Positions 1-64,000 of a stretch of DNA of 64,000 nt are shown here, piece after piece; positions within the stretch are counted from its first letter, which is position 1; each line of letters begins with the position of its first letter. Origin of the DNA: Streptomyces sp. Q6 (lineage in GTDB: Bacteria; Actinomycetota; Actinomycetes; Streptomycetales; Streptomycetaceae). The notes beneath the pieces were generated by a model. It had not been told where the DNA came from and did not search any database. It was given only the letters and a program-made list of their open reading frames with translations. The stretch spans positions 2,480,001 through 2,544,000 of the forward strand of contig NZ_CP146022.1 of NCBI RefSeq assembly GCF_036967205.1. The letters run 5' to 3'. Both the position numbers and the translations under genes were made by a program.

Positions 1-107
1 GTCTGCCGTCACTCGCCGCCACCCCCGCGTCTCTTTCGCTGCCCTGTCACTGCCCGGTCACTGCTCTGCCGCCGCGCCGACTCGCGCCGCCGCTGGGTCT
101 CACCTGA

Positions 108-123
108 GTGAAACCGGTTACAC
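108..123. promoter_or_regulatory. LacI-type operator upstream of sugar transporter
   Basis: GTGAAACCGGTTACAC is an inverted repeat around a central CCGG, broken only at one symmetric pair. LacI/GalR proteins typically bind such even palindromes with a central CG. The only LacI-type regulator in the window closes this same gene cluster (3927-4973), so it is the obvious candidate binder. The site lies about 100 bp upstream of the predicted transcription start. Confidence 0.6.
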
Positions 124-186
124 CGAACCTTCAGGAGGCTAGGCATCCGCCCACCCTAGGGTCAAGAGAACGCTGAACCAAGGGGG

Positions 187-215
187 TTGACCCGCCGTAG
201 TAACCGTTTTAGATT
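187..215 (+). promoter_or_regulatory. Vegetative promoter of the sugar ABC operon
   Basis: TTGACC (187-192), a 17-base spacer and TAGATT (210-215) make a near-consensus housekeeping-sigma promoter. Transcription would start near 221, followed by a GGAGGGG ribosome site (238-244) and the GTG at 250. AACCGTTT (202-209), next to the -10 box, resembles the operator core at 108-123, so repression could occur here. Confidence 0.65.
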
Positions 216-249
216 CCGCTCACCTTGTTCCAACGACGGAGGGGTTTCC

Positions 250-1245
250 GTGCCCACGGTGGCGAAGGAAAGGCCCGATACCGGGGCGGTGAAGACCTCC
301 GGTGGGCCACAAAACGGGTCAATTGACCGCACAGTACGTCGAGATACGAAGTGGAAACGGTTTCGGAGCAGCCGGACCCTGCTGCTGCTCATGCTGCCGG
401 GACTCGTGTACTTCCTGGTCTTCCACTACGGCGCCTTCCTCGGCAACGCGGTGGCGTTCAAGGAGTACGACCCGTTCGCCGGTCTGTGGGGCAGTCCCTG
501 GGTCGGGGGCGGCAACTTCAGCCGGATGTTCGGCGACCCGGACTTCTGGCACGCGACGTGGAACACGCTCTACATCGCCGTGCTCCAGCTGGTGTTCTAC
601 TTCCCGGTGCCGCTCGCGATCGCGCTGCTGCTGCACAGCCTGACGTCCGACCTGCTGCGCCGCTTCGTGCAGTCCGTGGTCTACCTGCCGCACTTCCTGT
701 CATGGGTGATCGTCGTCGCCCTGTTCCAGCAAGTCCTTTCCGACACGGGCCTGTTGAACAGCTTCCTGGGCGACAGCGGCCTGCACACCGTCGACATCAT
801 CGGCAATCCGGACGCGTACCGGCCGCTCGTCGTCGCCGAGGTGATCTGGAAGGACGCCGGCTGGGGCACGATCATCTTCCTGGCCGCGCTGATGCAGGTC
901 GACGAGCAGCAGTACGAGGCCGCGGCGATCGACGGGGCAGGGCCCTGGCGCCGCTTCTGGCACGTGACGCTCCCCTCGATCCGGCCGATCGTCGTGCTGC
1001 TCCTGATCATGCGGCTCGGCGACATCCTCTCCGTCGGCTTCGAACAGATGCTGCTGCAACGGCAGTCGGTGGGCCCGGAGGTCGGCGAGGTCCTCGACAC
1101 CTTCGTCTTCTGGCAGGGCATCGTCGCCGGCGACACCGGCTACGCCGCCGCGGCCGGACTCTTCAAGGGCCTGGTGGGCGCGCTCCTCGTGTTCGTCGCC
1201 AACCGGGTCGCACATCGGCTCGGCGAGCAGGGGGTCTACAAGTGA
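250..1245 (+). CDS. Carbohydrate ABC transporter permease, LplB type
   Basis: A 331-residue inner-membrane permease of the binding-protein-dependent (MalF/LplB) class. After a charged N-terminus it has about six membrane helices, beginning around residue 40 (LLLLMLPGLVYFLVF). It carries the cytoplasmic EAA loop (YEAAAIDGAGPWRRFWHVTL) that docks on the ATPase. GTG 250 is chosen because GGAGGGG precedes it by about six bases and because the alternative TTG at 187 is the -35 hexamer of the promoter. It is translationally coupled to the next permease by a GTGA overlap. No ATPase is encoded nearby; in Streptomyces such importers usually share the general ATPase MsiK, which is inferred here. The substrate is probably an oligosaccharide but cannot be read from the sequence. 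Confidence 0.93.
   Translation: MPTVAKERPDTGAVKTSGGPQNGSIDRTVRRDTKWKRFRSSRTLLLLMLPGLVYFLVFHYGAFLGNAVAFKEYDPFAGLWGSPWVGGGNFSRMFGDPDFWHATWNTLYIAVLQLVFYFPVPLAIALLLHSLTSDLLRRFVQSVVYLPHFLSWVIVVALFQQVLSDTGLLNSFLGDSGLHTVDIIGNPDAYRPLVVAEVIWKDAGWGTIIFLAALMQVDEQQYEAAAIDGAGPWRRFWHVTLPSIRPIVVLLLIMRLGDILSVGFEQMLLQRQSVGPEVGEVLDTFVFWQGIVAGDTGYAAAAGLFKGLVGALLVFVANRVAHRLGEQGVYK
354..364. promoter_or_regulatory. Possible intragenic LacI half-operator
   Basis: GAAACGGTTTC is a perfect odd-length palindrome inside the first permease gene, about 240 bp downstream of the 108-123 operator. The core resembles other LacI-family sites, so it could serve as an auxiliary operator. It is short and lies in coding sequence, so chance is possible. 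Confidence 0.25.
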
Positions 1246-2144
1246 ACAGGTCCGCGCAGGCTCCCTCCCGTCCCGCGTGGCAGGAGAAGCCGAAGCCCGT
1301 CACCCAGGCCGCCAAGGGCCTGGCCGTCCTCGCGCTCCTCGCGCTCGTCCTCGTACCGTTCCTGGTGATCGTCTCCACCTCGCTGGCCTCCAACAAGGAG
1401 GTCGTCGCGAACGGCGGCTGGGTGCTGTGGCCCACCGAGCCGACGCTGCGCGCGTACGAGAACATCCTCAGCGGCGGCATCGTGACGAAGGCGCTCGGCG
1501 TGAGCATCGGCATCACCGCCCTCGGCACGCTCCTGTCGCTCGCGTGCACCGCGTTCCTCGCGTACGCGCTCAGCCGGCCCGGCGTCTTCGGCGGCAGGCC
1601 CGTGCTGCTCCTCGTGCTGTTCACGTTCCTCTTCCCACCCGGCATGATCCCGGCGTTCCTGCTGGTGAAGGGGCTCGGCCTGCAGAACATGTACGCGGCG
1701 CTCGTCGCGCCCGTGCTCATCAACGTCTTCAACCTGGTGGTCCTGCGCGGCTTCTTCCAGGGCATCCCCGAGGAGCTGTACGAGGCGGCACGCCTGGACG
1801 GTGCCGGGGACTGGGCGACGTTCTGGCGGATCGCGCTGCCGCTGTCGAAGGCCGCGCTCGCCGTCGTCGGCCTCTTCTACGCGGTCAGCTACTGGAACTC
1901 GTGGTTCACCGCGTCGATCTACCTGGAGTCCGACCACTGGCCGCTGTCGCAGGTGCTGCGGACGTACGTCATCGGGGGCGCGCAGATCGCCGACACGGGC
2001 CTGAGCGAGGCCGGCATGGTGTCGGCGCCGCAGACGACGCAGATGGCGGTCCTGGTGATCGCGGTCGTACCGATCCTGCTCGTCTACCCCTTCCTCCAGA
2101 AGTACTTCACCAAGGGCGTGCTCACCGGCGCCATCAAGAGCTGA
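1242..2144 (+). CDS. Carbohydrate ABC transporter permease, LplC/MalG type
   Basis: A 300-residue second permease of the importer. It starts at GTG 1242, inside the stop of the first permease, which implies coupling. It has about six transmembrane segments, the first at roughly residues 20-45. The EAA loop reads YEAARLDGAGDWATFWRIALP, and the C-terminus KGVLTGAIKS is typical of the LplC/YtcP group. With the upstream permease it should form the heterodimeric channel that receives sugar from the lipoprotein encoded next (57-base gap). Confidence 0.93.
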   Translation: MNRSAQAPSRPAWQEKPKPVTQAAKGLAVLALLALVLVPFLVIVSTSLASNKEVVANGGWVLWPTEPTLRAYENILSGGIVTKALGVSIGITALGTLLSLACTAFLAYALSRPGVFGGRPVLLLVLFTFLFPPGMIPAFLLVKGLGLQNMYAALVAPVLINVFNLVVLRGFFQGIPEELYEAARLDGAGDWATFWRIALPLSKAALAVVGLFYAVSYWNSWFTASIYLESDHWPLSQVLRTYVIGGAQIADTGLSEAGMVSAPQTTQMAVLVIAVVPILLVYPFLQKYFTKGVLTGAIKS

Positions 2145-2201
2145 GCCACCACCCCCCTCCGCGTGTCCGCTCGACTTCCTTTATCCGAAGGGTCCTTCAC
2201 G

Positions 2202-3851
2202 ATGTCCGCGAACCTCTCGCGCCGCACCCTGCTGCGCTCCATCGCCGTCGGCGGCGCCGCGATCGCCGCCCCGTCCCTGCTCACCGCCTGCTCGTCCGAC
2301 GGCTCCACCGGCGGTTCCGTCTCCAACGCCGGCAAGAAGGCGGCGGCCTGGCCCGCGTACACCCCGGCCAAGGGCGCGACCCCGGACCTGGCCGGCACCG
2401 CCGAGGGCGTGCAGGCCGGCTTCACGAAGTACCCGGGCGAGCTGATCAAGGCGGTCGCGGAGAAGCCGGGCAGCGGCAAGGAGAAGATCCGGGTCCTCAC
2501 GATCACGTACGGCACCCCGCCGAAGGCCGCCGCGCAGAACAAGTACTGGGCGGCGGTCAACGAGGCGCTGGGCGTGGACATCGAGTTCACGGTCGTGGCG
2601 GACGCGGACTACCGCTCCAAGATGGCGACGGTGTTCGCGGGCGACGACATCCCCGACGTCGTCAACCTCGGCGGCGGCTATGTCCTGCCGCGCGAGGCCC
2701 AGTTCGTGAAGACCCGCTGCGCCGACCTCACCGCGTACCTGTCGGGCGACGCGATCAAGGACTACCCGAACCTCGCGGGCATCCCCACGTACGCGTGGGA
2801 GGGCATGGGCCGGATCGCGGGCCGCGTCTACGGCGTCCCGGTGGAGCGGCCCAAGCCGCAGGACACCCTGTACTTCAACAACGGCGCCTTCACGAAGGCC
2901 GGCTACAAGGCGGGCATGTCCGCCGACGACTTCGCGGCCCTGGCGAAGGAGACGACGGGCGGCAGGAAGTGGGCGCTCGGCTCGTCGGCGACCGCGTACT
3001 TCGGGTACAAGACGCACGCCAACTGGTTCGGCGCGCCCAACGAGTTCGCGATGGAGGGCGGCAAGGCCGTCCACTGGGGCGCCACCGACGAGTTCAAGGC
3101 GATGCTGGAGTACCTGGCGAAGCTGCGGCAGCAGGGCTCGTACTACCCGGAGGCCACCTCGGTCTCCCAGGTCGACCTCAAGACGCAGTTCTGGAACGGC
3201 TCCGTGCTGTCCATGACGGACGGCTTCCTCGCCTACCCGGGCTCCGCCCTCGGCATCAAGGACGCCTTCGACCTGGACGCGCTCGTGCCGTACACGGCGC
3301 CCGGCGCGAGCCCCCACTACCAGCAGAGCCGCGGCATCTTCGGCTACACGGTCCTGAAGAAGGCGCCCAAGGCGCGCATCGAGCTGATCCTGCGCGTCCT
3401 CGACTACCTGGCCGCGCCGTTCGGCACCGAGGAGTACGAGCTGACCCACTTCGGTCTGGAGGGCACGCACTTCGAGCGCGACAAGGACAACAACCCGATC
3501 GCGACCGAGCTGGGCCTGGTCGAGTCGAAGACGAACGTGCCGTTCATGTACCTCTGCGACGCCCCGCAGGTGCTGTACGCGCCGGGCTCCCCCGACGTCG
3601 TGGAGCGGCTGCACGGCTGGCAGAAGAAGGTCGTGCCGATGATGCGGCCCAACATCCGCTTCGGCCTCCAGTCGGACACGTACAACAAGCAGGGCGCGGC
3701 CCTGGAGCAGCTGATCAACGACGGGGTCACCGCCATCGTCTCCGGCCGCAAGAAGGTCTCCGACTGGGACGCGGTCTACGCGAAGTGGAAGGCGCAGGGC
3801 GGCACGAAGGTCACGGCGGAGTTCGCCGAGGAGTACGCGGCGGCCCACTGA
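2202..3851 (+). CDS. Extracellular solute-binding lipoprotein, LplA type
   Basis: A 549-residue substrate receptor of the sugar ABC importer. The N-terminus is a twin-arginine lipoprotein signal: SRRTLLRSIAVGG followed by the lipobox LLTAC, so the mature protein is anchored outside the membrane by the cysteine. The length fits the large LplA-type binding proteins (cluster-1 fold). ATG 2202 is preferred over GTG 2163 because it starts the signal peptide directly. The gene follows the two permeases and precedes the LacI regulator, so all four probably act on one carbohydrate. The ligand is not identifiable by eye; LplA relatives take up complex plant or host glycans. Confidence 0.9.
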   Translation: MSANLSRRTLLRSIAVGGAAIAAPSLLTACSSDGSTGGSVSNAGKKAAAWPAYTPAKGATPDLAGTAEGVQAGFTKYPGELIKAVAEKPGSGKEKIRVLTITYGTPPKAAAQNKYWAAVNEALGVDIEFTVVADADYRSKMATVFAGDDIPDVVNLGGGYVLPREAQFVKTRCADLTAYLSGDAIKDYPNLAGIPTYAWEGMGRIAGRVYGVPVERPKPQDTLYFNNGAFTKAGYKAGMSADDFAALAKETTGGRKWALGSSATAYFGYKTHANWFGAPNEFAMEGGKAVHWGATDEFKAMLEYLAKLRQQGSYYPEATSVSQVDLKTQFWNGSVLSMTDGFLAYPGSALGIKDAFDLDALVPYTAPGASPHYQQSRGIFGYTVLKKAPKARIELILRVLDYLAAPFGTEEYELTHFGLEGTHFERDKDNNPIATELGLVESKTNVPFMYLCDAPQVLYAPGSPDVVERLHGWQKKVVPMMRPNIRFGLQSDTYNKQGAALEQLINDGVTAIVSGRKKVSDWDAVYAKWKAQGGTKVTAEFAEEYAAAH

Positions 3852-3926
3852 GCCGACGGCGCACGCGATGATGGTGCGGGGCGCCGCACCGGCGGCCCGC
3901 ACCAGGGGATCTCAGGAGGAGACACA

Positions 3927-4973
3927 GTGGGCGAGCGGGCGACGATCCGGGACGTGGCGGCGCGCGCCGGGGTGTCGGTGGCCACCGTCTCCCGGGTCCT
4001 CGCGGGCACGTATCCGACCTCGGCGGGCTCGCGCGCCAAGGTGCTGCGCGCGGCCAAGGACCTGGACTACGTGGCGAACGCGCACGCGCGGGCGCTCGCC
4101 GGCGCGGGCCGCAAGACCATCGCCGTCCTGATGCTGGACGTCGTCAGCTCCTTCTACGCGGCCGTCGCGCAGGGCGTCGAGCGGGAGGCGGCGCAGCACG
4201 ACCGGTTCACCCTCGTCGCCTCCACGGGCGCGGATCCGGCGCGCGAGCTGGCCCTCGTGCAGATGATGCGGGAGCAGGCCACGGAGGCGGTCGTCCTGGT
4301 CGGCGGCGTCGTCGAGGACGCGGAGTACCGGGAGCGGATGGCGCAGTACGCGCAGTCGCTGGCGGCGGCCGGTTCGCGGCTGGTGCTGTGCGGTCGTCCC
4401 GCGCCCGCGCCGGACGTGCCCGCGGTCGTCGTGGAGTACGACAACGAGGCGGGCGCGTACGCCGTCACCAGTCATCTGCTGGGCGCGGGCCACCGCCGGA
4501 TCGCGATGATCGGCTTCCAGCCGGGCAACACGACCGGTGAGGACCGGGTCCGCGGCTATCTGCGGGCCCTGGAGGACCACGGCGTGCCGGCCTCCGACGC
4601 GCTGCTGCACGGCATCGGCTTCGGACAGCACAACGGCGACGAGGCGATCCGCGGCCTGCTCGACAAGTGCGCGGGCAAGCCGGACTTCACGGCGGTGTTC
4701 GCGGGCGACGACCGGGTGGCCGCCGCCGCGATCAAGGCGCTCGCGGAGTACGGACTGCGGGTGCCGCGGGACATCTCGGTGGTCGGCTACAACGACGACC
4801 CGGTCGCCGCCGACATCACGCCGGGCCTGACCACGGTCCACATCCCGGGCGAGGAGATGGGCCGCACGGCGGTCCGTCTGGCGCTCGGCGGCACGGACCG
4901 CACCGGGCAGCGGCGCCGGCTCCTGGGCACCCACATAGTGGTCCGCGACAGCGTGCGGCGCCTCACTCCGTGA
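3927..4973 (+). CDS. LacI/GalR-family transcriptional regulator
   Basis: A 348-residue repressor. Residues 5-30 (TIRDVAARAGVSVATVSRVL) are the classic LacI helix-turn-helix and hinge start; the rest is a periplasmic-binding-protein-like effector domain ending VVRDSVRRL. GTG 3927 has AGGAGGA seven bases upstream. It lies 75 bp after the solute-binding gene, in the same direction, and probably represses the importer through the palindromes near 108-123 and 202-209 (inference). The last 11 bases overlap, tail to tail, with the amino-acid permease gene. Confidence 0.93.
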   Translation: MGERATIRDVAARAGVSVATVSRVLAGTYPTSAGSRAKVLRAAKDLDYVANAHARALAGAGRKTIAVLMLDVVSSFYAAVAQGVEREAAQHDRFTLVASTGADPARELALVQMMREQATEAVVLVGGVVEDAEYRERMAQYAQSLAAAGSRLVLCGRPAPAPDVPAVVVEYDNEAGAYAVTSHLLGAGHRRIAMIGFQPGNTTGEDRVRGYLRALEDHGVPASDALLHGIGFGQHNGDEAIRGLLDKCAGKPDFTAVFAGDDRVAAAAIKALAEYGLRVPRDISVVGYNDDPVAADITPGLTTVHIPGEEMGRTAVRLALGGTDRTGQRRRLLGTHIVVRDSVRRLTP

Positions 4974-6420
4974 GGGCGGGGTCCCGGTGGTCGGGGTGGA
5001 TCCAGCTCGGCTTGCGGAACCTGAGGAACGCGACCGGGGCGGCCACGCCGAGCAGCAGCAGTCCGCCGCCGACGATGAGCAGGTAACGCCACAGGGGCCC
5101 GGTGTCGTACTGGTCCGGCGGTACGAACCCGATGACGAGCGCGAGCACCGAGGCCACGAACCCGACGCCCGCGACGAGGGTGACGGCGGGCACGACGAAG
5201 CCGCGCGGCACGTCCGGCCGGGTCCGCCGCAGCCGGACCACCGCCAGGAACATCAGCAGGTACGCGACCAGGTAGATCTGGATCGTGATGACGGAGAACA
5301 TCCAGTACTGGCTGGAGACGTCGTCGCTGAAGGCGTACAGGACGCCGATGAGGGTGGTCAGGACGCCCTGGGCGATCATCACGTTCTGCGGGACGCCGTA
5401 CTTGTTGAACCTCTGGAGGAACGGCGGCAGATAGCCCTCCTGCCGGGAGAGCAGGACGAGCCCCTTGGCGGGGCCCGCGAGCCAGGTGAGCATGCCGCCG
5501 AGCGCCGCGCAGACCAGCATGATGCCGACGATCTTCGTCATCCATCCGACGTGGAAGTGGTCGAAGAACGCCTGGAAGGCCTGCATCAGGCCGGCGGTCA
5601 GGCTGAGTTGCTCGGCCGGCATGACCCAGCTGATGGCGAGCGCCGGGAGGATGAAGATCAGCAGGACGAGGCCGGTGGCGAGGAAGACCGAGCGCGGGTA
5701 CTCGCCGCGCGGGCTGCGCAGCGACGACACGTGGACGCCGTTCATCTCCATGCCCGCGTAGGACAGGAAGTTGTTGACGATGAGGACGAGGCTGGCCAGG
5801 CCCGTCCACGGCGGCAGCCAGTGGCCCGCGGTCATCGGGGCGGCCGACGGGTTGCCCTGTCCGAGGAAGACGATGCCGAGGGCGACGAGGACGACACCGG
5901 GGACGAGGGTGCCGATGATCAGCCCGAGCGAGGACAGGCCGGCGACCGTCCTCGTGCCGCGCGAGCTGACCCACACGCCGGCCCAGTAGATGACGACGAT
6001 GCAGATGGCGACGTACAGGCCGTTCTCGGCGAGGCTCGGGTGGATGACGTACGCGAACGTGGACGCGACGTAGGCGAGCAGGCTCGGGTAGTAGGCGATG
6101 GTCATCGCGAACTGGCACCAGACGGCGACGAACCCGAGCGGTTTGCCGAGCGCCTCGCTGACCCAGCGGTAGATGCCGCCGGTCCAGCCGGAGGCCAGTT
6201 CGGCGCCGACGAGGGCGGTGGGCAGCAGGAAGACGAGGGCCGGGAGGAGGTACAGGAAGATCGCGGCGAGGCCGTAGATCGCCATGGTGGGCGAGGGGCG
6301 CAGACTCGCCACGGAGGCGGTGGTCATCAGGCCGAGCGTCACCCAGGAGATGAACTGGCGCCGGTTCCCGTCGTCACCGACCACCGCCTCCCCCTGCCCC
6401 GTTCTGTCCGTAGTCGTCAT
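4963..6420 (-). CDS. APC-family amino acid permease/antiporter
   Basis: A 485-residue integral membrane protein with about twelve predicted helices. It starts MTTTDRTGQGEAVV and runs into ISWVTLGLMTTASVASLRPS, the form seen in the glutamate/GABA antiporter branch of the APC superfamily. Helices such as LPALVFLLPTALVGAELASG and the Met-Asn-Gly-Val segment in the middle support this branch. The exact substrate is unknown. The 3' end overlaps the convergent lacI-type gene by 11 bases. It is divergent from the copper pair starting at 6491, leaving a 70-bp shared promoter region. Confidence 0.88.
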   Translation of the reverse strand: MTTTDRTGQGEAVVGDDGNRRQFISWVTLGLMTTASVASLRPSPTMAIYGLAAIFLYLLPALVFLLPTALVGAELASGWTGGIYRWVSEALGKPLGFVAVWCQFAMTIAYYPSLLAYVASTFAYVIHPSLAENGLYVAICIVVIYWAGVWVSSRGTRTVAGLSSLGLIIGTLVPGVVLVALGIVFLGQGNPSAAPMTAGHWLPPWTGLASLVLIVNNFLSYAGMEMNGVHVSSLRSPRGEYPRSVFLATGLVLLIFILPALAISWVMPAEQLSLTAGLMQAFQAFFDHFHVGWMTKIVGIMLVCAALGGMLTWLAGPAKGLVLLSRQEGYLPPFLQRFNKYGVPQNVMIAQGVLTTLIGVLYAFSDDVSSQYWMFSVITIQIYLVAYLLMFLAVVRLRRTRPDVPRGFVVPAVTLVAGVGFVASVLALVIGFVPPDQYDTGPLWRYLLIVGGGLLLLGVAAPVAFLRFRKPSWIHPDHRDPALTE

Positions 6421-6464
6421 GAGGTCATGATCGGCAAAGGCCCCGGGGTCCGCATGTCGTCGCA

Positions 6465-6479
6465 TACCGGGTGGGGGTA
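6465..6479. promoter_or_regulatory. Possible copper-responsive (CsoR-like) operator
   Basis: TACCGGGTGGGGGTA has inverted TACC/GGTA ends around a G-rich centre, resembling CsoR sites, which are G/C tracts flanked by TA-rich ends. It sits 11 bases before the start of a DUF6153-like gene followed by a multicopper oxidase, a plausible copper-stress target. No csoR gene is in the window. Confidence 0.35.
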
Positions 6480-6490
6480 GGGTGCCGGTC

Positions 6491-7060
6491 ATGACGACTC
6501 CCCCGGCGAAGGGCGGCACCCGCCGCGGACGGCTGCTGCTGTTCGTGGCGCTGCTCTTCGGGATCGTGGGGATGCACACGCTGGGGCACCCGACGGGGCA
6601 CACGGCGCCCATGAGCCCGGCCATGGACAGAGCGTCCGTGAGTACGACCATGGACAAGGCGTCCGTGAATACGACCATGGACATGACGTCCGTGAGTACG
6701 TCCTTCGTGAGTCCGGCCTCCGTGACCACGTCTTCCGTGACCACGTCGATGAGTCATACGTCCATGAGCGCGCCGACGGACACGGGGGCCGCGCACGGGC
6801 ACGAGGGGCCCGGCGACGGCGGCATGGATCCGCTGAGCGTCTGCCTGGCGGTGCTCGGCTCGTTCACGCTGCTTCTGCTGACGGCGGCGGTGCTGCGACC
6901 GCTGACGGCGGCGGGCGTGCTCCGCGCGGCGCCGCGCGGCATGACGTACGCGCGCCGGCCGCACCCTCCCCGCCCCGAACTCTGTTGTCCCGTCTGTCGG
7001 TTCTGCGAATCTAGGCCTGCGCACCGGCCGCTTCGCGCTGCGCGCGCGAGCGGCAGATGA
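6491..7060 (+). CDS. DUF6153-like membrane protein (frameshifted C-terminus)
   Basis: The sequence as given reads 189 residues from ATG 6491. One N-terminal signal/TM helix (GRLLLFVALLFGIVGMHTLG) is followed by a Met/Ser/Thr/His-rich exported region and a second helix (VCLAVLGSFTLLLLTAAVL). Three imperfect nine-residue repeats, (A/T)SV(S/N)TTMD(K/M), derive from 27-bp DNA repeats at about 6630-6700. The Cys-rich end in this frame looks wrong. Reading the -1 frame from about 6975 gives RTLLSRLSVLRI and a stop at 7012-7014, which I recognise as the usual DUF6153-type ending, so a C is probably missing from the run near 6973. It precedes a multicopper oxidase, suggesting a role in copper handling; the function is not established. 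Confidence 0.65.
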   Translation: MTTPPAKGGTRRGRLLLFVALLFGIVGMHTLGHPTGHTAPMSPAMDRASVSTTMDKASVNTTMDMTSVSTSFVSPASVTTSSVTTSMSHTSMSAPTDTGAAHGHEGPGDGGMDPLSVCLAVLGSFTLLLLTAAVLRPLTAAGVLRAAPRGMTYARRPHPPRPELCCPVCRFCESRPAHRPLRAARASGR

Positions 7061-8748
7061 GTTCGTCCTGCACTCCGCACGACACCGACATCGAGGTGCA
7101 ACTCAGTCATGCGCGACACATCTGCTTCCCCACCCGCCGCACCGTCCTCGCGGCATCGGTCGCCGCGGCGGGCACGGGAGTTCTCGCCGCGTGCTCCGGC
7201 GACGGCTCCGGGCACGGCGGCCACGGCTCGGCGGGCGCGGCGCCCTCGGGCTATGTCGACCCGGCGGGCAAGGAGGTCGCCGCCGCCGAGCGCAAGCGCG
7301 GCTCCGGCCCGGTCCGCTCGGTCCGGCTCACGGCGGCCGCCACCCCGCTCGACCTCGGCGACCGTACGGTCCGCTCCTGGTCGTACGGCGGTGATCTGCC
7401 CGGCAAGGAGGTCCGGGTCACCGCGGGCGACACCCTCTCGCTCACTCTCGCGAACCACCTCCGCGAGGCGACGTCCCTGCACTGGCACGGCATCGCCCTG
7501 CGCAACGACATGGACGGCGTCCCCGGTCTCACCCAGAATCCGATCGCGCCCGGGGCGGACTTCACGTACCGCTTCACGGTCGCGCACCCCGGCACGTACT
7601 GGTTCCATCCGCACTCGGGCACGCAGCAGGACCGCGGCCTGTACGCGCCGCTGATCGTCGACGACCCGAAGGAGCCCCTCTCCTACGACAAGGAGTGGGT
7701 CGTCGTCCTCGACGACTGGGTCGACGGGGTGGACGGTTCGACGCCGGACGCGGTCCTGAAGGAACTGCGGTCGGGCATGGGCCACGGGAGCGGCGGGGGC
7801 AACGGCGGCCACGAGGGCCACGACATGTCGGGGATGAGCGGCATGTCGATGACGGCCGACGAGTCGCCCTCCCCCGCGGCCGCCGACGAGTCGCCCTCAC
7901 CCACCGGCTCAGGGCCCTCCCGCATGATGATGGGCGCGACCAGCGATCTGCTCGGCGGCGACGCGGGCGACGTGAAGTACCCGTACTACCTCGTCAACGG
8001 CCGTACGCCGCAGGCCCCTTCGTCGTTCACGGCCCGCCCCGGCGACCGCGTCAGGATCCGGTTCGTCAACGCGGGCGGCGACACGGCGTTCCGCGTCGCG
8101 CTCGGCGGGCACACGATGACCGTGACGCACACGGACGGCTTCCCGGTGCGGCACGCGACGACGGACGCCCTGCTGCTCGGCATGGGCGAGCGCTACGACG
8201 TCCTGGTCACGGCCGACGACGGTGTTTTCCCGCTCACCGCGCTCGCGGAGGGCAAGGGGGCGTCGGCGCTCGCGGTGCTGCGCACGGGTTCCGGCGCGGC
8301 GCCGTCCGCCGCGGTCCGGCCCAGGGAGCTGGAGGGCCGGCTGCTCACGGCCGAGAAGCTCAGGGCGGCCGACCCGGTGGCCCTCGCGCCCCGGGAGCCG
8401 GACCGCACGATCCGGCTCCAGCTGACCGGTGGCATGGCCGGGTACGACTGGGCGTTCGACAAGAAGCCGTACACGAAGGACCAGCGCCACCCGGTGAAGG
8501 CGGGCGAACGCGTCCGCCTGGTCTTCGCCAACTCGACCTCGATGTGGCACCCGGTCCACCTCCACGGCCACACGTTCTCCCTGGCGAACGTGGCCGGCGG
8601 CCCCCGCAAGGACACCGCGATCGTGCTGCCGAACGGCACCCTGACGGTCGACTTCGACGCGGACAACCCGGGCCTGTGGATGGTCCACTGCCACAACGTC
8701 TACCACTCGGAGGCGGGCATGATGACGGTCCTCGGGTACCGGGCCTGA
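7057..8748 (+). CDS. Multicopper oxidase (laccase/CopA-like), Tat lipoprotein
   Basis: A 563-residue copper oxidase acting outside the membrane. TRRTVLAASVAAAG with the lipobox LAAC (Cys46) is a Tat lipoprotein signal. The trinuclear copper ligands are visible: HWH (about 142-144), HPH (184-186), HPVHLH (from 498) and HCH (544-546). A Met/His-rich insert around residues 245-290 (GHDMSGMSGMSM, then twice DESPSP) resembles the methionine-rich copper loops of CueO/CopA. This suggests cuprous oxidase or copper tolerance activity. As read, ATG 7057 overlaps the preceding stop (ATGA). Confidence 0.93.
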   Translation: MSSSCTPHDTDIEVQLSHARHICFPTRRTVLAASVAAAGTGVLAACSGDGSGHGGHGSAGAAPSGYVDPAGKEVAAAERKRGSGPVRSVRLTAAATPLDLGDRTVRSWSYGGDLPGKEVRVTAGDTLSLTLANHLREATSLHWHGIALRNDMDGVPGLTQNPIAPGADFTYRFTVAHPGTYWFHPHSGTQQDRGLYAPLIVDDPKEPLSYDKEWVVVLDDWVDGVDGSTPDAVLKELRSGMGHGSGGGNGGHEGHDMSGMSGMSMTADESPSPAAADESPSPTGSGPSRMMMGATSDLLGGDAGDVKYPYYLVNGRTPQAPSSFTARPGDRVRIRFVNAGGDTAFRVALGGHTMTVTHTDGFPVRHATTDALLLGMGERYDVLVTADDGVFPLTALAEGKGASALAVLRTGSGAAPSAAVRPRELEGRLLTAEKLRAADPVALAPREPDRTIRLQLTGGMAGYDWAFDKKPYTKDQRHPVKAGERVRLVFANSTSMWHPVHLHGHTFSLANVAGGPRKDTAIVLPNGTLTVDFDADNPGLWMVHCHNVYHSEAGMMTVLGYRA

Positions 8749-8751
8749 GCC

Positions 8752-8784
8752 ACGGGCGGCCCGGGTCGCACCCGGGCCGCCCGT
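8752..8784. terminator. Bidirectional terminator hairpin
   Basis: Perfect 15-bp stem (ACGGGCGGCCCGGGT paired with its complement) with a 3-base CGC loop, between the convergent oxidase and MFS genes. There is no U tract, as is common in Streptomyces. Confidence 0.85.
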
Positions 8785-8793
8785 CCCCGCGGG

Positions 8794-10008
8794 TCAGCGG
8801 ATCGCGGGCTCCGGCTCCGCGACGGCGTGCGTGGCGACGACACGGCCGGTCCCGCGCCGCCCCTCGCGCCGGTCCACCCCGTACGAGGCGGCGGCGACGG
8901 CCAGGCCGAGGGCGGCCAGGGCGGCGCCCGCCACCGCCGGCGACGTCACGCCGAACCCCGCGGCGAGGGCGAGGCCGCCGATCCAGGCGCCGCCCGCGTT
9001 GGCCAGGTTGAAGGCAGCCTGGTTCGCGGAGGAGGCGAGGGAAGGGGCCGCCGACGCCTTCTCCATCACCATCAGCTGGAGCGGGGAGCCCGTGACGAAC
9101 GCCGTCAGGCCGAGCAGCAGGACCGCGAGCGGGGCGCTCCACTCCGCCCGCATCAGCAGCGGGAAGAGCGCGAGGACGGCGCCCAGGGAGAGCAGGCCGC
9201 CGAAGAGGGTGCCGCGCAGGGAGTCGTCGGCCAGGCGGCCGCCCAGGAGGTTGCCGATCGTGGCGCCGACGCCGAAGAGGGCGAGCAGCAGTGTCACGCT
9301 CGACTCCGCGAATCCGGCGGCGTCCGTGAGCATGGGCGTGATGTAGCTGTACGCCGCGAAGAGCGCGCCGAAGCCCGCGACGGTCGTGCCGAGCGCGAGC
9401 CAGACCGGCAGCGAGCGCAGGGCGCGCAGCTCGTCCCGTACGCCCATGGCCGTGCCGTGTCCGTGGTCGGCGGGGACGAGCGCGAACAGGGCGGCGATGG
9501 CGGCGAGGCCGATGGCGCTGACCGCGAGGAACGTGGCGCGCCAGCCGAGCTGCTGGCCCATCGCCGTGGCGACGGGGACGCCGACGATGTTGGCGACGGT
9601 CAGGCCGAGGAACATCAGCGACACCGAACGGGCCTTGCGCTCGGGCGCGACCAGCGACGTGGCGACGACCGCGCCGACGCCGAAGAACGCGCCGTGCGGC
9701 AGGCCGCTGACGAAGCGGGCGGCGAGCAGCCAGTGGTAGTCGGGGGCCGCCGCCGAGACGGCGTTGCCCACGACGAACAGGACCATGAGCCCGATCAGGA
9801 CCCGGCGGCGCGGCATCCGGGCCGTGACCGCGGCGAGCAGCGGGGCGCCGACGACGACACCGAGCGCGTACGCGGAGACGAGGTGACCGGCGTCGGGGAG
9901 GGAGACCGAGAGGTCGTTCGCGACGTCGGGCAGCAGGCCCATCATGACGAATTCGGTGGTGCCGATGCCGAATGCGCCTACGGCGAGGGCGAGCAGGGCG
10001 AGGGGCAT
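8794..10008 (-). CDS. MFS transporter, DHA1/AraJ-like efflux permease
   Basis: A 404-residue twelve-helix major facilitator. The start MPLALLALAVGAFGIGTTEF, the helix 1 signature (GIGTTEFVMMGLLP) and RMPRRRVLI (motif A) are characteristic of the AraJ/YdhP group of drug or sugar efflux proteins. It ends against the terminator at 8752-8784. No good Shine-Dalgarno is visible before the ATG. The substrate is unknown and there is no adjacent regulator in the same direction. Confidence 0.9.
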   Translation of the reverse strand: MPLALLALAVGAFGIGTTEFVMMGLLPDVANDLSVSLPDAGHLVSAYALGVVVGAPLLAAVTARMPRRRVLIGLMVLFVVGNAVSAAAPDYHWLLAARFVSGLPHGAFFGVGAVVATSLVAPERKARSVSLMFLGLTVANIVGVPVATAMGQQLGWRATFLAVSAIGLAAIAALFALVPADHGHGTAMGVRDELRALRSLPVWLALGTTVAGFGALFAAYSYITPMLTDAAGFAESSVTLLLALFGVGATIGNLLGGRLADDSLRGTLFGGLLSLGAVLALFPLLMRAEWSAPLAVLLLGLTAFVTGSPLQLMVMEKASAAPSLASSANQAAFNLANAGGAWIGGLALAAGFGVTSPAVAGAALAALGLAVAAASYGVDRREGRRGTGRVVATHAVAEPEPAIR

Positions 10009-10146
10009 GAAAGGTCATCCAAGGAGAGTGGGTGAGCGGTTCCGTAAGTTTACGGGCGGAACAAAGTCTCACGCACCGAGTATTCCGCGAGGTCAAACCG
10101 TGGTTAAGGCCGTGTGTACGTCACACGACACACCTCGCGGGGCGTG

Positions 10147-11166
10147 TCACAGGTTGACGCGGGCCGCGATCGGCAGGTGGTCGCTCCCGGTCTCCGGCAG
10201 CGACCACGACGAGACCGGCTCGACGCCCCTGACCATGATCTGGTCGATCCGGGCCATCGGGAACGCGGCCGGCCAGCTGAACCCGAAGCCGCTGCCCGCC
10301 GCGCCCTGCGTGGAGCGCATCTGGGACGTGACGGCGTTCAGCGCGCGGTCGTTCATCGTGCCGTTCAGGTCGCCGAGCAGGACGACCTTGTCCAGCGGCT
10401 CGTCGGCGATCGCCTCGCCCAGCGCGTTCGCGCTCTTGTCGCGCTGGCTGGCCGTGAACCCGGAGTCGAGCTTCACGCGCACCGACGGCATGTGCGCCAC
10501 GTAGACCGCGACCTCGCCCCCGGGCGTCGTGACGGTCGAGCGCATGGCCCGCGTCCAGCCCAGCTTGATGTCGACGGGCTGCGTGCCGGACAGCCGGTAC
10601 TTGCTCCAGAGCCCGACCGTGCCCTGCACCGAGTGGTACGGATAGGCCGCAGCGAGCGCCTTCTCGTACGTCGGCAGCGCCTCCCCGGTCAGCTCCTCCA
10701 GGGCGAGGACCTGGGCGCCGGACGCGGCGAGGTCCTCGGCGGTGCCGGCCGGGTCGGCGTTGTCCGCGTTCACGTTGTGGGTGGCGACGGTGAGGTCGCC
10801 GCCGCTGTGCTGCTTGTCGGTGAGCAGGCCGCCGAAGAGGTTGAGCCAGACGATCGCCGGGAGCAGGACCGCGAGCACGGCGGTCGCCGACTTCCGTACG
10901 AGACCCAGGATCAGCAGGACCGGCACGAACAGGCCGAGCCACGGCAGGAACGTCTCGATCAGGGAGCCGAGGTTGCCGACCGTGTTGGGGATCTGCGCGT
11001 GCAGCAGCATGACCAGCGCGAGCAGGACCGCGAGGGCCCCGAGGACGATGCCGCGCCGCCAGTAGCCCCGGTCGTTGCGCAGGCGGCGCCCCAGGCGCCG
11101 CAGTCGCGCGCCCGGTCCGGTGGACCCGGAGTCGTGGCCGTCTGAACTGCCGTACGCCTGCGCCAT
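10147..11166 (-). CDS. Membrane-anchored endonuclease/exonuclease/phosphatase-family protein
   Basis: A 339-residue protein. Three N-terminal membrane helices (about residues 38-115) are followed by a cytoplasmic or extracellular EEP-fold domain. Catalytic signatures are visible in order: THNVNADN, LALEELT (metal-binding Glu), LLGDLNGT (Asp-Leu-Asn) and GSDHLPI (terminal catalytic His). The family includes Mg-dependent nucleases and phospholipases; the substrate cannot be assigned. It stands alone, with 210 bp upstream and 138 bp downstream. Confidence 0.87.
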   Translation of the reverse strand: MAQAYGSSDGHDSGSTGPGARLRRLGRRLRNDRGYWRRGIVLGALAVLLALVMLLHAQIPNTVGNLGSLIETFLPWLGLFVPVLLILGLVRKSATAVLAVLLPAIVWLNLFGGLLTDKQHSGGDLTVATHNVNADNADPAGTAEDLAASGAQVLALEELTGEALPTYEKALAAAYPYHSVQGTVGLWSKYRLSGTQPVDIKLGWTRAMRSTVTTPGGEVAVYVAHMPSVRVKLDSGFTASQRDKSANALGEAIADEPLDKVVLLGDLNGTMNDRALNAVTSQMRSTQGAAGSGFGFSWPAAFPMARIDQIMVRGVEPVSSWSLPETGSDHLPIAARVNL

Positions 11167-11376
11167 ACCGTCGTCGCCTCACTGCCTGCCGTGCCCGCCG
11201 TCCCCGCCCGAAAACACTAGGCGATGATCAGCGGCTTTCCGTTCCGTCACGCCCGCGGCCTGCCGGGGACGTGACGTCGTTACGGCCACGAGGACGAGCG
11301 ATCCGGCGTTCGAAGTTCCGGACACGCGGGTTTCGGGGAGTCTCTGTGACGAAACCCGCACAATCGTCCCCGGTGT

Positions 11377-12042
11377 TCAGCCCGCCCGCAGACCGGCGAG
11401 GACGGCGTCGACGATGCGCTCGGAGAGGTCGTCGGCCAGCGGCGCGTCGGAGCGCATGACACTGCGCAGCAGCATCGGGCCGGTGAACAGGTCCCCGGCG
11501 AACTCGACGTCGGTGCCGGCCGGCAGCTCGCCCTCGGCGATGCCGCGCCGCAGCACGTCGTACAGGGCGCGACGGCGCGGGTCCACGACGACCTCGTGGT
11601 ACGCGTCCCAGAGCCGCGGCAGGGTCTTCATCTGCGCGAACACGTTGTGCAGCAGGGCCGAGGCGCGCAGGTTCAGGCCGCGCCTGCGCATGTGTTCCAG
11701 GAGCCGGATCAGATCGTCGCGCATCGAGGTGCCCGGCAGTTCGGGGTCGGGTTCCTCGATGGAGGCGACCACGTCGACGAAGAGCTCCTCCTTGCCGCTC
11801 CAGCGCCGGTAGATGGTGGCCTTGCCGACGCCCGCGGTGCGGGCGATGCGCTCGATGGACAGCTCGGTGAGCGGCACGCCGTCCTCCAGGAGCTGGATGA
11901 CGCCCTCGACGATGGCCTGTTCCACGGCCTCGCTGCGGGGCCGACCGCGGACCGGCGCCATGATCCCGGCGGACGGCGGCTCACCGTGCGGGGCCCCGCC
12001 GTTCCGGTGCCGCGTCTGCCGCTCGGTCCGTCCCGTGTCCAC
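11377..12042 (-). CDS. TetR-family repressor of the adjacent drug exporter
   Basis: A 221-residue regulator. The HTH is LSIERIARTAGVGKATIYRRW (about residues 61-81), followed by a C-terminal ligand domain. GTG 12042 is preferred because GGAGG lies about six bases upstream; ATG 11961 is an alternative without a ribosome site. It is 107 bp downstream of the 14-helix exporter gene and on the same strand. It probably represses that exporter through the palindrome at 13765-13793 (inference). Confidence 0.9.
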   Translation of the reverse strand: MDTGRTERQTRHRNGGAPHGEPPSAGIMAPVRGRPRSEAVEQAIVEGVIQLLEDGVPLTELSIERIARTAGVGKATIYRRWSGKEELFVDVVASIEEPDPELPGTSMRDDLIRLLEHMRRRGLNLRASALLHNVFAQMKTLPRLWDAYHEVVVDPRRRALYDVLRRGIAEGELPAGTDVEFAGDLFTGPMLLRSVMRSDAPLADDLSERIVDAVLAGLRAG

Positions 12043-12149
12043 GTCCGCCTCCGCCTTCCGCCCGCGCCCCGGGACCCGGCCGTCCGGCCGCGCCCCGGGG
12101 CGATTGTCTCAGCGCCGTCGCTCCTCGTGTGCGAGCAACCGTACGAAGA

Positions 12150-13745
12150 TCAGCGCCCGGCGCCCACCTTCTCCCGCTCGTCGCGCTGCCCGGTGGGCGC
12201 GGCCGGGATCCTGCCCGGCAGGAACAGGGCCGTCACCACGGCGCTGATCAGCGCGACGCCCGCGCCGCACAGGGCGGTGACGTGCATGGCGTGCAGGAAC
12301 GCATCGTTGGCCGGTCCGATCAGCGCCTGCCCCCTCGGGCCGAGCTTCTCGGCGACGCCCAGGGTGGCCTCGATGGAGCCGCCCGCGGTGTCGCGCAGCC
12401 CGGCGGGCAGCAGGCTCAGCTTGTCCTCGATGCCGGTGCGGTACGCGGTGGAGAGCACAGAACCGAGGACGGCGATGCCGAGCGCGCCGCCGACCTGGCG
12501 GAACGTGTTGCTCAGCGCGGACGCCGAGCCGGCCTTCTCGCGCGGCAGGGCCTGCATGATGACGACGCTGGTCGGCGTCATGACGTGCGCCATGCCCGTA
12601 CCCATCAGGAAGAAGATCACTTCCATGATCCAGATCGGGGTGTCGGCGTCGAGGGCGGTGAACGCGGCGAGCATGCCCGCGAGCAGCACCAGGCCGCCGG
12701 TGGTCGTGGCGCGCACGCCGAACCGGTCGACGACGAGCCGGGCGCGCGGCGCGAAGATCAGCTGGGCCGCGGCGAGCGGCAGCATCAGGGCGCCGGTCTG
12801 CAACGGCGTGTACCCGCGCACGCTCTGCGTGTAGAAGACCGAGAAGAAGGTGACGCCCATCAGCGCGAAGAAGACGAGGGCGATGGCGGCGATCGCGGCC
12901 GAGAACACCTTGTTCTTGAAGTAGTCGATGTCGATCGACGGGTGGTCGCTGCGCTTCTCGTAGACCACGAAGCCGACGAGGACGACGAGGCCCGCGGCGA
13001 TGGTGGACAGCACGGCGGGGCTGCTGAAGTCGCCCTCGTCGCCGCCCTTGATGATCCCGTAGACCAGCAGGACGAGGCCGACGATCGACAGGGCGACGCC
13101 GACCAGGTCGACGCGGCCCGGCTTCGGGTCCCTGGAGTCGGGCACGAGCGCGATCATCAGGATCACGGCGAGGATCACGATCGGCACGTTCACCAGGAAG
13201 ACCGAGCCCCACCAGAAGTGGTCGAGCAGCAGGCCGCCGGTGATCGGGCCGATGGCGATGGCGAGACCGACGCCGCCCGCCCAGATGCCGATGGCCTTGG
13301 GCTGCTCCTCGCGCTCGAAGACGTTCATGAGGACCGCGAGCGTGGCCGGCATGACGAAGGCGGCGCCCAGGCCCATGACGGCGCGGAACGCGATGAGCTG
13401 GACCGGGGAGCCGGACTCGGCGGCCAGCGCCGATCCGATGCCGAAGACGACGAGTCCTCCGATGAGGACCTTCTTGCGCCCGATGCGGTCACCGAGCAGA
13501 CCGGCCGTGAACAGCAGACCCGCGAAGACGAGGGTGTAGGAGTTGATGGCCCACTCGAGTTCGCTCTGCGTGGCGCCGAGGCCGGTGGGCGCGGGCGTCG
13601 AGATCGTCTTGATCGCGACGTTCAGGATGGAGTTGTCGAGGACGACGATCAGCAGGCTCAGCATGAGCACCGCGAGGATCGCCCAGCGACGGCGGTGCAC
13701 GGCCTCCGGTATCCGGGGGGCCGCGGGAACGGCGGGTGTGGTCAT
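12150..13745 (-). CDS. MFS multidrug exporter, EmrB/QacA (DHA2) type
   Basis: A 531-residue proton-driven exporter with about fourteen helices. The N-terminus carries [15 protein letters not shown] (motif D1, typical of DHA2 proteins) and [11 protein letters not shown] (motif A). The proline/glycine-rich motif C appears as [19 protein letters not shown]. Transcribed toward the TetR gene and divergent from panB, with an operator-like palindrome upstream of its ATG. Likely exports hydrophobic drugs or an endogenous antibiotic. Confidence 0.92.
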
Positions 13746-13764
13746 ACCGTCGAGCCTAGCGGCA

Positions 13765-13793
13765 TTTCGATACGGACCCGTCTCGTATTGAAA
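13765..13793. promoter_or_regulatory. TetR-type operator upstream of DHA2 exporter
   Basis: An inverted repeat with arms TTTCGATACG and CGTATTGAAA (nine of ten positions paired) around a 9-base centre. It lies 20-48 bp upstream of the exporter ATG, where it would cover the promoter. The inner sequence read on the minus strand, CGAGACGGGTCCGT, closely resembles the palindrome before the other TetR gene at 38598-38612. Confidence 0.65.
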
Positions 13794-13946
13794 GTCTCGG
13801 GCAAAGCCTTACCGAGCCTTTACCGGTGTGCGCTATGTCGCCTCACCGCGCCGGGGCCTGGCGCGGAGGCGACACGCGGTGCCACCATGGAGGCGATCCG
13901 GGGACGCCGTCAGGGCGCCTCGAGACGAATTGAAGGAGCCGTTGCG

Positions 13947-14840
13947 ATGACGCAACCCACAGAGCTTTCGGCTGCCCGCGACCACGGCACCACCGACAGC
14001 AGCACGGGGCGCGACCCCAAGGCGCTGTACGGAGGCAAGGGCACCCGGCGCATCACCGTGCGGGACATCTCCCTCGCCAAGGAGCGCGGCGAGAAGTGGC
14101 CCATGCTGACGGCCTACGACGCGATGACGGCGTCGGTCTTCGACGAGGCCGGCATCCCCGTGATGCTGGTCGGCGACTCGGCGGGCAACTGCCACCTCGG
14201 CTACGACACCACGGTCCCGGTCACCCTCGACCAGCTCACGATGCTCTCGGCGGCCGTCGTGCGGGGCACCAGCCGTGCCCTGATCGTCGGCGACCTGCCC
14301 TTCGGCTCGTACCAGGAGGGCCCGGTACAGGCGCTGCGCTCGGCGATGCGGCTGGTGAAGGAGGCGGGCGTCGGCGCGGTCAAGCTGGAGGGCGGCGAGC
14401 GCTCGCACGCCCAGATCAAGCTGCTCGTCGAGGCGGGCATCCCGGTCATGGCCCACATCGGGCTGACCCCGCAGTCGGTCAACACCCAGGGGTACCGGGT
14501 GCAGGGCCGCGGCGAGGAGGCGGCGCAGCAGCTGCTGCGCGACGCGAAGGCCGTCCAGGACGCCGGCGCGTTCGCCGTCGTCCTCGAACTGGTCCCGGCG
14601 GAACTGGCCGCGGAGGTCACCCGGGTCCTGCACATCCCGACCGTCGGGATCGGCGCCGGGGCCGAGACGGACGCGCAGGTCCTCGTCTGGACGGACGCGC
14701 TCGGCCTCACCGGAGGCAAGATGCCGCGCTTCGTGAAGCAGTACGCGGATCTGCGCGGCGTGATGTCCGACGCGGCGAAGGCGTTTGCGGAGGACGTGAT
14801 CGGCGGAACGTTCCCTCTGGAGGAGCACTCCGTCCATTAG
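13947..14840 (+). CDS. panB: 3-methyl-2-oxobutanoate hydroxymethyltransferase
   Basis: PanB makes ketopantoate from alpha-ketoisovalerate and methylene-tetrahydrofolate, the first step of pantothenate and CoA synthesis. The 297 residues show the family signatures: MLTAYDAMTASVFDEAGIP, LVGDSAGNCHLGYDTT (metal-binding Asp), VKLEGG, MAHIGLTPQSVNTQGY and VLELVP (catalytic Glu). The first about 35 residues are an actinobacterial extension. GAAGGAG lies nine bases before the ATG. It is monocistronic here, divergent from the exporter, and ends before a strong hairpin. Confidence 0.96.
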   Translation: MTQPTELSAARDHGTTDSSTGRDPKALYGGKGTRRITVRDISLAKERGEKWPMLTAYDAMTASVFDEAGIPVMLVGDSAGNCHLGYDTTVPVTLDQLTMLSAAVVRGTSRALIVGDLPFGSYQEGPVQALRSAMRLVKEAGVGAVKLEGGERSHAQIKLLVEAGIPVMAHIGLTPQSVNTQGYRVQGRGEEAAQQLLRDAKAVQDAGAFAVVLELVPAELAAEVTRVLHIPTVGIGAGAETDAQVLVWTDALGLTGGKMPRFVKQYADLRGVMSDAAKAFAEDVIGGTFPLEEHSVH

Positions 14841-14904
14841 CGACCCCGGGAGCGATCCCGACAGCAGTCCCGGCAGTGGCCCCCTGAAGCCATAGCGGCA
14901 CCAA

Positions 14905-14940
14905 CGCAGCCCGTCGATCTTCCCCCGTCGACGGGCTGCG
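14905..14940. terminator. Terminator after panB
   Basis: A perfect 13-bp stem: CGCAGCCCGTCGA pairs with TCGACGGGCTGCG across a 10-base loop. It has no U tract. It insulates panB from the repeat array and ABC operon. Confidence 0.85.
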
Positions 14941-14947
14941 GCCGATA

Positions 14948-15027
14948 TGTCGCCGACACAGCGCCGACAGTCGGCCTGTCGGTGGGATGTCGGTGAGTTG
15001 TCGGTGGCGGCTGACACCTTTGTCGGC
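14948..15027. promoter_or_regulatory. 11-bp-phased TGTCGG repeat array (SARP-like operator)
   Basis: TGTCGGT occurs at 14977, 14988 and 14999, each separated by exactly four bases (11-bp period). TGTCGGC follows in phase at 15021, with a degenerate copy (GCTGACA) at 15010. Upstream, two inverted copies (GCCGACA at 14952 and 14963) are also 11 bp apart, and TGTCGCCGACA at 14948 is palindromic. SARP regulators bind direct heptamers spaced 11 bp apart just upstream of the -10 region. A SARP-type regulator gene (16910-20194) is convergent with the exporter operon that this array precedes. Confidence 0.7.
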
Positions 15028-16050
15028 ATGACGCGAATCGACAACAACCCCGAGAGCGGCCGACCCGTGGCCGTGTCCGTACGGGGGCTGGTCAAGCACT
15101 ACGGCGCGACCAAGGCGCTGGACGGCGTGGACCTGGACGTGCACGAGGGCACCGTCCTCGGTGTGCTCGGTCCGAACGGCGCCGGCAAGACCACCCTGGT
15201 GCGCTGCCTGTCCACCCTGATCACCCCCGACGCCGGCACCGCCATCGTCGCCGGCTACGACGCCGTGAAGCAGCCCCGTCAGCTCCGCCGCGTGATCGGC
15301 CTCACCGGCCAGTACGCCTCGGTCGACGAGAAGCTCTCCGGCCGCGAGAACCTCTACATGATCGGGCGGCTGCTCGACCTGTCGAAGAAGGAGGCGCGCA
15401 CCCGGGCCGACGCCCTGCTGGAGCGCTTCTCCCTCACCGACGCCGCGACCCGCCCCGCGAAGACGTACTCCGGCGGTATGCGCCGCCGCCTCGACCTCGC
15501 CGCCTCCATGATCGGCCGCCCGCACGTCCTGTACCTGGACGAGCCGACGACCGGACTCGACCCCCGTACCCGTAACGAGGTGTGGGCCGAGGTGAAGAGC
15601 ATGGTGCGCGACGGCGTCACCGTCCTGCTCACCACCCAGTACATGGAAGAGGCCGAGCAGCTCGCCCACGAGCTGACCGTCATCGACCGCGGCCGGGTCA
15701 TCGCCAACGGCGGCATCGAGGAGCTCAAGGCGAAGGTCGGCGGCCGCACCCTGCGGATCCGCCCGGCCGATCCGATGGAGCTGCGCCCGCTGGCACACGC
15801 CCTCGACGACCTGGGCCTCACCGGCATCGCCACGTCCACCGTGGACGCCGAGTCGGGCACCGTCCTCGTCCCGATCCTGAGCGACGAGCAGCTCACCGCC
15901 GTGGTCGGCGCGGTCACCGCGCGCGGCATCACGATCGGCTCGATCGCCACCGAACTGCCCAGCCTGGACGAGGTGTTCCTGTCCATCACCGGCCAGAAGG
16001 CCTCCGCCCCGCAGGACGCCCGCCCCGAACTCGCGGAGGTCGCCGTATGA
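15028..16050 (+). CDS. ABC exporter ATPase, DrrA family
   Basis: A 340-residue ATP-binding subunit. It has Walker A GPNGAGKTT (about residues 49-57), signature YSGGMRRRLD, Walker B VLYLDEPTTGLD and the C-terminal extension of the daunorubicin-resistance group (LDEVFLSITG). ATG 15028 starts at the edge of the 11-bp repeat array, with no ribosome site, so the transcript may be leaderless. A start at 14947 would read through the array and is unlikely. It overlaps the permease gene by ATGA. It likely powers drug, lipid or natural-product export. Confidence 0.92.
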   Translation: MTRIDNNPESGRPVAVSVRGLVKHYGATKALDGVDLDVHEGTVLGVLGPNGAGKTTLVRCLSTLITPDAGTAIVAGYDAVKQPRQLRRVIGLTGQYASVDEKLSGRENLYMIGRLLDLSKKEARTRADALLERFSLTDAATRPAKTYSGGMRRRLDLAASMIGRPHVLYLDEPTTGLDPRTRNEVWAEVKSMVRDGVTVLLTTQYMEEAEQLAHELTVIDRGRVIANGGIEELKAKVGGRTLRIRPADPMELRPLAHALDDLGLTGIATSTVDAESGTVLVPILSDEQLTAVVGAVTARGITIGSIATELPSLDEVFLSITGQKASAPQDARPELAEVAV

Positions 16051-16880
16051 GTACCGCCACCCTGACCCCCACGGCGCCCACCATCAAGGTCGACGCCGAC
16101 CCCAAGATCGGCCTGCGCGGCCACCTGCGCCACACCGGCGCGCTGATCCGCCGCAATCTGCTGTGGATCAAGCAGGACCCGGAGTCGATGTTCGACGCCA
16201 TCCTGATGCCGATCATCTTCACCCTGCTGTTCGTCTACGTCTTCGGCGGCTCCATCGGCGCCGCCATGGGCGGCGGCCAGGACGCGTACGTCCAGTACGT
16301 GATCCCTGGCATGATCGCCATGATGTCGATGAACATCGCGCAGGGCGTCGGCACCGGCTTCAACGAGGACTTCCAGAAGGGCATCATGGACCGCTTCCGG
16401 TCCCTGCCCATCGGCCGCAGTTCCGTACTGATCGCCAAGGTCGCCGTCGAGCTGCTGCGCCTGCTGTGCGCGACCACGGTCCTGATGATCGTCGCGCTGC
16501 TCGTCGGGTTCGACATCACCAACTGGGCCGGCCTGTTCGGCGCGATCGGTCTGACCGCGCTGTTCGGCTCGTCCCTGATGTGGATCTTCCTGGTGCTCGG
16601 CGTGACCATGAAGAGCGCGCAGGCCGTGCAGGCCATGGGCTTCCTGGTGATGATGCCGCTCCAGTTCGGCTCGTCCATCTTCGCGCCGACCGAGTCGATG
16701 CCGGGCTGGTTGCAGGCCTTCACGGACTGGAACCCGATCTCGGCCCTGGCCGACACCTGCCGGAGCCTGATGACCGGCGGCCCGATCGCCCACGACCTGT
16801 GGGTGACCCTCGGCTGGACGGCGCTGCTGACCGCGATCATGGCGCCGGTCGCGATCCGGAAGTTCACGACCAAGAGCTGA
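16047..16880 (+). CDS. ABC-2 exporter permease, DrrB family
   Basis: A 277-residue membrane subunit partnering the upstream ATPase. Six helices are visible, the first at ILMPIIFTLLFVYVFGG (about residues 50-67). It has the ABC-2 motif near the C-terminus (MPGWLQAFTDWNPISALAD). GGAGG lies seven bases before the ATG inside the ATPase gene, consistent with coupled translation. It ends 29 bp from the convergent SARP regulator gene. Confidence 0.92.
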   Translation: MSTATLTPTAPTIKVDADPKIGLRGHLRHTGALIRRNLLWIKQDPESMFDAILMPIIFTLLFVYVFGGSIGAAMGGGQDAYVQYVIPGMIAMMSMNIAQGVGTGFNEDFQKGIMDRFRSLPIGRSSVLIAKVAVELLRLLCATTVLMIVALLVGFDITNWAGLFGAIGLTALFGSSLMWIFLVLGVTMKSAQAVQAMGFLVMMPLQFGSSIFAPTESMPGWLQAFTDWNPISALADTCRSLMTGGPIAHDLWVTLGWTALLTAIMAPVAIRKFTTKS

Positions 16881-16909
16881 CGGACCACGGGATCGTCGAC
16901 GGCGTCGCG

Positions 16910-19900
16910 TCACAGCAGGGCGGTGGCCTCCTCCACGGAGAGGCCGCCGCCCTCGGCGTACGCCCGCTCGTACGCGGCGTCGCCGAGCAGCTCGCGCGCC
17001 CCGGACTCGGCCTGCTCGCGCCAGCGGCGCTCCATCGAGTTGCGGACGTGCCGCGCGGGCAGGGCCGCGTCGGAGGCGCCGACGAGCCGGGCCGCCGCCT
17101 CCGCGTCGCCGGGCCCTGAGCGCAGGACGAGGGCGCGGGCTCCGGTGAGCAGATGCAGCGCCGACAGGTGCGGCATGATCACCAGGGACAGCGCGTCCGT
17201 GGACAGCTCCAGCGCGGTCCGCGTCCGGCGCAGCGCGTCCGCCGCCAGCCCCTCGATGACATCGACCATGGCCTCCATGCCGGTGGTCATGCCGCGGAAG
17301 AAGAGGAAGTCCATCACCTTGAACTCGTCGCGCAGCAGCGCGAGTTGCTCGCGGGCCTCGACCGTGCGGCCGGTGGCGGAGAGCCGGGCGACCAGGAACA
17401 TCCGGGCGGCGGGCCAGGCCTCGTTCGTGTGCCGCGTCTCCGGCTGGAGCACCTCCCACAGGAGCGCTTCGCCGCGCTCACCTTCGCCCTCCTCGATCAG
17501 CACCTGGCCGATCCTGACCTGGAGGATCGCGGACTGGGCGTGGGCACCCATGTCCTCGGCGAGCTCCCTGGCCCGGCGGTAGTCGGCGGCCGCGTCCTGG
17601 AACCGGCCCAGCCGCTCGTACGCCTCGCCGCGCGCGGAGAGCCCTTCGGCGACGCCCCAGGCGTCCCCGAGTTCACTGAAGATCTCGATTGCCTCGTCGG
17701 CGTCGGCGAGGCCGCCCTCGGCCCATTCGCCGCGGTTGGCCGAGACGTTGGCCCGCAGCTGGAGGATGAGCCCGAGCTCCCACCGGTAGCCGAGGTCGCG
17801 GCAGGTGCGGACGGTCCGGTCGGTGAGCCCGCGCAGGTCGTCGAGGCGGCCGGACATCATCACGGCGAAGTACCAGAAGCTGCCGGGCGGGCGGCAGGCC
17901 TGTGGCAGCTCGGGGCGGTAGGCCTCGGTGATCGCGCGCAGCGTGGCCTGTCCCTCCTCGTTCTGCCACATCTCCAACTCCTGGTCCATGTAGGCGAGTC
18001 GGGAGAGCTGGACCTCGCGGCGCGCCTCGTCGAGCAGGTCCCCGGTGAGCGGCGGCGGGACATCGGTGCAGCGCTGGTGCAGCGGCGGGGCGACCCGCAC
18101 CGGGCCCGCGAACGGGTCGGGGCCGAGCGCCGCGGCCTCCCGCGACCAGGTGCGGGCCTCGGTGCGCAGGTCCCGCATGTGCCAGAACCAGCACAGCGAC
18201 AGGACGAGGCAGAGCGCCTCCTGCTCGTCCCGGGTGGCGATGGCGCGACGCAGGGCGGTGCGCAGGTTCTCGTAGTCCCGCTCGATGCGGGCGATACCGG
18301 CGCGCTGCTGTCCGCCGCGGAGCAACGGGTCGGTGGTGCGGGCGAGTTCGCGGTAGTACGTGAGGTGCGCGCGCTCGGCGCCGGGCCGGTCACCGGCCTC
18401 GTCGAGCCGGTCGCCCGCGTACTCGGCGACGGTCTCCAGGAGCCGGTAGCGCATCGCCCCGTCGGCACCCTCGCCGCCGTCGGGTGCGGCGACCACGAGC
18501 GACTTGTCGACGAGGGAGCCGAGCACGTCGAGCGCCTCGGGCCCGCACACCGCCTCGGCGGCGGCCAGGTCGCAGCCGCCGCTGAACACGGACAGCCGGG
18601 CGAGGGCGGCGCGCTCCGGATCGTCGAGCAGGTCCCAGGACCAGTCGACGACGGCGCGCAGGGTCTGCTGGCGGGGCAGCGCGGTGCGGGCGCCCGAGGT
18701 GAGCAGCCGGAACCGGTCGTCGAGGCGATCGGCGATCTGGCGCGGGGTGAGCATCCGCAGCCGGGCCGCGGCGAGTTCGATGGCGAGCGGCAGCCCGTCG
18801 AGGCGGCGGCAGATCTCGGCGACGGCGTCCGCGGTCGCGGGGCTCTGGTCGACGGTGAACCCGGGCCGCACGGCGGCGCCCCGCTCGCCGAACAGACGCA
18901 GCGCGTACGGCTCGGGCAGCGGCTCCACCGGGTACAGCAACTCGCCCGGTACGCCGAGGGGTTCGCGGCTGGTGGCGAGCACGGTGACGCCGGGGCAGCG
19001 CGCGAGGAGGTGATCGGCGAGTGCGGCTGCGGCGGCGATGACGTGCTCGCAGTTGTCGAGGATGACCAGCATCCGGCGGCCCGCGCAGTGCTCCACGAGC
19101 CGCACCAGCGGGTCGTCGCCCTGCCGCTCGGAGGCGACGCGCAGCTCCTCCGCGCCGGCGCCGCGCAGCACCGTCTCGCGGGCACCGAGCGCGCTGACGA
19201 CGGCCTCCGCGACGGCGTCCGGGTCACCCACGGGCGCGAGTTCGGCGAGCCAGACCCCGTCCGGCAGCGTGTCGGCCATGCCCTCGGCCGCTTCCTGCGA
19301 CAGCCGGGTCTTGCCGGCGCCGCCGGGGCCGAGCAGCGTCACCAGGCGGGTGCGGGCCAGCTCGGCGCGGAGCGCGTCGAGGTCGTCGACGCGGCCGACG
19401 AAGGAGGTGAGGCGGGCGCGCAGGTTGCCGGGCGGCGCCTTCGGGGGCACCGGCGCAGGGGCTGCGGGGCTCTCGGCGGGGGCGAGCAACTCGCCGTACA
19501 GGGCGCGCAGTTCGGGCCCGGGGTCGGTGCCGAGCGCCTCCGCGAGCCCGCGCCGTATCTCCTCGTACGCGGCCAGCGCCTCGGCGGCCCGGCCCGCGTC
19601 GCGCAGCGCGCGCAGGCGCAGGGTCTGGAGCGGCTCGTCCAGCGGGTGCGCGTCGCACAGCGCGGTCAGTTCGGGCAGCGCCTCCTCGGCCCGGCCGAGC
19701 GCGAGGTGCGCCGCGAGGCGGGTGCGCAGCGCGTCCAGGTGCCGGGTGTCCCAGCGGACGGCGTCGGCGGTGCGGTCGGGCAGGTCGGCGAGGGCCGGCC
19801 CGCGCCACAGGGCGAGGGCGTCGTCGAGCACGTCGACGGCCTTGCCCGGGTTGCCGTCGGCGAGGGCGCGGGCACCGTCGCCGGTGAGCCGCTCGAACCG

Positions 19901-20194
19901 GAAGAGGTCGATGTCGTCGGCCCCGGCCGCGAGCCGGTAGCCGCCGTCGACGGAGCCGATCGCGTCGGCCCCGAGCGCGCGCCGGAGCCGTCCCACGAGG
20001 GCTTGCAGGGCACCGGCCGCGTCGGCGGGCGGCTCGGTGCCCCACACCTCGTCGACCAGGACGCTCGCAGGGACCGTGCGGCCCGGCCTGAGCGCGAGCA
20101 CCGTGAGCAGGGCACGCAGCCGGGCCCCGCCGACGGGGACGGCCGTGCCGTCGTCGCGGAGCGCTTGGGTGGTGCCGAGGATGCGGTAGCGCAC
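16910..20194 (-). CDS. AfsR-like SARP regulator with NB-ARC ATPase and TPR domains
   Basis: A 1094-residue pathway-type activator. Residues 1-95 are an OmpR-like winged helix (RYRILGTTQALRDDG, LRALLTVLALRPG); about 100-245 is the bacterial transcriptional activator domain; 289-296 is Walker A (GPGGAGKT) of a STAND NTPase with Walker B MLVILDNCEH. The remainder is helical TPR-like repeats. GTG 20194 has GGGGAG upstream, within the end of the DUF6578 gene. It is convergent with the DrrAB-type exporter whose promoter carries 11-bp heptamer repeats, so it probably controls that operon (inference). It could also act on distant biosynthetic genes. Confidence 0.9.
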   Translation of the reverse strand: MRYRILGTTQALRDDGTAVPVGGARLRALLTVLALRPGRTVPASVLVDEVWGTEPPADAAGALQALVGRLRRALGADAIGSVDGGYRLAAGADDIDLFRFERLTGDGARALADGNPGKAVDVLDDALALWRGPALADLPDRTADAVRWDTRHLDALRTRLAAHLALGRAEEALPELTALCDAHPLDEPLQTLRLRALRDAGRAAEALAAYEEIRRGLAEALGTDPGPELRALYGELLAPAESPAAPAPVPPKAPPGNLRARLTSFVGRVDDLDALRAELARTRLVTLLGPGGAGKTRLSQEAAEGMADTLPDGVWLAELAPVGDPDAVAEAVVSALGARETVLRGAGAEELRVASERQGDDPLVRLVEHCAGRRMLVILDNCEHVIAAAAALADHLLARCPGVTVLATSREPLGVPGELLYPVEPLPEPYALRLFGERGAAVRPGFTVDQSPATADAVAEICRRLDGLPLAIELAAARLRMLTPRQIADRLDDRFRLLTSGARTALPRQQTLRAVVDWSWDLLDDPERAALARLSVFSGGCDLAAAEAVCGPEALDVLGSLVDKSLVVAAPDGGEGADGAMRYRLLETVAEYAGDRLDEAGDRPGAERAHLTYYRELARTTDPLLRGGQQRAGIARIERDYENLRTALRRAIATRDEQEALCLVLSLCWFWHMRDLRTEARTWSREAAALGPDPFAGPVRVAPPLHQRCTDVPPPLTGDLLDEARREVQLSRLAYMDQELEMWQNEEGQATLRAITEAYRPELPQACRPPGSFWYFAVMMSGRLDDLRGLTDRTVRTCRDLGYRWELGLILQLRANVSANRGEWAEGGLADADEAIEIFSELGDAWGVAEGLSARGEAYERLGRFQDAAADYRRARELAEDMGAHAQSAILQVRIGQVLIEEGEGERGEALLWEVLQPETRHTNEAWPAARMFLVARLSATGRTVEAREQLALLRDEFKVMDFLFFRGMTTGMEAMVDVIEGLAADALRRTRTALELSTDALSLVIMPHLSALHLLTGARALVLRSGPGDAEAAARLVGASDAALPARHVRNSMERRWREQAESGARELLGDAAYERAYAEGGGLSVEEATALL

Positions 20195-20198
20195 GGGC

Positions 20199-20737
20199 CT
20201 ATTCTCCCCGCTCGTGCGAGGACCCGTCCCCGGGGACGTCCAGGACGACGAGAGCCCCGTCGTCCCGGCGCGTCCGGCCCTCGGCGCCGAACCACTTCGG
20301 GCAGGCGTCCACCGTGCGCAGCCACCGCTCCCCCGGCACCGGCTGGTACGTGGTGCTGTCCGGCGACACCGGCGCGTAGCCGCGGGTCAGGATGCGGACC
20401 GACCGGACCCGGCCGGCCGCCGGGGCCACCGCCCGGAGTGCCGCTCGACGCTGAGCAGTCCGGTCACGGCGATCCGGTGCGGCGGGCGGCGGAGCGAGCC
20501 GTGCAGCGCCGCGTCGAGCCCGCCGTCGCGGACCACGGGCCAGGATCCTGCGTCGTCGTCCGCGACGGTGCGCACCGGTCCCTCGACGGAGCCGAGCCAC
20601 TCCTCCCACTCCGCCGCGTCGGACAACCGCGCCCTCGGCGTGATCATCAGGGGCAGCTCCACCGCGTCGCCCACGGAGAAGGGCGTGCCGCAGCACTCCA
20701 TCTGCCAACTCTCGTACCACACCGTCCACGACGTCAT
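20199..20737 (-). CDS. DUF6578-like protein, frameshifted
   Basis: The N-terminal half, from ATG 20737 (MTSWTVWYESWQMECCGTPF), is recognisable as a Streptomyces DUF6578 protein. Around 20425-20435 the reading frame must move to -1 to continue with GRVRSVRILTRGYAPVSPD and a conserved VDACPKWFGAEG segment, ending at 20199. The span is 539 bases (3n+2), as if one base were missing in the GC-rich CGGGCGGTGGCCCCGG stretch. The product is about 179 residues if repaired. It lies four bases upstream of the SARP gene on the same strand. Function unknown; CECC-like cysteines may bind metal. Confidence 0.65.
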
Positions 20738-20844
20738 GGGGTCCACCCTGTCCGGAACTCCCCGGGCACCGCGACACGTTTCCCGTGCGGGGCGGGTACG
20801 TTCATTGACGCCACACGACCAGCGACCTCGGGGAGCACCACTCC

Positions 20845-21645
20845 ATGACCACCGCCACATCCCGACGCGGCGACAGCAGGATCAGCCCCGTCTTCCTCGG
20901 CATCGCCGCGATCACGGCCGTGTCCGGCTGGGCGGTGTGGACGGACTACGCCGCGCAACCGGGCTTCGCCGTGTTCCTGTTCGTGACGGCGGCGTGGGTG
21001 GTCTCGCTGTGTCTGCACGAGTACGCGCACGCGCGCACGGCGCTGCACAGCGGCGACATCTCGATCGGCGCGAAGGGCTATCTCACCCTGAACCCGCTGA
21101 AGTACACGCACGCCCTGCTCAGCATCGTGCTCCCGGTGATCTTCGTGATCATGGGCGGGATCGGTCTTCCCGGCGGCGCCGTCTTCATCGAGCGGGGCCG
21201 CATCCAGGGCCGCTGGAAGCACAGCCTGATCTCGGCGGCGGGGCCCCTGACGAACGTGCTGTTCGCGGTGGTCTGCACGGCCCCGTTCTGGCTGCACGCG
21301 CTGGACGGCGTGCCGGACACGTTCCGCTACGCGCTGGCGTTCCTGGCGCTGCTCCAGGTGACGGCCGCGATCCTGAACTCCCTGCCGGTGCCGGGTCTCG
21401 ACGGCTACGGGGTGATCGAGCCGTGGCTCTCGTACAACGTCAAGCGGCAGGTGGAGCCGTTCGCGCCGTTCGGGCTGCTCGCCGTGTTCGCGGTGCTGTG
21501 GATCCCGGAGGTGAACCAGTGGTTCTTCGACGCGATCGACGCGGTGCTGCGCTCGCTGGGCGTCACCGAGCGGGACACGTACTGGGGTCAGCGGTTCTAC
21601 CGCTTCTGGGAGGGCACTCCGGAGATCCCGGTGGTCACGCAGTAG
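20845..21645 (+). CDS. Site-2 protease-like (M50) membrane metalloprotease
   Basis: A 266-residue integral membrane protein. The zinc motif HEYAH (His58-Glu59, His62) lies in the second helix, and the third ligand motif NSLPVPGLDG lies in a later helix, as in the site-2 protease family that cleaves substrates inside the bilayer. GGGGAG precedes the ATG by ten bases. It is divergent from the DUF6578-SARP pair, and its last 11 bases overlap the small membrane protein gene on the other strand. Substrate unknown; anti-sigma factors are typical for the family. Confidence 0.88.
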   Translation: MTTATSRRGDSRISPVFLGIAAITAVSGWAVWTDYAAQPGFAVFLFVTAAWVVSLCLHEYAHARTALHSGDISIGAKGYLTLNPLKYTHALLSIVLPVIFVIMGGIGLPGGAVFIERGRIQGRWKHSLISAAGPLTNVLFAVVCTAPFWLHALDGVPDTFRYALAFLALLQVTAAILNSLPVPGLDGYGVIEPWLSYNVKRQVEPFAPFGLLAVFAVLWIPEVNQWFFDAIDAVLRSLGVTERDTYWGQRFYRFWEGTPEIPVVTQ

Positions 21646-21850
21646 AAGCGGCCTGTCCCGCCCGCTCCTCGTCGGCCTGCGCGGCCTTGTCGAGCTTCGC
21701 CTTGCGCACGTAGAACCACGTCATGTTGGACGTGATCCCCGCGATCAGCACCCACACGATCCCGAGGAAGCTGCCCTGGACGAACGACACGACGGCCGCA
21801 GCGACGGCGAGCAGGCAGACGAGGAAGGCGAAGAGGGCGATGCGGGGCAT
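21635..21850 (-). CDS. Small two-helix membrane protein
   Basis: 71 residues with two hydrophobic segments (LFAFLVCLLAVAAAVVSFV and FLGIVWVLIAGITSNMTWF) and a charged, Ala-rich tail (KAKLDKAAQADEERAG). It resembles small conserved actinobacterial membrane proteins without a known role. It overlaps the end of the convergent protease gene by 11 bases. Confidence 0.65.
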   Translation of the reverse strand: MPRIALFAFLVCLLAVAAAVVSFVQGSFLGIVWVLIAGITSNMTWFYVRKAKLDKAAQADEERAGQAASTA

Positions 21851-21970
21851 GGGGTCGGCTCCAATGCGGGCACGTACGGCACGGCGGTGTTCGCCGACCA
21901 GTGTCCCCCATGCCCCGTCCGCGCCTGAACGCGACCCGTACGTGGCGGTATGTCCTGACTGCCCGTGCGG

Positions 21971-22693
21971 CTACACGTCCGTGACGCGCAGACCGGCGTG
22001 GGCCTTGTAGCGGCGGTTGACCGAGATCAGGTTGGCGACCAGGGACTCGACCTGGTGGGCGTTGCGCAGCCGGCCGGAGAAGACGCCGCGCATGCCGGGG
22101 ATGCGGGCCGCGAGGGCCTGGACCAGGTCCGTGTCGGCGCGGCTCTCGCCGAGGACCATCACGTCCGTGTCGATCTCCTCGATCTCCGGGTCGGCGAGCA
22201 GCACGGCGGAGAGGTGGTGGAAGGCGGCGGTGACGCGGGAGTCGGGCAGCAGGGCGGCGGCCTGTTCGGCGGCGCTGCCCTCCTCCGGCTTCAGGGCGTA
22301 GGCGCCCTTCTTGTCGAAGCCGAGCGGGTTGACGCAGTCGACGACGAGCTTGCCCGCGAGGTCCTCGCGCAGCGCTTCCAGGGTGGCTCCGTGGCCGTCC
22401 CACGGCACGGCGACGATCACGATGTCGCTGCGCCGGGCGCACTCGGCGTTGTCGGCGCCCTCGATGCCGAGGCCGTGCTCGTTGAGTTCCTCGGCCGCGG
22501 CCTGCGCGCGCTCGGCGGCGCGGGAGCCGAGGATCACCTTCTGGCCCGCGCGGGCGAAGCGGTAGGCGAGGCCCTTGCCCTGGGGTCCGGTGCCACCGAG
22601 CACGCCGACGACGAGCCCGGAGACGTCGGGCAGGTCCCAGGGGTCCTTGGCGGGGGCCTTCGGGGCGCTCTGTGCGCTGTCACTGGTAGTCAT
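21971..22693 (-). CDS. npdG: NADPH-dependent F420 reductase
   Basis: A 240-residue soluble enzyme that transfers hydride between NADPH and coenzyme F420. The Rossmann signature is VVGVLGGTGPQGKGLAYRFA, followed by ILGSR for NADPH phosphate binding and VIVAVPWDGH, all characteristic of the F420-dependent NADP reductase family. The C-terminus NRRYKAHAGLRVTDV is typical. It supplies reduced F420 for secondary-metabolite oxidoreductases in Streptomyces. Confidence 0.93.
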   Translation of the reverse strand: MTTSDSAQSAPKAPAKDPWDLPDVSGLVVGVLGGTGPQGKGLAYRFARAGQKVILGSRAAERAQAAAEELNEHGLGIEGADNAECARRSDIVIVAVPWDGHGATLEALREDLAGKLVVDCVNPLGFDKKGAYALKPEEGSAAEQAAALLPDSRVTAAFHHLSAVLLADPEIEEIDTDVMVLGESRADTDLVQALAARIPGMRGVFSGRLRNAHQVESLVANLISVNRRYKAHAGLRVTDV

Positions 22694-22706
22694 GCAGCGA
22701 CCCTAC

Positions 22707-23090
22707 TCATGCGTACGGGACTCGTGCGTACGGGCCGGTGGGCGCGGCCACCGGGATCCGGCGGAAGGTGATCGTCTCGTACGGGGAGAAGTCCCCGGTC
22801 TCGTGGAGGAGGCCGACGGCGCCGTCGGTGGAGCGGCGCACCACGACGGCGATGTCTTGGTGGTCCTCGCGGGAGCCCCTGCGGCCCTCGCGGAAGGCGA
22901 AGAAAGTACTGCCGGGCGCGCGGACCACGGCGGGGCTACGGAAACTGGCGTAGCCCTCCTCCCCCGCGCGGAACGGCACGGACGTCTCGGGCGTCGCTCG
23001 GTGCTCCGCTGTGACGGACCTGCTCCCCATGCTTCCCGCTGAAGGTGACTGCGCGTGAACTTCGGTTGCCCTAAGGTCCGTTCGGTCCAC
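22707..23090 (-). pseudogene. Sialidase remnant with large internal deletion
   Basis: The 127-residue open frame joins the two ends of a bacterial sialidase. The N-terminal block (ASFRSPAVVRAPGSTFFAF, then a Gly-Ser-Arg-rich loop, DIAVVVRRSTDG) matches the FRIP/arginine motif and first Asp-box strand. The C-terminal block (GLLHETGDFSPYETITFRRI) matches the end of the beta-propeller. Several hundred residues of the propeller are missing between RRSTDG and GLLHETGDF, with no frame break. No signal peptide is present. It is presumably inactive. It lies 14 bp upstream of npdG on the same strand. Confidence 0.6.
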
Positions 23091-23223
23091 CCGATCCGGG
23101 CAGCAGCGGGCCGCCCGTCCACCGGCGTACGGGAATCGGTACCGCCTTCTTGCGGATACGCCCTGCGCTCCGCAACCGTGGCGGCCCTACCCTGAGTCAT
23201 CACGGCCGAACGGGGGTCGCGGC

Positions 23224-25752
23224 ATGATGGACGATCAGGTCACGCTGAAGGCTGCGGAGTTGATGCGGGACGGGCCGGGGGTGCTCGTCCTGTACGGGGA
23301 GCCGGGCATCGGCAAGTTCCAGGCGGCGCGCGCCGTCGCGGCGCGGGTGCTCGCGGGACACCACGAGAACGGGCGGGCCGGACAGGACGGACAGCTGCTC
23401 GAACTGCGGATGAACTCGTGGGAGGCGGGCGGCGCCCGCTACAACCTCCTTGAGTTGTTGCGGGAGTTGGACGCGCAGCCGTCGCGGCCGTGGGATCTGA
23501 GCGACGCCGAGCTGCGGGAGCTGTACCGCCTGGCGACGGAGCACGTGCCGGTCGTGCTGCTGCTCGACGAGATCGACCGGTGGCACGGCAGCGGCACGGA
23601 CTATCTGCTGCCCGCCGGGCGCGCCTCCCTCGTCATCGCCAGTTGCGCGGCCGAGCTGTCGCGGCGGGAGCTGGCGGAGAGCGGCCTCGATCCGGCCCAG
23701 GTGCACCAGGCACGGGTCACCGGGCCCGGCGCCGACTGGAGCCGGGGCGAGTTCGCGAAGGTGGCCCGGCCCGGTCCCGTGGTGCCGCAGCGTCCCGAGC
23801 GGATGGACGAGCTGGTCGAGCTGTGCCACGACCGGCCGCTCGCGGTGAAGCTCGCCGCCGGCCTGTACGCGCACCACGAGACGTGGACGGCGCGGCAGGT
23901 CGTGGACCTGGCCCGGCTGTCCCCTTCGGAGGACGTCACGGACATCACCCAGCAGCTCCTCGACCGGGTCTACGACCGGCTGCCCGGGGACGAGCGGCAT
24001 CTGTTCGACCTGCTGGCGCTCTCCACCCGGGCGACCGTCGCGGGGGCGTCCGGGGTGACGGCGCAGAGTCTGCGCGAGCGGCCCGGCGAGCCGCCCCGGC
24101 TCTCCGTGGACGAGGGGCTGCGGTCGCTGGCGCGACGCGGTCTGCTGGAGCCGCTGGACACCGACAGCTACCGGCTGAGTCCGTCGGTGCAGCGCTTCGT
24201 CCTGGACCGGCGCAAGCAGCACGAGCCGGCGGACCCGGCGGAACAGAACCTGGCGGAGGCGTTCCGCCGGTTCATGGCGACCATCCCCGAACTGCCGCGG
24301 ATGCCCCTGGAGAACGGCTCGATCGAACAGCTCCTCGCGCGCGCCGACCGGCTCGGCCCGCTGGACGCGCGGGAGACCTGCGCCCTGGCGGCCGACCTCT
24401 GCGACCACCTGGTGCAACAGCGCGCCTCGCTGGTCCTCGCGATGCTGCACTACGTCGTCCAGCAGTTCGCCCGCGACGTACGACGGCTGCTCGAACTGCC
24501 CGTGCACGGCGCCCTGGGCGTCCTCGACCGCAAGTCCGGGCATCTGTCGCACGCCCGGCACCGGCTGCTGTGGGTGCGCGAGCGGTACGCGGAGCTGGGG
24601 TACACCCTCCTGGAGGCCCGCACCCTGCGGCAGATCGGTGTCGCCTGCTACCACGCGGGCGAACTGCGCACGGCGGCCTGCTATCTGCGCCGGGCCGACG
24701 ATCTGGCCGTCGCGCACGGCCATGAGCGCGAACGCCCCTGGGTGTTACGGGTGTTGGGCGCGGTCTACAACGACATGGGCCGCCTGGACGAGGCGAAGCG
24801 GGTTCTGGGCGAGTCGGTGGACCTGCACGAGCGCGCGGGCAACGCGCTGGGCGCCGCCTGGGCGCGCGCGTTCCTCGCCACCTCGCTGCTCCTGTCCCAC
24901 CGCACCGACGAGGCGCACGTCGAACTGGCGCAGGCCCGCGGTGTCTTCGACCGCGAGCTGCCGAAGATCCATTTCGCGCACGCCTGGGCCGATCTGGTGG
25001 AGGGCCGCGAGATGTGGCAGAGCGGCAGCCACGACCAGGCCGTCGAGCTGCTGCGCGAGAGCCGCAACCGCTCGATGGAGCTGAACGAACCCCTGGGCGA
25101 GGGCTGGGCCGCGCTCGAACTGGGCCGCAGGGAGCGCGAGCGGGGCCGCCTGCTCGACGCGCGCACCGTGCTGCACGGCGCGCAGGGGAACTTCCGCGGC
25201 ATGGACAACCGGCTCGGCCTCGCCTGGGTCGCGTACGAACTGGCCCTGCTGCCGACCGATATGACGTCGTGCCAGACACTCCTGGAGAAGGCGGCCGCCG
25301 AGTTCGACATGTGCGGCGAGGCGCGCGGGCTCACCCTCGCGCGGCGGCAGCTGGAGCGGCTCGTACGCGGCGAGCGGCTCGACCCGGACGACGACGGGAC
25401 CCCGTTCCCCGACCCGGGGCCCACCGCGGGCTGCTATCTGACGGTGCGCCGGGTGCCGCCGGTCGTCCACCAGGGGACCACCGTGCGGGTCGGCGTCTAT
25501 CTGGACCTGGCGGTGCAGGAGGCGCTGCGGGCGAGCCGGCACGGGGTGTGCCGGGTGGTGGCCGTGGCGCCGCGCGCGACGGTCGAGCCGACGGCCCGGC
25601 TGCTCGACCCGCACGACCGGCACTGGCCGGTCCGGCTGGAGTTCACGGTGCGGCGCGCGGAGCCGGGCCCGCAGGAACTGCGGTTCCTCGTACTGAACGA
25701 AGCGGCCGGGACGCTGCTTCAGGACATCGAAGCAAGGCTGGACATGCACTGA
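23224..25752 (+). CDS. P-loop (STAND-like) ATPase with TPR repeats, conflict-module sensor
   Basis: An 842-residue protein. Residues 25-32 are a Walker A-like GEPGIGKF, with Phe where Ser/Thr normally binds Mg; Walker B is VVLLLDEID. A helical, TPR-like region follows (about 430-700: repeated Ala/Leu/Glu helices such as ACYLRRADDLAVAHGHER). A beta-rich C-terminal domain (about 735-842) starts YLTVRRVPPVVHQG. Codon 508 (24745-24747) is TTA, the only one I noticed in the window, implying dependence on the bldA tRNA. The CHAT protease gene starts 20 bp downstream. I infer a sensor or scaffold for that protease; there is no direct functional evidence. Confidence 0.8.
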   Translation: MMDDQVTLKAAELMRDGPGVLVLYGEPGIGKFQAARAVAARVLAGHHENGRAGQDGQLLELRMNSWEAGGARYNLLELLRELDAQPSRPWDLSDAELRELYRLATEHVPVVLLLDEIDRWHGSGTDYLLPAGRASLVIASCAAELSRRELAESGLDPAQVHQARVTGPGADWSRGEFAKVARPGPVVPQRPERMDELVELCHDRPLAVKLAAGLYAHHETWTARQVVDLARLSPSEDVTDITQQLLDRVYDRLPGDERHLFDLLALSTRATVAGASGVTAQSLRERPGEPPRLSVDEGLRSLARRGLLEPLDTDSYRLSPSVQRFVLDRRKQHEPADPAEQNLAEAFRRFMATIPELPRMPLENGSIEQLLARADRLGPLDARETCALAADLCDHLVQQRASLVLAMLHYVVQQFARDVRRLLELPVHGALGVLDRKSGHLSHARHRLLWVRERYAELGYTLLEARTLRQIGVACYHAGELRTAACYLRRADDLAVAHGHERERPWVLRVLGAVYNDMGRLDEAKRVLGESVDLHERAGNALGAAWARAFLATSLLLSHRTDEAHVELAQARGVFDRELPKIHFAHAWADLVEGREMWQSGSHDQAVELLRESRNRSMELNEPLGEGWAALELGRRERERGRLLDARTVLHGAQGNFRGMDNRLGLAWVAYELALLPTDMTSCQTLLEKAAAEFDMCGEARGLTLARRQLERLVRGERLDPDDDGTPFPDPGPTAGCYLTVRRVPPVVHQGTTVRVGVYLDLAVQEALRASRHGVCRVVAVAPRATVEPTARLLDPHDRHWPVRLEFTVRRAEPGPQELRFLVLNEAAGTLLQDIEARLDMH

Positions 25753-25771
25753 CACGAAGCGAGTCGCGCCC

Positions 25772-27136
25772 ATGAACCATGACGAGAACGAGCACGGTTA
25801 CGCGTTCGAGGAGCCGGACGACGAGCCGACGGCGACCACGGGGGGCATGAGCACCCAGAGCGAGGAGCTCGCCGAATCGGTCGGCGTCTACGACCCGCGC
25901 CCCGTCACCCTCGCCTTCTCCCGCTCCGAGCTGCACAAGATCTACACCTGCACCCTGCTGTTCACGGGGCAGCGCCGGGCGTGGGCCGCGGACTGCGGCC
26001 CCGCGGGACTGATCGACGCGACGGTCGCGGATCTGCGGTCCCTGTGGGACGAGACGATCCGCAAGAACGGACTGCGCCGCGCCTGGAACCTGACCAGCCA
26101 CGACCAGACCGCTCTGGCGGGCGTCTTCAACCTGCTCGCGCACGCCGGGCGCAAGGCGTTCCGGGTCATCTTCGACGAGCAGGACGACCCGGCCAGGATG
26201 CCCGCGCTGCGCGCCGCGCTGACCCGCAGGCTGCGCCGGGCGGAGGGCTGCCTCGTCGGGGTCTGGTCCGACGACCTGTACGCCCCGTGGGCCCTGCTGT
26301 GCCTGCCGCCGGGCCGCACCGGCTCCGGGGGCGGCGGCCGGCCCACCTCCGCCGCGGAGACCGCGTCGGGGCCGCCGCCCACGGCCGCCGAGTCCTGCGG
26401 GCCCCAGTTCCTCGGCTACCGGCATCTGATCGAGCACCGGGCGCTGCGGCGCGAGCCGCGCTGCCCGAGCGCCCGCATCCCGGTGCACGGCGCGCGGCCC
26501 CGGGCGCTCGCGCTGGTCACCGAGGACGCCCCCGACTCGCACGCCCTGGTGGACCGGCTGCTGCGGGACGCCACGGACGACGGCACCGGCGACGGCTTCG
26601 TGCACTGCGGCCACGACACGTCCCGGTTCCTGAACGAACTGCACGCCGACCGTTTCCGGAGGCAGATCATCTACGCGTACTGCCACGGCCAGGGCTACCG
26701 GCACGACCCGGCCCGGCTGTGGGCGTCGGCCGATCCGGAGGAGGCGATCTCGGCGGCCGACATCATCGACGCGGTCAAGGGCGCGGACGGCGAGGAGGCC
26801 GGGGCGCACGAGTGCGGCCGGGTGCATCTGGTGGGCAGCCCGCTGCTGTACCTGAGCGTGTGCCGGGCCGCGGACTTCAACGCGGCCGACGGTGCCTCGG
26901 TCGCGCGCGCCCTGGCGCGTCTCGGGACGTCCTGCACCGTCGCGCCCGAGGTGATCCTGCCGATGGAGCTGGCGGCGGAGCACGCGCAGCGGTTCTTCGG
27001 ACCCTTCCTCGCCGAGGGCGTCAGCGTGGGCCGCCACCTCCTGGAGGTGACCTGGGCGCTCGCCAAGGACGCCGGGAACCTGCTGGGTCTCACGTACGCC
27101 GTGAAGGGCCGCATGGACACGCGGCTGGGCCGATGA
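25772..27136 (+). CDS. CHAT-domain cysteine protease
   Basis: A 454-residue caspase-like protein. The catalytic pair can be placed: His305 in IIYAYCHGQGY and Cys364 in YLSVCRAADF, with typical flanking beta strands (HLVGSPLLYLSVC). Then comes an Ala-rich helix and a C-terminal segment AEGVSVGRHLLEVTWALA, as in CHAT domains. Residues about 170-210 are a low-complexity linker. The N-terminal half (about 40-165) is not recognised. It sits between the P-loop/TPR gene and an alpha/beta hydrolase gene (ATGA overlap), a guilt-by-association set expected of a sensor, protease and effector. Confidence 0.82.
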   Translation: MNHDENEHGYAFEEPDDEPTATTGGMSTQSEELAESVGVYDPRPVTLAFSRSELHKIYTCTLLFTGQRRAWAADCGPAGLIDATVADLRSLWDETIRKNGLRRAWNLTSHDQTALAGVFNLLAHAGRKAFRVIFDEQDDPARMPALRAALTRRLRRAEGCLVGVWSDDLYAPWALLCLPPGRTGSGGGGRPTSAAETASGPPPTAAESCGPQFLGYRHLIEHRALRREPRCPSARIPVHGARPRALALVTEDAPDSHALVDRLLRDATDDGTGDGFVHCGHDTSRFLNELHADRFRRQIIYAYCHGQGYRHDPARLWASADPEEAISAADIIDAVKGADGEEAGAHECGRVHLVGSPLLYLSVCRAADFNAADGASVARALARLGTSCTVAPEVILPMELAAEHAQRFFGPFLAEGVSVGRHLLEVTWALAKDAGNLLGLTYAVKGRMDTRLGR

Positions 27137-28200
27137 CGCGGCCGCTGCACCCGCTGCCCGTCCTCACCCTGGACCTGGACGCCGACGGGGTGCTGCTGCA
27201 TCCCGTCAGCGGGCGGCGGGTGAAGGACAAGGAGCTGCCGCACGTGATCCGCACGACCCTGGACCTGCCGGCGGCAGTCACCGACGTCGTGGTGTTCGTG
27301 CACGGCTGGCTCACCTCCCGCGAGAAGGCGCTGCGCGGCACCGAGCGGCTGCTGGCCCTGGCCGAGGGCGGGTGGGCCGCCCGCGCGGGGCGCTATCCGG
27401 CGCTGCCGCGCCACACCCGGGTGCAGTGCGTCGCCCTGCGCTGGCGTTCGGTCTCGCTCTACCGGCGGGCCCGCGACCGCACCAGGGGCAACACCCTGGA
27501 GGGGCACGCGGGCCATGTCGTCGCCGCGCTCCTCGGCTACCTCGACGAGTGGCGGGAGCCGCCCCGCCCGGACACGGCGGACACACTGCCCCGGGCGGGC
27601 GGGCAGTACGTGCACGCCGTGGGGCACTCGTTCGGCTGCCGGTTCCTGTGCCAGGCGGTGCCGGAGTCGGGTCCGGCCGAGCTGAGCCGCCGCCCGGTGG
27701 ACGTGCTCGCGCCGGTCCACGAGGACGAGCGCTACGCGTACACCGTCGACTCCCTGCTGCTGCTCCAGATGGCGGCGCCGCCGCGGGTCCTGGCCGCGGG
27801 CGGCGCGTACGGCCGGTTGTTCACGGACGCTCCGGTCAGCGGGCCCGTCGCCGTCACGCACACCCGCCACGACCGGGCGACGGGGCTGTGGCACCGGCTG
27901 CGCGAGGGCGAGCGCGGCATCGGCACGGTCGGGCTGCCGGGCCCGGCCGCGGTGGAGGTGCACCGGACGACCCTGCGGGCGCCGGAACGCGCGTACGCCG
28001 ACGGGGAGCTGCACCACCGGCTGGTCGACGTGGACGCGACGGAGGTGTTCCGGCGCGGCCGCTGGAAGCCCACCGGAGCGCACTCCGACATCTGGTACCC
28101 GCACACCGCGCATCTGCTGCTGAGCCTGATGAACGACGCGCACGAGGCGGCCCGTACGGGCGGTCTTCCCGCGAACGGCCCGAACGGGCCCGTCAGGTGA
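27133..28200 (+). CDS. Alpha/beta hydrolase (putative effector)
   Basis: A 355-residue protein with the alpha/beta hydrolase core: oxyanion HG (VVFVHGWLTS, His57-Gly58), nucleophile elbow GHSFG with Ser166, and a plausible catalytic His317 (TGAHSDIW). No signal peptide or membrane helix is seen, so a cytosolic lipase, esterase or peptidase is possible. It overlaps the CHAT protease gene by ATGA, so its expression is tied to it. Cleavage by the protease as an activation step is only an inference. Confidence 0.8.
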   Translation: MTRPLHPLPVLTLDLDADGVLLHPVSGRRVKDKELPHVIRTTLDLPAAVTDVVVFVHGWLTSREKALRGTERLLALAEGGWAARAGRYPALPRHTRVQCVALRWRSVSLYRRARDRTRGNTLEGHAGHVVAALLGYLDEWREPPRPDTADTLPRAGGQYVHAVGHSFGCRFLCQAVPESGPAELSRRPVDVLAPVHEDERYAYTVDSLLLLQMAAPPRVLAAGGAYGRLFTDAPVSGPVAVTHTRHDRATGLWHRLREGERGIGTVGLPGPAAVEVHRTTLRAPERAYADGELHHRLVDVDATEVFRRGRWKPTGAHSDIWYPHTAHLLLSLMNDAHEAARTGGLPANGPNGPVR

Positions 28201-28206
28201 GGCACC

Positions 28207-28827
28207 ATGCGGCGCATGGACGCCGTACGAGTAGCGCTGCTGCGTGAGGTCCTCGCCGGGACGGAGTGGCCCGCGGCCACCCGCCGTTTCGCCGGGGGGC
28301 TGCGCTCCTCGGTGGCCGCGCACGGCGGCGGGCTGCTGCTCGTGGGGAGCGAGGGGTACGAGCCCTGGCATCTGGCGGCGCATCTGGTGGACGAGGCGGC
28401 CTGGTCCGGCACGCCGGAGCTGTCACCGACCCTCGTACGGCACGCGGCGCGGCCCGACGACCCGGCGCATCTGGCGGTGGGCCTCGGCCGTCTCGAAGCG
28501 GCGCGGCGCGGGGAGACGCTGCTCGTGGTGACGCCGGACCCGGTGGGCGCGCCGCTCCTGGAGCGGGTGCACGACGCCCGCCGGGCCGGGGCGACGGTCC
28601 TCGCGCTCGACTCGGGGACGGCGGGCAACGGGGATCTGCACGCCATGGCGCACGACGCCCTGACCGTGCCCGGGGACACGGATCTCGACCTGGACACGGT
28701 GCAGCATCTGGTCTGCGCGGCGGCGGGCGAGAACGCGACGCCGCCGCCGCGAGGACGCCGGAAGTTCCGGGACCGGCTGTCGCGGCTGGCGGATCACCTG
28801 ACGGCGCCGCCGCCGCCGAGGTGGTGA
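28207..28827 (+). CDS. SIS-like domain protein of unknown function
   Basis: A 206-residue soluble protein. The pattern LLLVGSEGYEPWHLAAHLVDEA, then TLLVVTPDPVGAPLLERVHDARRAGATVLALDSG, resembles sugar-isomerase (SIS) folds, but no catalytic motif is clear. It starts seven bases after the hydrolase gene (ATG 28207, or 28216), probably as the last gene of that operon. It may be a housekeeping neighbour rather than part of the module. Confidence 0.6.
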   Translation: MRRMDAVRVALLREVLAGTEWPAATRRFAGGLRSSVAAHGGGLLLVGSEGYEPWHLAAHLVDEAAWSGTPELSPTLVRHAARPDDPAHLAVGLGRLEAARRGETLLVVTPDPVGAPLLERVHDARRAGATVLALDSGTAGNGDLHAMAHDALTVPGDTDLDLDTVQHLVCAAAGENATPPPRGRRKFRDRLSRLADHLTAPPPPRW

Positions 28828-28883
28828 CGTGACCGGTCGGCCGCGCGCCGGTGGGGGCCGCGCCCGGCGGCGCGATCGAGCTC

Positions 28884-29114
28884 CTAGCCCGCGTCCTCGC
28901 CCCGCGCCTCCTTGTCGTGCCAGCGCGGGTCGTTCTCCCACTCCAGGTTCCGCTCGTGGGCGGTCGCCATCGCGTGCTCGGCCTCCTCGCGGCTCGCGTA
29001 CGGGCCGAACCGGTCCTTGGCGGGGCACTCGGGCCCCTCCTCGACCTTCTGGTGCTCCAGGCAGTAGTACCACTCGCCCGGTTTGCCTACGGTCCGCTTC
29101 TTGAACAGGGCCAC
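28884..29114 (-). CDS. Small conserved actinobacterial protein
   Basis: 76 residues from GTG 29114, which is preceded by AGGAGAGGAG. The sequence [22 protein letters not shown] and the run [20 protein letters not shown] contain two cysteines and a SPOR-like pattern. It is conserved in Streptomyces beside map by memory, and of unknown function. It is divergent from map, about 70 bp away. Confidence 0.7.
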
Positions 29115-29172
29115 GACCGGCTCCTCTCCTCGGGGGTGCGCCTCACGGCCATGCTCCCCCACCTGCCCTCGT

Positions 29173-29178
29173 TACACT
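29173..29178 (+). promoter_or_regulatory. -10 element of map, leaderless transcript
   Basis: TACACT is followed by six bases and then the map ATG at 29185. Transcription starting seven bases after the -10 would begin at the A of the ATG, so map is predicted to be leaderless. No ribosome site is present. Confidence 0.5.
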
Positions 29179-29184
29179 CGCTGC

Positions 29185-30057
29185 ATGTCTGGCCAGTCGC
29201 AGTCGTCGCCCGCCCTCCTCGTCCCGGGCGAACAGTCCCCCATCCGTACCGTGCCCGGGAACATCCGGCGCCCCGAGTACGTCGGCAAGCCCGCTCCGAC
29301 CCCGTACAAGGGTCCCGAGGTGCAGACCCCGGAGACGATCGAGGCGATGCGGATCGCCGGGCGGATCGCGGCGCAGGCCATGGCCGAGGCCGCGAAGGCC
29401 ATCGCGCCGGGCGTCACGACCGACGAGCTGGACCGGATCGCGCACGCGTACATGTGCGACCACGGCGCCTACCCCTCCACGCTCGGCTACCGCGGCTTCC
29501 CCAAGTCGCTGTGCACGAGCGTCAACGAGGTCATCTGCCACGGCATCCCGGACTCCACGGTGCTGCGCGACGGCGACATCATCAACCTCGACGTGACGGC
29601 GTACATCGGCGGTGTGCACGGCGACAACAACGCCACGTACCTGGTCGGCGACGTGGACGAGGAGTCGCGACTGCTCGTCGAGCGGACCCGCGAGTCGCTC
29701 GACCGCGCCATCAAGGCCGTGAAGCCGGGCCGCCAGATCAACATCATCGGGCGGGTCATCGAGTCGTACGCCAAGCGCTTCGGCTACGGCGTCGTACGGG
29801 ACTTCACCGGGCACGGCATCAACTCGTCGTTCCACAGCGGCCTGATCATCCCGCACTACGACAGCCCGCACGCGACGACGGTGATCCAGCCCGGGATGAC
29901 GTTCACGATCGAGCCGATGCTGACGCTGGGCACGCACGACTACGACATGTGGGACGACGGGTGGACCGTCGTGACCAAGGACCGCAAGCGGACGGCCCAG
30001 TTCGAGCACACGCTGGTGGTCACGGAGACCGGCACGGAGATCCTCACGCTGCCGTAG
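29185..30057 (+). CDS. map: Type I methionine aminopeptidase
   Basis: Removes the initiator methionine from nascent proteins. The 290 residues contain the pita-bread enzyme motifs: [13 protein letters not shown], the metal ligands Asp-Asp in [30 protein letters not shown] (His), FTIEPML (Glu) and the final Glu in [10 protein letters not shown]. The first about 45 residues, [17 protein letters not shown], form the extension typical of actinobacterial MetAP1c. It is followed by a strong terminator, so it is monocistronic. Confidence 0.96.
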
Positions 30058-30078
30058 CCCCGAGAAGGCCCTGTCGAA

Positions 30079-30106
30079 GCCCGTCCCGGACCCGGGGCGG
30101 GCTTTT
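30079..30106 (+). terminator. Rho-independent terminator of map
   Basis: A 10-bp stem from 30079 (GCCCGTCCCG) to 30102 (CGGGGCGGGC) with one G.T wobble and a 4-base loop, followed by TTTT. Confidence 0.88.
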
Positions 30107-30169
30107 ACGTTCCCTTGATCGGGGATCGGGGTACTTTTTTACCGACAGGGTGTCGGGAAACCTGTTATG

Positions 30170-30188
30170 TTAGGTAAGCCTAACCTAC
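30170..30188. promoter_or_regulatory. Iron box (DmdR/IdeR type) before heme oxygenase
   Basis: TTAGGTAAGCCTAACCTAC matches the iron-box consensus TTAGGTTAGGCTAACCTAA at 16 of 19 positions. It sits immediately upstream of a probable -10 (TAGAAC, 30190-30195), so iron-loaded repressor should block transcription of the heme oxygenase gene. Confidence 0.85.
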
Positions 30189-30212
30189 TTAGAACTTGTC
30201 AGCGGAGGCTTC

Positions 30213-30863
30213 ATGGACACCTCGTTCTCCACTCTGATCCGGACCGCTTCGCACGAGCAGCACACCGAGGCGGAGACGTCGACGTTCATGAGCGATCTGC
30301 TCGGCGGCGGCCTGGGCGTGGACGCGTACGCGCGCTACACGGAGCAACTGTGGTTCGTCTACAAGGCACTTGAGGACGGCATGGAGCGGCTGGCCGACGA
30401 CCCCGTCGCCGGTCCCTTCATCCAGCCCGAGCTGGCACGCGTCCCCGAGCTGGAGCGCGACCTCGCGCATCTGCGCGGCGAGGACTGGCGCGCCAAGGTC
30501 TCCGCGCTGCCCGCCACCGCGCGGTACGCGGCCCGGGTCGAGGAGTGCGCGACGGGATGGCCCGCCGGATACGTGGCGCACCACTACACCCGTTACCTGG
30601 GCGACCTCTCGGGCGGGCAGATCATCCGCGACAAGGCGGAGAAGACCTGGGGCTTCGCGCGCAAGGGCGACGGAGTGCGGTTCTACGTGTTCGAGCAGGT
30701 GGGGAACCCGGCGGCGTTCAAGCGGCGCTACCGCGAGCTGTTGGACGGGCTGGCCGTGGACGATCTGGAGAAGCAGCGGGTCGTCGCCGAGTGCAAGGCC
30801 GCCTTCGCGCTGAACACGGGGGTCTTCCGGGCTCTGGGCGAGGAATTCCCTACGGCCGCGTAG
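30213..30863 (+). CDS. hmuO: Heme oxygenase (HmuO-type)
   Basis: A 216-residue soluble enzyme that opens heme to release biliverdin, CO and iron. His17 in HTEAETSTFM is the expected proximal heme ligand; the distal helix motif GDLSGGQ and the C-terminal RYRELLD fit the family. GGAGG precedes the ATG. The iron box 25 bp upstream implies induction under iron starvation. It complements the heme uptake genes at 51357-57396. Confidence 0.94.
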   Translation: MDTSFSTLIRTASHEQHTEAETSTFMSDLLGGGLGVDAYARYTEQLWFVYKALEDGMERLADDPVAGPFIQPELARVPELERDLAHLRGEDWRAKVSALPATARYAARVEECATGWPAGYVAHHYTRYLGDLSGGQIIRDKAEKTWGFARKGDGVRFYVFEQVGNPAAFKRRYRELLDGLAVDDLEKQRVVAECKAAFALNTGVFRALGEEFPTAA

Positions 30864-30893
30864 AGCCCGGCGGACCCGGGGGAGCTCCGCGCC

Positions 30894-31604
30894 TCAAGCG
30901 GCGGCGAGGCGTGAGGAGCCCAGCGCCACTCGGCCGCCCACCTCGTACCAGCCGTCCGGTTGGGGGGCCGTCAGGATCTGGGAGCCCTTGCCCTGGCGGA
31001 TGTTGAGGGCGCGGTCCAGGTGGGCCGTCAGGAGGAGGGCCGCCGCGCCCGTCGCCTCGTCCTCCGTGATGCCGTCGTCGCGACCAGGGAAGCCGCGGGC
31101 GCGGACCCGGCCCGCCGCCTCGTCCTCCCAGGCCCAGGCGTAGATCCACCTCCGGACCTCGTCCGGGGGGACCCCCTCCTCGCCCGGCCCGCCCACCGGC
31201 GGCACCGGCAGCGCGTCCACCTCGGCGGCGGACCCGTACTGGCGCAGCGTCCGCGGCGGGGCCCACTCGGCGCGCGCCTCGATCCAGCTGAACTCCCCGT
31301 CGAGGCGCGCCCCGACGACCCCCGCGGGCACGACCAGTTCGGGCACGTCGAGCAGCCAGGCCGAGCCGACGCAGGGGTGCCCGGCGAACGGCAGCCGCAG
31401 GGTCGGGGTGTAGATGTCGATGACGCCGCGCTCGGGGTCGTCGACGAAGACCGTCTCGCTGAAGCCCAGCTTGCCCGCGAAGGCCTGGCGTGCGTCGCGG
31501 TCGGGGATCCGGGAGCCGTCGCGTACGACGCCCAGCTCGTTGCCGTGCCGGCCGTCGGCCCCGCAGAACACGCGCAGAACGTCGTAGTCAGTCAAGTCGT
31601 CCAC
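30894..31604 (-). CDS. PhzF-family isomerase (epimerase-like)
   Basis: A 236-residue member of the diaminopimelate-epimerase fold. The signatures HGNELGVV, GFSETVF (catalytic Glu), LRLPFAGHPCVGSA and DEATGAAALLL are present. The substrate is unknown. It is convergent with heme oxygenase and divergent from efeO. A second PhzF protein is encoded at 46956-47810. Confidence 0.88.
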   Translation of the reverse strand: MDDLTDYDVLRVFCGADGRHGNELGVVRDGSRIPDRDARQAFAGKLGFSETVFVDDPERGVIDIYTPTLRLPFAGHPCVGSAWLLDVPELVVPAGVVGARLDGEFSWIEARAEWAPPRTLRQYGSAAEVDALPVPPVGGPGEEGVPPDEVRRWIYAWAWEDEAAGRVRARGFPGRDDGITEDEATGAAALLLTAHLDRALNIRQGKGSQILTAPQPDGWYEVGGRVALGSSRLAAA

Positions 31605-31752
31605 CGGGGCAGTGAACCATGGCGCGCTCCCGTCCGGGCCCGCCGCTTGACCTCCTCTTGACCAATCCCTGGGTCGTCCGAGGGTCGGTCGTATCCGGGT
31701 CGCGACCAGGCTGTTTCCGTGAGAGGTGAATCACGGACTGGACGGGTAGCAC

Positions 31753-31766
31753 TGAGGTAAGCCTCA
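31753..31766. promoter_or_regulatory. Iron box 1 upstream of efeO
   Basis: TGAGGTAAGCCTCA is palindromic and agrees with the core of the DmdR/IdeR iron box (13 of 19 positions when extended rightward). It lies about 60-75 bp before the efeO start. Confidence 0.65.
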
Positions 31767-31772
31767 TATAAG

Positions 31773-31786
31773 TTAGGGCCGCCTTA
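31773..31786. promoter_or_regulatory. Iron box 2 upstream of efeO
   Basis: TTAGGGCCGCCTTA is an imperfect palindrome with TTAGG/CCTTA ends, two helical turns from box 1. Such doubled sites are common for IdeR-type repressors. The match is weaker than the other boxes. Confidence 0.5.
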
Positions 31787-31826
31787 GCTGTAGCTGTGAA
31801 TGTCCTGAGCGCCTTCTGGAGCCCGT

Positions 31827-32972
31827 ATGCGAGCCGTCCGTCTCTCCGTCGCCACCGCCGTCGCCACGGTGGCGGCCCTGACCGCCGTCACGGGCTGCAC
31901 CGAGAAGAGCGACGCCAAGACCGGTGGCTCCGGCGCCATCAAGGTGACCGCCACCGACGACAGCTGCGAGGTGTCGAAGACCGAGTTCCCGGCCGGGCAC
32001 GTCGAGCTGGCCGTCGAGAACAAGGGCTCGCGCGTCACCGAGGTCGAGATCCTCTTCCCGGACGACCGGATCGTCTCCGAGCGCGAGAACATCGGCCCCG
32101 GCACCCAGCACACCCTGACCGCCGAGGTGAAGAGCGGCGACTACCGCATCGCCTGCATCCCCGGCATGAAGGGCAAGGGCCACCGCCAGGACGTGAAGGC
32201 CACCGGCGGCAAGGCCGTCAAGCGCGACCCGCGCCTGGACGAGGCCGTCGCCGCCTACCGGCAGTACGCGCAGGCCCAGGCCGACGAGACGCTGTCCAAG
32301 GTGACGACGTTCACCGACGCCGTGCGCGAGGGCGATCTGGCGGCCGCGAAGAAGGCGTACGCCCCCTCCCGCATCGGCTGGGAGCGCACCGAGCCGGTCG
32401 CCGAGTCGTTCGGCGACATCGACCCGAAGGTCGACGTGCGGGCCGACGGCCTCGAAGAGGGCCAGAAGTGGACCGGCTGGCACCGCCTGGAGAAGGCGCT
32501 GTGGGACGACAAGAAGCTGGGCAAGGCGGAGAAGACCCTCGCCGACCAGCTCGACACCGACCTGAAGGACTGGCAGCAGCGCGTCGGCAAGGCGGAGATC
32601 ACGCCCACGTCCATGGCCAACGGCGCCAAGGAGCTCCTGGACGAGGTCGCCACCGGCAAGGTCACCGGCGAGGAGGAGCGCTACTCGCACACCGACCTCG
32701 TCGACTTCAAGGCCAACGTCGAGGGCGCCGAGAAGGCGTACGAGCTGCTGAAGCCGGTCGCCTCGGAGAACGACGCCGCGCTGACCAAGGAGCTCGACAA
32801 GCAGTTCGCCGCGCTCGACGCGCTGCTCGACAAGTACCGCGAGGACAAGACCTCCTACGACTTCACCTCGTACGACAAGGTCGGCAAGGCGGACCGCAAG
32901 GAGCTGTCCGACGGGGTCAACGCGCTGGCCGAGCCGCTGTCGAAGCTGGCCGCCGCGGTCGTGTCGAAGTAA
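31827..32972 (+). CDS. efeO: Iron-binding lipoprotein of the EfeUOB system
   Basis: A 381-residue exported lipoprotein: lipobox VTGC (about residues 20-23), then a cupredoxin-like domain (SCEVSKTEFPAGHVELAVEN, ending around CIPGMKGKG) and an M75 imelysin-like domain whose HxxE metal motif reads WHRLEKALW. This architecture is the EfeO type. It delivers iron to EfeU. It is first in the efeO-efeB-efeU operon behind tandem iron boxes. Confidence 0.94.
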   Translation: MRAVRLSVATAVATVAALTAVTGCTEKSDAKTGGSGAIKVTATDDSCEVSKTEFPAGHVELAVENKGSRVTEVEILFPDDRIVSERENIGPGTQHTLTAEVKSGDYRIACIPGMKGKGHRQDVKATGGKAVKRDPRLDEAVAAYRQYAQAQADETLSKVTTFTDAVREGDLAAAKKAYAPSRIGWERTEPVAESFGDIDPKVDVRADGLEEGQKWTGWHRLEKALWDDKKLGKAEKTLADQLDTDLKDWQQRVGKAEITPTSMANGAKELLDEVATGKVTGEEERYSHTDLVDFKANVEGAEKAYELLKPVASENDAALTKELDKQFAALDALLDKYREDKTSYDFTSYDKVGKADRKELSDGVNALAEPLSKLAAAVVSK

Positions 32973-32998
32973 CCGGGAAGCAGCGGAGGAGCACTGAC

Positions 32999-34258
32999 AT
33001 GACGGACGAGACCGCCACGTCCCCCGCGCCGTCGCGGCGTTCCCTGCTCGCTGTCGGCGGCGCCGGGCTCGCGCTCGGTGCCGCGGCGGCGGGCGGCGCG
33101 GTCGCCCTGACGCGGGACGGCGGCGACGACATGCAGCCGGCCGCCGAGTCGGGCGGCGCGGTGCCGTTCCACGGCGCGCACCAGGCGGGCATCGCGACGC
33201 CCGTGCAGGACCGGCTGCACTTCGCCGCGTTCGACGTGAAGACGGACGACCGCGAGGCGTTCGTCCAGCTCCTGAAGGACTGGACGAAGGCCGCCGCCCT
33301 GATGACCGAGGGCCGCGCGGTCGGCGAGGGCGCGTACGGCGGGCTCGCCGAGGCACCGCCGGACGACACGGGCGAGGCGCTCGGCCTCAAGCCGTCGCGC
33401 CTGACGCTGACCATCGGCTTCGGCCCGTCGCTCTTCGACACGTACGGGAAGGCGTTCGGGATAGCCGACGCGCGGCCCGAGGCGCTGGTCGAGCTGCCGA
33501 AGTTCCCCGGCGACAACCTCGACAAGGCGCGCAGCGGCGGCGATCTGTGCGTGCAGGCCTGCGCCGACGACCCGCAGGTCGCGGTGCACGCCATCCGCAA
33601 CCTGGCCCGGATCGGCTTCGGCAAGGTCGCCATCCGCTGGTCGCAGCTCGGCTTCGGCAAGACGTCGTCGACGACGCCGGACGCGCAGACCCCGCGTAAC
33701 CTGATGGGCTTCAAGGACGGCACCCGCAACATCGCGGGGACCGAGACGGACCGCCTGGCCCAGCACGTGTGGGCCGACGGGCCGTCCTGGATGGCCGGGG
33801 GCTCGTACCTCGTCGCCCGGCGGATCCGGATGAACATCGAGACCTGGGACCGCACCTCGCTCCAGGAGCAGGAGGACGTCTTCGGCCGCGACAAGGGCGA
33901 GGGCGCCCCGGTCGGCAAGGCGAAGGAGCGCGACGAGCCGTTCCTGAAGGCAATGAAGCCGACCGCGCACGTCCGTCTCGCGCACCCGGACGCCAACCAC
34001 GGCGCGACGATCCTGCGCCGCGGCTACTCGTTCACCGACGGCACCGACGGTCTCGGCCGGCTCGACGCGGGGCTGTTCTTCCTCGCGTACATGAAGGACG
34101 TCCGCAAGGGGTTCATCCCGGTGCAGCGCAACCTGGCCACGGACGCGCTCAACGAGTACATCCAGCACGTCGGTTCGGCGGTGTTCGCCGTGCCCCCGGG
34201 CGTGCGGGACGGCAAGGACTGGTGGGGCCGCGGGCTCTTCGAGCGGAAGGACGGCTGA
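32999..34258 (+). CDS. efeB: Tat-exported DyP-type peroxidase/deferrochelatase
   Basis: A 419-residue heme enzyme. A Tat signal is at the start (SRRSLLAVGGAGLALGAAA). The DyP motif GFKDGTRN, containing the conserved Asp, and the proximal-heme region (VRLAHPDANHGATILRRGYS) are visible. In EfeUOB systems it oxidises ferrous iron or takes iron from heme at the cell surface. ATG 32999 follows a GGAGGAG ribosome site and is 26 bp after efeO. Confidence 0.94.
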   Translation: MTDETATSPAPSRRSLLAVGGAGLALGAAAAGGAVALTRDGGDDMQPAAESGGAVPFHGAHQAGIATPVQDRLHFAAFDVKTDDREAFVQLLKDWTKAAALMTEGRAVGEGAYGGLAEAPPDDTGEALGLKPSRLTLTIGFGPSLFDTYGKAFGIADARPEALVELPKFPGDNLDKARSGGDLCVQACADDPQVAVHAIRNLARIGFGKVAIRWSQLGFGKTSSTTPDAQTPRNLMGFKDGTRNIAGTETDRLAQHVWADGPSWMAGGSYLVARRIRMNIETWDRTSLQEQEDVFGRDKGEGAPVGKAKERDEPFLKAMKPTAHVRLAHPDANHGATILRRGYSFTDGTDGLGRLDAGLFFLAYMKDVRKGFIPVQRNLATDALNEYIQHVGSAVFAVPPGVRDGKDWWGRGLFERKDG

Positions 34259-34264
34259 TCCGGC

Positions 34265-35110
34265 ATGTTCGCGAACTATCTGATCGGGCTGCGCGAGGGT
34301 CTGGAGGCCAGCCTCATCGTCTGCATCCTCGTCGCCTACCTGGTGAAGACGGACCGCCGTGACGCCCTCAAGCCGGTGTGGCTGGGTGTCGGGGTCGCCG
34401 TCGCCGTGGCGCTCGCGTTCGGCGCGGGTCTCGAATTCGGCTCGCAGGAGATGACGTTCAAGGCGCAGGAGGCGCTCGGCGGTTCGCTGTCGATCGTCGC
34501 CGTGGGCCTGGTGACGTGGATGGTCTTCTGGATGCGGCGCACCGCCCGGCACCTGAAGACGGAGCTGCACGGCAAGCTGGACACGGCGCTGCGGATGGGC
34601 ACGGCGGCGCTGGTCGTGACCGCCTTCCTGGCGGTGGGCCGCGAGGGCCTGGAGACGTCGCTGTTCGTGTGGACGGCGGTGCACGCCACCAGCAACGGCA
34701 CGACGGAACCGGTGATCGGCGCGCTCCTCGGCCTGGCGACGGCGGTGGTCCTCGGCTGGCTGTTCTACCGGGGCGCGCTCCGCATCAACCTGGCGAAGTT
34801 CTTCACGTGGACCGGCGGCATGCTGGTCGTCGTGGCCGCGGGCGTCCTCGCGTACGGCGTCCACGACCTCCAGGAGGCGGACTTCGTCGGCGGTCTGAAC
34901 AACCTGGCCTTCGACATCAGTTCGACGATCGCCCCCGACGGCTGGCTGGGCACGCTCCTGAAGGGCGTCTTCAACTTCCAGCCCGACCCGACGGTCCTCC
35001 AAGTCGTCGTCTGGTTCGTGTACTTGGTGCCGACGCTGGCCCTGTTCTTCGCTCCCGCCGGGCTGCTGTCCCGTAGGCCCGACGCGGTGCGCGCCTCCTC
35101 TTCCCGGTAG
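34265..35110 (+). CDS. efeU: FTR1-type iron permease
   Basis: A 281-residue membrane protein with seven predicted helices. Two REGLE motifs in helices, LREGLEASL near residues 10-18 and GREGLETSL near 130, are the iron-translocating REXXE signatures of the Ftr1/EfeU family. It starts seven bases after efeB and completes the ferrous iron uptake system. Confidence 0.95.
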   Translation: MFANYLIGLREGLEASLIVCILVAYLVKTDRRDALKPVWLGVGVAVAVALAFGAGLEFGSQEMTFKAQEALGGSLSIVAVGLVTWMVFWMRRTARHLKTELHGKLDTALRMGTAALVVTAFLAVGREGLETSLFVWTAVHATSNGTTEPVIGALLGLATAVVLGWLFYRGALRINLAKFFTWTGGMLVVVAAGVLAYGVHDLQEADFVGGLNNLAFDISSTIAPDGWLGTLLKGVFNFQPDPTVLQVVVWFVYLVPTLALFFAPAGLLSRRPDAVRASSSR

Positions 35111-35159
35111 GGTTCGGGCCCGTGCAGGGGCAGGGGAAGCGGAAGGTGAAGTCAACGTC

Positions 35160-36146
35160 ATGAGCAAGGTCGTGAACAGGCTCGGCCGGCCGGCCGCGAT
35201 GGCGGCCGCGGCAGTCGTGCTGTCCCTGACGGCGAGTGGGTGCGTGACCGTGCACGGGGAGCTGGAGGTCGTCCCCACGACCACGAAGGCCTCCGCGGAG
35301 CGCGCCCTGGACACCTTCCTCACCGCGTACAACAAGGCCGACAAGACGTACGAGCGGTCCGCCGACGCGCGGTACGTGACGGGCGCGCTCGGCGCGATCG
35401 ACGCGGCCAAGCTGAAGGCGGGCCGCACGGTCAGCCCGGACGGCAATCCGAAGCACACGCCGCTGACGCTGACCGACACGAACATCACGGTCCCGAAGAA
35501 GGCCGGCTGGCCGCGCTGGTTCGTCACCGACTCGGCCAACAACCGGGTCGCGAACTCCCGCTGGGTGATGGTCTTCACGCGCGACGCGGAGAGCGAGCCG
35601 TGGGCGGTGTCGTACCTGACGCTGTTCGCCGACGGGAAGCTGCCCGCGTTCAAGAAGGACGCGGACGGCTGGGGCGAGGCCGTCGACGCCGACGCGAAGG
35701 ATCTGGCGACGCCGCCCGAGGACGTGAGCGAGAAGTACGCGGCGTACCTGAAGGACGGCGGCGACGGGTTCGCCGCGGGCGCGTACACCACGCGGTGGCG
35801 CGAGACCCGCAAGAAGAACGCCGCGCGCCCCGGTCTCGCCACGCAGTACATCGACGAGCCGCTGACGTCCGGCGACTACGCGCCGCTCGCGCTGCGCACC
35901 GAGGACGGCGGGGCGCTGGTGTTCTTCACGACGCGCCGCTACGAGAAGCAGACCGCGTCCACGGGCAGCGACCTGCCGACGATCAGCCCGAGCGTGAAGG
36001 CGCTGATGTCGGGCGACGCGAAGCAGTCCGCGACGTACGGGTACGTGTCGAGCCAGGCCGCGCTCGACCCGGCGAAGGGCTCCGCCGGGGACGGGGTGTC
36101 CGTCCTGGCCCGGGTCGAGGGGATCACCACCGCCGAGGGCAGCTGA
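35160..36146 (+). CDS. Hypothetical exported lipoprotein, iron-operon neighbour
   Basis: A 328-residue protein with signal peptide and lipobox TASGC (about residues 24-28). The mature part is polar, Lys-rich and without a family I recognise (YITRYDAKTW-like strands; WFVTDSANNRVAN). GGAAGG lies about ten bases before the ATG. It is 49 bp downstream of efeU in the same direction, possibly read from the same transcript; a role in iron uptake is only suggested by position. Confidence 0.65.
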   Translation: MSKVVNRLGRPAAMAAAAVVLSLTASGCVTVHGELEVVPTTTKASAERALDTFLTAYNKADKTYERSADARYVTGALGAIDAAKLKAGRTVSPDGNPKHTPLTLTDTNITVPKKAGWPRWFVTDSANNRVANSRWVMVFTRDAESEPWAVSYLTLFADGKLPAFKKDADGWGEAVDADAKDLATPPEDVSEKYAAYLKDGGDGFAAGAYTTRWRETRKKNAARPGLATQYIDEPLTSGDYAPLALRTEDGGALVFFTTRRYEKQTASTGSDLPTISPSVKALMSGDAKQSATYGYVSSQAALDPAKGSAGDGVSVLARVEGITTAEGS

Positions 36147-36158
36147 CCCCTGGCGGGC

Positions 36159-36905
36159 CTACGGCCAGGCGGTCGTGTAGTCCGGCTCGGCCCCGGCGTA
36201 GCGCGCGCACGCGTCCGTCAGGGTCTCCAGGAGGGTCAGCGGGTCGGGCAGCGGGTGCTCCGGGCCGCGGAGCCAGTCGACCGTGCGGTCGGCGGGCAGG
36301 CGGGCCGGCGGGATCAGGACGTAGGAACCGCGGCAGTGCCAGCGCAGGCCCGGGTGTTCGTCCATCGTCTCGGGGTGGCAGTCGAGCTCGCAGGGCCACC
36401 ACTCGTCCTCGTCGGCGGGCGTACCGCGCGTCGCCGTGAAGAAGAGCATGCGGTCGCCGCCGGAGAGGGCGACGGGGCCGACGTCGATACCGCTCGACAG
36501 GAGCCGCTCCAGGGCCTCCTGGCCGGCGTCGAGCGGGACGTCGAGGACGTCGTGGACCATGCCGGTCGCGGTGATGAAGTTGGCCAGCGGCTGGTGCCGG
36601 GCCCAGCGCTCGATCTGGCCGCGGTCGGTCGTCGACTGGGTCTGCCAGGCGAAGGAGACCGGGTGCCTGCCGGGCGTCGGACAGCCGATGCGGTTGCAGG
36701 AACAGCGGTAGTCGGCGGGGTGGGCGGCCGGTGCCAGGGGCAGTCCGGCGCCGGCGGCGGCGAGCAGCAGGGCTTCGCGGTCGGCGTCGACCGGTGTCTC
36801 CTTGGGAGCCCGGCCCGACTTCAGCCACCGGGTGAACCTGCCCAGGGACCCCCGACCCGTCGACCCGTCGTCCCCGCCGAAGCGGCCGCCGTGCTCCGCG
36901 CCCAT
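36159..36905 (-). CDS. Bifunctional primase-polymerase-like (Prim-Pol) domain protein
   Basis: A 248-residue protein of the archaeo-eukaryotic primase superfamily. A zinc-type CxCNRIGCPTPGRHP stretch follows residue 65, and a VLDVPLDAGQEALERLL segment lies where the catalytic acidic pair is expected (Asp-Val-Leu-Asp). Similar stand-alone proteins are common in Streptomyces and lack the helicase half. Whether it is catalytic is uncertain. It is divergent from the GDPD gene and ends 12 bp from the efeU-linked lipoprotein. Confidence 0.7.
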   Translation of the reverse strand: MGAEHGGRFGGDDGSTGRGSLGRFTRWLKSGRAPKETPVDADREALLLAAAGAGLPLAPAAHPADYRCSCNRIGCPTPGRHPVSFAWQTQSTTDRGQIERWARHQPLANFITATGMVHDVLDVPLDAGQEALERLLSSGIDVGPVALSGGDRMLFFTATRGTPADEDEWWPCELDCHPETMDEHPGLRWHCRGSYVLIPPARLPADRTVDWLRGPEHPLPDPLTLLETLTDACARYAGAEPDYTTAWP

Positions 36906-37077
36906 CTAGCCCCTCACCATCGCCGTCGTGCCGAGTGCCGGTTGAACCCCGGACCACCATGGTCCCACCATCCTGCTCCTCGGGTGGCCGGAGTCCGCAT
37001 CCGGGGTCCGTGGGGACGGGTCCACGAACGGGTGACATTGCCGTATTTACCGGCATTCGCGGATCAATGTTGTCGCC

Positions 37078-37950
37078 ATGGTCACTCTCGTCACCAGGAC
37101 CGCGCCGATCGCCGGTCTCGCCGGCGTCCTCTCCCTCACGACCCTCGCCCTCGCGCCGCCGCTGGAATGGGGCAGCGGCCCGCTGACGGTCGACGCGCTG
37201 CCTCGCGTCACGTACACCGCCCATCGCGGCGGCGCCCTGGAGGTCCCGGAGAACAGCATGTCGGGGCTGGCGGCGGCGTTCTCGCGGGGCACCGCGCAGG
37301 TGCTCGACTTCGATACGCGGATGCTGCGCGACGGCACCCTCGTCGTCATGCACGACGCCACCCTGGACCGCACGACCTACTCGTCGGGCCGGGTGCGCGA
37401 TCTGGACCGGCGGGAGTGGGAGGGCGTGCGGCTGCGGCCCCGGGCCTCGCTGCCGGGCAGCTGGCGCTCGGAGCGGCCGCCGACGGTGGCCGAGGTGCTC
37501 GACCGGTTCGGCGGCCGGATCGTCCTGATGCTGGAGGCCAAGGACCCGGACAGCCTGCGCCGCCTCGCCCGGCTGATCCACGCCCGCGGTCTGACCCGCT
37601 CGGTGCTGGTCAACTCCAACCACCCGGCGGTCGCCCAGCGCGCGCACCGGCTCGGTCTGATCGCCCAACTCTGGCGCTCCGCACGGCAGATGAGGACCGA
37701 CCGGCCCGAGAGCTGGGCCTCGTACGTCGATGTCCTCGACATGGATCACAAGGCGCGCGACGCGGATCTCGTCCGGGCCGTCCGGTCGGGGGTGCCGCAC
37801 GTGTGGGCGCACACCGTGAACACGCCGGCGGACCGGGACCGGGTGCTGCGGCTCGGCTGCGACGGCGTGATCACGAACGCGCCGGGACTGCTCGCGGCGA
37901 CCCCGACCGGTGCGGCCGCGGCTACTCCTGCTTCTTCGGCCGGGCGCTGA
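37078..37950 (+). CDS. Glycerophosphodiester phosphodiesterase family protein
   Basis: A 290-residue protein with a hydrophobic N-terminus that is probably a signal peptide (LAGVLSLTTLALA). The GDPD core motifs are TAHRGGALEVPENS, FDTRMLRDGTLVVMHDATLDRTT and the metal ligand LEAKD. The usual Glu of the ExD motif appears as Asp (LDFDTR), an oddity. It would hydrolyse exported glycerophosphodiesters such as teichoic or phospholipid fragments. The last 29 bases overlap the convergent TetR gene. Confidence 0.85.
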   Translation: MVTLVTRTAPIAGLAGVLSLTTLALAPPLEWGSGPLTVDALPRVTYTAHRGGALEVPENSMSGLAAAFSRGTAQVLDFDTRMLRDGTLVVMHDATLDRTTYSSGRVRDLDRREWEGVRLRPRASLPGSWRSERPPTVAEVLDRFGGRIVLMLEAKDPDSLRRLARLIHARGLTRSVLVNSNHPAVAQRAHRLGLIAQLWRSARQMRTDRPESWASYVDVLDMDHKARDADLVRAVRSGVPHVWAHTVNTPADRDRVLRLGCDGVITNAPGLLAATPTGAAAATPASSAGR

Positions 37951-38575
37951 TTCCGTAGAGGGCGTACTCGACGAGCCGGTCCGCGTACGCGTGGTCGAGC
38001 GGGCCGGTGAGCTGGAGCCAGCGCTGGGCGAGCGGGGCGGAGAACAGGTCACGGGCGATCAGCGGGTCGACGTCGGCGCGGACGTCACCGGCCTCCTGGG
38101 CGGCGCGCAGCCGGGCGGCGTACAGGTCGAGCCCCGGCATGAGGAGCCGGGCGACGAAGGTCTCGGCGAACTCCTGGTTGGCGACGCCCTCGGCGGCCAG
38201 CGCGCGGGCGGGGGCGTCGAAGCGGGGGTCCTTGAGCTCGTCGACGGTGGCGCGCAGCACGAGCTTGAGGTCGGCCTCCAGGTCGCCGGTGTCGGGCAGG
38301 GAGACCGGGTTGAGGGGGACGTCGGGGTGGTGGGCGGAGGCGGCCTGCTGGTTCTGCTCGTTGAGGTCGAGGAACGCCTCCATCAGGACCTCGGCCTTGG
38401 AGCCCCACCAGCGGTAGATGGTCTGCTTTCCGACGCCCGCGCGGGCGGCGATGCCTTCGATGGTGGTCCTGGGGTAGCCGATCTCGCCGACGAGGGCGAG
38501 GGCGGCGTCGTAGATCGCGCGGCGGGAGCGTTCGCTGCGGCGGGCGGAGTCGGGGACCGGCTTCTTGGCAGACAT
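37922..38575 (-). CDS. TetR-family transcriptional regulator
   Basis: A 217-residue repressor: HTH TTIEGIAARAGVGKQTIYRWWGSKAEV (about 38-65) and a C-terminal ligand domain. ATG 38575 starts the conserved part; longer starts would run across a palindrome at 38598-38612. It is divergent from ddaH, with 137 bp between, and probably autoregulates through that palindrome. Confidence 0.9.
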   Translation of the reverse strand: MSAKKPVPDSARRSERSRRAIYDAALALVGEIGYPRTTIEGIAARAGVGKQTIYRWWGSKAEVLMEAFLDLNEQNQQAASAHHPDVPLNPVSLPDTGDLEADLKLVLRATVDELKDPRFDAPARALAAEGVANQEFAETFVARLLMPGLDLYAARLRAAQEAGDVRADVDPLIARDLFSAPLAQRWLQLTGPLDHAYADRLVEYALYGISARPKKQE

Positions 38576-38597
38576 ACGTCGAATGTAGCAGCGGCGC

Positions 38598-38612
38598 GAG
38601 ACGGTCCGTCTC
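38598..38612. promoter_or_regulatory. Palindromic TetR operator
   Basis: GAGACGGTCCGTCTC is a perfect 15-bp palindrome, 23 bp upstream of the TetR start. The GAGACGG half-site also appears in the operator at 13765-13793. Confidence 0.65.
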
Positions 38613-38712
38613 ACCAGGTCGGCCGTGAACCACCCGTTCGGTTCACAGCCCAAAGCGCTCCGCTGACCGCACCATGGGCGACAACAGCCCCTGCGGTCGT
38701 GAGGAGCCCTCA

Positions 38713-39549
38713 TTGCGTAATCCGCTTCCTCGTTCTGTGGAACGGCGCGCCACACCCCGGCGCTATCTGATGTGCCCACCGGCACACTTCAAGGTCACGT
38801 ACTCGATCAATCCCTGGATGGACCCGGCGAAACCCGTCGACGTCCCTCTCGCCCTCGCCCAGTGGGAGGACCTGCGGGACCGCTACCGGGCGCTCGGGCA
38901 CACCGTCGAGGTGCTCGACCCGCGGCCGGGCCTGCCCGACATGGTGTTCGCGGCGAACGGGGCGACCGTCCTCGACGGGCGGGTGCTCGGGGCGCGGTTC
39001 GCCCACCCGGAGCGGGAGCTGGAGGCCGTCGCCCATCTGGAGTGGTTCCGCGCGCACGGCTACGCCGACGTGTGCGAGCCGGTGCACGTGAACGAGGGCG
39101 AGGGGGACTTCGCCGTCACCGCGTCGTACGTGCTCGCGGGGCGCGGGTTCCGGGCGTCGCCGCTCTCGCACGGGGAGGCGCAGGAGTTCTTCGGCCGCCC
39201 GGTGATCGGGCTCGATCTGGTGGACCCGCGCTTCTACCACCTGGACACGGCGCTCGCCGTCCTGGACGACACGGCGGACGAGGTCATGTACTACCCGCCG
39301 GCGTTCTCGGCGGGCAGTCGGGCGGTGCTGCGGCGGATGTTCCCCGACGCGCTGATCGCCGAGGAGGCGGACGCGGTGGCCTTCGGCCTGAACTCCGTGT
39401 CGGACGGGCTGCACGTGCTGCTGCCGCAGGCGGCGCTCGGGCTGTTCGAGCCGCTGCGGCGACGGGGGTTCGAGCCGGTCGGGATGGATCTGGGCGAGCT
39501 TCTCAAGGGAGGCGGGAGCGTCAAGTGCTGCACCCTTGAGCTGCGCTGA
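38713..39549 (+). CDS. ddaH: Dimethylarginine dimethylaminohydrolase
   Basis: A 278-residue amidinotransferase-fold enzyme. RRYLMCPPAHFKVTYSINPW is the typical N-terminal block. Catalytic residues are in DFAVTASYVL (around the His motif FYHLDT) and the final Cys in GGSVKCCTLEL. It hydrolyses methylarginines to citrulline and dimethylamine, or acts on related guanidines. TTG 38713 is chosen because GAGGAG lies six bases upstream; ATG 38674 is possible. The TetR palindrome lies in the shared promoter region. Confidence 0.88.
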   Translation: MRNPLPRSVERRATPRRYLMCPPAHFKVTYSINPWMDPAKPVDVPLALAQWEDLRDRYRALGHTVEVLDPRPGLPDMVFAANGATVLDGRVLGARFAHPERELEAVAHLEWFRAHGYADVCEPVHVNEGEGDFAVTASYVLAGRGFRASPLSHGEAQEFFGRPVIGLDLVDPRFYHLDTALAVLDDTADEVMYYPPAFSAGSRAVLRRMFPDALIAEEADAVAFGLNSVSDGLHVLLPQAALGLFEPLRRRGFEPVGMDLGELLKGGGSVKCCTLELR

Positions 39550-39606
39550 GCCGGCCCGCCGTCCCGCCGCGGGGCGTGGGGAGCACCGGAGGTTCCCCGC
39601 GCCCCG

Positions 39607-40617
39607 TCAGGACCAGCTGTCGCCCCACTGGGCGTCCCGCGCGACCTTGTACGCCTGCCCGTGCTTCTTCGTCACGGTCACCCGGGTCAGGTCCCCCTGC
39701 GCCTCGCAGAGGTCGAGGAGGACCTGGCCCTTGCGGATCTGGGGGCGGCGCACGACGCGGGCCGGCGCGGGCGCCGGCGGGAAGCGGGTCGCGGCGACGT
39801 ACGCGAACTTCTCGTCCTCGTACGGGAGGGAGCCGCCCTTGACCTGGCGGTGCAGGGAGGAGCGGGCGACGCGCGCCGAGAAGTGGCACCAGTCCGTGCC
39901 GGGGACGATGGGGCAGGCGGCGCTGTGCGGGCAGGGCGCCGCGATGTGGAAGCCCGCGGCGAGGAGCCGGTCGCGGGCCTCGATGACGCGGGTGTAGCCG
40001 TCGGGGGTGCCGGGTTCGATGATCACGACGGCGCCGTGGTCCGGGTCGGCGGCCCGCACCGCCGCGTCGACGACCGTCGCCCGGTCGGCCGCGGTCAGTT
40101 CCTTCAGGACGTACGAGACGGTGACCAGGCCGGTGACGTCGGGGGCCGGTCCGGTGCCGATACGGGACCGCTCCCAGCGGACCGACTCCGCCAGCCGGGC
40201 GTCCGCCGCGGCCAGTTCGCGGCCGAGCGCGAGCGCCGCCTCCGACCAGTCGACGACGGTGGTCGGGCGCGGCCCCGGCCACACCTCGTGCGCGGCCCAG
40301 ACGGCCGCGCCGGTGCCGCCGCCGATGTCGAGCTGCCCGGCCGGGCTCCAGTCGTCGGGCGCCGCGTCGGCGAGGGCGTACAGGGCCGAGCGGACCGCCT
40401 CGAACGTGGCCGGCATGCGGTAGGCCGCGTACGCCGCGACGTCGGCGCGGTCGCGCAGGATCGGCGCGTCGGTGGGGGTGGTGCCCCGGTAGTTCGCGAT
40501 GAGCCGGTCCACCGCGCGGGTCGCCTGGCTCGGCGGCAGGCCGTCGAGGAGTCCGGCGAGCGCCGAGCGGAGCGTGTCGGAGGGGCCTGCGGACGGAGCG
40601 GGGCGCGGGGCGTTCAC
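39607..40617 (-). CDS. Rsm22-like small-subunit ribosomal methyltransferase family protein
   Basis: A 336-residue SAM-dependent fold: SAM-binding strand LDIGGGTGAAVWAA (about 94-107), then VVDWSEAALALG and LVTVSYVLKEL. A Cys cluster (APCPHSAACP, then DWCHFS) matches the Rsm22 family, mitochondrial/bacterial ribosome assembly factors. GTG 40617 overlaps the stop of the serine hydrolase frame by GTGA, indicating coupling. Confidence 0.85.
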   Translation of the reverse strand: MNAPRPAPSAGPSDTLRSALAGLLDGLPPSQATRAVDRLIANYRGTTPTDAPILRDRADVAAYAAYRMPATFEAVRSALYALADAAPDDWSPAGQLDIGGGTGAAVWAAHEVWPGPRPTTVVDWSEAALALGRELAAADARLAESVRWERSRIGTGPAPDVTGLVTVSYVLKELTAADRATVVDAAVRAADPDHGAVVIIEPGTPDGYTRVIEARDRLLAAGFHIAAPCPHSAACPIVPGTDWCHFSARVARSSLHRQVKGGSLPYEDEKFAYVAATRFPPAPAPARVVRRPQIRKGQVLLDLCEAQGDLTRVTVTKKHGQAYKVARDAQWGDSWS

Positions 40618-41806
40618 CCGGTGATTCTAGAGGGGCCGAGCGGGACGACCGCACGGGCGAGCCGGGTGGCCGCCGCGGCCCGGGGCCGCTGTCGGCCGGG
40701 CGGCGGCGCGGGTGGACCGTGTTCGCGAGCAGCACCAGGAAGGTGTCCGTCACCGGGTCCACGACCAGGGACGTGCCGGTGAAACCGGTGTGCCCGGCCG
40801 CGCCGTGGCCCGCGAGCTCCCCCATGAACCCGGGCTGGTCGACGCGGAAGCCGAGCCCCGGCGCCGTCAGCATGAGGTCGACGAAGTCGGGGCCGAGGAT
40901 GCGGGCGGTGCCGTACGAGCCGCCGTTGAGCAGGGTGCGGCAGAGCACGGCGAGGTCGTGGGCCGTGGAGAACAGGCCCGCGTGTCCGGCGACGCCGCCC
41001 AGCGCCCAGGCGTTCTCGTCGTGGACCTCGCCGCGGAGCATGCCCCGGTCGGCCTTGGCCCAGGGGCGGCGCTGGTCCTCGGTGGCGGCGGCGCCGGTCC
41101 GCGGCCCGTACGACGTGGCGTTCATGCCGAGGGGGCGGGTGATGCCCTCGCGGATCAGGACGTCGAGCGGGCGGCCGGTGATCCGCTCCAGGAGGTGCTG
41201 GAGCAGCAGCATGTTCAGGTCGGAGTAGAGGTACTCGCCCGGCTCGGACGAGGGGACCTCGGTGCGCAGCAGCTCCAGGCGCGAGGCCGCGTCCGGGGCG
41301 TCGTACAGCGGGAGTTCGGGGCGCAGGCCCGAGGTGTGGGTGAGCAGCTGGCGCACGGTGATGCCGTGCCGGGCGGCGGCCGTGAACCGGGGCAGGTAGG
41401 CGCCGACCTTGGTGTCGATGCCGAGGGTGCCGCGCTCGATCTGCTGCACGGTGGCGATCGTCGTGAACAGCTTGGTGAGCGAGGCCAGGTCGAAGGGGGT
41501 GTCGAGGGTCATCGGGATGCGGGCGGCGGCCGGGAGTTCGACTCCCCGGTCGGCGGCCTCGTCGTACGCGGCGTGGCGCACCGCCCAGCCGCAGACGGCT
41601 TCGGCGGCGATCACCGGGCCGCGTCCGGCGAGCAGCACGGCGCCCGCGCACCAGGGGCGCGGCCCTTCGAGGAGCAGCCGCACGTCCCGTACGAGACCGG
41701 CGAGCTGGGCGGCGTCGAGGCCCGCCCGCTCGGGCGTGCCGTGCCGCAGTCGTGGGGAACTCAGCGGTCCGCCACCTCCCCGGTCGGTCCGGCCGTGCGC
41801 TGCCAC
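40614..41806 (-). CDS. Beta-lactamase-like serine hydrolase, frameshifted C-terminus
   Basis: A protein of about 397 residues if one frame break is repaired. The penicillin-binding fold is clear: SxxK as SLTKLF, YxN-like Tyr motif as YSDLN, and GHTGFTGT near the C-terminus replacing the KTG box. Near 40681-40686 the frame moves to -1 (a missing base in the CCCCGGG run). The natural end RAAAATRLARAVVPL then overlaps the Rsm22 gene start by GTGA. As written, the sequence would instead read on into 39521, which is implausible. The start is uncertain: GTG 41806 is a compromise, with an unusual CTG near 41764 also possible. Confidence 0.7.
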
Positions 41807-43131
41807 GGGCGGCACAGTGCCATGAAGGCGGTGGCCGCCGCCAGGCCGCAGGCGAGCTGGACGACGGCCATCGGGACGGCGGTGTGCTCGCCGGCGATGC
41901 CGACGAGCGGTGAGGCGATCGCGCCGATCAGGAAGGACGAGGTGCCGAGCAGCGCGGACGCGGAGCCCGCGGCGTGCGGGGTGCGCATCAGGGCGAGGGC
42001 GTTGGTGTTCGGGGTGGCCAGGGCCATCGACGCCATGAGGACGAAGAGGCCGGTGGCGACGGGTACGAGGCCCAGCTCCCGCGGGGGGCCGAAGACGCCG
42101 GTGGCGACCAGGAGCAGGAAGGTGGCGGCGGCGATGATGAGGGTGAGGCCGAGGGCGAGCACCTTGTCGAGGTCGACCCGGCCGACGAGGACCTTGCCGT
42201 TGAGCTGGCCGGTGGCGATCAGGCCGACCGAGTTGAGCCCGAAGAGGAGGCTGAAGGTCTGCGGGGACGCCCCGTAGATCTCCTGGATGACGAAGGGGGA
42301 CGCCGAGATGTACGCGAAGAGCGCGGCGAACGCGAAGCCGCCCGCGACCATGTAGCCGAGGAAGACGCGGTCGGCGAGCAGGCCGCGCATCGTGCGCAGC
42401 GCCTCGACGGTGCCGCCGCTGTGCCGGCGCCCGGGTTCCAGGGTCTCCGGCAGGCACTTCCAGACGATCGCGGTGAGCGCGACGCCGATGACGGTGAGGA
42501 CGACGAAGACGCCTCGCCAGTCGGTGATCCGCAGGACCTGGCCGCCGATGAGCGGCGCGACGATCGGGGCGACGCCGGAGATCAGCATCAGGGTCGAGAA
42601 GAAGCGGGCCATCGCGACACCGTCGTAGAGGTCGCGGACGACGGCTCGGGCGATGACGATGCCTGCGGCGCCCGCGAGGCCCTGGAGCAGCCGGAAGGCG
42701 ACGAGCAGGGCGACGTTCGGGGCGAAGGCGCAGATCGCGGTGGCGACGACGTACACGAGCAGGCCGATGAGCAGCGGTCGGCGGCGGCCGAACCTGTCGC
42801 TCATCGGGCCGACCGCGAGCTGTCCGAGCGCCATGCCGGCCAGGCAGGCGGTGAGGGTGAGCTGGGCGGTGGCGGCGGAGGTGTGCAGATTTCCGGTGAC
42901 CTCGGGGAGCGCCGGGAGGTACATGTCCATGGACAGCGCCGGTACGGCGGTGAGGCCGCCGAGGACGAGGGTCACCAGGGCGCTGGTTCCGGCGGCAACG
43001 GCCTTGCCGCGTACGGGCGTCGGGGCTACGGCGTGCGGGCCGCCGGGGTCGGCTCCCGTCTCCTCGACCGCGCTCGGGACCCCCTCACGGGTACCGCTTC
43101 GCGTGCTCCCCGTACTTCCGCTCTCCGCCAT
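41761..43131 (-). CDS. MFS exporter, Bcr/CflA family
   Basis: A 456-residue twelve-helix transporter. The start of helix 1, LVTLVLGGLTAVPALSMDMYLPALP, is diagnostic of the Bcr/CflA group; motif A reads SDRFGRRRPLLIG. The N-terminal 50 residues are hydrophilic and Gly/Thr-rich. It likely exports antibiotics such as bicyclomycin or phenicols; no substrate evidence. It is divergent from the oxidoreductase gene at 43235. The start overlaps no ribosome site of strength. Confidence 0.9.
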   Translation of the reverse strand: MAESGSTGSTRSGTREGVPSAVEETGADPGGPHAVAPTPVRGKAVAAGTSALVTLVLGGLTAVPALSMDMYLPALPEVTGNLHTSAATAQLTLTACLAGMALGQLAVGPMSDRFGRRRPLLIGLLVYVVATAICAFAPNVALLVAFRLLQGLAGAAGIVIARAVVRDLYDGVAMARFFSTLMLISGVAPIVAPLIGGQVLRITDWRGVFVVLTVIGVALTAIVWKCLPETLEPGRRHSGGTVEALRTMRGLLADRVFLGYMVAGGFAFAALFAYISASPFVIQEIYGASPQTFSLLFGLNSVGLIATGQLNGKVLVGRVDLDKVLALGLTLIIAAATFLLLVATGVFGPPRELGLVPVATGLFVLMASMALATPNTNALALMRTPHAAGSASALLGTSSFLIGAIASPLVGIAGEHTAVPMAVVQLACGLAAATAFMALCRPWQRTAGPTGEVADR

Positions 43132-43234
43132 CCCGTGAATCCCCGATCCCTTTCGTCTCTCCCGGTCGTACGTGCGATTACCTATGCTCTCAGCTCGGTG
43201 GAGTGGTCGGGAACAACATCTGGAGCGGGTGGGC

Positions 43235-44233
43235 ATGGTGGCGGAGCGGGTGCGATGGGGGATTCTCGCGACGGGCGGGATCGCGGCGTCGTTCACGGCG
43301 GATCTGCTGGATCTGCCGGACGCCGAGGTGGTCGCGGTGGCATCGCGGTCCGAGGCGTCGGCGAAGGGGTTCGCGGAGCGGTTCGGGATCGGGCGCGCGT
43401 ACGGCGACTGGGCGTCGCTGGCGGCGGACGAGGACGTCGACGTGGTGTACGTGGCGACGCCGCACATGGCGCACCGGGCGGCGGCCGGGCTCTGCCTGGA
43501 GGCGGGGCGCGCGGTGCTGTGCGAGAAAGCGTTCACGCTGAACGCGCGGGAGGCCGGAGAGCTGGTGACGCTGGCGCGCTCGCGCGGCCTGTTCCTCATG
43601 GAGGCCATGTGGATGTACTGCAATCCGCTGATCCGGCGGCTGAAGGCGCTCGTCGACGACGGGGCGATCGGTGAGGTCCGCACGGTGCAGGCCGACTTCG
43701 GGCTCGCGGGTCCGTTCCCGCCGGCGCACCGGCTGCGCGATCCCGAGCAGGGCGGCGGCGCGCTCCTCGACCTCGGGGTGTACCCGGTGTCGTTCGCGCA
43801 GCTGCTGCTCGGGGAGCCGTCGGGGGTGACGGCGAGCGCGGCGCTCTCGGAGGAGGGCGTCGATCTCCAGACGGGGATGCTGCTCTCGTGGGAGAGCGGT
43901 GCTCACGCGGTGCTGCACTGCGCGATCAACGCCGGTACGGGGGTGACGGCCTCGGTGACCGGGTCCGCGGGCCGGATCGACGTGCCCGACGGCTTCTTCT
44001 ACCCGGAGCGGTTCGTGCTGCACCGGGACGGGCGGGAGCCGGAGGAGTTCGTGGCGGCGCCGGAGGACGGGCCGCGCGGTTCCATGCGGCACGAGGCGCT
44101 GGAGGTGATGAAGCGGTTGCGGGCCGGGGACACGGAGTCGCCGCTCGTGCCGCTGGAGGGGTCGTTGGCGGTGATGCGCACGCTGGACTCCGTCAGGGAG
44201 CGGGTGGGGGTGCGGTACCCGGGGGAACGCTGA
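43235..44233 (+). CDS. Gfo/Idh/MocA-family oxidoreductase
   Basis: A 332-residue NAD(P)-dependent enzyme. The Rossmann start RWGILATGGIAASFTADL replaces the usual GxGxxG with GTGGIA, and VLCEKAFTLNAREAG contains the conserved EKP-like Lys (EKA here). DLGVYPVSFAQLL holds the catalytic His-Asp substitute region. It belongs to the dehydrogenases of sugars, inositols or trans-dihydrodiols; the exact substrate is unknown. It ends before a large hairpin. Confidence 0.9.
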   Translation: MVAERVRWGILATGGIAASFTADLLDLPDAEVVAVASRSEASAKGFAERFGIGRAYGDWASLAADEDVDVVYVATPHMAHRAAAGLCLEAGRAVLCEKAFTLNAREAGELVTLARSRGLFLMEAMWMYCNPLIRRLKALVDDGAIGEVRTVQADFGLAGPFPPAHRLRDPEQGGGALLDLGVYPVSFAQLLLGEPSGVTASAALSEEGVDLQTGMLLSWESGAHAVLHCAINAGTGVTASVTGSAGRIDVPDGFFYPERFVLHRDGREPEEFVAAPEDGPRGSMRHEALEVMKRLRAGDTESPLVPLEGSLAVMRTLDSVRERVGVRYPGER

Positions 44234-44280
44234 CGCGTTGCCTGTCCCGGGCCGGTCGCCGGGCGCGGGTCTCGTCGTGT

Positions 44281-44334
44281 GGCTGGTCGCGGGGTTCCCC
44301 GCGCCGTTGAGCGCGGGGAACCGCGCGACCAGCC
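44281..44334. terminator. Long terminator hairpin (Streptomyces dispersed repeat-like)
   Basis: A 24-bp inverted repeat with a single mismatch: arm GGCTGGTCGCGGGGTTCCCC continues to 44304, with loop CGTTGA (44305-44310). It lies between two convergent genes and should terminate both. The arm resembles a hairpin repeated at gene ends across Streptomyces genomes, from memory. Confidence 0.85.
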
Positions 44335-44346
44335 CCCACCGAACGG

Positions 44347-45978
44347 TCAGACGGAGTGCAGGCCCTGGTCGCCGACCTCGGTCACGAAGGACGCCGCCGT
44401 CCTGAGCGCCGCTCCGGGGGTCGTCACCGCGGACACCGTCTTGAAGTCGGCGCGGGCCGACTCCTCGCCCAGGGCCACCGTGACGTAGCCCCGCTGCCCG
44501 TCGTAGTGCTTCATGTGCGGGTTGCGGGCCAGGTAGTTCGCCCAGTTCGACGGCCGCGCCGAACCGTCCTTGCCGCTGGTGATCGACGTCGTCACGATCT
44601 CCGTGCCGACCGTGCGCGAGTCCGCGTCGTCGAAGTCCCGCTTGATGTCCATGGCGTACGAGACGTGCACGTCGCCGGTGAGGACCATCAGGTTCCGCAC
44701 GCGGGCCGCGTCCGCGCCCTTGAGGAGGCGCTCGCGGGAGGCCGGGTAGCCGTCCCAGGAGTCCATGGACAGGGTCGTGTTGCCCGCGGCCGGGTTGTTG
44801 CGGCGGGAGAACGTGACCTGCTGCGGGACGACGTTCCACAGGGCTCGCGAGTGGCGCCAGCCGTCGATCAGCCAGCGCTCCTGGGTGAATCCGGGCAGCG
44901 TCTGCGAGGCGGCCTCGGACTCGGGCGTCGGGGACTTCCAGCCGTCGCCGTTGGCCTGGTCGGTGCGGTACTGCCGGGTGTCGAGGATGTCGAACTGGGC
45001 GAGCCGTCCCCACTGGAGGCGCCGGTACAGCTGGGCGTCGGGGCCGGTGGGGAGCTGCGGGCGGCGCAGCGGCTGGTTCTCCCAGTACGCGCGGTAGGCA
45101 GAGGCGCGGCGCAGCAGGAACTCGGCGGGCGGGTTGCCGTTCTCGTCGACGTCGCCGGCGTAGTTGTTCTCGGTCTCGTGGTCGTCCCAGGTGACGACGA
45201 ACGGGTGCGCGGCGTGCGCGGCGATCAGGTCCGGGTCGGTCTTGTAGAGGGCGTACCGCAGCCGGTAGTCGTCCAGCGTCACGGTCTCCTTGGCGAAGAC
45301 GGCGGGCAGTACGCGGTCGGTGTAGTTGCGGGCGCCGCCGACGGAGGTGACGGCGTACTCGTAGAGGTAGTCGCCGAGGTGGAAGACGACGTCGACGTCG
45401 TCCTCGGCCAGGTGCTTGTAGGCCGTGTAGTAGCCGTCGTGGTACGCCTGGCAGGAGACGGCGGCCAGGGTCAGCGCCGAGGCGTGGCTCGCGGTGGCGG
45501 GCGCCGTGCGGGTGCGGCCCGGCGCGCTGACCCAGCCGCCCACGCGGAAGCGGTAGTAGTAGACGCGGCCGGGCGCCAGGTGGTCGACCTCGACGTGCAC
45601 GGAGTGGTTGAACTCGGGGTGCGCGGTGGTCGTGCCGCGTCTGATCACCCGCCGGAACCGCTCGTCGAGCGCGAGCTCCCAGCGGACCTCGACGCGCTCG
45701 GCGGGCAGGCCGCCACCGGTCTCGTACGGGGACGGGGCGAGCCGGGTCCACAGCAGGACGGAGCCGGGCAGCGGGTCGCCGGAGGCGAGGCCGAGCGTGA
45801 ACGGGTCGGCCTTGATCTTCGCCGCGTCGAGCTCGGCGGCGGCCGCGGTGCCGCCCGTCGGCAGGTTGGTCGCGAAGGCGAGCGCTGCGGCGGCGCCGGT
45901 GACGGTGAGGAACCGGCGGCGGCCCAAGTGCTGGGCCGCGGCGCGGAGTTCGGGTGCGTGCTGCGGTATGTGTGACAT
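44347..45978 (-). CDS. phoD: PhoD-family alkaline phosphatase
   Basis: A 543-residue secreted phosphodiesterase/phosphatase. A Tat signal is at residues 19-45 (GRRRFLTVTGAAAALAFA). The mature part has SGDPLPGSVLLWTRL, LAAVSCQAYHDGYYTAY, HLGDYLYEY (Asp, Tyr), VTWDDHETENNYAG and LTGDVHVSY, the PhoD metal and catalytic motifs. It liberates phosphate from organophosphates or wall teichoic acids; usually under PhoP control, but I saw no PHO box. A hairpin overlaps its ribosome site. Confidence 0.94.
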   Translation of the reverse strand: MSHIPQHAPELRAAAQHLGRRRFLTVTGAAAALAFATNLPTGGTAAAAELDAAKIKADPFTLGLASGDPLPGSVLLWTRLAPSPYETGGGLPAERVEVRWELALDERFRRVIRRGTTTAHPEFNHSVHVEVDHLAPGRVYYYRFRVGGWVSAPGRTRTAPATASHASALTLAAVSCQAYHDGYYTAYKHLAEDDVDVVFHLGDYLYEYAVTSVGGARNYTDRVLPAVFAKETVTLDDYRLRYALYKTDPDLIAAHAAHPFVVTWDDHETENNYAGDVDENGNPPAEFLLRRASAYRAYWENQPLRRPQLPTGPDAQLYRRLQWGRLAQFDILDTRQYRTDQANGDGWKSPTPESEAASQTLPGFTQERWLIDGWRHSRALWNVVPQQVTFSRRNNPAAGNTTLSMDSWDGYPASRERLLKGADAARVRNLMVLTGDVHVSYAMDIKRDFDDADSRTVGTEIVTTSITSGKDGSARPSNWANYLARNPHMKHYDGQRGYVTVALGEESARADFKTVSAVTTPGAALRTAASFVTEVGDQGLHSV

Positions 45979-45988
45979 GGAGCCCCTC

Positions 45989-46009
45989 CCCTGACTGCTG
46001 GTGTCAGGG
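45989..46009. promoter_or_regulatory. Hairpin in phoD leader
   Basis: CCCTGAC and GTCAGGG form a perfect 7-bp inverted repeat around a 7-base loop. It lies 11-31 bases upstream of the phoD ATG and overlaps the G-rich ribosome site, so RNA folding could limit translation. It could equally be an operator. Confidence 0.35.
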
Positions 46010-46111
46010 ACATTGGAGTGGCCCGGGACGACGCTCGACTGTCACGTACACAACAGCCACATGGCGGATCGGTGATCATCGGATGACCGGCGCACCCGTA
46101 CCCTCGCGCCC

Positions 46112-46867
46112 ATGGACACTTCGACGAGGACCGCTGTGGTCACCGGCGCGGGTTCCGGCATCGGCCGGGCCGTCGCGCTCGAACTGCTGGGCGCGGGCTG
46201 GCGGGTGGCGCTCGCGGGGCGCCGCACGCCGACGCTGGAGGAGACGGCCGCGCTGGCCCCGGGCGCCGACGCCCTCGCCGTACGCGCGGACGTGTCGAGC
46301 CCTGCTGACGTGGCCGCGCTGTTCAGCGCCGTACGGGACCGGTTCGGGCGGCTCGACCTGCTGTTCAACAACGCGGGGACGTTCGGGCCCGGCGGGGTGC
46401 CGGTCGAGGACCTCGACTACGACGCGTGGCGGCACGTCGTCGACACGAACCTCAACGGGGCGTTCCTGTGCGCGCAGGCCGCGTTCCGGCAGATGAAGGA
46501 GCAGGACCCGCGGGGCGGCCGGATCATCAACAACGGCTCCATCTCGGCGCACACGCCCCGTCCGCACTCGATCGCGTACACGGCGACGAAGCACGCCCTG
46601 ACGGGCCTGACCAAGTCCCTCTCCCTGGACGGCCGTCCGTACCGGATCGCCTGCGGGCAGATCGACATCGGCAACGCGGCGACGGACATGACCGAGCGCA
46701 TGCGGTCCGGGATCCCGCAGGCGAACGGGGAGCTGGCGGTGGAGCCGGTGATGGACGTGGCGGACGTGGCGCGCACCGTCCGGCACATGGCGGAGCTGCC
46801 CCTGGAGGCCAACGTCCAGTTCGCGACGGTGCTGGCGACGAACATGCCGTACGTGGGCCGCGGCTGA
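46112..46867 (+). CDS. Short-chain dehydrogenase/reductase
   Basis: A 251-residue SDR. NADP(H)-binding [15 protein letters not shown], then [10 protein letters not shown], the catalytic Ser (NNGSISAH) and [10 protein letters not shown] (Tyr-Lys). Typical classical SDR length. Substrate unknown. It is divergent from phoD and followed by a PhzF gene. Confidence 0.9.
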
Positions 46868-46955
46868 ACCCTCGGCCGTACGCCGCTGTCGACACGCCCC
46901 GCCGCCACCGCCCCCGGCGAAGCGCCCGCGACCGGCAGCGGCGAGAATGCGGCGC

Positions 46956-47810
46956 ATGACGACCGACGTGCTCCGCTACAGCGCCTTCACGACCACCCCC
47001 GCCGGCGGCAACCCCGCCGGCGTCGTCCTGGACGCGTCCGCCCTCGACGCCGCCGACATGCTGAAGATCGCCGCCGACCTGGGGTACAGCGAGTCCGCGT
47101 TCCTGACGCCGCCCCCGGCGGGCAGCGGCGGCGCGCGGGCGTACACCGTGCGGTACTTCAGCCCCAAGGCCGAGGTCCCGTTCTGCGGGCACGCCACCGT
47201 CGCCACGGCGGTGGCGCTCGCGGAGCGGCACGGCACCGGCGACTTCCTGTTCCACACGGCGGCCGGTGAGGTCCCGGTCAGCGTCGCCGACGACCAGGGC
47301 ACGCTCCGCGCGACCCTCACCAGCGTCGCCCCGCACGTCGAGGGCGTGGCCGACGCCGATCTCGCCGAGGCACTGGCCGCGCTCGACTGGCCGGCCGCCG
47401 ACCTCGATCCGGCGCTGCCGCCCCGGATCTCCTACGCGGGCGCCCGCCACCTCGTACTGGCCGCGGCGACCCGTGAGCGCCTCGCCGACCTGTCGTACGA
47501 CTTCGAGCGGCTCGCCGCGCTGATGCGCCGACTGGACCTGACGACGGTCCAACTGGTGTGGCGGGAGAGCGACGTCACGTTCCACGTGCGCGACCCGTTC
47601 CCGGTGGGCGGGGTCGTCGAGGACCCGGCGACGGGCGCGGCGGCGGCGGCGTTCGGCGCGTATCTGCGCGAGCTCGGCCTGGTTCCGGCCGCCGCCGGGC
47701 TCACGCTGCACCAGGGCGCCGACATGGGGCGTCCCGGCGAGCTGACGGTGACGCTGCGCGAGGGCGACGCACGGGTGCGGGTGAGCGGGGCGGCGGTGCC
47801 GATCCCGTAG
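46956..47810 (+). CDS. PhzF-family isomerase
   Basis: A 284-residue member of the phenazine-biosynthesis PhzF/epimerase fold: GGNPAGVVLD, GYSESAFL (catalytic Glu), YFSPKAEVPFCGHAT and EDPATGAAAAA. ATG 46956 is preferred because GGCGAG lies ten bases upstream; ATG 46947 has no spacing. No phenazine genes are present, so it is probably a general isomerase. Confidence 0.88.
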   Translation: MTTDVLRYSAFTTTPAGGNPAGVVLDASALDAADMLKIAADLGYSESAFLTPPPAGSGGARAYTVRYFSPKAEVPFCGHATVATAVALAERHGTGDFLFHTAAGEVPVSVADDQGTLRATLTSVAPHVEGVADADLAEALAALDWPAADLDPALPPRISYAGARHLVLAAATRERLADLSYDFERLAALMRRLDLTTVQLVWRESDVTFHVRDPFPVGGVVEDPATGAAAAAFGAYLRELGLVPAAAGLTLHQGADMGRPGELTVTLREGDARVRVSGAAVPIP

Positions 47811-47858
47811 CCGCGGCCTCGATCGGATCGGCCGGGCCGGTCAGGACCGGGCGGGCGC

Positions 47859-48182
47859 TCAGGCCTGGCCGGTCTCGAAGCGGATGACCTTGCCGCCCGC
47901 CACGTCGAACGTCCACCTGGTGCGCATCTCGCCCCAGGTGTCGTTGCGGTAGCGGGCGACGAGGGTGCGGCCCTCGGCGGCCTCCTTCTCGACTTCCATG
48001 TGGCCGTGCGAGTCGAAGATCTCGCGGGCGGTCCAGTCGTCGAGGTCCCGCTCGGAGCCGTCGTCCGTCATCGTCGCGCCGGGTGCGAGCACGGCGCGGA
48101 AGGCGTCCCGGTCGTGGGCGTTCAGCGCCAGGACGAAGGCGCGGACGGCCGGGTCACTGAGCTTCGCGGTCTGGATGGGCAT
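47859..48182 (-). CDS. SnoaL/NTF2-like domain protein
   Basis: 107 residues forming a small alpha+beta cone fold: FVLALNAHDRDAFRAVLAPGATMTDDG and FDVAGGKVIRFETGQ are typical of SnoaL-like polyketide cyclases or stress proteins. There are no catalytic residues I can identify. Divergent from the DoxX gene. Confidence 0.75.
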   Translation of the reverse strand: MPIQTAKLSDPAVRAFVLALNAHDRDAFRAVLAPGATMTDDGSERDLDDWTAREIFDSHGHMEVEKEAAEGRTLVARYRNDTWGEMRTRWTFDVAGGKVIRFETGQA

Positions 48183-48272
48183 GGGCTCACGTTCCCACCG
48201 GGGCAGGGCCGACGCCACCCGAACGGGCCCGCGCACCGGGTGCGGGGCGCGCGTCTGCCGGACGGTGGGGAC

Positions 48273-48827
48273 ATGACTTGCACACGTTCGCGCGCCCGGC
48301 GCGCCACCTGCTCCCACCGCCGCGACCTGGGCCTGCTGGCGTTGCGCCTGGGCACGGGCGGGGTCCTCGCGGCGCACGGCGCGCAGAAGCTGCTCGGCTG
48401 GTTCGGCGGGGGCGGCGTCTCCGGGACGACCGCCGCCATGGAGTCCATGGGATACACCCCGGCCAGGGCGAGCGCGCTCGCGGCCGGGCTCGGCGAGGCG
48501 GGCGGCGGCGCGCTGCTCGCGCTCGGGCTCGCGACGCCGGTGGGCGGGGCGGCCGCGGCGGGCACCATGGCGGGCGCGGCGGCCGTGCACGCCCCCAACG
48601 GGTTCTTCGCGATGGGCGGCGGCTACGAGTACCCGGCGTTCCTCGGTTTCGTCGCGGCGGGCCTCGCCGTGACGGGCGCGGGGCGCTACTCCCTCGACCA
48701 CGCGCTGGGCCACGCCCTGGACCGGCACTGGATGGTGCCGGCGGCGCTCGTCGGGGCGGGGGCCGCGGCGCTCGCGGTGGTCGGCTCCCGCAACAAGCGG
48801 GTCAAGGAGTCGACGCCGGAGGAATAG
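48273..48827 (+). CDS. DoxX-family membrane protein
   Basis: A 184-residue protein with four helices: LGLLALRLGTGGVLAAHGAQK, the next around ASALAAGLGEAGGGALLALGL, and so on. The DoxX pattern GxxxxxHGxQK is present. These proteins act in membrane redox or thiosulfate/oxidative-stress systems. ATG 48273 follows GGTGGGGAC weakly. Confidence 0.82.
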   Translation: MTCTRSRARRATCSHRRDLGLLALRLGTGGVLAAHGAQKLLGWFGGGGVSGTTAAMESMGYTPARASALAAGLGEAGGGALLALGLATPVGGAAAAGTMAGAAAVHAPNGFFAMGGGYEYPAFLGFVAAGLAVTGAGRYSLDHALGHALDRHWMVPAALVGAGAAALAVVGSRNKRVKESTPEE

Positions 48828-48838
48828 GCTCACCGGTC

Positions 48839-49165
48839 GTGACGTACGACGACGACCTGTGGACCACCGTCGACCGGCTGCGGGCCTGGCTCGACGAGAA
48901 CAACGCGAGCCCGCCCCGGGAAGCCCTCCTGCTGCGCATGCTGAAGCTGTCGGAGGAGGTGGGCGAGGTCGCCGAGGCCGTCATCGGGGCGGTCGGCCAG
49001 AACCCGCGCAAGGGCGTCAGCCACACCTGGCAGGACGTCGAGTCGGAGCTGTGCGACGTGGTCGTCACGGCCCTGGTCGCCCTGGGCACCCTGACGCCGG
49101 ACGCCCGCGGCACCCTCCACGCCCATGTGGCGAGGCTCGCGGAGCGCTCGCTCGGCCCGGCCTGA
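48839..49165 (+). CDS. MazG-like nucleotide pyrophosphohydrolase
   Basis: A 108-residue all-alpha protein. The MazG motif EEVGEVAEAVIGAVGQNP and later ELCDVVVTALVALG hold the metal-binding Glu and Asp (EExxE and ExxD). GTG 48839 starts 11 bp after the DoxX gene; GGAGG is at 48819, about 15 bases away. It probably hydrolyses noncanonical NTPs. Confidence 0.82.
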   Translation: MTYDDDLWTTVDRLRAWLDENNASPPREALLLRMLKLSEEVGEVAEAVIGAVGQNPRKGVSHTWQDVESELCDVVVTALVALGTLTPDARGTLHAHVARLAERSLGPA

Positions 49166-49239
49166 CCCGGCCCCGGCCGCACCGGGCCGCGTACTAGGCT
49201 GCGGAGTCCGAGTGATCAGGTGGCCTTGGGGGCAGCGCT

Positions 49240-49800
49240 ATGGGTGGGTTCGACGGTGGTGTCGTCGCGGCGGTCAGCAGCAACGGTGAGTACTCCTTCA
49301 CCAAGCCGAACCGGGACAGCATCACGCTGCTCGCGGGGCTCGGCGTCGAGGGGGACGTGCACGCCGGGGTGACCGTGCGGCACCGGTCCCGGGTCGCGCA
49401 GGACCCGACGCAGCCGAACCTGCGCCAAGTCCACCTCATCCACGAGGAGTTGTTCGACGAGGTCGCGGCCGACGGGCACCGGGTGCGCCCCGGCGACCTC
49501 GGCGAGAACGTCACGACGCGCGGCATCGACCTGCTCGCCCTGCCCACCGGGGCCCTGCTGCGGTTCGGGGACGGCGGCGCGGTCGTCGAGGTCACCGGCC
49601 TGCGCAACCCGTGCCTCCAGATCGACACCTTCCAGGACGGCCTGCTCAAGCGCGTCGTGGGGCGTGACCCGGAGACCGGCGCGATCGTCCGCAAGGCCGG
49701 GATCATGGGCGTCGTGCGGGAGGGCGGGATCGTCCACCCCGGCGACGCCCTGCACGTGGAGCTGCCGGCGCCGCCGCACAGGCCGCTGGAGCGCGTCTGA
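49240..49800 (+). CDS. MOSC-domain protein
   Basis: A 186-residue protein of the molybdenum-cofactor sulfurase C-terminal family. The conserved cysteine motif is RNPCLQID, with GVEGDVHAG and PGDLGENVTT. MOSC proteins carry sulfane sulfur for metal cofactors. It overlaps the GrpB-like gene by one base (TGATG). Confidence 0.9.
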   Translation: MGGFDGGVVAAVSSNGEYSFTKPNRDSITLLAGLGVEGDVHAGVTVRHRSRVAQDPTQPNLRQVHLIHEELFDEVAADGHRVRPGDLGENVTTRGIDLLALPTGALLRFGDGGAVVEVTGLRNPCLQIDTFQDGLLKRVVGRDPETGAIVRKAGIMGVVREGGIVHPGDALHVELPAPPHRPLERV

Positions 49801-50387
49801 TGGCCCTGGCCGAGAAGCCCGTCGTCGTCCCGCACGATCCGGCGTGGGAGGCGGGCGGGCGACGGCTGTGCGCCGAACTGACCGCGGCTCTCGGCCCGTT
49901 GGCGGTGCGCGTCGACCACATCGGGTCGACGTCCGTGCCCGGCATGGCCGCGAAGGACGTCTACGACGTGCAGGTGAGCGTCGCCGATCTGGACGCCGCC
50001 GCGGACGCCTTCGAGACGCCGCTGGCGGTCCTCGGCTTCGTGCGGTCGCCGTATCTGCGCGATCACGTCCCCGCCGAGCGGGAGGGCCGTGAGGATCCCG
50101 CCGACTGGGCCAAGCGGTACTGGTCGCGCCGCACGGCGGACGCCCCGCACGTCAACCTCCATGTGCGCAGGGTGGGTTCACCGAACGAGCGGCTCGCGCT
50201 GCTGTTCCGGGACTGGCTGCGCGCCACCCCGCAGGCCGTGCCCGCGTACGCCCGCTTCAAGTACGTGCTCGCCGGGGCGGTCGCCGACACGGGGACGTAC
50301 GCGGACGTGAAGGACCCGGTCGTCGATCTGGTGGTGGTCGTCGCCGAGCAGTGGGCGGAGCGGACCGGCTGGCACCCGCACCCGTAG
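49800..50387 (+). CDS. GrpB-family (UPF0157) nucleotidyltransferase-like protein
   Basis: A 195-residue protein: VPHDPAWEAGGRRLCAEL, HIGSTSVPGMAAKDVYDVQV and HVNLHVRR are the GrpB signatures, a nucleotidyltransferase fold with the GS motif. The function of the family is unsettled. It is coupled to the MOSC gene. Confidence 0.88.
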   Translation: MALAEKPVVVPHDPAWEAGGRRLCAELTAALGPLAVRVDHIGSTSVPGMAAKDVYDVQVSVADLDAAADAFETPLAVLGFVRSPYLRDHVPAEREGREDPADWAKRYWSRRTADAPHVNLHVRRVGSPNERLALLFRDWLRATPQAVPAYARFKYVLAGAVADTGTYADVKDPVVDLVVVVAEQWAERTGWHPHP

Positions 50388-50419
50388 CCCGCGCAAGGTG
50401 AACAGATACCATCGCCGCC

Positions 50420-51325
50420 ATGACTGACAGGCACCCGATCACCGAACTCCCGCGCCTGGGCGTGGCCATCGTCACCATGGGCAACCGCCCGAAGGACGTG
50501 GACGCGCTCCTGGAGTCGGTGGCCAAGCAGGACGTGGTGCCGACCCGGGTCGTCCTGATCGGCAACGGCACGGAGCTGCCCGCCTACCCGGGGTATCCCT
50601 TCGAGGTCACGACGGTCGAACTCGACGACAACCTGGGCTGCCCCGGCGGCCGCAACGTCGCCCTGGCCCGGCTGCGGGAGTTCGGCGACGTGGACGTGGC
50701 GGTCGAGCTGGACGACGACGGGCTCCTCGTCGACGCCGACGTGTTCTCCACCCTCCAGAACCTGTACGCGGCCGACCCGAAGCTCGGCGTCGTCGGATTC
50801 CGCATCGCCGACGAGCACGGCGAGACGCAGCGCCGCCACGTGCCGCGGCTGCGGGCGAAGGACCCGATGCGGCGCGGGCTCGTCACCGCGTTCCTCGGCG
50901 GCGGGCACGCCTTCTCGATGGACATGCTAACCGAGACCGGTGACTGGCCGGCCGACTTCTTCTTCACGCACGAGGAGACGGACCTCGCGTGGCGCGCGCT
51001 GGACGCGGGCTGGAAGGTCCTCTACGAGCCGTCGCTGCTGCTCCAGCACCCGAAGACGTCCCCGGCCCGGCACGCGGTCTACTACCGGATGACCGCCCGC
51101 AACCGGGTGTGGCTGGCCCGCCGCAGGCTCCCCGTGCTCCTGATCCCGGTGTATCTGGGGGTGTGGACGGCGATCACGCTGCTGCGCACGCGGTCGCTCG
51201 GCGGTCTGCGCGCGTGGGCGGGCGGCTTCGTGGAGGGCGTGCGCGCGCCGGCCGGTGAGCGGCGGCCGATGCGCTGGCGCACGGTGTGGCGGATGACGCG
51301 GCTCGGCCGCCCGCCGCTGATCTGA
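50420..51325 (+). CDS. Glycosyltransferase family 2
   Basis: A 301-residue GT-A enzyme. AIVTMGNRPKDVDALLESVA starts the nucleotide-binding fold; the metal motif is VELDDDGLL; THEETDLAWR carries the catalytic acidic residue. A C-terminal hydrophobic helix (LLIPVYLGVWTAITLL) suggests membrane attachment. It probably adds sugar to a cell-surface acceptor; donor unknown. Confidence 0.9.
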   Translation: MTDRHPITELPRLGVAIVTMGNRPKDVDALLESVAKQDVVPTRVVLIGNGTELPAYPGYPFEVTTVELDDNLGCPGGRNVALARLREFGDVDVAVELDDDGLLVDADVFSTLQNLYAADPKLGVVGFRIADEHGETQRRHVPRLRAKDPMRRGLVTAFLGGGHAFSMDMLTETGDWPADFFFTHEETDLAWRALDAGWKVLYEPSLLLQHPKTSPARHAVYYRMTARNRVWLARRRLPVLLIPVYLGVWTAITLLRTRSLGGLRAWAGGFVEGVRAPAGERRPMRWRTVWRMTRLGRPPLI

Positions 51326-51356
51326 GAACGCGGCGGGCGGCCCGGGGCGCGCGGGG

Positions 51357-52874
51357 TCAGCTCTGTCGCGTACGGCGCCTGCGCGTCGCGAAGACCGTGC
51401 CCGCGCCCGCGGCGACGACCAGGGCGGCGGCCGCGGCGAGCGGCCCCGCGGGGACGTCGGCGCCGGTGGCGGCGAGGGAGCCGCCGGTGCCGCCGCCGGT
51501 CGTCGAACCGAGCGCGCTCGTGCCGCCCGTCCCGCCGGTCGTGCCCGCCGTCCCGCCCGTGGTACCGCCGTCGGAGCCGGACGGCAGCGTCGCGTCCTCG
51601 TCGAGGGAGACCGCGGCCGTGACCGGGTCGAGCGCGGCACCCGCCTGGTAGAACCCGCCGAAGGCCTTCGCGCCGTCGGCGGTGAGCGTGGCGGTCGCCC
51701 CGTCGAGCTCGACGATGTCGCCGGTGGCCGTGAGGTCGCCCGAGCCCACCTTCAGCGTGGCCACGGTCAGGTCGTCGTACATGGTGACCTTGCCGCTGTC
51801 CATGTCCTTGCTGGACACGTCGGCGACCAGCCTGCCGCCGGTGCCCTTCGCCGTCACGCGCAGATCGCCGAACCGGAGGTCGAGCGCGTAGGCGCCGTCC
51901 GTCGCGTGGCCGAGGAAGCGGACGGTGCCGGCGAACCTGGCGTCGAGGGACGTGGACGCGGCGTCGTAGCTGCCGCTCGCGTCGCCGAACCGGTAGACCG
52001 AGCCGTTCTTCGCGGCGCCGCCGGTGAGTTCGACCTTGCCGTGCGCGACGGGACCCGTGATGTACGTACGGAAGGACTCCTTGACGCCCCAGTCGAGGGT
52101 GCCGTCGACGATGTCGCCGGAGGCGGCGGCCGCGCCGGTCGCGGTCGGCTTCGTGGTCGCGGGGGCGGACGTGCTCGGCTTCCCGGACGGGGTGGCGCTC
52201 GCCGTGGGCGACGGGGAGGCCGGGGCCGACGTGGAGGGAGCCGGTGCGGACGGGGACGGCGAGGAGGCGGCGGGAGTTACGGTCAGCGTCGCCGCGTCGA
52301 GGGCGGTGCCCGCCTTGTACATGCCGTTGAACGCGGTGGCGCCCTCGGCGGTCAGCGTCGCCGGGATGTCCTTGAACGTCATGGCGCCGCCCGCGCCGGT
52401 GGCGGGCTTGACGGCGGACAGGTCGAGGGTGGCGAACTCGATGTCGTTCCGGACGGTGCCGTTGAGGGTGACGTCGGCGTCGATGTGGCCGGTCGTGCCG
52501 GACGTGACGACCTTCACGTCGCCGATCTCGATGTCGAAGCCGTGCGCCGTGGACGCGAACCGGACGGCGCCCTCGAAGCCGGTGTCCGTGCCGTGCGTGG
52601 TGGTGTCGTAGCTGCCGGCGCCGCCGGTGAAGGTGAACGGGCCGTTGTCGGCGGCCTGTGTCGCACCGCCGCTCGCCTCGATCTTCCCGGCCGCCATGCC
52701 GGTGACGTACGTGCGGAAGGACTGCTTCACGCCCCAGTCGAGGGTGCCGTCCTTCAGCTCGATCGTGGCCGGCTTCCCCGCGGCGGACGCGAGGGCGGGG
52801 ACGGCGATCGCTCCGGCGCCGAGCGCGACGGCGGTGGCCGCGGCCAGGGCTATGGGGTGTCTGGTGAGTGCCAT
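51357..52874 (-). CDS. htaA: HtaA-domain heme protein with sortase E signal (second)
   Basis: A 505-residue secreted heme receptor. After a signal peptide (MALTRHPIALAAATAVALGAG), two HtaA domains begin DGTLDWGVKQSFRTYVTGMA and DGTLDWGVKESFRTYITGPV, separated by a Ser/Pro/Thr-rich linker. The C-terminus has LAATG, then a membrane helix and RRRRTRQS, a LAXTG sortase class E signal for wall attachment. The start ATG 52874 follows GGAGAA. It is downstream of the first HtaA gene, 22 bp away. HtaA domains bind heme in Corynebacterium. Confidence 0.92.
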   Translation of the reverse strand: MALTRHPIALAAATAVALGAGAIAVPALASAAGKPATIELKDGTLDWGVKQSFRTYVTGMAAGKIEASGGATQAADNGPFTFTGGAGSYDTTTHGTDTGFEGAVRFASTAHGFDIEIGDVKVVTSGTTGHIDADVTLNGTVRNDIEFATLDLSAVKPATGAGGAMTFKDIPATLTAEGATAFNGMYKAGTALDAATLTVTPAASSPSPSAPAPSTSAPASPSPTASATPSGKPSTSAPATTKPTATGAAAASGDIVDGTLDWGVKESFRTYITGPVAHGKVELTGGAAKNGSVYRFGDASGSYDAASTSLDARFAGTVRFLGHATDGAYALDLRFGDLRVTAKGTGGRLVADVSSKDMDSGKVTMYDDLTVATLKVGSGDLTATGDIVELDGATATLTADGAKAFGGFYQAGAALDPVTAAVSLDEDATLPSGSDGGTTGGTAGTTGGTGGTSALGSTTGGGTGGSLAATGADVPAGPLAAAAALVVAAGAGTVFATRRRRTRQS

Positions 52875-52896
52875 GATTCTTCTCCTGGTTGATGGT

Positions 52897-54296
52897 TCAG
52901 GGGGTGCGGCGTCGCGCGCGGGCGACGAGGGCGGCGGCCCCGGCCAGGACGGCGGCCACGGCCGCGACGATCCCGGCGACCGCTCCCCGGACAGGCCCGA
53001 ACGGGGCTGCGCCGCGGTGGACTTGGCGGCCGTCGACGCCTTCGGGGCCGGGGACGGCGAGGCCGAGCTGCCGAGGTCGGGCAGCGCGGGCAGCGTCGCG
53101 TCCGCGTCCAGCGCGACGGCGAGGGAGACGGGGTCCATCGCGGCCCCGGCCCGGTACAACCCGCCGAAGGCCTTCGCTCCGGCGGCGGTGAGTTTCGCCG
53201 GTGCCTCGTCGACCCGGACGAGACCGTCCTGCGCGGCGAGGGTGGGCACGGCGAAGGTGACGAGCGCGGTGTCCTCGGCGGTCTTCGCACCGCGGGTGAC
53301 GTCGGCGCGCAGCGTCCCCGTGCCGTTCTCGACGGCGACGGTGGGATCGGTGAGCAGCAGGTCGAGCCCGTGCTTGCCGGTGAAGCGGACGGAGCCGGTG
53401 AACGCGGCGTCCAGGGTCCGCTTCTTCGGGTCGTACGACCCTTCGCCCTTCGGGAAGCGGAACAGCGCGCCGCCGTCCTGCGCCCCGCCGCTGAGTGTCC
53501 ACTCGCCCTGGGCGATGTCGCCGGTGACGTACTCGCGGAAGGTGCGCCGCACGCCCCAGTCGACGGCGCCGTCCCGGAGTTTCCCTGAGGTGTCGTGCTG
53601 CGGCTTCTTCCGGTCGTCGGACGCGGCCTTCTTCGTGGCGGTCGCGGACGGTTCCGTCTTCTTCGGCGCGACGTCGGCCGAGAGGCTGATCGGGTCGAGC
53701 GCGGTGCCGGCCGTGTAGTACCCGGCGAAGGACGTGGCGCCCTGTGAAGTGAGCGTCGCGGGAACGTCGTTGAGGGTGACGGTGCGCGTGCTGTCCTCGT
53801 CGCCCCGCATGTCGATCCCGCCGAGGGCCAGCGTGGCGAAGGGCACCTGGCGGGACGACGTGACCGTCCCCGTGCCCTTCGCCCTGCCGACGACATCGAC
53901 GTACAGCGTCCCGCTGCCGCCGGTGATCCGGACGGTGGGACGGCTGATCGTCAGGTCGAGTTCGTACGTCCCGTCGCTCTTCCTGTGTCCGACGAAGTGC
54001 ACGCCGCCGGAGAAGGAGGAGGAGAAGGCGCCGGTCGCTCCGTCGTACGAGCCGGTGGCCGAGTGGAAGCGGAACCGGCTCGCGCCGACGGTCGCCGCAC
54101 CGCCGGTCAGGGAGTAACTCCCTTCGGCGATCGGCCCGGTGATGTAGCTCTGGAAGGACGACTTCACGCCCCAGTCGAGCCGGCCGCCCGCGACCGTGCG
54201 GGCGGCGGCGTGCGCTCCCGTGGCGGGGAGCAGGGCGCCGAGCAGCGCGGCGAAGAGGGCGGCGGCGAGGACGCGTGTCCGTGCGCGTCGGGGCAT
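52897..54296 (-). CDS. htaA: HtaA-domain heme protein, frameshifted membrane anchor (first)
   Basis: About 466 residues if repaired. Signal peptide (RVLAAALFAALLGALLPATG), then HtaA domains starting GRLDWGVKSSFQSYITGPIA and DGAVDWGVRRTFREYVTGDI. Near 53010 (GCGGCGCAGCCCC) the frame must move to -1 to give the membrane anchor (FGPVRGAVAGIVAAVAAVLA) and a RARRRTP tail with a stop at 52897. As written, it would read straight into the second HtaA gene. Span is 1400 bases (3n+2). ATG 54296 has GGAGGAA seven bases upstream. Transcribed away from an iron box at 54352. Confidence 0.82.
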
Positions 54297-54351
54297 GGCG
54301 GTGTTCCTCCGGATGTACGTCACAGACGTGTACGCCACCAGACCTGGCGAC

Positions 54352-54370
54352 TTAGGTAAGGCTAACCTAA
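54352..54370. promoter_or_regulatory. Near-consensus iron box between HtaA and heme importer
   Basis: TTAGGTAAGGCTAACCTAA matches the DmdR/IdeR consensus at 18 of 19 positions. It sits in the 128-bp divergent region, overlapping the promoter of the heme-binding lipoprotein gene (probable -10 TAGAAT at 54373-54378). It likely represses both directions when iron is plentiful. Confidence 0.92.
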
Positions 54371-54424
54371 TCTAGAATCGCTTCTCGTCAACAGCCCCTC
54401 CCACCACGACAGGACGGTGTCCGC

Positions 54425-55468
54425 GTGCCGACGCCAGCCGCCCCCTCACCCACCCCTCGACGGACGGGCGCCCTGATCCCCGTACTCGCCCTGGCCCTCG
54501 CGCTGTTCGCCACCGCGTGCGCGAAGGACGGCACCACCGGGGCCGCCGCGCGGTCCGGGACCGGGGCGTCGGCGACCGCGAACCGCCTGGAGCCGCTCAC
54601 CCGGACGCCCTCCCCCGACCTGCCGGTCACGATCACGTCGGCCGACGGCACGAAGGTGACGGTGAAGAAGGCCGACCGGATCGTGCCGCTCTCCGGCAGC
54701 CTCAGCGAGATCGTCTTCACCCTCGGCCTCGGCGGGCGGGTGGTCGCCCGCGACATCACCGCGACGTTCGACCAGGCGAAGAAGCTGCCGGTCGTGACCC
54801 GCAACCACGACGTGTCGGCGGAGAGCGTGCTCTCCCTCGCGCCCGACCTCGTCCTCGCCGAGACCACGTCGGGGCCCGCCGAGGCGATGCGGCAGATCCG
54901 CGACGCGGGCGTCCCGGTGGTGGTGACGGCCCCCGCCCAGGACCTCGACGACGTCGGCACCCGCATCCGGTCCGTCGCGGACACCCTCGGAGTCCCCTCG
55001 TCCGGACGGGAGTTGACGCGGCGCACCGAGGACCGGATCGCCGCCGTGCGCGAGGACATCCCGCACGGGAAGAAGAAGCCCCGCGTCGCGTTCCTCTATC
55101 TGCGCGGCTCGGCGTCCGTCTACCTCATCGGCGGTACGAAGTCGGGTGCCACGTCCCTGCTGGAGGCGGCCGGGGCGGTCGACGCGGGCGCGGACTCCGG
55201 CCTGAAGACCGACTTCCGGGCCCTCACCAGCGAGGCCCTCGCGAAGGCGGCGCCGGACGCGATCCTCGTCATGTCCCAGGGGCTGGACTCCGTCGGCGGC
55301 GTCGACGGCCTGGTCGGGATCCCTGGCGTGGCCCAGACCCCGGCGGGCGTCGACCGCCGGGTCGTGTCCGTCGAGGACGGGGCGCTGCTCGCCTACGGGC
55401 CGCGCACGGACCAGGTCCTGAAGTCGATCGTCGGGCAGCTCTACGGAACCGGAAAGGGCGGTGCGTGA
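54425..55468 (+). CDS. hmuT: Heme ABC transporter substrate-binding lipoprotein
   Basis: A 347-residue cluster A-II-type binding protein. Lipobox FATAC follows a hydrophobic segment (LIPVLALALALFATAC). The mature domain has PLSGSLSEIVFTLGLGGRVVARD and VSAESVLSLAPDLVLAE, typical of heme-binding HmuT/HtsA. GTG 54425 has AGGACGG upstream. First gene of the hmuTUV operon. Confidence 0.93.
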   Translation: MPTPAAPSPTPRRTGALIPVLALALALFATACAKDGTTGAAARSGTGASATANRLEPLTRTPSPDLPVTITSADGTKVTVKKADRIVPLSGSLSEIVFTLGLGGRVVARDITATFDQAKKLPVVTRNHDVSAESVLSLAPDLVLAETTSGPAEAMRQIRDAGVPVVVTAPAQDLDDVGTRIRSVADTLGVPSSGRELTRRTEDRIAAVREDIPHGKKKPRVAFLYLRGSASVYLIGGTKSGATSLLEAAGAVDAGADSGLKTDFRALTSEALAKAAPDAILVMSQGLDSVGGVDGLVGIPGVAQTPAGVDRRVVSVEDGALLAYGPRTDQVLKSIVGQLYGTGKGGA

Positions 55469-55469
55469 C

Positions 55470-56558
55470 ATGACGGCGACCGAGACCCCGCCCGCCACCT
55501 CCCCCGCGCAGCCGCAGCCCGGACGTCAACTCCGGCGCACATCATGGCTGTTGACCGTGCTCCTGACCGCCGCGCTCGCCCTCCTGGCGCTCCTGTCGGC
55601 GGGCATCGGCGCGTACGACATCCCGCCGGGCGACGTCCTCGGCTCGGTGCTGCACCGCGTCGGCCTGGGCGGCGCGCCGCTCGACCGGGTCGGCGAGTCC
55701 GTCCTGTGGAACGTGCGGCTGCCGCGCGTCGTCCTCGCCCTCCTCGTCGGCGCCTCGCTCGGCTGCGCGGGCGCGCTCATGCAGGGCGTCTTCGGCAACC
55801 CGCTCGCCGAGCCCGGCGTCATCGGCGTCTCGTCGGGCGCGGCGGTCGGCGCCGTCGCCTGCATCGCGCTCGGCCTCGACTTCCTCGGCACGTGGACGAT
55901 CACGGTCTGCGCGTTCGTGTCGGGCCTCGCGACCGTCCTGATCGTGTACGTGATGGCGCGCTCGGGCGGCCGCACCGAAGTGGTCACGCTGATCCTCACC
56001 GGCATCGCCGTGAACGCGTTCGCGGGCGCCCTCATCGGCCTGTTCCTCTCGTACGCGGACGCGGCCGCCGTCAACCAGATCACGTTCTGGCAGCTCGGCT
56101 CGCTGGCGCAGGCGACCTGGCCCAAGGTGCTCGCGGTGCTGCCGTGCGCGGCGCTCGGACTGCTCGTCGCGCCGTTCCACGCACGCCCGTTGGACCTCCT
56201 CGCGCTCGGTGAGCGTCCGGCCCGGCACCTGGGCGTGGACGTCGAGAAGCTGCGCGTCACGCTGATCCTGGTCATCGCCCTGCTGACCGCCGCGGCCGTG
56301 GCGGTCTCCGGCGTCATCGGCTTCGTCGGCCTCGTCGTCCCGCACCTGCTGCGCATGCTCGCCGGTCCCGGCCACCGCTTCCTCGTACCGGGCAGCGCGC
56401 TCGGCGGCGCGGTGGTCCTGGTGGGCGCGGACCTGGCGGCGCGCACGGTGGCGGCGCCCGCGGAACTCCCCATCGGGGTGCTCACCGCCCTGACCGGCAG
56501 CCCGTTCTTCTTCTGGCTGCTGCGCCGCACCCGACGCAAGCAAGGAGGCTGGGCATGA
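55470..56558 (+). CDS. hmuU: Heme ABC transporter permease
   Basis: A 362-residue FecCD-family permease with about ten helices: GALMQGVFGNPLAEPGVIGVSSGA is the family hallmark, and VSGVIGFVGLVVPHLLRML the ATPase-contact region. ATG 55470 lies just after the hmuT stop; GTG 55461 overlaps it and is possible. Confidence 0.93.
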   Translation: MTATETPPATSPAQPQPGRQLRRTSWLLTVLLTAALALLALLSAGIGAYDIPPGDVLGSVLHRVGLGGAPLDRVGESVLWNVRLPRVVLALLVGASLGCAGALMQGVFGNPLAEPGVIGVSSGAAVGAVACIALGLDFLGTWTITVCAFVSGLATVLIVYVMARSGGRTEVVTLILTGIAVNAFAGALIGLFLSYADAAAVNQITFWQLGSLAQATWPKVLAVLPCAALGLLVAPFHARPLDLLALGERPARHLGVDVEKLRVTLILVIALLTAAAVAVSGVIGFVGLVVPHLLRMLAGPGHRFLVPGSALGGAVVLVGADLAARTVAAPAELPIGVLTALTGSPFFFWLLRRTRRKQGGWA

Positions 56559-57396
56559 AGGTCCCGAGGCTCTCGGCGTTCTCCGCCCGGGGCGGCCGCC
56601 GCGTCCCCGCGCGCCGCTCCCCGGCGAGCCGGTGGCGCGGGCCCGCGCCGTGCAGGTGGAGCTGGGCGGGCGCGCGGTCCTGTCCGGGGTCGACCTCACG
56701 GTCCGGGCGGGCGAGGTCCTGGCTCTGGTCGGCCCCAACGGGGCAGGGAAATCCACGCTGTTGGCGGCGCTCGCGGCGGACCTGCCGCCGGCCTCCGGCG
56801 ACCTGCGCATCGACGACCGCCCGGCCGGGTCTTGGTCGGCCAGCGAACTCGCCCTGCGTCGGGCCCTGTTGCCCCAGTCGGCGACGCTGTCGTTCGCGTT
56901 CGCGGCGGAGGAGGTCGTCCGCATGGGCCGCGCGCCCTGGGCGGGGACCCCGTACGAGGACCGGGACGACGAGGTGATCGCCCACGCCCTGCGGGTCACG
57001 GAGACGTCGGCCTTCACGGGCCGCCCGTTCTCGGCGCTGTCCGGCGGCGAACGCGCCCGGGTGGCCCTGGCCCGCGTGCTCGCCCAGTCGGCCCAGCTGC
57101 TGCTCCTCGACGAGCCGACCGCCGCCCTCGACCTGCGCCATCAGGAACTGGTGCTGCGGGTCTGCCGGGAGCGGGCCGCCGCCGGTGACGCGGTCGTGGT
57201 CGTCCTGCACGACCTCGGCCTGGCCGCGGCGCACGCGGACCGGACGGCGGTCCTGCACGAGGGCCGGATCACGGCGGACGGCCCCCCGTCGGAGATCTTC
57301 GACGGCCCCCTCCTGAGCACGGTCTACCGGCATCCGGTGGAGGTGCTGCCGCATCCGCGTACGGGGGTGCCGCTGGTGGTGCCGGTGCGGCGGTGA
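56555..57396 (+). CDS. hmuV: Heme ABC transporter ATPase, frameshifted N-terminus
   Basis: About 280 residues if repaired. AGGAGG and ATG 56555 (overlapping the hmuU stop) start a frame MKVPRLSAFSARGGRR that is one base out of register with the ATPase body. The body begins near 56610 (PGEPVARARAVQVELGG) and carries Walker A GPNGAGKST, FSALSGGERARVALAR and LLLDEPTAALD. A missing base within about 56600-56625 explains this; a separate start at GTG 56632 has no ribosome site. Confidence 0.82.
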
Positions 57397-57402
57397 GCCG
57401 GC

Positions 57403-58077
57403 TCAGCCCGGCATGCCCGGCTCGGCGAGCCCGCTCTCGTACGCGATGATGACCAGCTGCGCGCGGTCCCGGGCACGCAGCTTCGCGAGGAGGCTGCTGA
57501 CGTGCGTCTTCACGGTCGGCAGGCTGATCACCAGGCGCTCGCCGATCTCCGCGTTCGACAGGCCGTTGGCGATGAGGACGAGCACCTCCTGCTCGCGCGG
57601 GGTGAGGCCGACGAGCCGGGGCGCGGGGGTCGGCGCCGCGGGCGGGCGGGAGAAGTTCGCGATGAGGCGGCGGGTGACCGTCGGGGCGAGGACGCTCTCA
57701 CCGGCGGCGATCACCCGGATCCCCTGGACGAGTTCGGTCGGTGAGGCGTCCTTGAGGAGGAAGCCGCTCGCGCCCGCCTGGAGCGCCGGGTACACGTACT
57801 CGTCCATGTCGAACATGGTGAGCGCCAGGACCCGTACGCCCGACAGGGCCCCGTCGGCGCAGATCTGCCGGGTCGCCGCGATGCCGTCCATGACGGGCAT
57901 CCGCAGGTCCATCAGGACGACGTCCGGGCGCAGTTCGCGGGCGAGCCGCACCGCCGTGGCGCCGTCGCCCGCCTCGCCGACGGCGGCCATGCCGGGTGTC
58001 GAGTCGACGAGGACGCGGAAGCTTCCGCGCAGCAGCGCCTGGTCGTCGGCGATCAGCACCCGGACGGCTTCGGTCAT
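57403..58077 (-). CDS. NarL/LuxR-family response regulator
   Basis: A 224-residue regulator: receiver domain with phosphoacceptor Asp in VVLMDLRMPVMDG, acidic pocket ADDQ, conserved Thr/Lys (ALTMFD, LLKDAS), and C-terminal HTH LTPREQEVLVLIANGLSNAEI. It lies ten bases downstream of the CapA-like gene on the same strand, so it may be the last gene of the lasso operon. No kinase gene is beside it in the window. Confidence 0.92.
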   Translation of the reverse strand: MTEAVRVLIADDQALLRGSFRVLVDSTPGMAAVGEAGDGATAVRLARELRPDVVLMDLRMPVMDGIAATRQICADGALSGVRVLALTMFDMDEYVYPALQAGASGFLLKDASPTELVQGIRVIAAGESVLAPTVTRRLIANFSRPPAAPTPAPRLVGLTPREQEVLVLIANGLSNAEIGERLVISLPTVKTHVSSLLAKLRARDRAQLVIIAYESGLAEPGMPG

Positions 58078-58087
58078 GCGGGAGACC

Positions 58088-59412
58088 CTATCCGTCGCCG
58101 CGCACGTCCAGTTCGCCGATGCCGTCGGCCCCGGCCGTCACGCGCGTGCCGTACGGGGCGGCCAGTTCGGCGACGTCCGTGAGGATCTCCTTGGCCTCGG
58201 CCTCGCCGGCCAGACGCGGGCGGCCCCGGCGGTGGACCGGGGCGCCGAAGCCGAGGTCGACCGGGTGCAGCCTGGCCGCGGTCAGTTCGCCGTCGTCGAA
58301 GGTGAGGACGGGGACGAGCGAGCGCCAGTAGCGGCGGTGCGGGGCGAACAGGCGGCGGCCGTGCCCGCTGAGTTCGTCGAAGTACCGTCCCGGTGTGGGC
58401 TGTCGCAGGCCGGGCAGGTTCGCGTAGTCCTCGGCGGGCAGCCGGTCGGCGAGCTCGATCTGGCTGACGATGTTCCCCAGGCTGTAGAAGATCGGGCGGC
58501 CCCGGTACAGCTCGACGCCGCGCAGGAAGTGCGGGCCGTGTCCGGCGACGACGTCGGCGCCCGCGTCGACGGCCCGGTGCGCGAACTCGCGCAGGAACTC
58601 GCCCGGTTCCTCGGGGGTCGGACCCGGCTCGTGGGAGTGCACGCTGACCAGGACGACGTCGGCGCGGGTGCGGGCCTCGGCGATCCACCGTTCGAGGTCG
58701 GCGAGGTCCCCCGGGTCGCAGGCGGTCGTCATGCCCGGCGCGTCCGCCTGTCGGAACCGCGCCCCGTACAAGGTGTACCGGCCGGGTCCGGGCAGCGCGG
58801 GGTCGATGCCGAGCAGGCCGCGCGCCTCGGCCCGGCGCGCCCGCAGGCCCGTCTCCGCGTCGATCGCGCGCAGCACGTCGAGCTGTTCGGCGGTCACGTC
58901 GAGGGTGGCGCTGTGCCGCAGCGGGCTCACCCCGGCCTGCCGGGCAGGTCGGGCGAGGGCGGGGCGGCCTCCTGTCCGGGAAGGTACGTGGCGCTGCACG
59001 CGATCAGGGCGAGGCTGCCGCCGGGCCGGTCGACGTAGACGGGCCGCCGCGCGCCGGTCAGGTCGGCGCCGATCCCGGCGAACGGGAGGCCTCGCGCGCG
59101 CAGCAGGTCGACCGTGCCGAGCAGCCCTTCCACGCCCATGTCGAGGGCGTGGTTGTTGGCGCAGCCGAAGACCGTGAAGCCCGCGTCGCCGAGCCCGTCG
59201 AGCACGCCCTCCTCCGCGACGAGGGCGCCGCCGCCCGCCGCGTTGTGCACCGGGTGGCCGCGCCCCGCACTGGGCACGACCTCCAGATTGGTGAACGCGA
59301 AGTCGGCGCCGCGCAGCAGGGCGCGCAGGTCCCGCGCGGCAGGCTCGTCGGTGATCGGCGCACCTCTGGTGACCATGGCGTCACCGGAGAGCGCCACGGT
59401 GAGGCGGCTCAT
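58088..59412 (-). CDS. CapA-like metallohydrolase, predicted lasso-peptide epimerase (frameshifted)
   Basis: About 441 residues if one frame break is repaired. ATG 59412 overlaps the thioredoxin gene stop (ATGA). Metal-site motifs of the CapA/PGA-synthesis family appear in order: ALSGDAM, TNLEVV, GCANNHALDMG, then in the -1 frame VSVHSHEPG and GHGPHFLRG. The break is near 58930-58945 (a missing C in CCCGG before LRHSATLD). In the siamycin/MS-271 cluster a CapA-like protein (MslH) is the peptide epimerase that inverts the C-terminal Trp; this gene is in the equivalent context, so I predict the same role. A general CapA function is the alternative. Confidence 0.75.
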
Positions 59413-60194
59413 CGGCGGGCCTCGGCGACGGCGCGGGTCAGTTCGCCCGCGGCGTCCCCGCCGGTGACGTCGATCCGCTCCCCGGCGACCATGACGGTCG
59501 GGGTCAGGGACACCTTGCGGGAGGCGGCGACGTCGGACACGTACCGCACCCACTTCTTGTGGGGAGCGTCGCGGACGCAGCGCGCGAAGGAGTCGCCGGA
59601 GATCCCCGCGTCCTTCCCCGCGCCGACGAGCTGGGTGTCGCTGAGGCCGGGCCCACGCTCGGGGGGCTGCTTCTCGAAGAGCAGGGCCGTGTACTCCTCG
59701 AACCTGCCCGCGTCCGCCGCGCAGGCCGCCGCGGACGCGGCCCGCGTCGAGTAGCCGCCGGGGCTGCTGTAGTCGTCGAGGAACGCGACGGGGTGGTAGA
59801 CGAGCCGGATGTCCCCGTCCGCCGTGAGGGTCTTCAGGGTGGCGGCGAGGGAGCGCTCGGTGTTGCGGCACTCGGGGCAGAGGTAGTCGAGGTAGAGGTC
59901 GACGCGGACCGGGCCCTTCGACGCCGTGATCCCCGCCTTGTCGCCGGCCACCCCGGCGGGCACCCGGTCGGGGGCCTCGCCCGGGTCGGAGTTGTTCGCC
60001 CGCACCAGGCCGGCGCCGACGAGCGCGGCCGCGGTCACGACGACGGCGGCGACGGTCGACACGACGACGGTGCGCCGGCGGCGGTACCGCTTGCGGACCA
60101 TGTCCCGCACGAGCACGTCGGTGGCGTCCGGGGTGTGCGGGGCATCGGCGGGGTGCTGCGTGCGCGGGGTGTTCGTGGGGTCGGTGGGCTCCAT
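59409..60194 (-). CDS. Membrane-anchored DsbA/thioredoxin-like protein
   Basis: A 261-residue protein with one N-terminal membrane anchor (TVVVSTVAAVVVTAAALVGAG, about 45-65) and an extracytoplasmic thioredoxin fold. The active site is CPEC in DYLCPECRNTE, and PTVMVAGE contains the cis-Pro. ATG 60194 has AGAGGTG eight bases upstream. It sits in the lasso block beside a MauE-like protein; I infer that it forms disulfides in the lasso peptide. Confidence 0.86.
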   Translation of the reverse strand: MEPTDPTNTPRTQHPADAPHTPDATDVLVRDMVRKRYRRRRTVVVSTVAAVVVTAAALVGAGLVRANNSDPGEAPDRVPAGVAGDKAGITASKGPVRVDLYLDYLCPECRNTERSLAATLKTLTADGDIRLVYHPVAFLDDYSSPGGYSTRAASAAACAADAGRFEEYTALLFEKQPPERGPGLSDTQLVGAGKDAGISGDSFARCVRDAPHKKWVRYVSDVAASRKVSLTPTVMVAGERIDVTGGDAAGELTRAVAEARR

Positions 60195-60198
60195 GCGG

Positions 60199-60714
60199 CT
60201 AGTCACCTCTTGCGTCTCGTGCGTCGGGGAGGTCGAGGACCCAGTGGTCGAGGGCGTAGCGCGTGCGCGGGGTGCGGACGAGGAGGACGGCCGCGCCGAG
60301 CAGCAGCAGATCGCGTGCGATGTCGATGACGTAGCCGCGTTCGGCGCCGTCCGTGAGGGTGCCTCCGCCGCCGAAGCAGCCGCAGTCGATGGACAGGCCG
60401 CGGGCCCACACCGAGGCGATGGCCGCGATGTAGACGGCGAGGAGGGCGGCCGTGACGGCTGCCGCCGCCCGGGTGGCGAGCCCGGCCACGAGCAGCAGCG
60501 CCACGGCGATCTCGACGAACGGCAGCGCGCCGCCCACGAGTTGGGCCGTGTCGCCGGTGACGATCTGGTAGACGGCGACCGAGCGTTCGGCGTTCGCGAG
60601 GTCCTGGATCTTCACCAGGCCCGCGTAGCCCAGGACGGCGGCGAGGAGCAGCCGCACGGCCGTCCCCGCCCACGGGTCGCGCACCGCCCGCACCAGCCGC
60701 GTGCCGGTCCTCAT
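60199..60714 (-). CDS. MauE/DoxX-like membrane thiol-redox protein
   Basis: A 171-residue four-helix protein. VRLLLAAVLGYAGLVKIQD is the MauE start; a CGCFG motif (SIDCGCFGGGG) after the third helix gives a redox cysteine pair. MauE-type proteins supply or accept electrons for extracytoplasmic thiol oxidoreductases. It overlaps the ABC permease gene by ATGA and precedes the thioredoxin gene by 5 bases. Confidence 0.86.
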   Translation of the reverse strand: MRTGTRLVRAVRDPWAGTAVRLLLAAVLGYAGLVKIQDLANAERSVAVYQIVTGDTAQLVGGALPFVEIAVALLLVAGLATRAAAAVTAALLAVYIAAIASVWARGLSIDCGCFGGGGTLTDGAERGYVIDIARDLLLLGAAVLLVRTPRTRYALDHWVLDLPDARDARGD

Positions 60715-61577
60715 GGCGTCCGGGAGAACCGGTACGTGGCCACGCCGAGCGCGAGCGCGATGATCGCGGCGAGCAGCCCGAGCTCGGCGGCGACGGGCGG
60801 CTGCCAGTCGCCGATCATCAGGCGCGTCTGGTCCGAGCTGAGCACGTCGGGCCCCGGCAGGGTCCTGCGGACCGCGTCGACCCCGTACGTCAGCGGGTTG
60901 AGCTTGACGACGACGGCGAGCCAGCCGGGCAGCCCGTTCGGCGGGAACATCGCGCCGGAGAAGAACATGAGCGGCATCAGGCTCAGGTTCACGACGACCT
61001 GGAACGTGTCGACCTGCCGGATCGTCACCGCGGCGAGCAGTCCGAGGGCCGTGAACAGCAGGGAGACCAGGAAGACCTCGACGAGGACGAGCAGGAGCAC
61101 GGGTTCGTAGCGGATGCTCGCGATGCCGCCGACGGACAGCACGAGCAGGCCGTAGACGCCGCCGGTGGTGGCGCCGCCGAGAGCGAGGCCGAGGACGATG
61201 CTGGGGCGCGGGAACGGGGCGACGAGCATCTGCCGCAGCACGCCGAGTCTGCGGTCCCAGACGAGGGAGATGCCCACCGCGATCGCCGGTGCCTGCACCG
61301 ACATGACCAGGACGCCGGGGAACAGGAAGGCGCGGTAGTCGTTGAGCTGGGCCTTGCCGAGGTTGCCGGACGCGGCGTCGAGTCCGGTGCCGAGCACGAC
61401 GAGGAACAGCAGCGGCGTGACCAGGCCCATGGCGAGGCGTACGGGGTTGTGGCGCAGGCGGATCATCTCGCGCCGCCACAGCAGCAGGTACGGGCGCAGG
61501 GCTCCCGGCCGCCGGTCGGGGGCGACGCGGGCCCGTTCCTCGACGGGCGCCTGCGCGACGGTGTCGGTGCGGCTCAT
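60711..61577 (-). CDS. ABC-2 exporter permease of the lasso cluster
   Basis: A 288-residue membrane subunit with six helices (first at LAMGLVTPLLFLVVLGTGL). The ABC-2 signature near the end is LPGWLAVVVKLNPLTYGVDAVR. It overlaps the ATPase gene by ATGA. With it, this pair probably exports the mature lasso peptide and may confer self-immunity. Confidence 0.92.
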   Translation of the reverse strand: MSRTDTVAQAPVEERARVAPDRRPGALRPYLLLWRREMIRLRHNPVRLAMGLVTPLLFLVVLGTGLDAASGNLGKAQLNDYRAFLFPGVLVMSVQAPAIAVGISLVWDRRLGVLRQMLVAPFPRPSIVLGLALGGATTGGVYGLLVLSVGGIASIRYEPVLLLVLVEVFLVSLLFTALGLLAAVTIRQVDTFQVVVNLSLMPLMFFSGAMFPPNGLPGWLAVVVKLNPLTYGVDAVRRTLPGPDVLSSDQTRLMIGDWQPPVAAELGLLAAIIALALGVATYRFSRTP

Positions 61578-62545
61578 CGCAGTCCCTCCCCCAGCGTGCC
61601 GAGCGTGTGGGCGTTCGCCGTGCTCTCCCGGATCTCGGACCCGGTGTGGTGCAGGAAGACGTCGTCGAGCGTGGGCGGCGCGATGGACACCGACCGCACG
61701 GTGAGCCCGAGGTCCGTACAGAGCCGTGGGACCAGCGCGGCGCCGTTCGCGACCCTCAACAGGATTCCGTCCGGGGTGAGTTCGGCCGCGAGTCCGAAGC
61801 GTTCGGCCAGCGTGTCGACGGCGCGCACGTCGTCCTCGGTGGACAGCATCACGAGGTCGGAGCCGATGACGGACTTCAGCTCGGCGGGCGTGCCCTGCGT
61901 GATCACCTTGCCGCGGTCGACGATCGCGACCTCGTCGCAGTGCTCGGCCTCCTCCAGCTGGTGCGTGGTGAAGAACAGGGTGATGCCCTGTTCGCGCCGC
62001 AGCCGGTCGAGGTGGTCCCAGACGGCGGCGCGGGTCTGCGCGTCGAGGCCCGTCGTCGGTTCGTCGAGGAAGAGGACGCGGGGCGCGCCGAGCAGCCCGC
62101 GGGCGATCTCCAGGCGGCGGCGCAGGCCGGTGGAGAACTGGCGTACGGGGACCCGGCTGCGCTCGGAGAGTTCCATCAGGTCGAGCATCGCGGCGATCGC
62201 CGTACGGGACTCATGGCGCGGCAGCCCGCACAGGTCGGCCTGGAAGCGGAGGTTCTCGGTCGCGGTCAGCTCCTGGTCCAGGGTGGATTCCTGGAAGACG
62301 ATGCCGATCCTGCGGCGCACCTCGGCGGGCTGGGTCGCGACGTCGAAGCCGGCCACCTCCGCGCGGCCCGCGGTGGGCTTGAGCAGGGTGGTGAGCATGC
62401 TGATGGTGGTCGTCTTGCCCGCGCCGTTGGGGCCGAGGAAGCCGAACGTCGAGCCTTCGGGCACGGCCAGCTCCAGACCGTTCACGGCCGGGTGGGTGCC
62501 GTAGAACGCGTAGAGGGCCTCGGCCCTGATCGCGGTGGCCGTCAT
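61574..62545 (-). CDS. ABC exporter ATPase of the lasso cluster
   Basis: A 323-residue ATP-binding subunit: Walker A GPNGAGKTTT (about 36-45), FSTGLRRRLEIARGLLG as the signature, VLFLDEPTTGLD as Walker B. The C-terminal extension matches DrrA-type exporters. ATG 62545 overlaps the B2 stop (ATGA). Part of the single lasso transcript. Confidence 0.93.
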   Translation of the reverse strand: MTATAIRAEALYAFYGTHPAVNGLELAVPEGSTFGFLGPNGAGKTTTISMLTTLLKPTAGRAEVAGFDVATQPAEVRRRIGIVFQESTLDQELTATENLRFQADLCGLPRHESRTAIAAMLDLMELSERSRVPVRQFSTGLRRRLEIARGLLGAPRVLFLDEPTTGLDAQTRAAVWDHLDRLRREQGITLFFTTHQLEEAEHCDEVAIVDRGKVITQGTPAELKSVIGSDLVMLSTEDDVRAVDTLAERFGLAAELTPDGILLRVANGAALVPRLCTDLGLTVRSVSIAPPTLDDVFLHHTGSEIRESTANAHTLGTLGEGLR

Positions 62546-62969
62546 GCGCGGCCTCCTTCCGGCAGGCGGACGGCGAGGACGGTGCGGAACGCGCTGAGTT
62601 CGCCGGGTTCGTCGACCGGCCGCCCGTCGACCTCGACCCAGGCGTGCGCCCCGAACGGCTGGGTGCGAAAGCCGGTGCACCAGTCGGCCCAGCGGCCCTT
62701 CGAGCGGCACAACAGGGCGGTGGCGACGGAGCGTTGGAGGCACCCGAGGCCCGCGCACCGGGTGCTGACGGAGACGACGGAGCGGCGGGCGCGGGCCACG
62801 TCGGCGTACGCGGCGGGCCGCGCGCCCCGGCTGATCACGCCGAGGACGCGGTGCAGCCGGGCCGGTGGCAGCCGGACGAGGAGGCGGGCGGCGCCGGCCG
62901 CGCAGCGGGCGCGAGCTGGCGGCGCCACGGGAGGCGGGCCGCGTGTTCGGCGACGGCGGGGGTCGTCAC
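62542..62969 (-). CDS. Lasso peptide B2 protein (leader peptidase), frameshifted
   Basis: About 142 residues if repaired. GTG 62969 overlaps the stop of the PqqD-like gene. The N-terminus TTPAVAEHAARLPWRRQLA then needs a -1 shift near 62910-62918 to reach ARLLVRLPPARLHRVL. The transglutaminase-like protease triad is visible: Cys in GLGCLQRSVATALL, His in FGAHAWVEV, Asp in DGRPVDE. It removes the leader peptide in lasso maturation. Span 428 bases (3n+2). Confidence 0.88.
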
Positions 62970-63229
62970 GGGGAGACCTCCAGGAGGTGCGCCGCGCTGA
63001 GCGAGTCGATGAGCGCCCGCACGTCCTGGCGGGCCCGGTCCTCGGCGACCGGTGCCACCTCGGACATGCTCGCGGCGACCTCGTCCGGGGCGTGTCCGTC
63101 GAGCAGCCTGCGCAGGACGGCGGTCCCCGAGGCGTTCAACTGCCAGTAGCGGCCGTGCCGTCCGTCGAGCAGGACGGCCCCCGACTCGACGTCGGTGAGG
63201 GTGACGTCGCGGGCGAGGCTCAGCTTCAT
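62966..63229 (-). CDS. PqqD-like leader-recognition protein (lasso B1)
   Basis: An 87-residue RRE-domain protein: LARDVTLTDVESGAVLLDGRHGRYWQLNASG is the typical PqqD/B1 block, followed by the helices VLRRLLDGHAPDEV and DVRALIDSLSAAHLLE. It binds the precursor leader peptide and presents it to the B2 protease. GTGA overlap with B2; ATG 63229 overlaps the end of the cyclase gene. Confidence 0.92.
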   Translation of the reverse strand: MKLSLARDVTLTDVESGAVLLDGRHGRYWQLNASGTAVLRRLLDGHAPDEVAASMSEVAPVAEDRARQDVRALIDSLSAAHLLEVSP

Positions 63230-64000
63230 CTGCGTACTCCTGTGTCCTGGACATCCGCGTCCCGCTGGGGGCTCGTGTGCGTACGGAGCCAGCTCTCGCA
63301 CGCCACGGTGGTGTCGATCGGCTGGAGGTGGTGGGACATCGGGCCGGGGTTGAGGACCGCGGCCCGGAACTCGACCGGGTCGATGAGGCCGAGTCCGGCG
63401 AGGCGCGAGTCCTCGGCGAGCTCCAGGATCCGGGCCCGGTTGCGGGCGAGGCCGCGGAACGCCTCGGCGCTGAACTCGCCCTTGTCGCGGCGGTCGAGGA
63501 TGCCGTCGGGCACGGCGCCGCGCACGGCGTCGGTCAGCAGCGGTTTGAACCGGCCGCTCGCCAGGCGCTCCTCGACCCGGGTGGCGAGCGCGGCCTCGAT
63601 CACCCGGTCGTCGAGGAACGGCGCGTCCCAGACGATGCCGGTCTCCGCGAGGGCCGTGTTGACCTGGCGGATCGTGGAGCCCTCGAAGACGAGCGAGGCG
63701 AGCGCCTGGTGCCTGGCCCGGTCCGCGTCCAGCGGCTCGGGCTGTTCGGCGGCGGCCCTGGTGAGCAGCCGCCGGACCTCCGCCACCGCGTCCGGCGTCG
63801 CCCACGCGGGCATCCGCGGCGCGAACACCCACCCGAAGTCGGGTTCGTCGAGCGGCGGGGGCGGGTCGCCGATCCGGGCGGCGACCCGGGCGAGGCCGCG
63901 CGCGAACGTCGACCGGTCGGCGAGCGCCCGTACGGTGCCGCCCCACGACCAGCGGTTGGCGAGCCGGTAGCGGTTGACCAGGCGCAGGCCGCTGACGGGC
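63226..64000 (-). CDS. Lasso cyclase (asparagine synthetase-like), 5' end outside window
   Basis: The last about 257 residues of an asparagine-synthetase-type lasso macrocyclase; it runs off the right edge. The frame reads PVSGLRLVNRYRLANRWSWG at the edge, then MPAWATPDAV and IVWDAPFLDDRVIEAALA and RRDKGEFSAEAFRG, all typical of the McjC-like C-terminal domain. It adenylates an Asp/Glu side chain and closes the macrolactam. The precursor gene should lie upstream, beyond 64000. Confidence 0.92.
   Translation of the reverse strand, partial: PVSGLRLVNRYRLANRWSWGGTVRALADRSTFARGLARVAARIGDPPPPLDEPDFGWVFAPRMPAWATPDAVAEVRRLLTRAAAEQPEPLDADRARHQALASLVFEGSTIRQVNTALAETGIVWDAPFLDDRVIEAALATRVEERLASGRFKPLLTDAVRGAVPDGILDRRDKGEFSAEAFRGLARNRARILELAEDSRLAGLGLIDPVEFRAAVLNPGPMSHHLQPIDTTVACESWLRTHTSPQRDADVQDTGVRR

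Follow-up and report, generated by a model that had tools for sequence, protein, structure and literature searches.

A mobile three-gene unit was found in the window, the whole stretch of 64,000 nucleotides of Streptomyces sp. Q6 DNA that was analysed. A front gene, a CHAT protease gene and an alpha/beta-hydrolase-like gene lie together and are inserted as a whole. The association is more than chance neighbourhood: a connector domain on the front protein, the protease and the hydrolase are near-obligate partners. From the sequences, the connector is the constant part of the first gene, usually at its C-terminus, and the sensing part is swapped for many folds. We lean, with a little more confidence than doubt, towards a mobile conflict module in which a variable sensor would signal through the connector to CHAT and from CHAT to the hydrolase, with cell death or arrest as the outcome.

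Organization of the three genes

The ORF list and translations confirmed three open reading frames on the same strand, encoding P0001, P0002 and P0003 (842, 454 and 355 aa).

22981..28200, no strand assigned: inserted segment, the three genes and about 240 bp 5′ of the first; borders approximate
23224..25752, + strand: front gene P0001, 842 aa, with AAA/STAND-like P-loop, TPRs and C-terminal connector (ORF, Pfam, Walker A)
23269..23595, + strand: P-loop NTPase region of P0001, residues 16-124 (PF00004 22-124, PF13401 16-120)
24616..25071, + strand: TPR region of P0001, residues 465-616 (TPR_12, TPR_MalT)
25390..25749, + strand: connector (adaptor) of P0001, about residues 723-842 (iterative search, alignment A5; profile match 25390-25776)
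25772..27136, + strand: P0002, CHAT (caspase-like) protease, 454 aa (alignment A3; relative L046 matches PF12770)
26684..26686, + strand: putative catalytic His305 codon of P0002 (invariant residue)
26861..26863, + strand: putative catalytic Cys364 codon of P0002 (invariant residue)
27133..27136, + strand: ATGA stop/start overlap of the protease and hydrolase genes (sequence)
27133..28200, + strand: P0003, alpha/beta-hydrolase-like protein, 355 aa (alignment A4)
27628..27630, + strand: putative nucleophile Ser166 codon of P0003, in GHSFG (invariant residue)

The P0001 stop and the P0002 start are separated by a 19 nt gap. The ATGA overlap that the earlier note had claimed for two of the genes is present, at the protease/hydrolase junction only. 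A 4-base overlap at this junction was also seen in 30/42 relatives with adjacent gene calls, whose gene starts are approximate because they were called with an in-house codon-usage caller; key counts were redone on six-frame ORFs. The His305/Cys364 pair and the GHSFG serine named in that note were located at exactly these positions in P0002 and P0003.

Assignment of the encoded proteins

Neither P0002 nor P0003 matched any family of Pfam, NCBIfam or PADLOC at E values up to 1. In the alignments of relatives, H305 and C364 of P0002 are invariant in 36/36 rows (A3), providing the His-Cys dyad of CHAT/caspase-like proteases, and S166, D206, D247 and H317 of P0003 in 39/39 rows (A4), providing GxSxG, Asp and His; the rows of both alignments were picked as intact-looking gene calls, so that damaged copies are missing from these invariance counts. 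When two close relatives of P0002 were compared with Pfam, L046 matched PF12770 at 3.5e-9 and L041 matched zero families. The P0002 family profile also matched a solved CHAT protein at 3.3e-4, and on these two matches P0002 is assigned to CHAT.

The residues of P0003 and the matches of its distant profile relatives to Abhydrolase models (L120 over the Abhydrolase_8 cut-off, L127 just under the Abhydrolase_1 cut-off) indicate an alpha/beta-hydrolase-like protein, in which D206 and D247 are both candidates for the catalytic Asp. Searches of solved structures by sequence gave nothing for P0003, and with the A4 profile a chance-level match only. No shared insertion gating the active site was seen in the hydrolase alignment.

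P0001 matches PF00004 (AAA) at 3.2e-5, over the family cut-off, and TPR_12 at 7.5e-13. Its Walker A, GEPGIGKF, is without the usual S/T, and ATP binding may thus be abnormal. Among PADLOC models, none matched P0001-P0004 below E 0.0048, the best value. The P-loop and TPRs ascribed earlier to a STAND-like first gene were found; STAND-TPR is not a fixed component, and other folds replace the sensing part in relatives. The P0001 family was rejected as the conserved sensor, its matches being present in 109/121 genomes and far commoner than the protease-hydrolase pair.

The connector and its front ends

The C-terminal ~120 aa of P0001, a constant part overlooked in the earlier note, recur on otherwise unrelated front proteins. 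An iterative search seeded with the P0001 tail recovered 36/39 front-gene tails, and the connector was absent from all of the 36 CHAT and 39 hydrolase rows in which it was sought. The P0001 connector matched 0 Pfam families at E values up to 1. Its profile gave weak filamin matches (0.097) among solved structures, and the fold is probably an Ig-like beta sandwich. The connector, which has no Pfam family, is usable as a search handle.

The front proteins that carry the connector include STAND NTPases, PknG-like kinases, caspases, a sigma factor, HsdR, ribosomal protein L4 and, in one module (L265), VMAP. Behind the different front ends the cassette is the same, and the switch from one to another falls at the border of the connector. 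The sequence evidence for swapping comes mainly from the sister modules L068 and L076, which are 72% identical in the connector, 78% in CHAT and 85% in the hydrolase; one has an HsdR and the other a sigma-factor front end, and their N-terminal parts gave no BLAST match. Six front-end changes were placed on the hydrolase tree. They were rejected as proof of repeated swapping, since 6 is the minimum for seven front-end classes and the count does not demonstrate it. Two front ends are close copies of proteins encoded elsewhere in their own genomes, namely that of S. aurantiacus (87%, a sigma factor) and ribosomal protein L4 (88%).

Association of connector, protease and hydrolase

A profile search of 392 Streptomyces genomes located the connector at 33 loci in 31 genomes, and 27 of the 33 lie outside the rows that built the profile. 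CHAT adjoins the connector at 33/33 of these loci and the hydrolase at 31/33, the exceptions being one contig edge and one broken hydrolase. In the six-frame analysis of 49 close hydrolase loci, some CHAT was present at 45, the connector at 43 and all three at 43; at 39/49 each of the three reaches 75% or more of its length in a single reading frame. The six loci without all three are a contig edge (L084), truncated or broken hydrolases (L099, L101, L103, L105) and L108. The last was considered as a natural STAND-CHAT fusion and rejected; only CHAT positions 295-424 align, and it is thus an internal deletion. Conserved co-occurrence of protease and hydrolase, which the earlier note had proposed as its own check, was strongly borne out by these counts.

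Tree distances of CHAT and hydrolase are correlated (r=0.81), and the correlations within the module are 0.81, 0.92 and 0.80, values that 0/5000 permutations reached; the matching trees may reflect merely the joint inheritance of one operon.

Insertion and distribution of the module

The module in the window is a ~5.2 kb insertion, and its three genes are absent at 10/10 related sites. Similarity of these sites to the window stops on the left at 22662-22988 and restarts on the right at 28146-28207. The right border may fall within the final ~18 hydrolase codons, because two of the sites restart at 28146-28151; these codons of P0003 have no counterpart in relatives. In a comparison of 22901-23240 with 28151-28260 for border repeats, the longest common word was 9 bases. 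The adjacent genes P0004 and npdG are part of the host site, outside the module. P0004 (28207-28827), which has a weak VMAP-M0 match (0.097), was rejected as a fourth gene and is a host gene, found at the module-free sites by gene calls in 8/10 and by DNA similarity in 10/10.

The distribution in Streptomyces, 31/392 genomes, is patchy, and three module copies are on plasmids. Phage carriage was dropped, as P0003 had no match among phage records. All hosts that are named for the 49 close loci belong to the Actinomycetes: Streptomyces, Actinacidiphila, Kitasatospora, Nocardia, Actinomadura, Actinoplanes and Hamadaea.

Comparison with known systems

No published description of the trio was found in a limited literature search. 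By analogy, the design has the layout of bacterial self-destruct defences, for which close precedents exist.

Type III CRISPR Craspase and SAVED-CHAT are immune systems in which a CHAT protease acts on a partner specific to it. Fungal CHAT-gasdermin pairs do likewise (PMC12881547). The partner in the window differs in being an alpha/beta-hydrolase-like protein, and since P0002 and P0003 are without a Pfam match, no SAVED or gasdermin domain was detected.

VMAP ternary systems, in the available part of Kaur et al. 2020 (PMC7159879), are actinobacterial systems with a predicted conflict role, and they resemble the module in that their caspase-superfamily protease always has an alpha/beta-hydrolase gene beside it. 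Their caspase, within a VMAP-MoxR-vWA core, forms one protein with VMAP or vWA, whereas the window encodes CHAT as a free protein, and what accompanies it constantly is the connector, carried by front ends that vary. None of the ten window ORFs scanned matched this core over cut-off; the two VMAP-C genes of the genome lie elsewhere, with no A3/A4 match nearby. At 20 Streptomyces VMAP loci no match to the P0002/P0003 families was seen below E 0.5, a sample chosen by VMAP-C score in which a crude pattern found a caspase-like motif at only one locus, so that caspase-bearing VMAPs are hardly covered. On the basis of these 20 loci, few if any of them caspase-bearing, the idea that the pair regularly belongs to VMAP loci was dropped.

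The canu caspase-nuclease loci and nuclease-protease pairs, as presented in the excerpted text of Tuck et al. 2025 (PMC12799240), comprise an MBL-fold pro-nuclease with gating insertions that is activated by a protease. They share with the module a protease with its own hydrolytic effector, a pair that various systems have recruited, similar protease and effector trees, and TPR and Ig-like parts. Their trypsin forms a single protein with the core enzyme, whereas the window has a separate protease and the connector on the front end; its effector is alpha/beta-hydrolase-like without an evident shared gate, and P0003 has no MBL match in Pfam. EADs, in the sections seen of Kaur et al. 2020 and 2021, are small domains on many unrelated partners that link sensors to peptidase effectors; each of the two partners carries one, and a homotypic interaction has been proposed. 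The connector, in contrast, is on the front protein and in none of the 36 CHAT and 39 hydrolase rows, and 29 connector members of alignment A5 had no match to Pfam EAD.

Proposed mechanism and alternative explanations

The interchangeable front end, in the window an AAA/STAND-like P-loop with TPRs, would recognise a disturbance. The constant connector would dock on the CHAT protease of the adjacent gene, holding or triggering it, and activated CHAT (His305/Cys364) would cut or otherwise free its partner hydrolase (Ser166/His317). The freed hydrolase would damage some constituent of the cell, with a lipid or other ester as the likeliest target, and the resulting death or growth arrest would protect the mycelium or clone. 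We infer this causal chain, including the release and toxicity of the hydrolase, its substrate and an anti-phage defence role. The sensor-protease-effector design suggested earlier remains the best reading; it was incomplete, as the first component is a variable front end with a constant connector. Protease-activated pro-nuclease pairs (PMC12799240) and the VMAP caspase with its obligate alpha/beta-hydrolase neighbour (PMC7159879), as far as the cited parts describe them, are precedents for the chain.

The same molecular chain could serve development and stress responses, through regulated cell death or signalling, instead of anti-phage defence, with sigma factors, PknG-like kinases and AfsR-like STAND-TPRs plugging the protease into host regulation. 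This is rather improbable. The P0001 TPRs do weakly resemble AfsR (1.1e-7), the named hosts are all Actinomycetes, and the sigma gene copied in S. aurantiacus is preceded by a short gene that appears anti-sigma-like by eye; but a core pathway of development would hardly be expected to occur patchily, to have plasmid copies and to be inserted in one piece, and the HsdR and VMAP front ends suggest conflict. CHAT might, in another unlikely scheme, be the executioner, and the hydrolase a regulator or second independent effector that requires no proteolytic activation. That would accord with the missing gating insertion and with Streptomyces CHAT genes that have neither a P0003-type hydrolase nor the connector (L053, L054, L055, L057, L232, L233). 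Within the module family, however, CHAT and hydrolase are nearly inseparable, and distant hydrolases follow another protease class: outside Streptomyces, 8/9 upstream genes scanned encode subtilases and one (L138) CHAT, and that of L115, the single Streptomyces case scanned, encodes NamZ.

An ordinary metabolic hydrolase placed by an unrelated protease and regulator, in a chance or housekeeping operon, is hardly credible. In RefSeq the hydrolases of two plasmid relatives are named 'hypothetical protein' and given no function, which would be compatible with it, yet the pair is near-obligate, co-diverging and missing as a unit from related sites, and with P0004 and npdG part of the host site the co-occurrence contradicts this explanation.

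If the sensor-connector-CHAT-hydrolase chain is true, CHAT with an alpha/beta hydrolase would be a further protease-effector pair among protease-gated conflict systems; Tuck et al. (PMC12799240) considered it possible that proteolysis activates other classes of enzyme as well. A ribosomal protein, a sigma factor and a restriction helicase all precede the same cassette, a natural experiment that allows a direct enquiry into what each of them senses. Tentatively, and as a minority view, the front ends could act as integrated baits: they would nearly duplicate proteins of the cell itself and be joined to a connector that arms CHAT and hydrolase. An invader or stress acting on the copied machinery would then disturb the bait and the cell would kill or arrest itself, a bacterial counterpart of plant NLR integrated decoys with one killing cassette and many baits. 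Copies were found for L4 and the sigma factor; HsdR, the kinases and VMAP are only possibly of this kind.

Organization of the three window genes

The earlier note had described a P-loop/TPR protein, a CHAT protease with His305/Cys364 and a hydrolase with GHSFG encoded together, and this observation was correct. The three open reading frames are as follows.

23224..25752, same strand as the other two: P0001, the front (sensor) gene product, with a P-loop AAA region and TPRs (Pfam)
25772..27136, same strand: P0002, the protease, with His305 and Cys364 of CHAT proteases
27133..28200, same strand: P0003, the alpha/beta-hydrolase-like protein, with S166 in GHSFG, plus H317

The Walker A motif of P0001, GEPGIGKF, is without the S/T. 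The reported ATGA overlap is present and joins the protease and hydrolase genes only; 19 nt separate the end of the sensor gene from the protease gene. No Pfam, NCBIfam or PADLOC family was matched by P0002 or P0003, and their assignment is based on relatives: the CHAT protease of locus L046 matches PF12770 (3.5e-9), the CHAT profile hits, among solved structures, an entry named CHAT domain-containing protein (3.3e-4), and distant profile relatives of P0003 match Abhydrolase models. The protease of L041, another relative of P0002, matched no family in the same kind of scan.

The protease and hydrolase are conserved as a pair

When 121 genomes of the genus were searched with P0002, matches were obtained in 15 genomes at 16 distinct loci. 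A relative of P0003 adjoins the match at 11 of the 16; the remaining five (L009, L010, L012-L014) are C-terminal-part matches only, to other CHAT proteins. The hydrolase alignment was then scanned against 84,980 species genomes, and the best 80 of 105 confirmed loci were used. Close-family counts refer to 49 of these 80 (L061-L108 and L118), all from Actinomycetes and mostly from Streptomyces; 29 loci with distant hydrolases were left out, as were the close-family fragments L109 and L113, which gave no CHAT match in six-frame search. With gene calls from a purpose-built caller, CHAT lies directly 5' of the hydrolase in 42 of the 49, with a 4-base overlap in 30 of those 42. At L100 the hydrolase gene comes first, followed by those for the connector protein and CHAT, the connector being the C-terminal part of P0001 (about residues 723-842).

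The co-occurrence search proposed in the earlier note bore out the association. In six-frame ORFs of the 49 loci from the best 80, CHAT was matched in 45 and the connector in 43, and connector, CHAT and hydrolase were each at least 75% complete in 39. The other ten comprise one at a contig edge (L084) and nine damaged-looking loci (L089, L098, L099, L101, L103, L105-L108). Among aligned rows, which were selected as intact-looking, H305 and C364 are invariant in 36/36 proteases, and S166, D206, D247 and H317 in 39/39 hydrolases; conservation of both as enzymes follows.

A connector domain recurs on variable front proteins

Although the gene preceding the pair is highly variable, front proteins have in common a domain that makes up the last ~120 residues of P0001. 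Forty front proteins were collected (39 loci and the window), and the tails of 39 were searched after an 80-aa call, L080, was dropped. The window tail as sole query found 27 of the 39, itself included, and 36 after iteration. The three without a tail match are L104, with the connector at the N-terminus; L107, where, as at L080, it is visible in six-frame search; and L108, which has lost it by deletion. The window connector matched 0 Pfam families, and 29 aligned connectors gave weak scattered Pfam matches only, bacterial Ig and chagasin-type models among them; we infer an Ig-like fold. The connector is absent from all CHAT and hydrolase alignment rows searched.

As a probe of the same 121 genomes, the connector profile found 13 strong loci (E ≤7e-28; next best 1.9e-4). 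The strong loci of the protease profile (E ≤4e-79) were the same 13, and the hydrolase profile found those 13 and one truncated copy in genome G079. Weaker matches were commoner (some CHAT match in 26/121 genomes, some hydrolase match in 70/121) and are distant kin or fragments, such as hydrolase pieces in G052 (5e-33). A search of 392 genomes of the genus placed the connector in 31 of them, at 33 loci (E ≤1e-10), of which six are letter-for-letter rows of the connector profile and 27 are not; some coincide with loci of the 84,980-genome hydrolase scan. CHAT adjoins it at 33/33 and the hydrolase at 31/33, the two exceptions being L263, at a contig edge, and L266, with a split CHAT and no hydrolase match. 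Among 394 genomes of the class, four had the connector at E <1e-10, all of the same genus (G000, the window's own genome, G088, G271, G499); outside that genus, three genomes gave weak matches only. Because scoring covered only part of the first-look candidates, distant members may have escaped detection. No CHAT or hydrolase was found among the near genes of the G499 match (L229). The protein there (8327-11851) has 1174 aa and several partial connector matches (6e-17).

Front ends differ behind the same cassette

Table. Front-end classes, from Pfam on representatives; STAND-type assignments include some weak matches
STAND-type NTPases with or without TPRs: window, L048, L050, L051, L052, L061, L065, L067, L069, L082, L104, L270, L271
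PknG-like kinases: L062, L064 (L064 also with a trypsin-like domain)
Other kinases: L042, L071
C14 caspases: L049/L097, L070
Sigma-70 factor: L044/L076; L080 by a sub-threshold region-2 match
HsdR-like helicase-nucleases: L068, L256
Tle1-like phospholipase domain: L063
EAD2-VMAP: L265
Ribosomal protein L4: L272
DUF6879, below cut-off: L264
TPRs only: L045, L046
No Pfam family matched: L100, L235

On the hydrolase tree, with 34 loci classed (some from BLAST clusters) and 5/39 rows unclassed, at least six changes of front-end class are needed. Seven classes cannot be placed with fewer, so no swap is shown by the tree to have happened more than once. The clearest swap is between L068 (HsdR) and L076 (sigma), sisters on this tree. 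They share 72% identity in the connector, 78% in the protease and 85% in the hydrolase; their N-terminal parts give no BLAST match, and DNA similarity starts near the start of the connector.

The comparison with host proteins covered two front ends, each against its own genome. In G559 (L272) the front gene encodes a complete L4 joined to the connector, with CHAT and hydrolase next in line, and a second L4 gene of the same genome is 88% identical to the front end over 211 residues. The sigma front end of G032 matches a separate sigma factor of its genome at 87% identity over residues 38-322; no connector match was found beside the gene of that factor. Because these front ends are near-copies of proteins of their own genomes, the comparison suggests that front ends may serve as bait or plug-in sensors. 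Near the L4-connector gene of L272 (7539-8567), at 3608-5122 and 620-3026, lie genes that by eye resemble those for a tyrosine integrase and a primase, as carried by an integrative element.

Joint inheritance and mobility

Across the 28 loci that all three alignments share, tree distances correlated at 0.81 (CHAT-hydrolase), 0.92 (CHAT-connector) and 0.80 (hydrolase-connector), with 0/5000 permutations as high. As judged from these trees, the correlation shows joint inheritance and is not by itself proof of contact.

At the window site the module is absent in 10/10 relatives. Their similarity to the window stops at 22662-22988 on the left side and picks up again at 28146-28207 on the right, where P0004 (28207-28827) is the host gene at the border. 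Nothing in relatives corresponds to the last ~18 residues of P0003, which may derive from the host site. GC content is alike in module (0.74) and flanks (0.72-0.73). CHAT and hydrolase also occur on three plasmid records, with the connector found by gene calls in two; the front protein of plasmid locus L235 has in addition a weak CHAT match (3.8e-6).

Within the window, 22707-23030 is a remnant of a gene 357-387 aa long in 6/10 relatives; this copy is missing ~0.8 kb internally (junction near 22819/22820). A recurrent site was also seen: 13 of the 49 modules or remnants from the best 80 of 105 have an oppositely oriented 286-aa gene nearby (L067, L082, L085, L091, L092, L094, L096, L098, L099, L101, L105, L108, L118). 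At L264 this gene starts with an AHPDDE motif and is PIG-L-like by eye.

Proposed mechanism and comparison with known systems

Across these loci, connector, protease and hydrolase form a mobile and near-obligate cassette behind sensors that differ. Connector, CHAT and hydrolase are the constant part, and the input is probably set by the front end. In the simplest mechanism, which we offer as a proposal, the front end would hold or oligomerise CHAT via the connector; activated CHAT would process the hydrolase, which would then injure the cell.

According to PMC12799240, protease-activated pro-nucleases are recruited by unrelated immune systems, caspase canu loci included; these pairs are the closest measured precedent for such a chain. 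VMAP caspases, according to Kaur et al. (PMC7159879), always have an alpha/beta-hydrolase gene alongside. This is the nearest description of the pair, and the hydrolase there may or may not belong to this family. A search of an open-access library yielded no description of this connector, nor of front ends made of L4 or a sigma factor. G000 itself has two VMAP-C genes, both away from the module (G000:C1:2730895, G000:C1:7317216), with no matching CHAT or hydrolase nearby.

Other protease pairings were observed. Outside Streptomyces, distant ~440-aa alpha/beta hydrolases have a subtilase (S8) gene directly upstream in 8 of 9 cases scanned (L112, L119, L122, L124, L127, L129, L132, L133), a parallel protease-hydrolase pairing; the ninth, L138, has CHAT. 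At L138 (7194-10552) and L139 (7194-10546), one titled Microbacteriaceae and one Rathayibacter, a ~660-aa CHAT protein precedes a distant ~448-aa hydrolase; the genes checked there gave no connector match. At L054 (6122-9201) the gene directly downstream of that for a 639-aa CHAT protein gives sub-threshold metallo-beta-lactamase matches, an arrangement resembling canu logic with CHAT as the protease. In Kibdelosporangium (L120, 4693-6732), one protein combines a CHAT domain with a SIR2-like domain, and a distant hydrolase is encoded three genes downstream.
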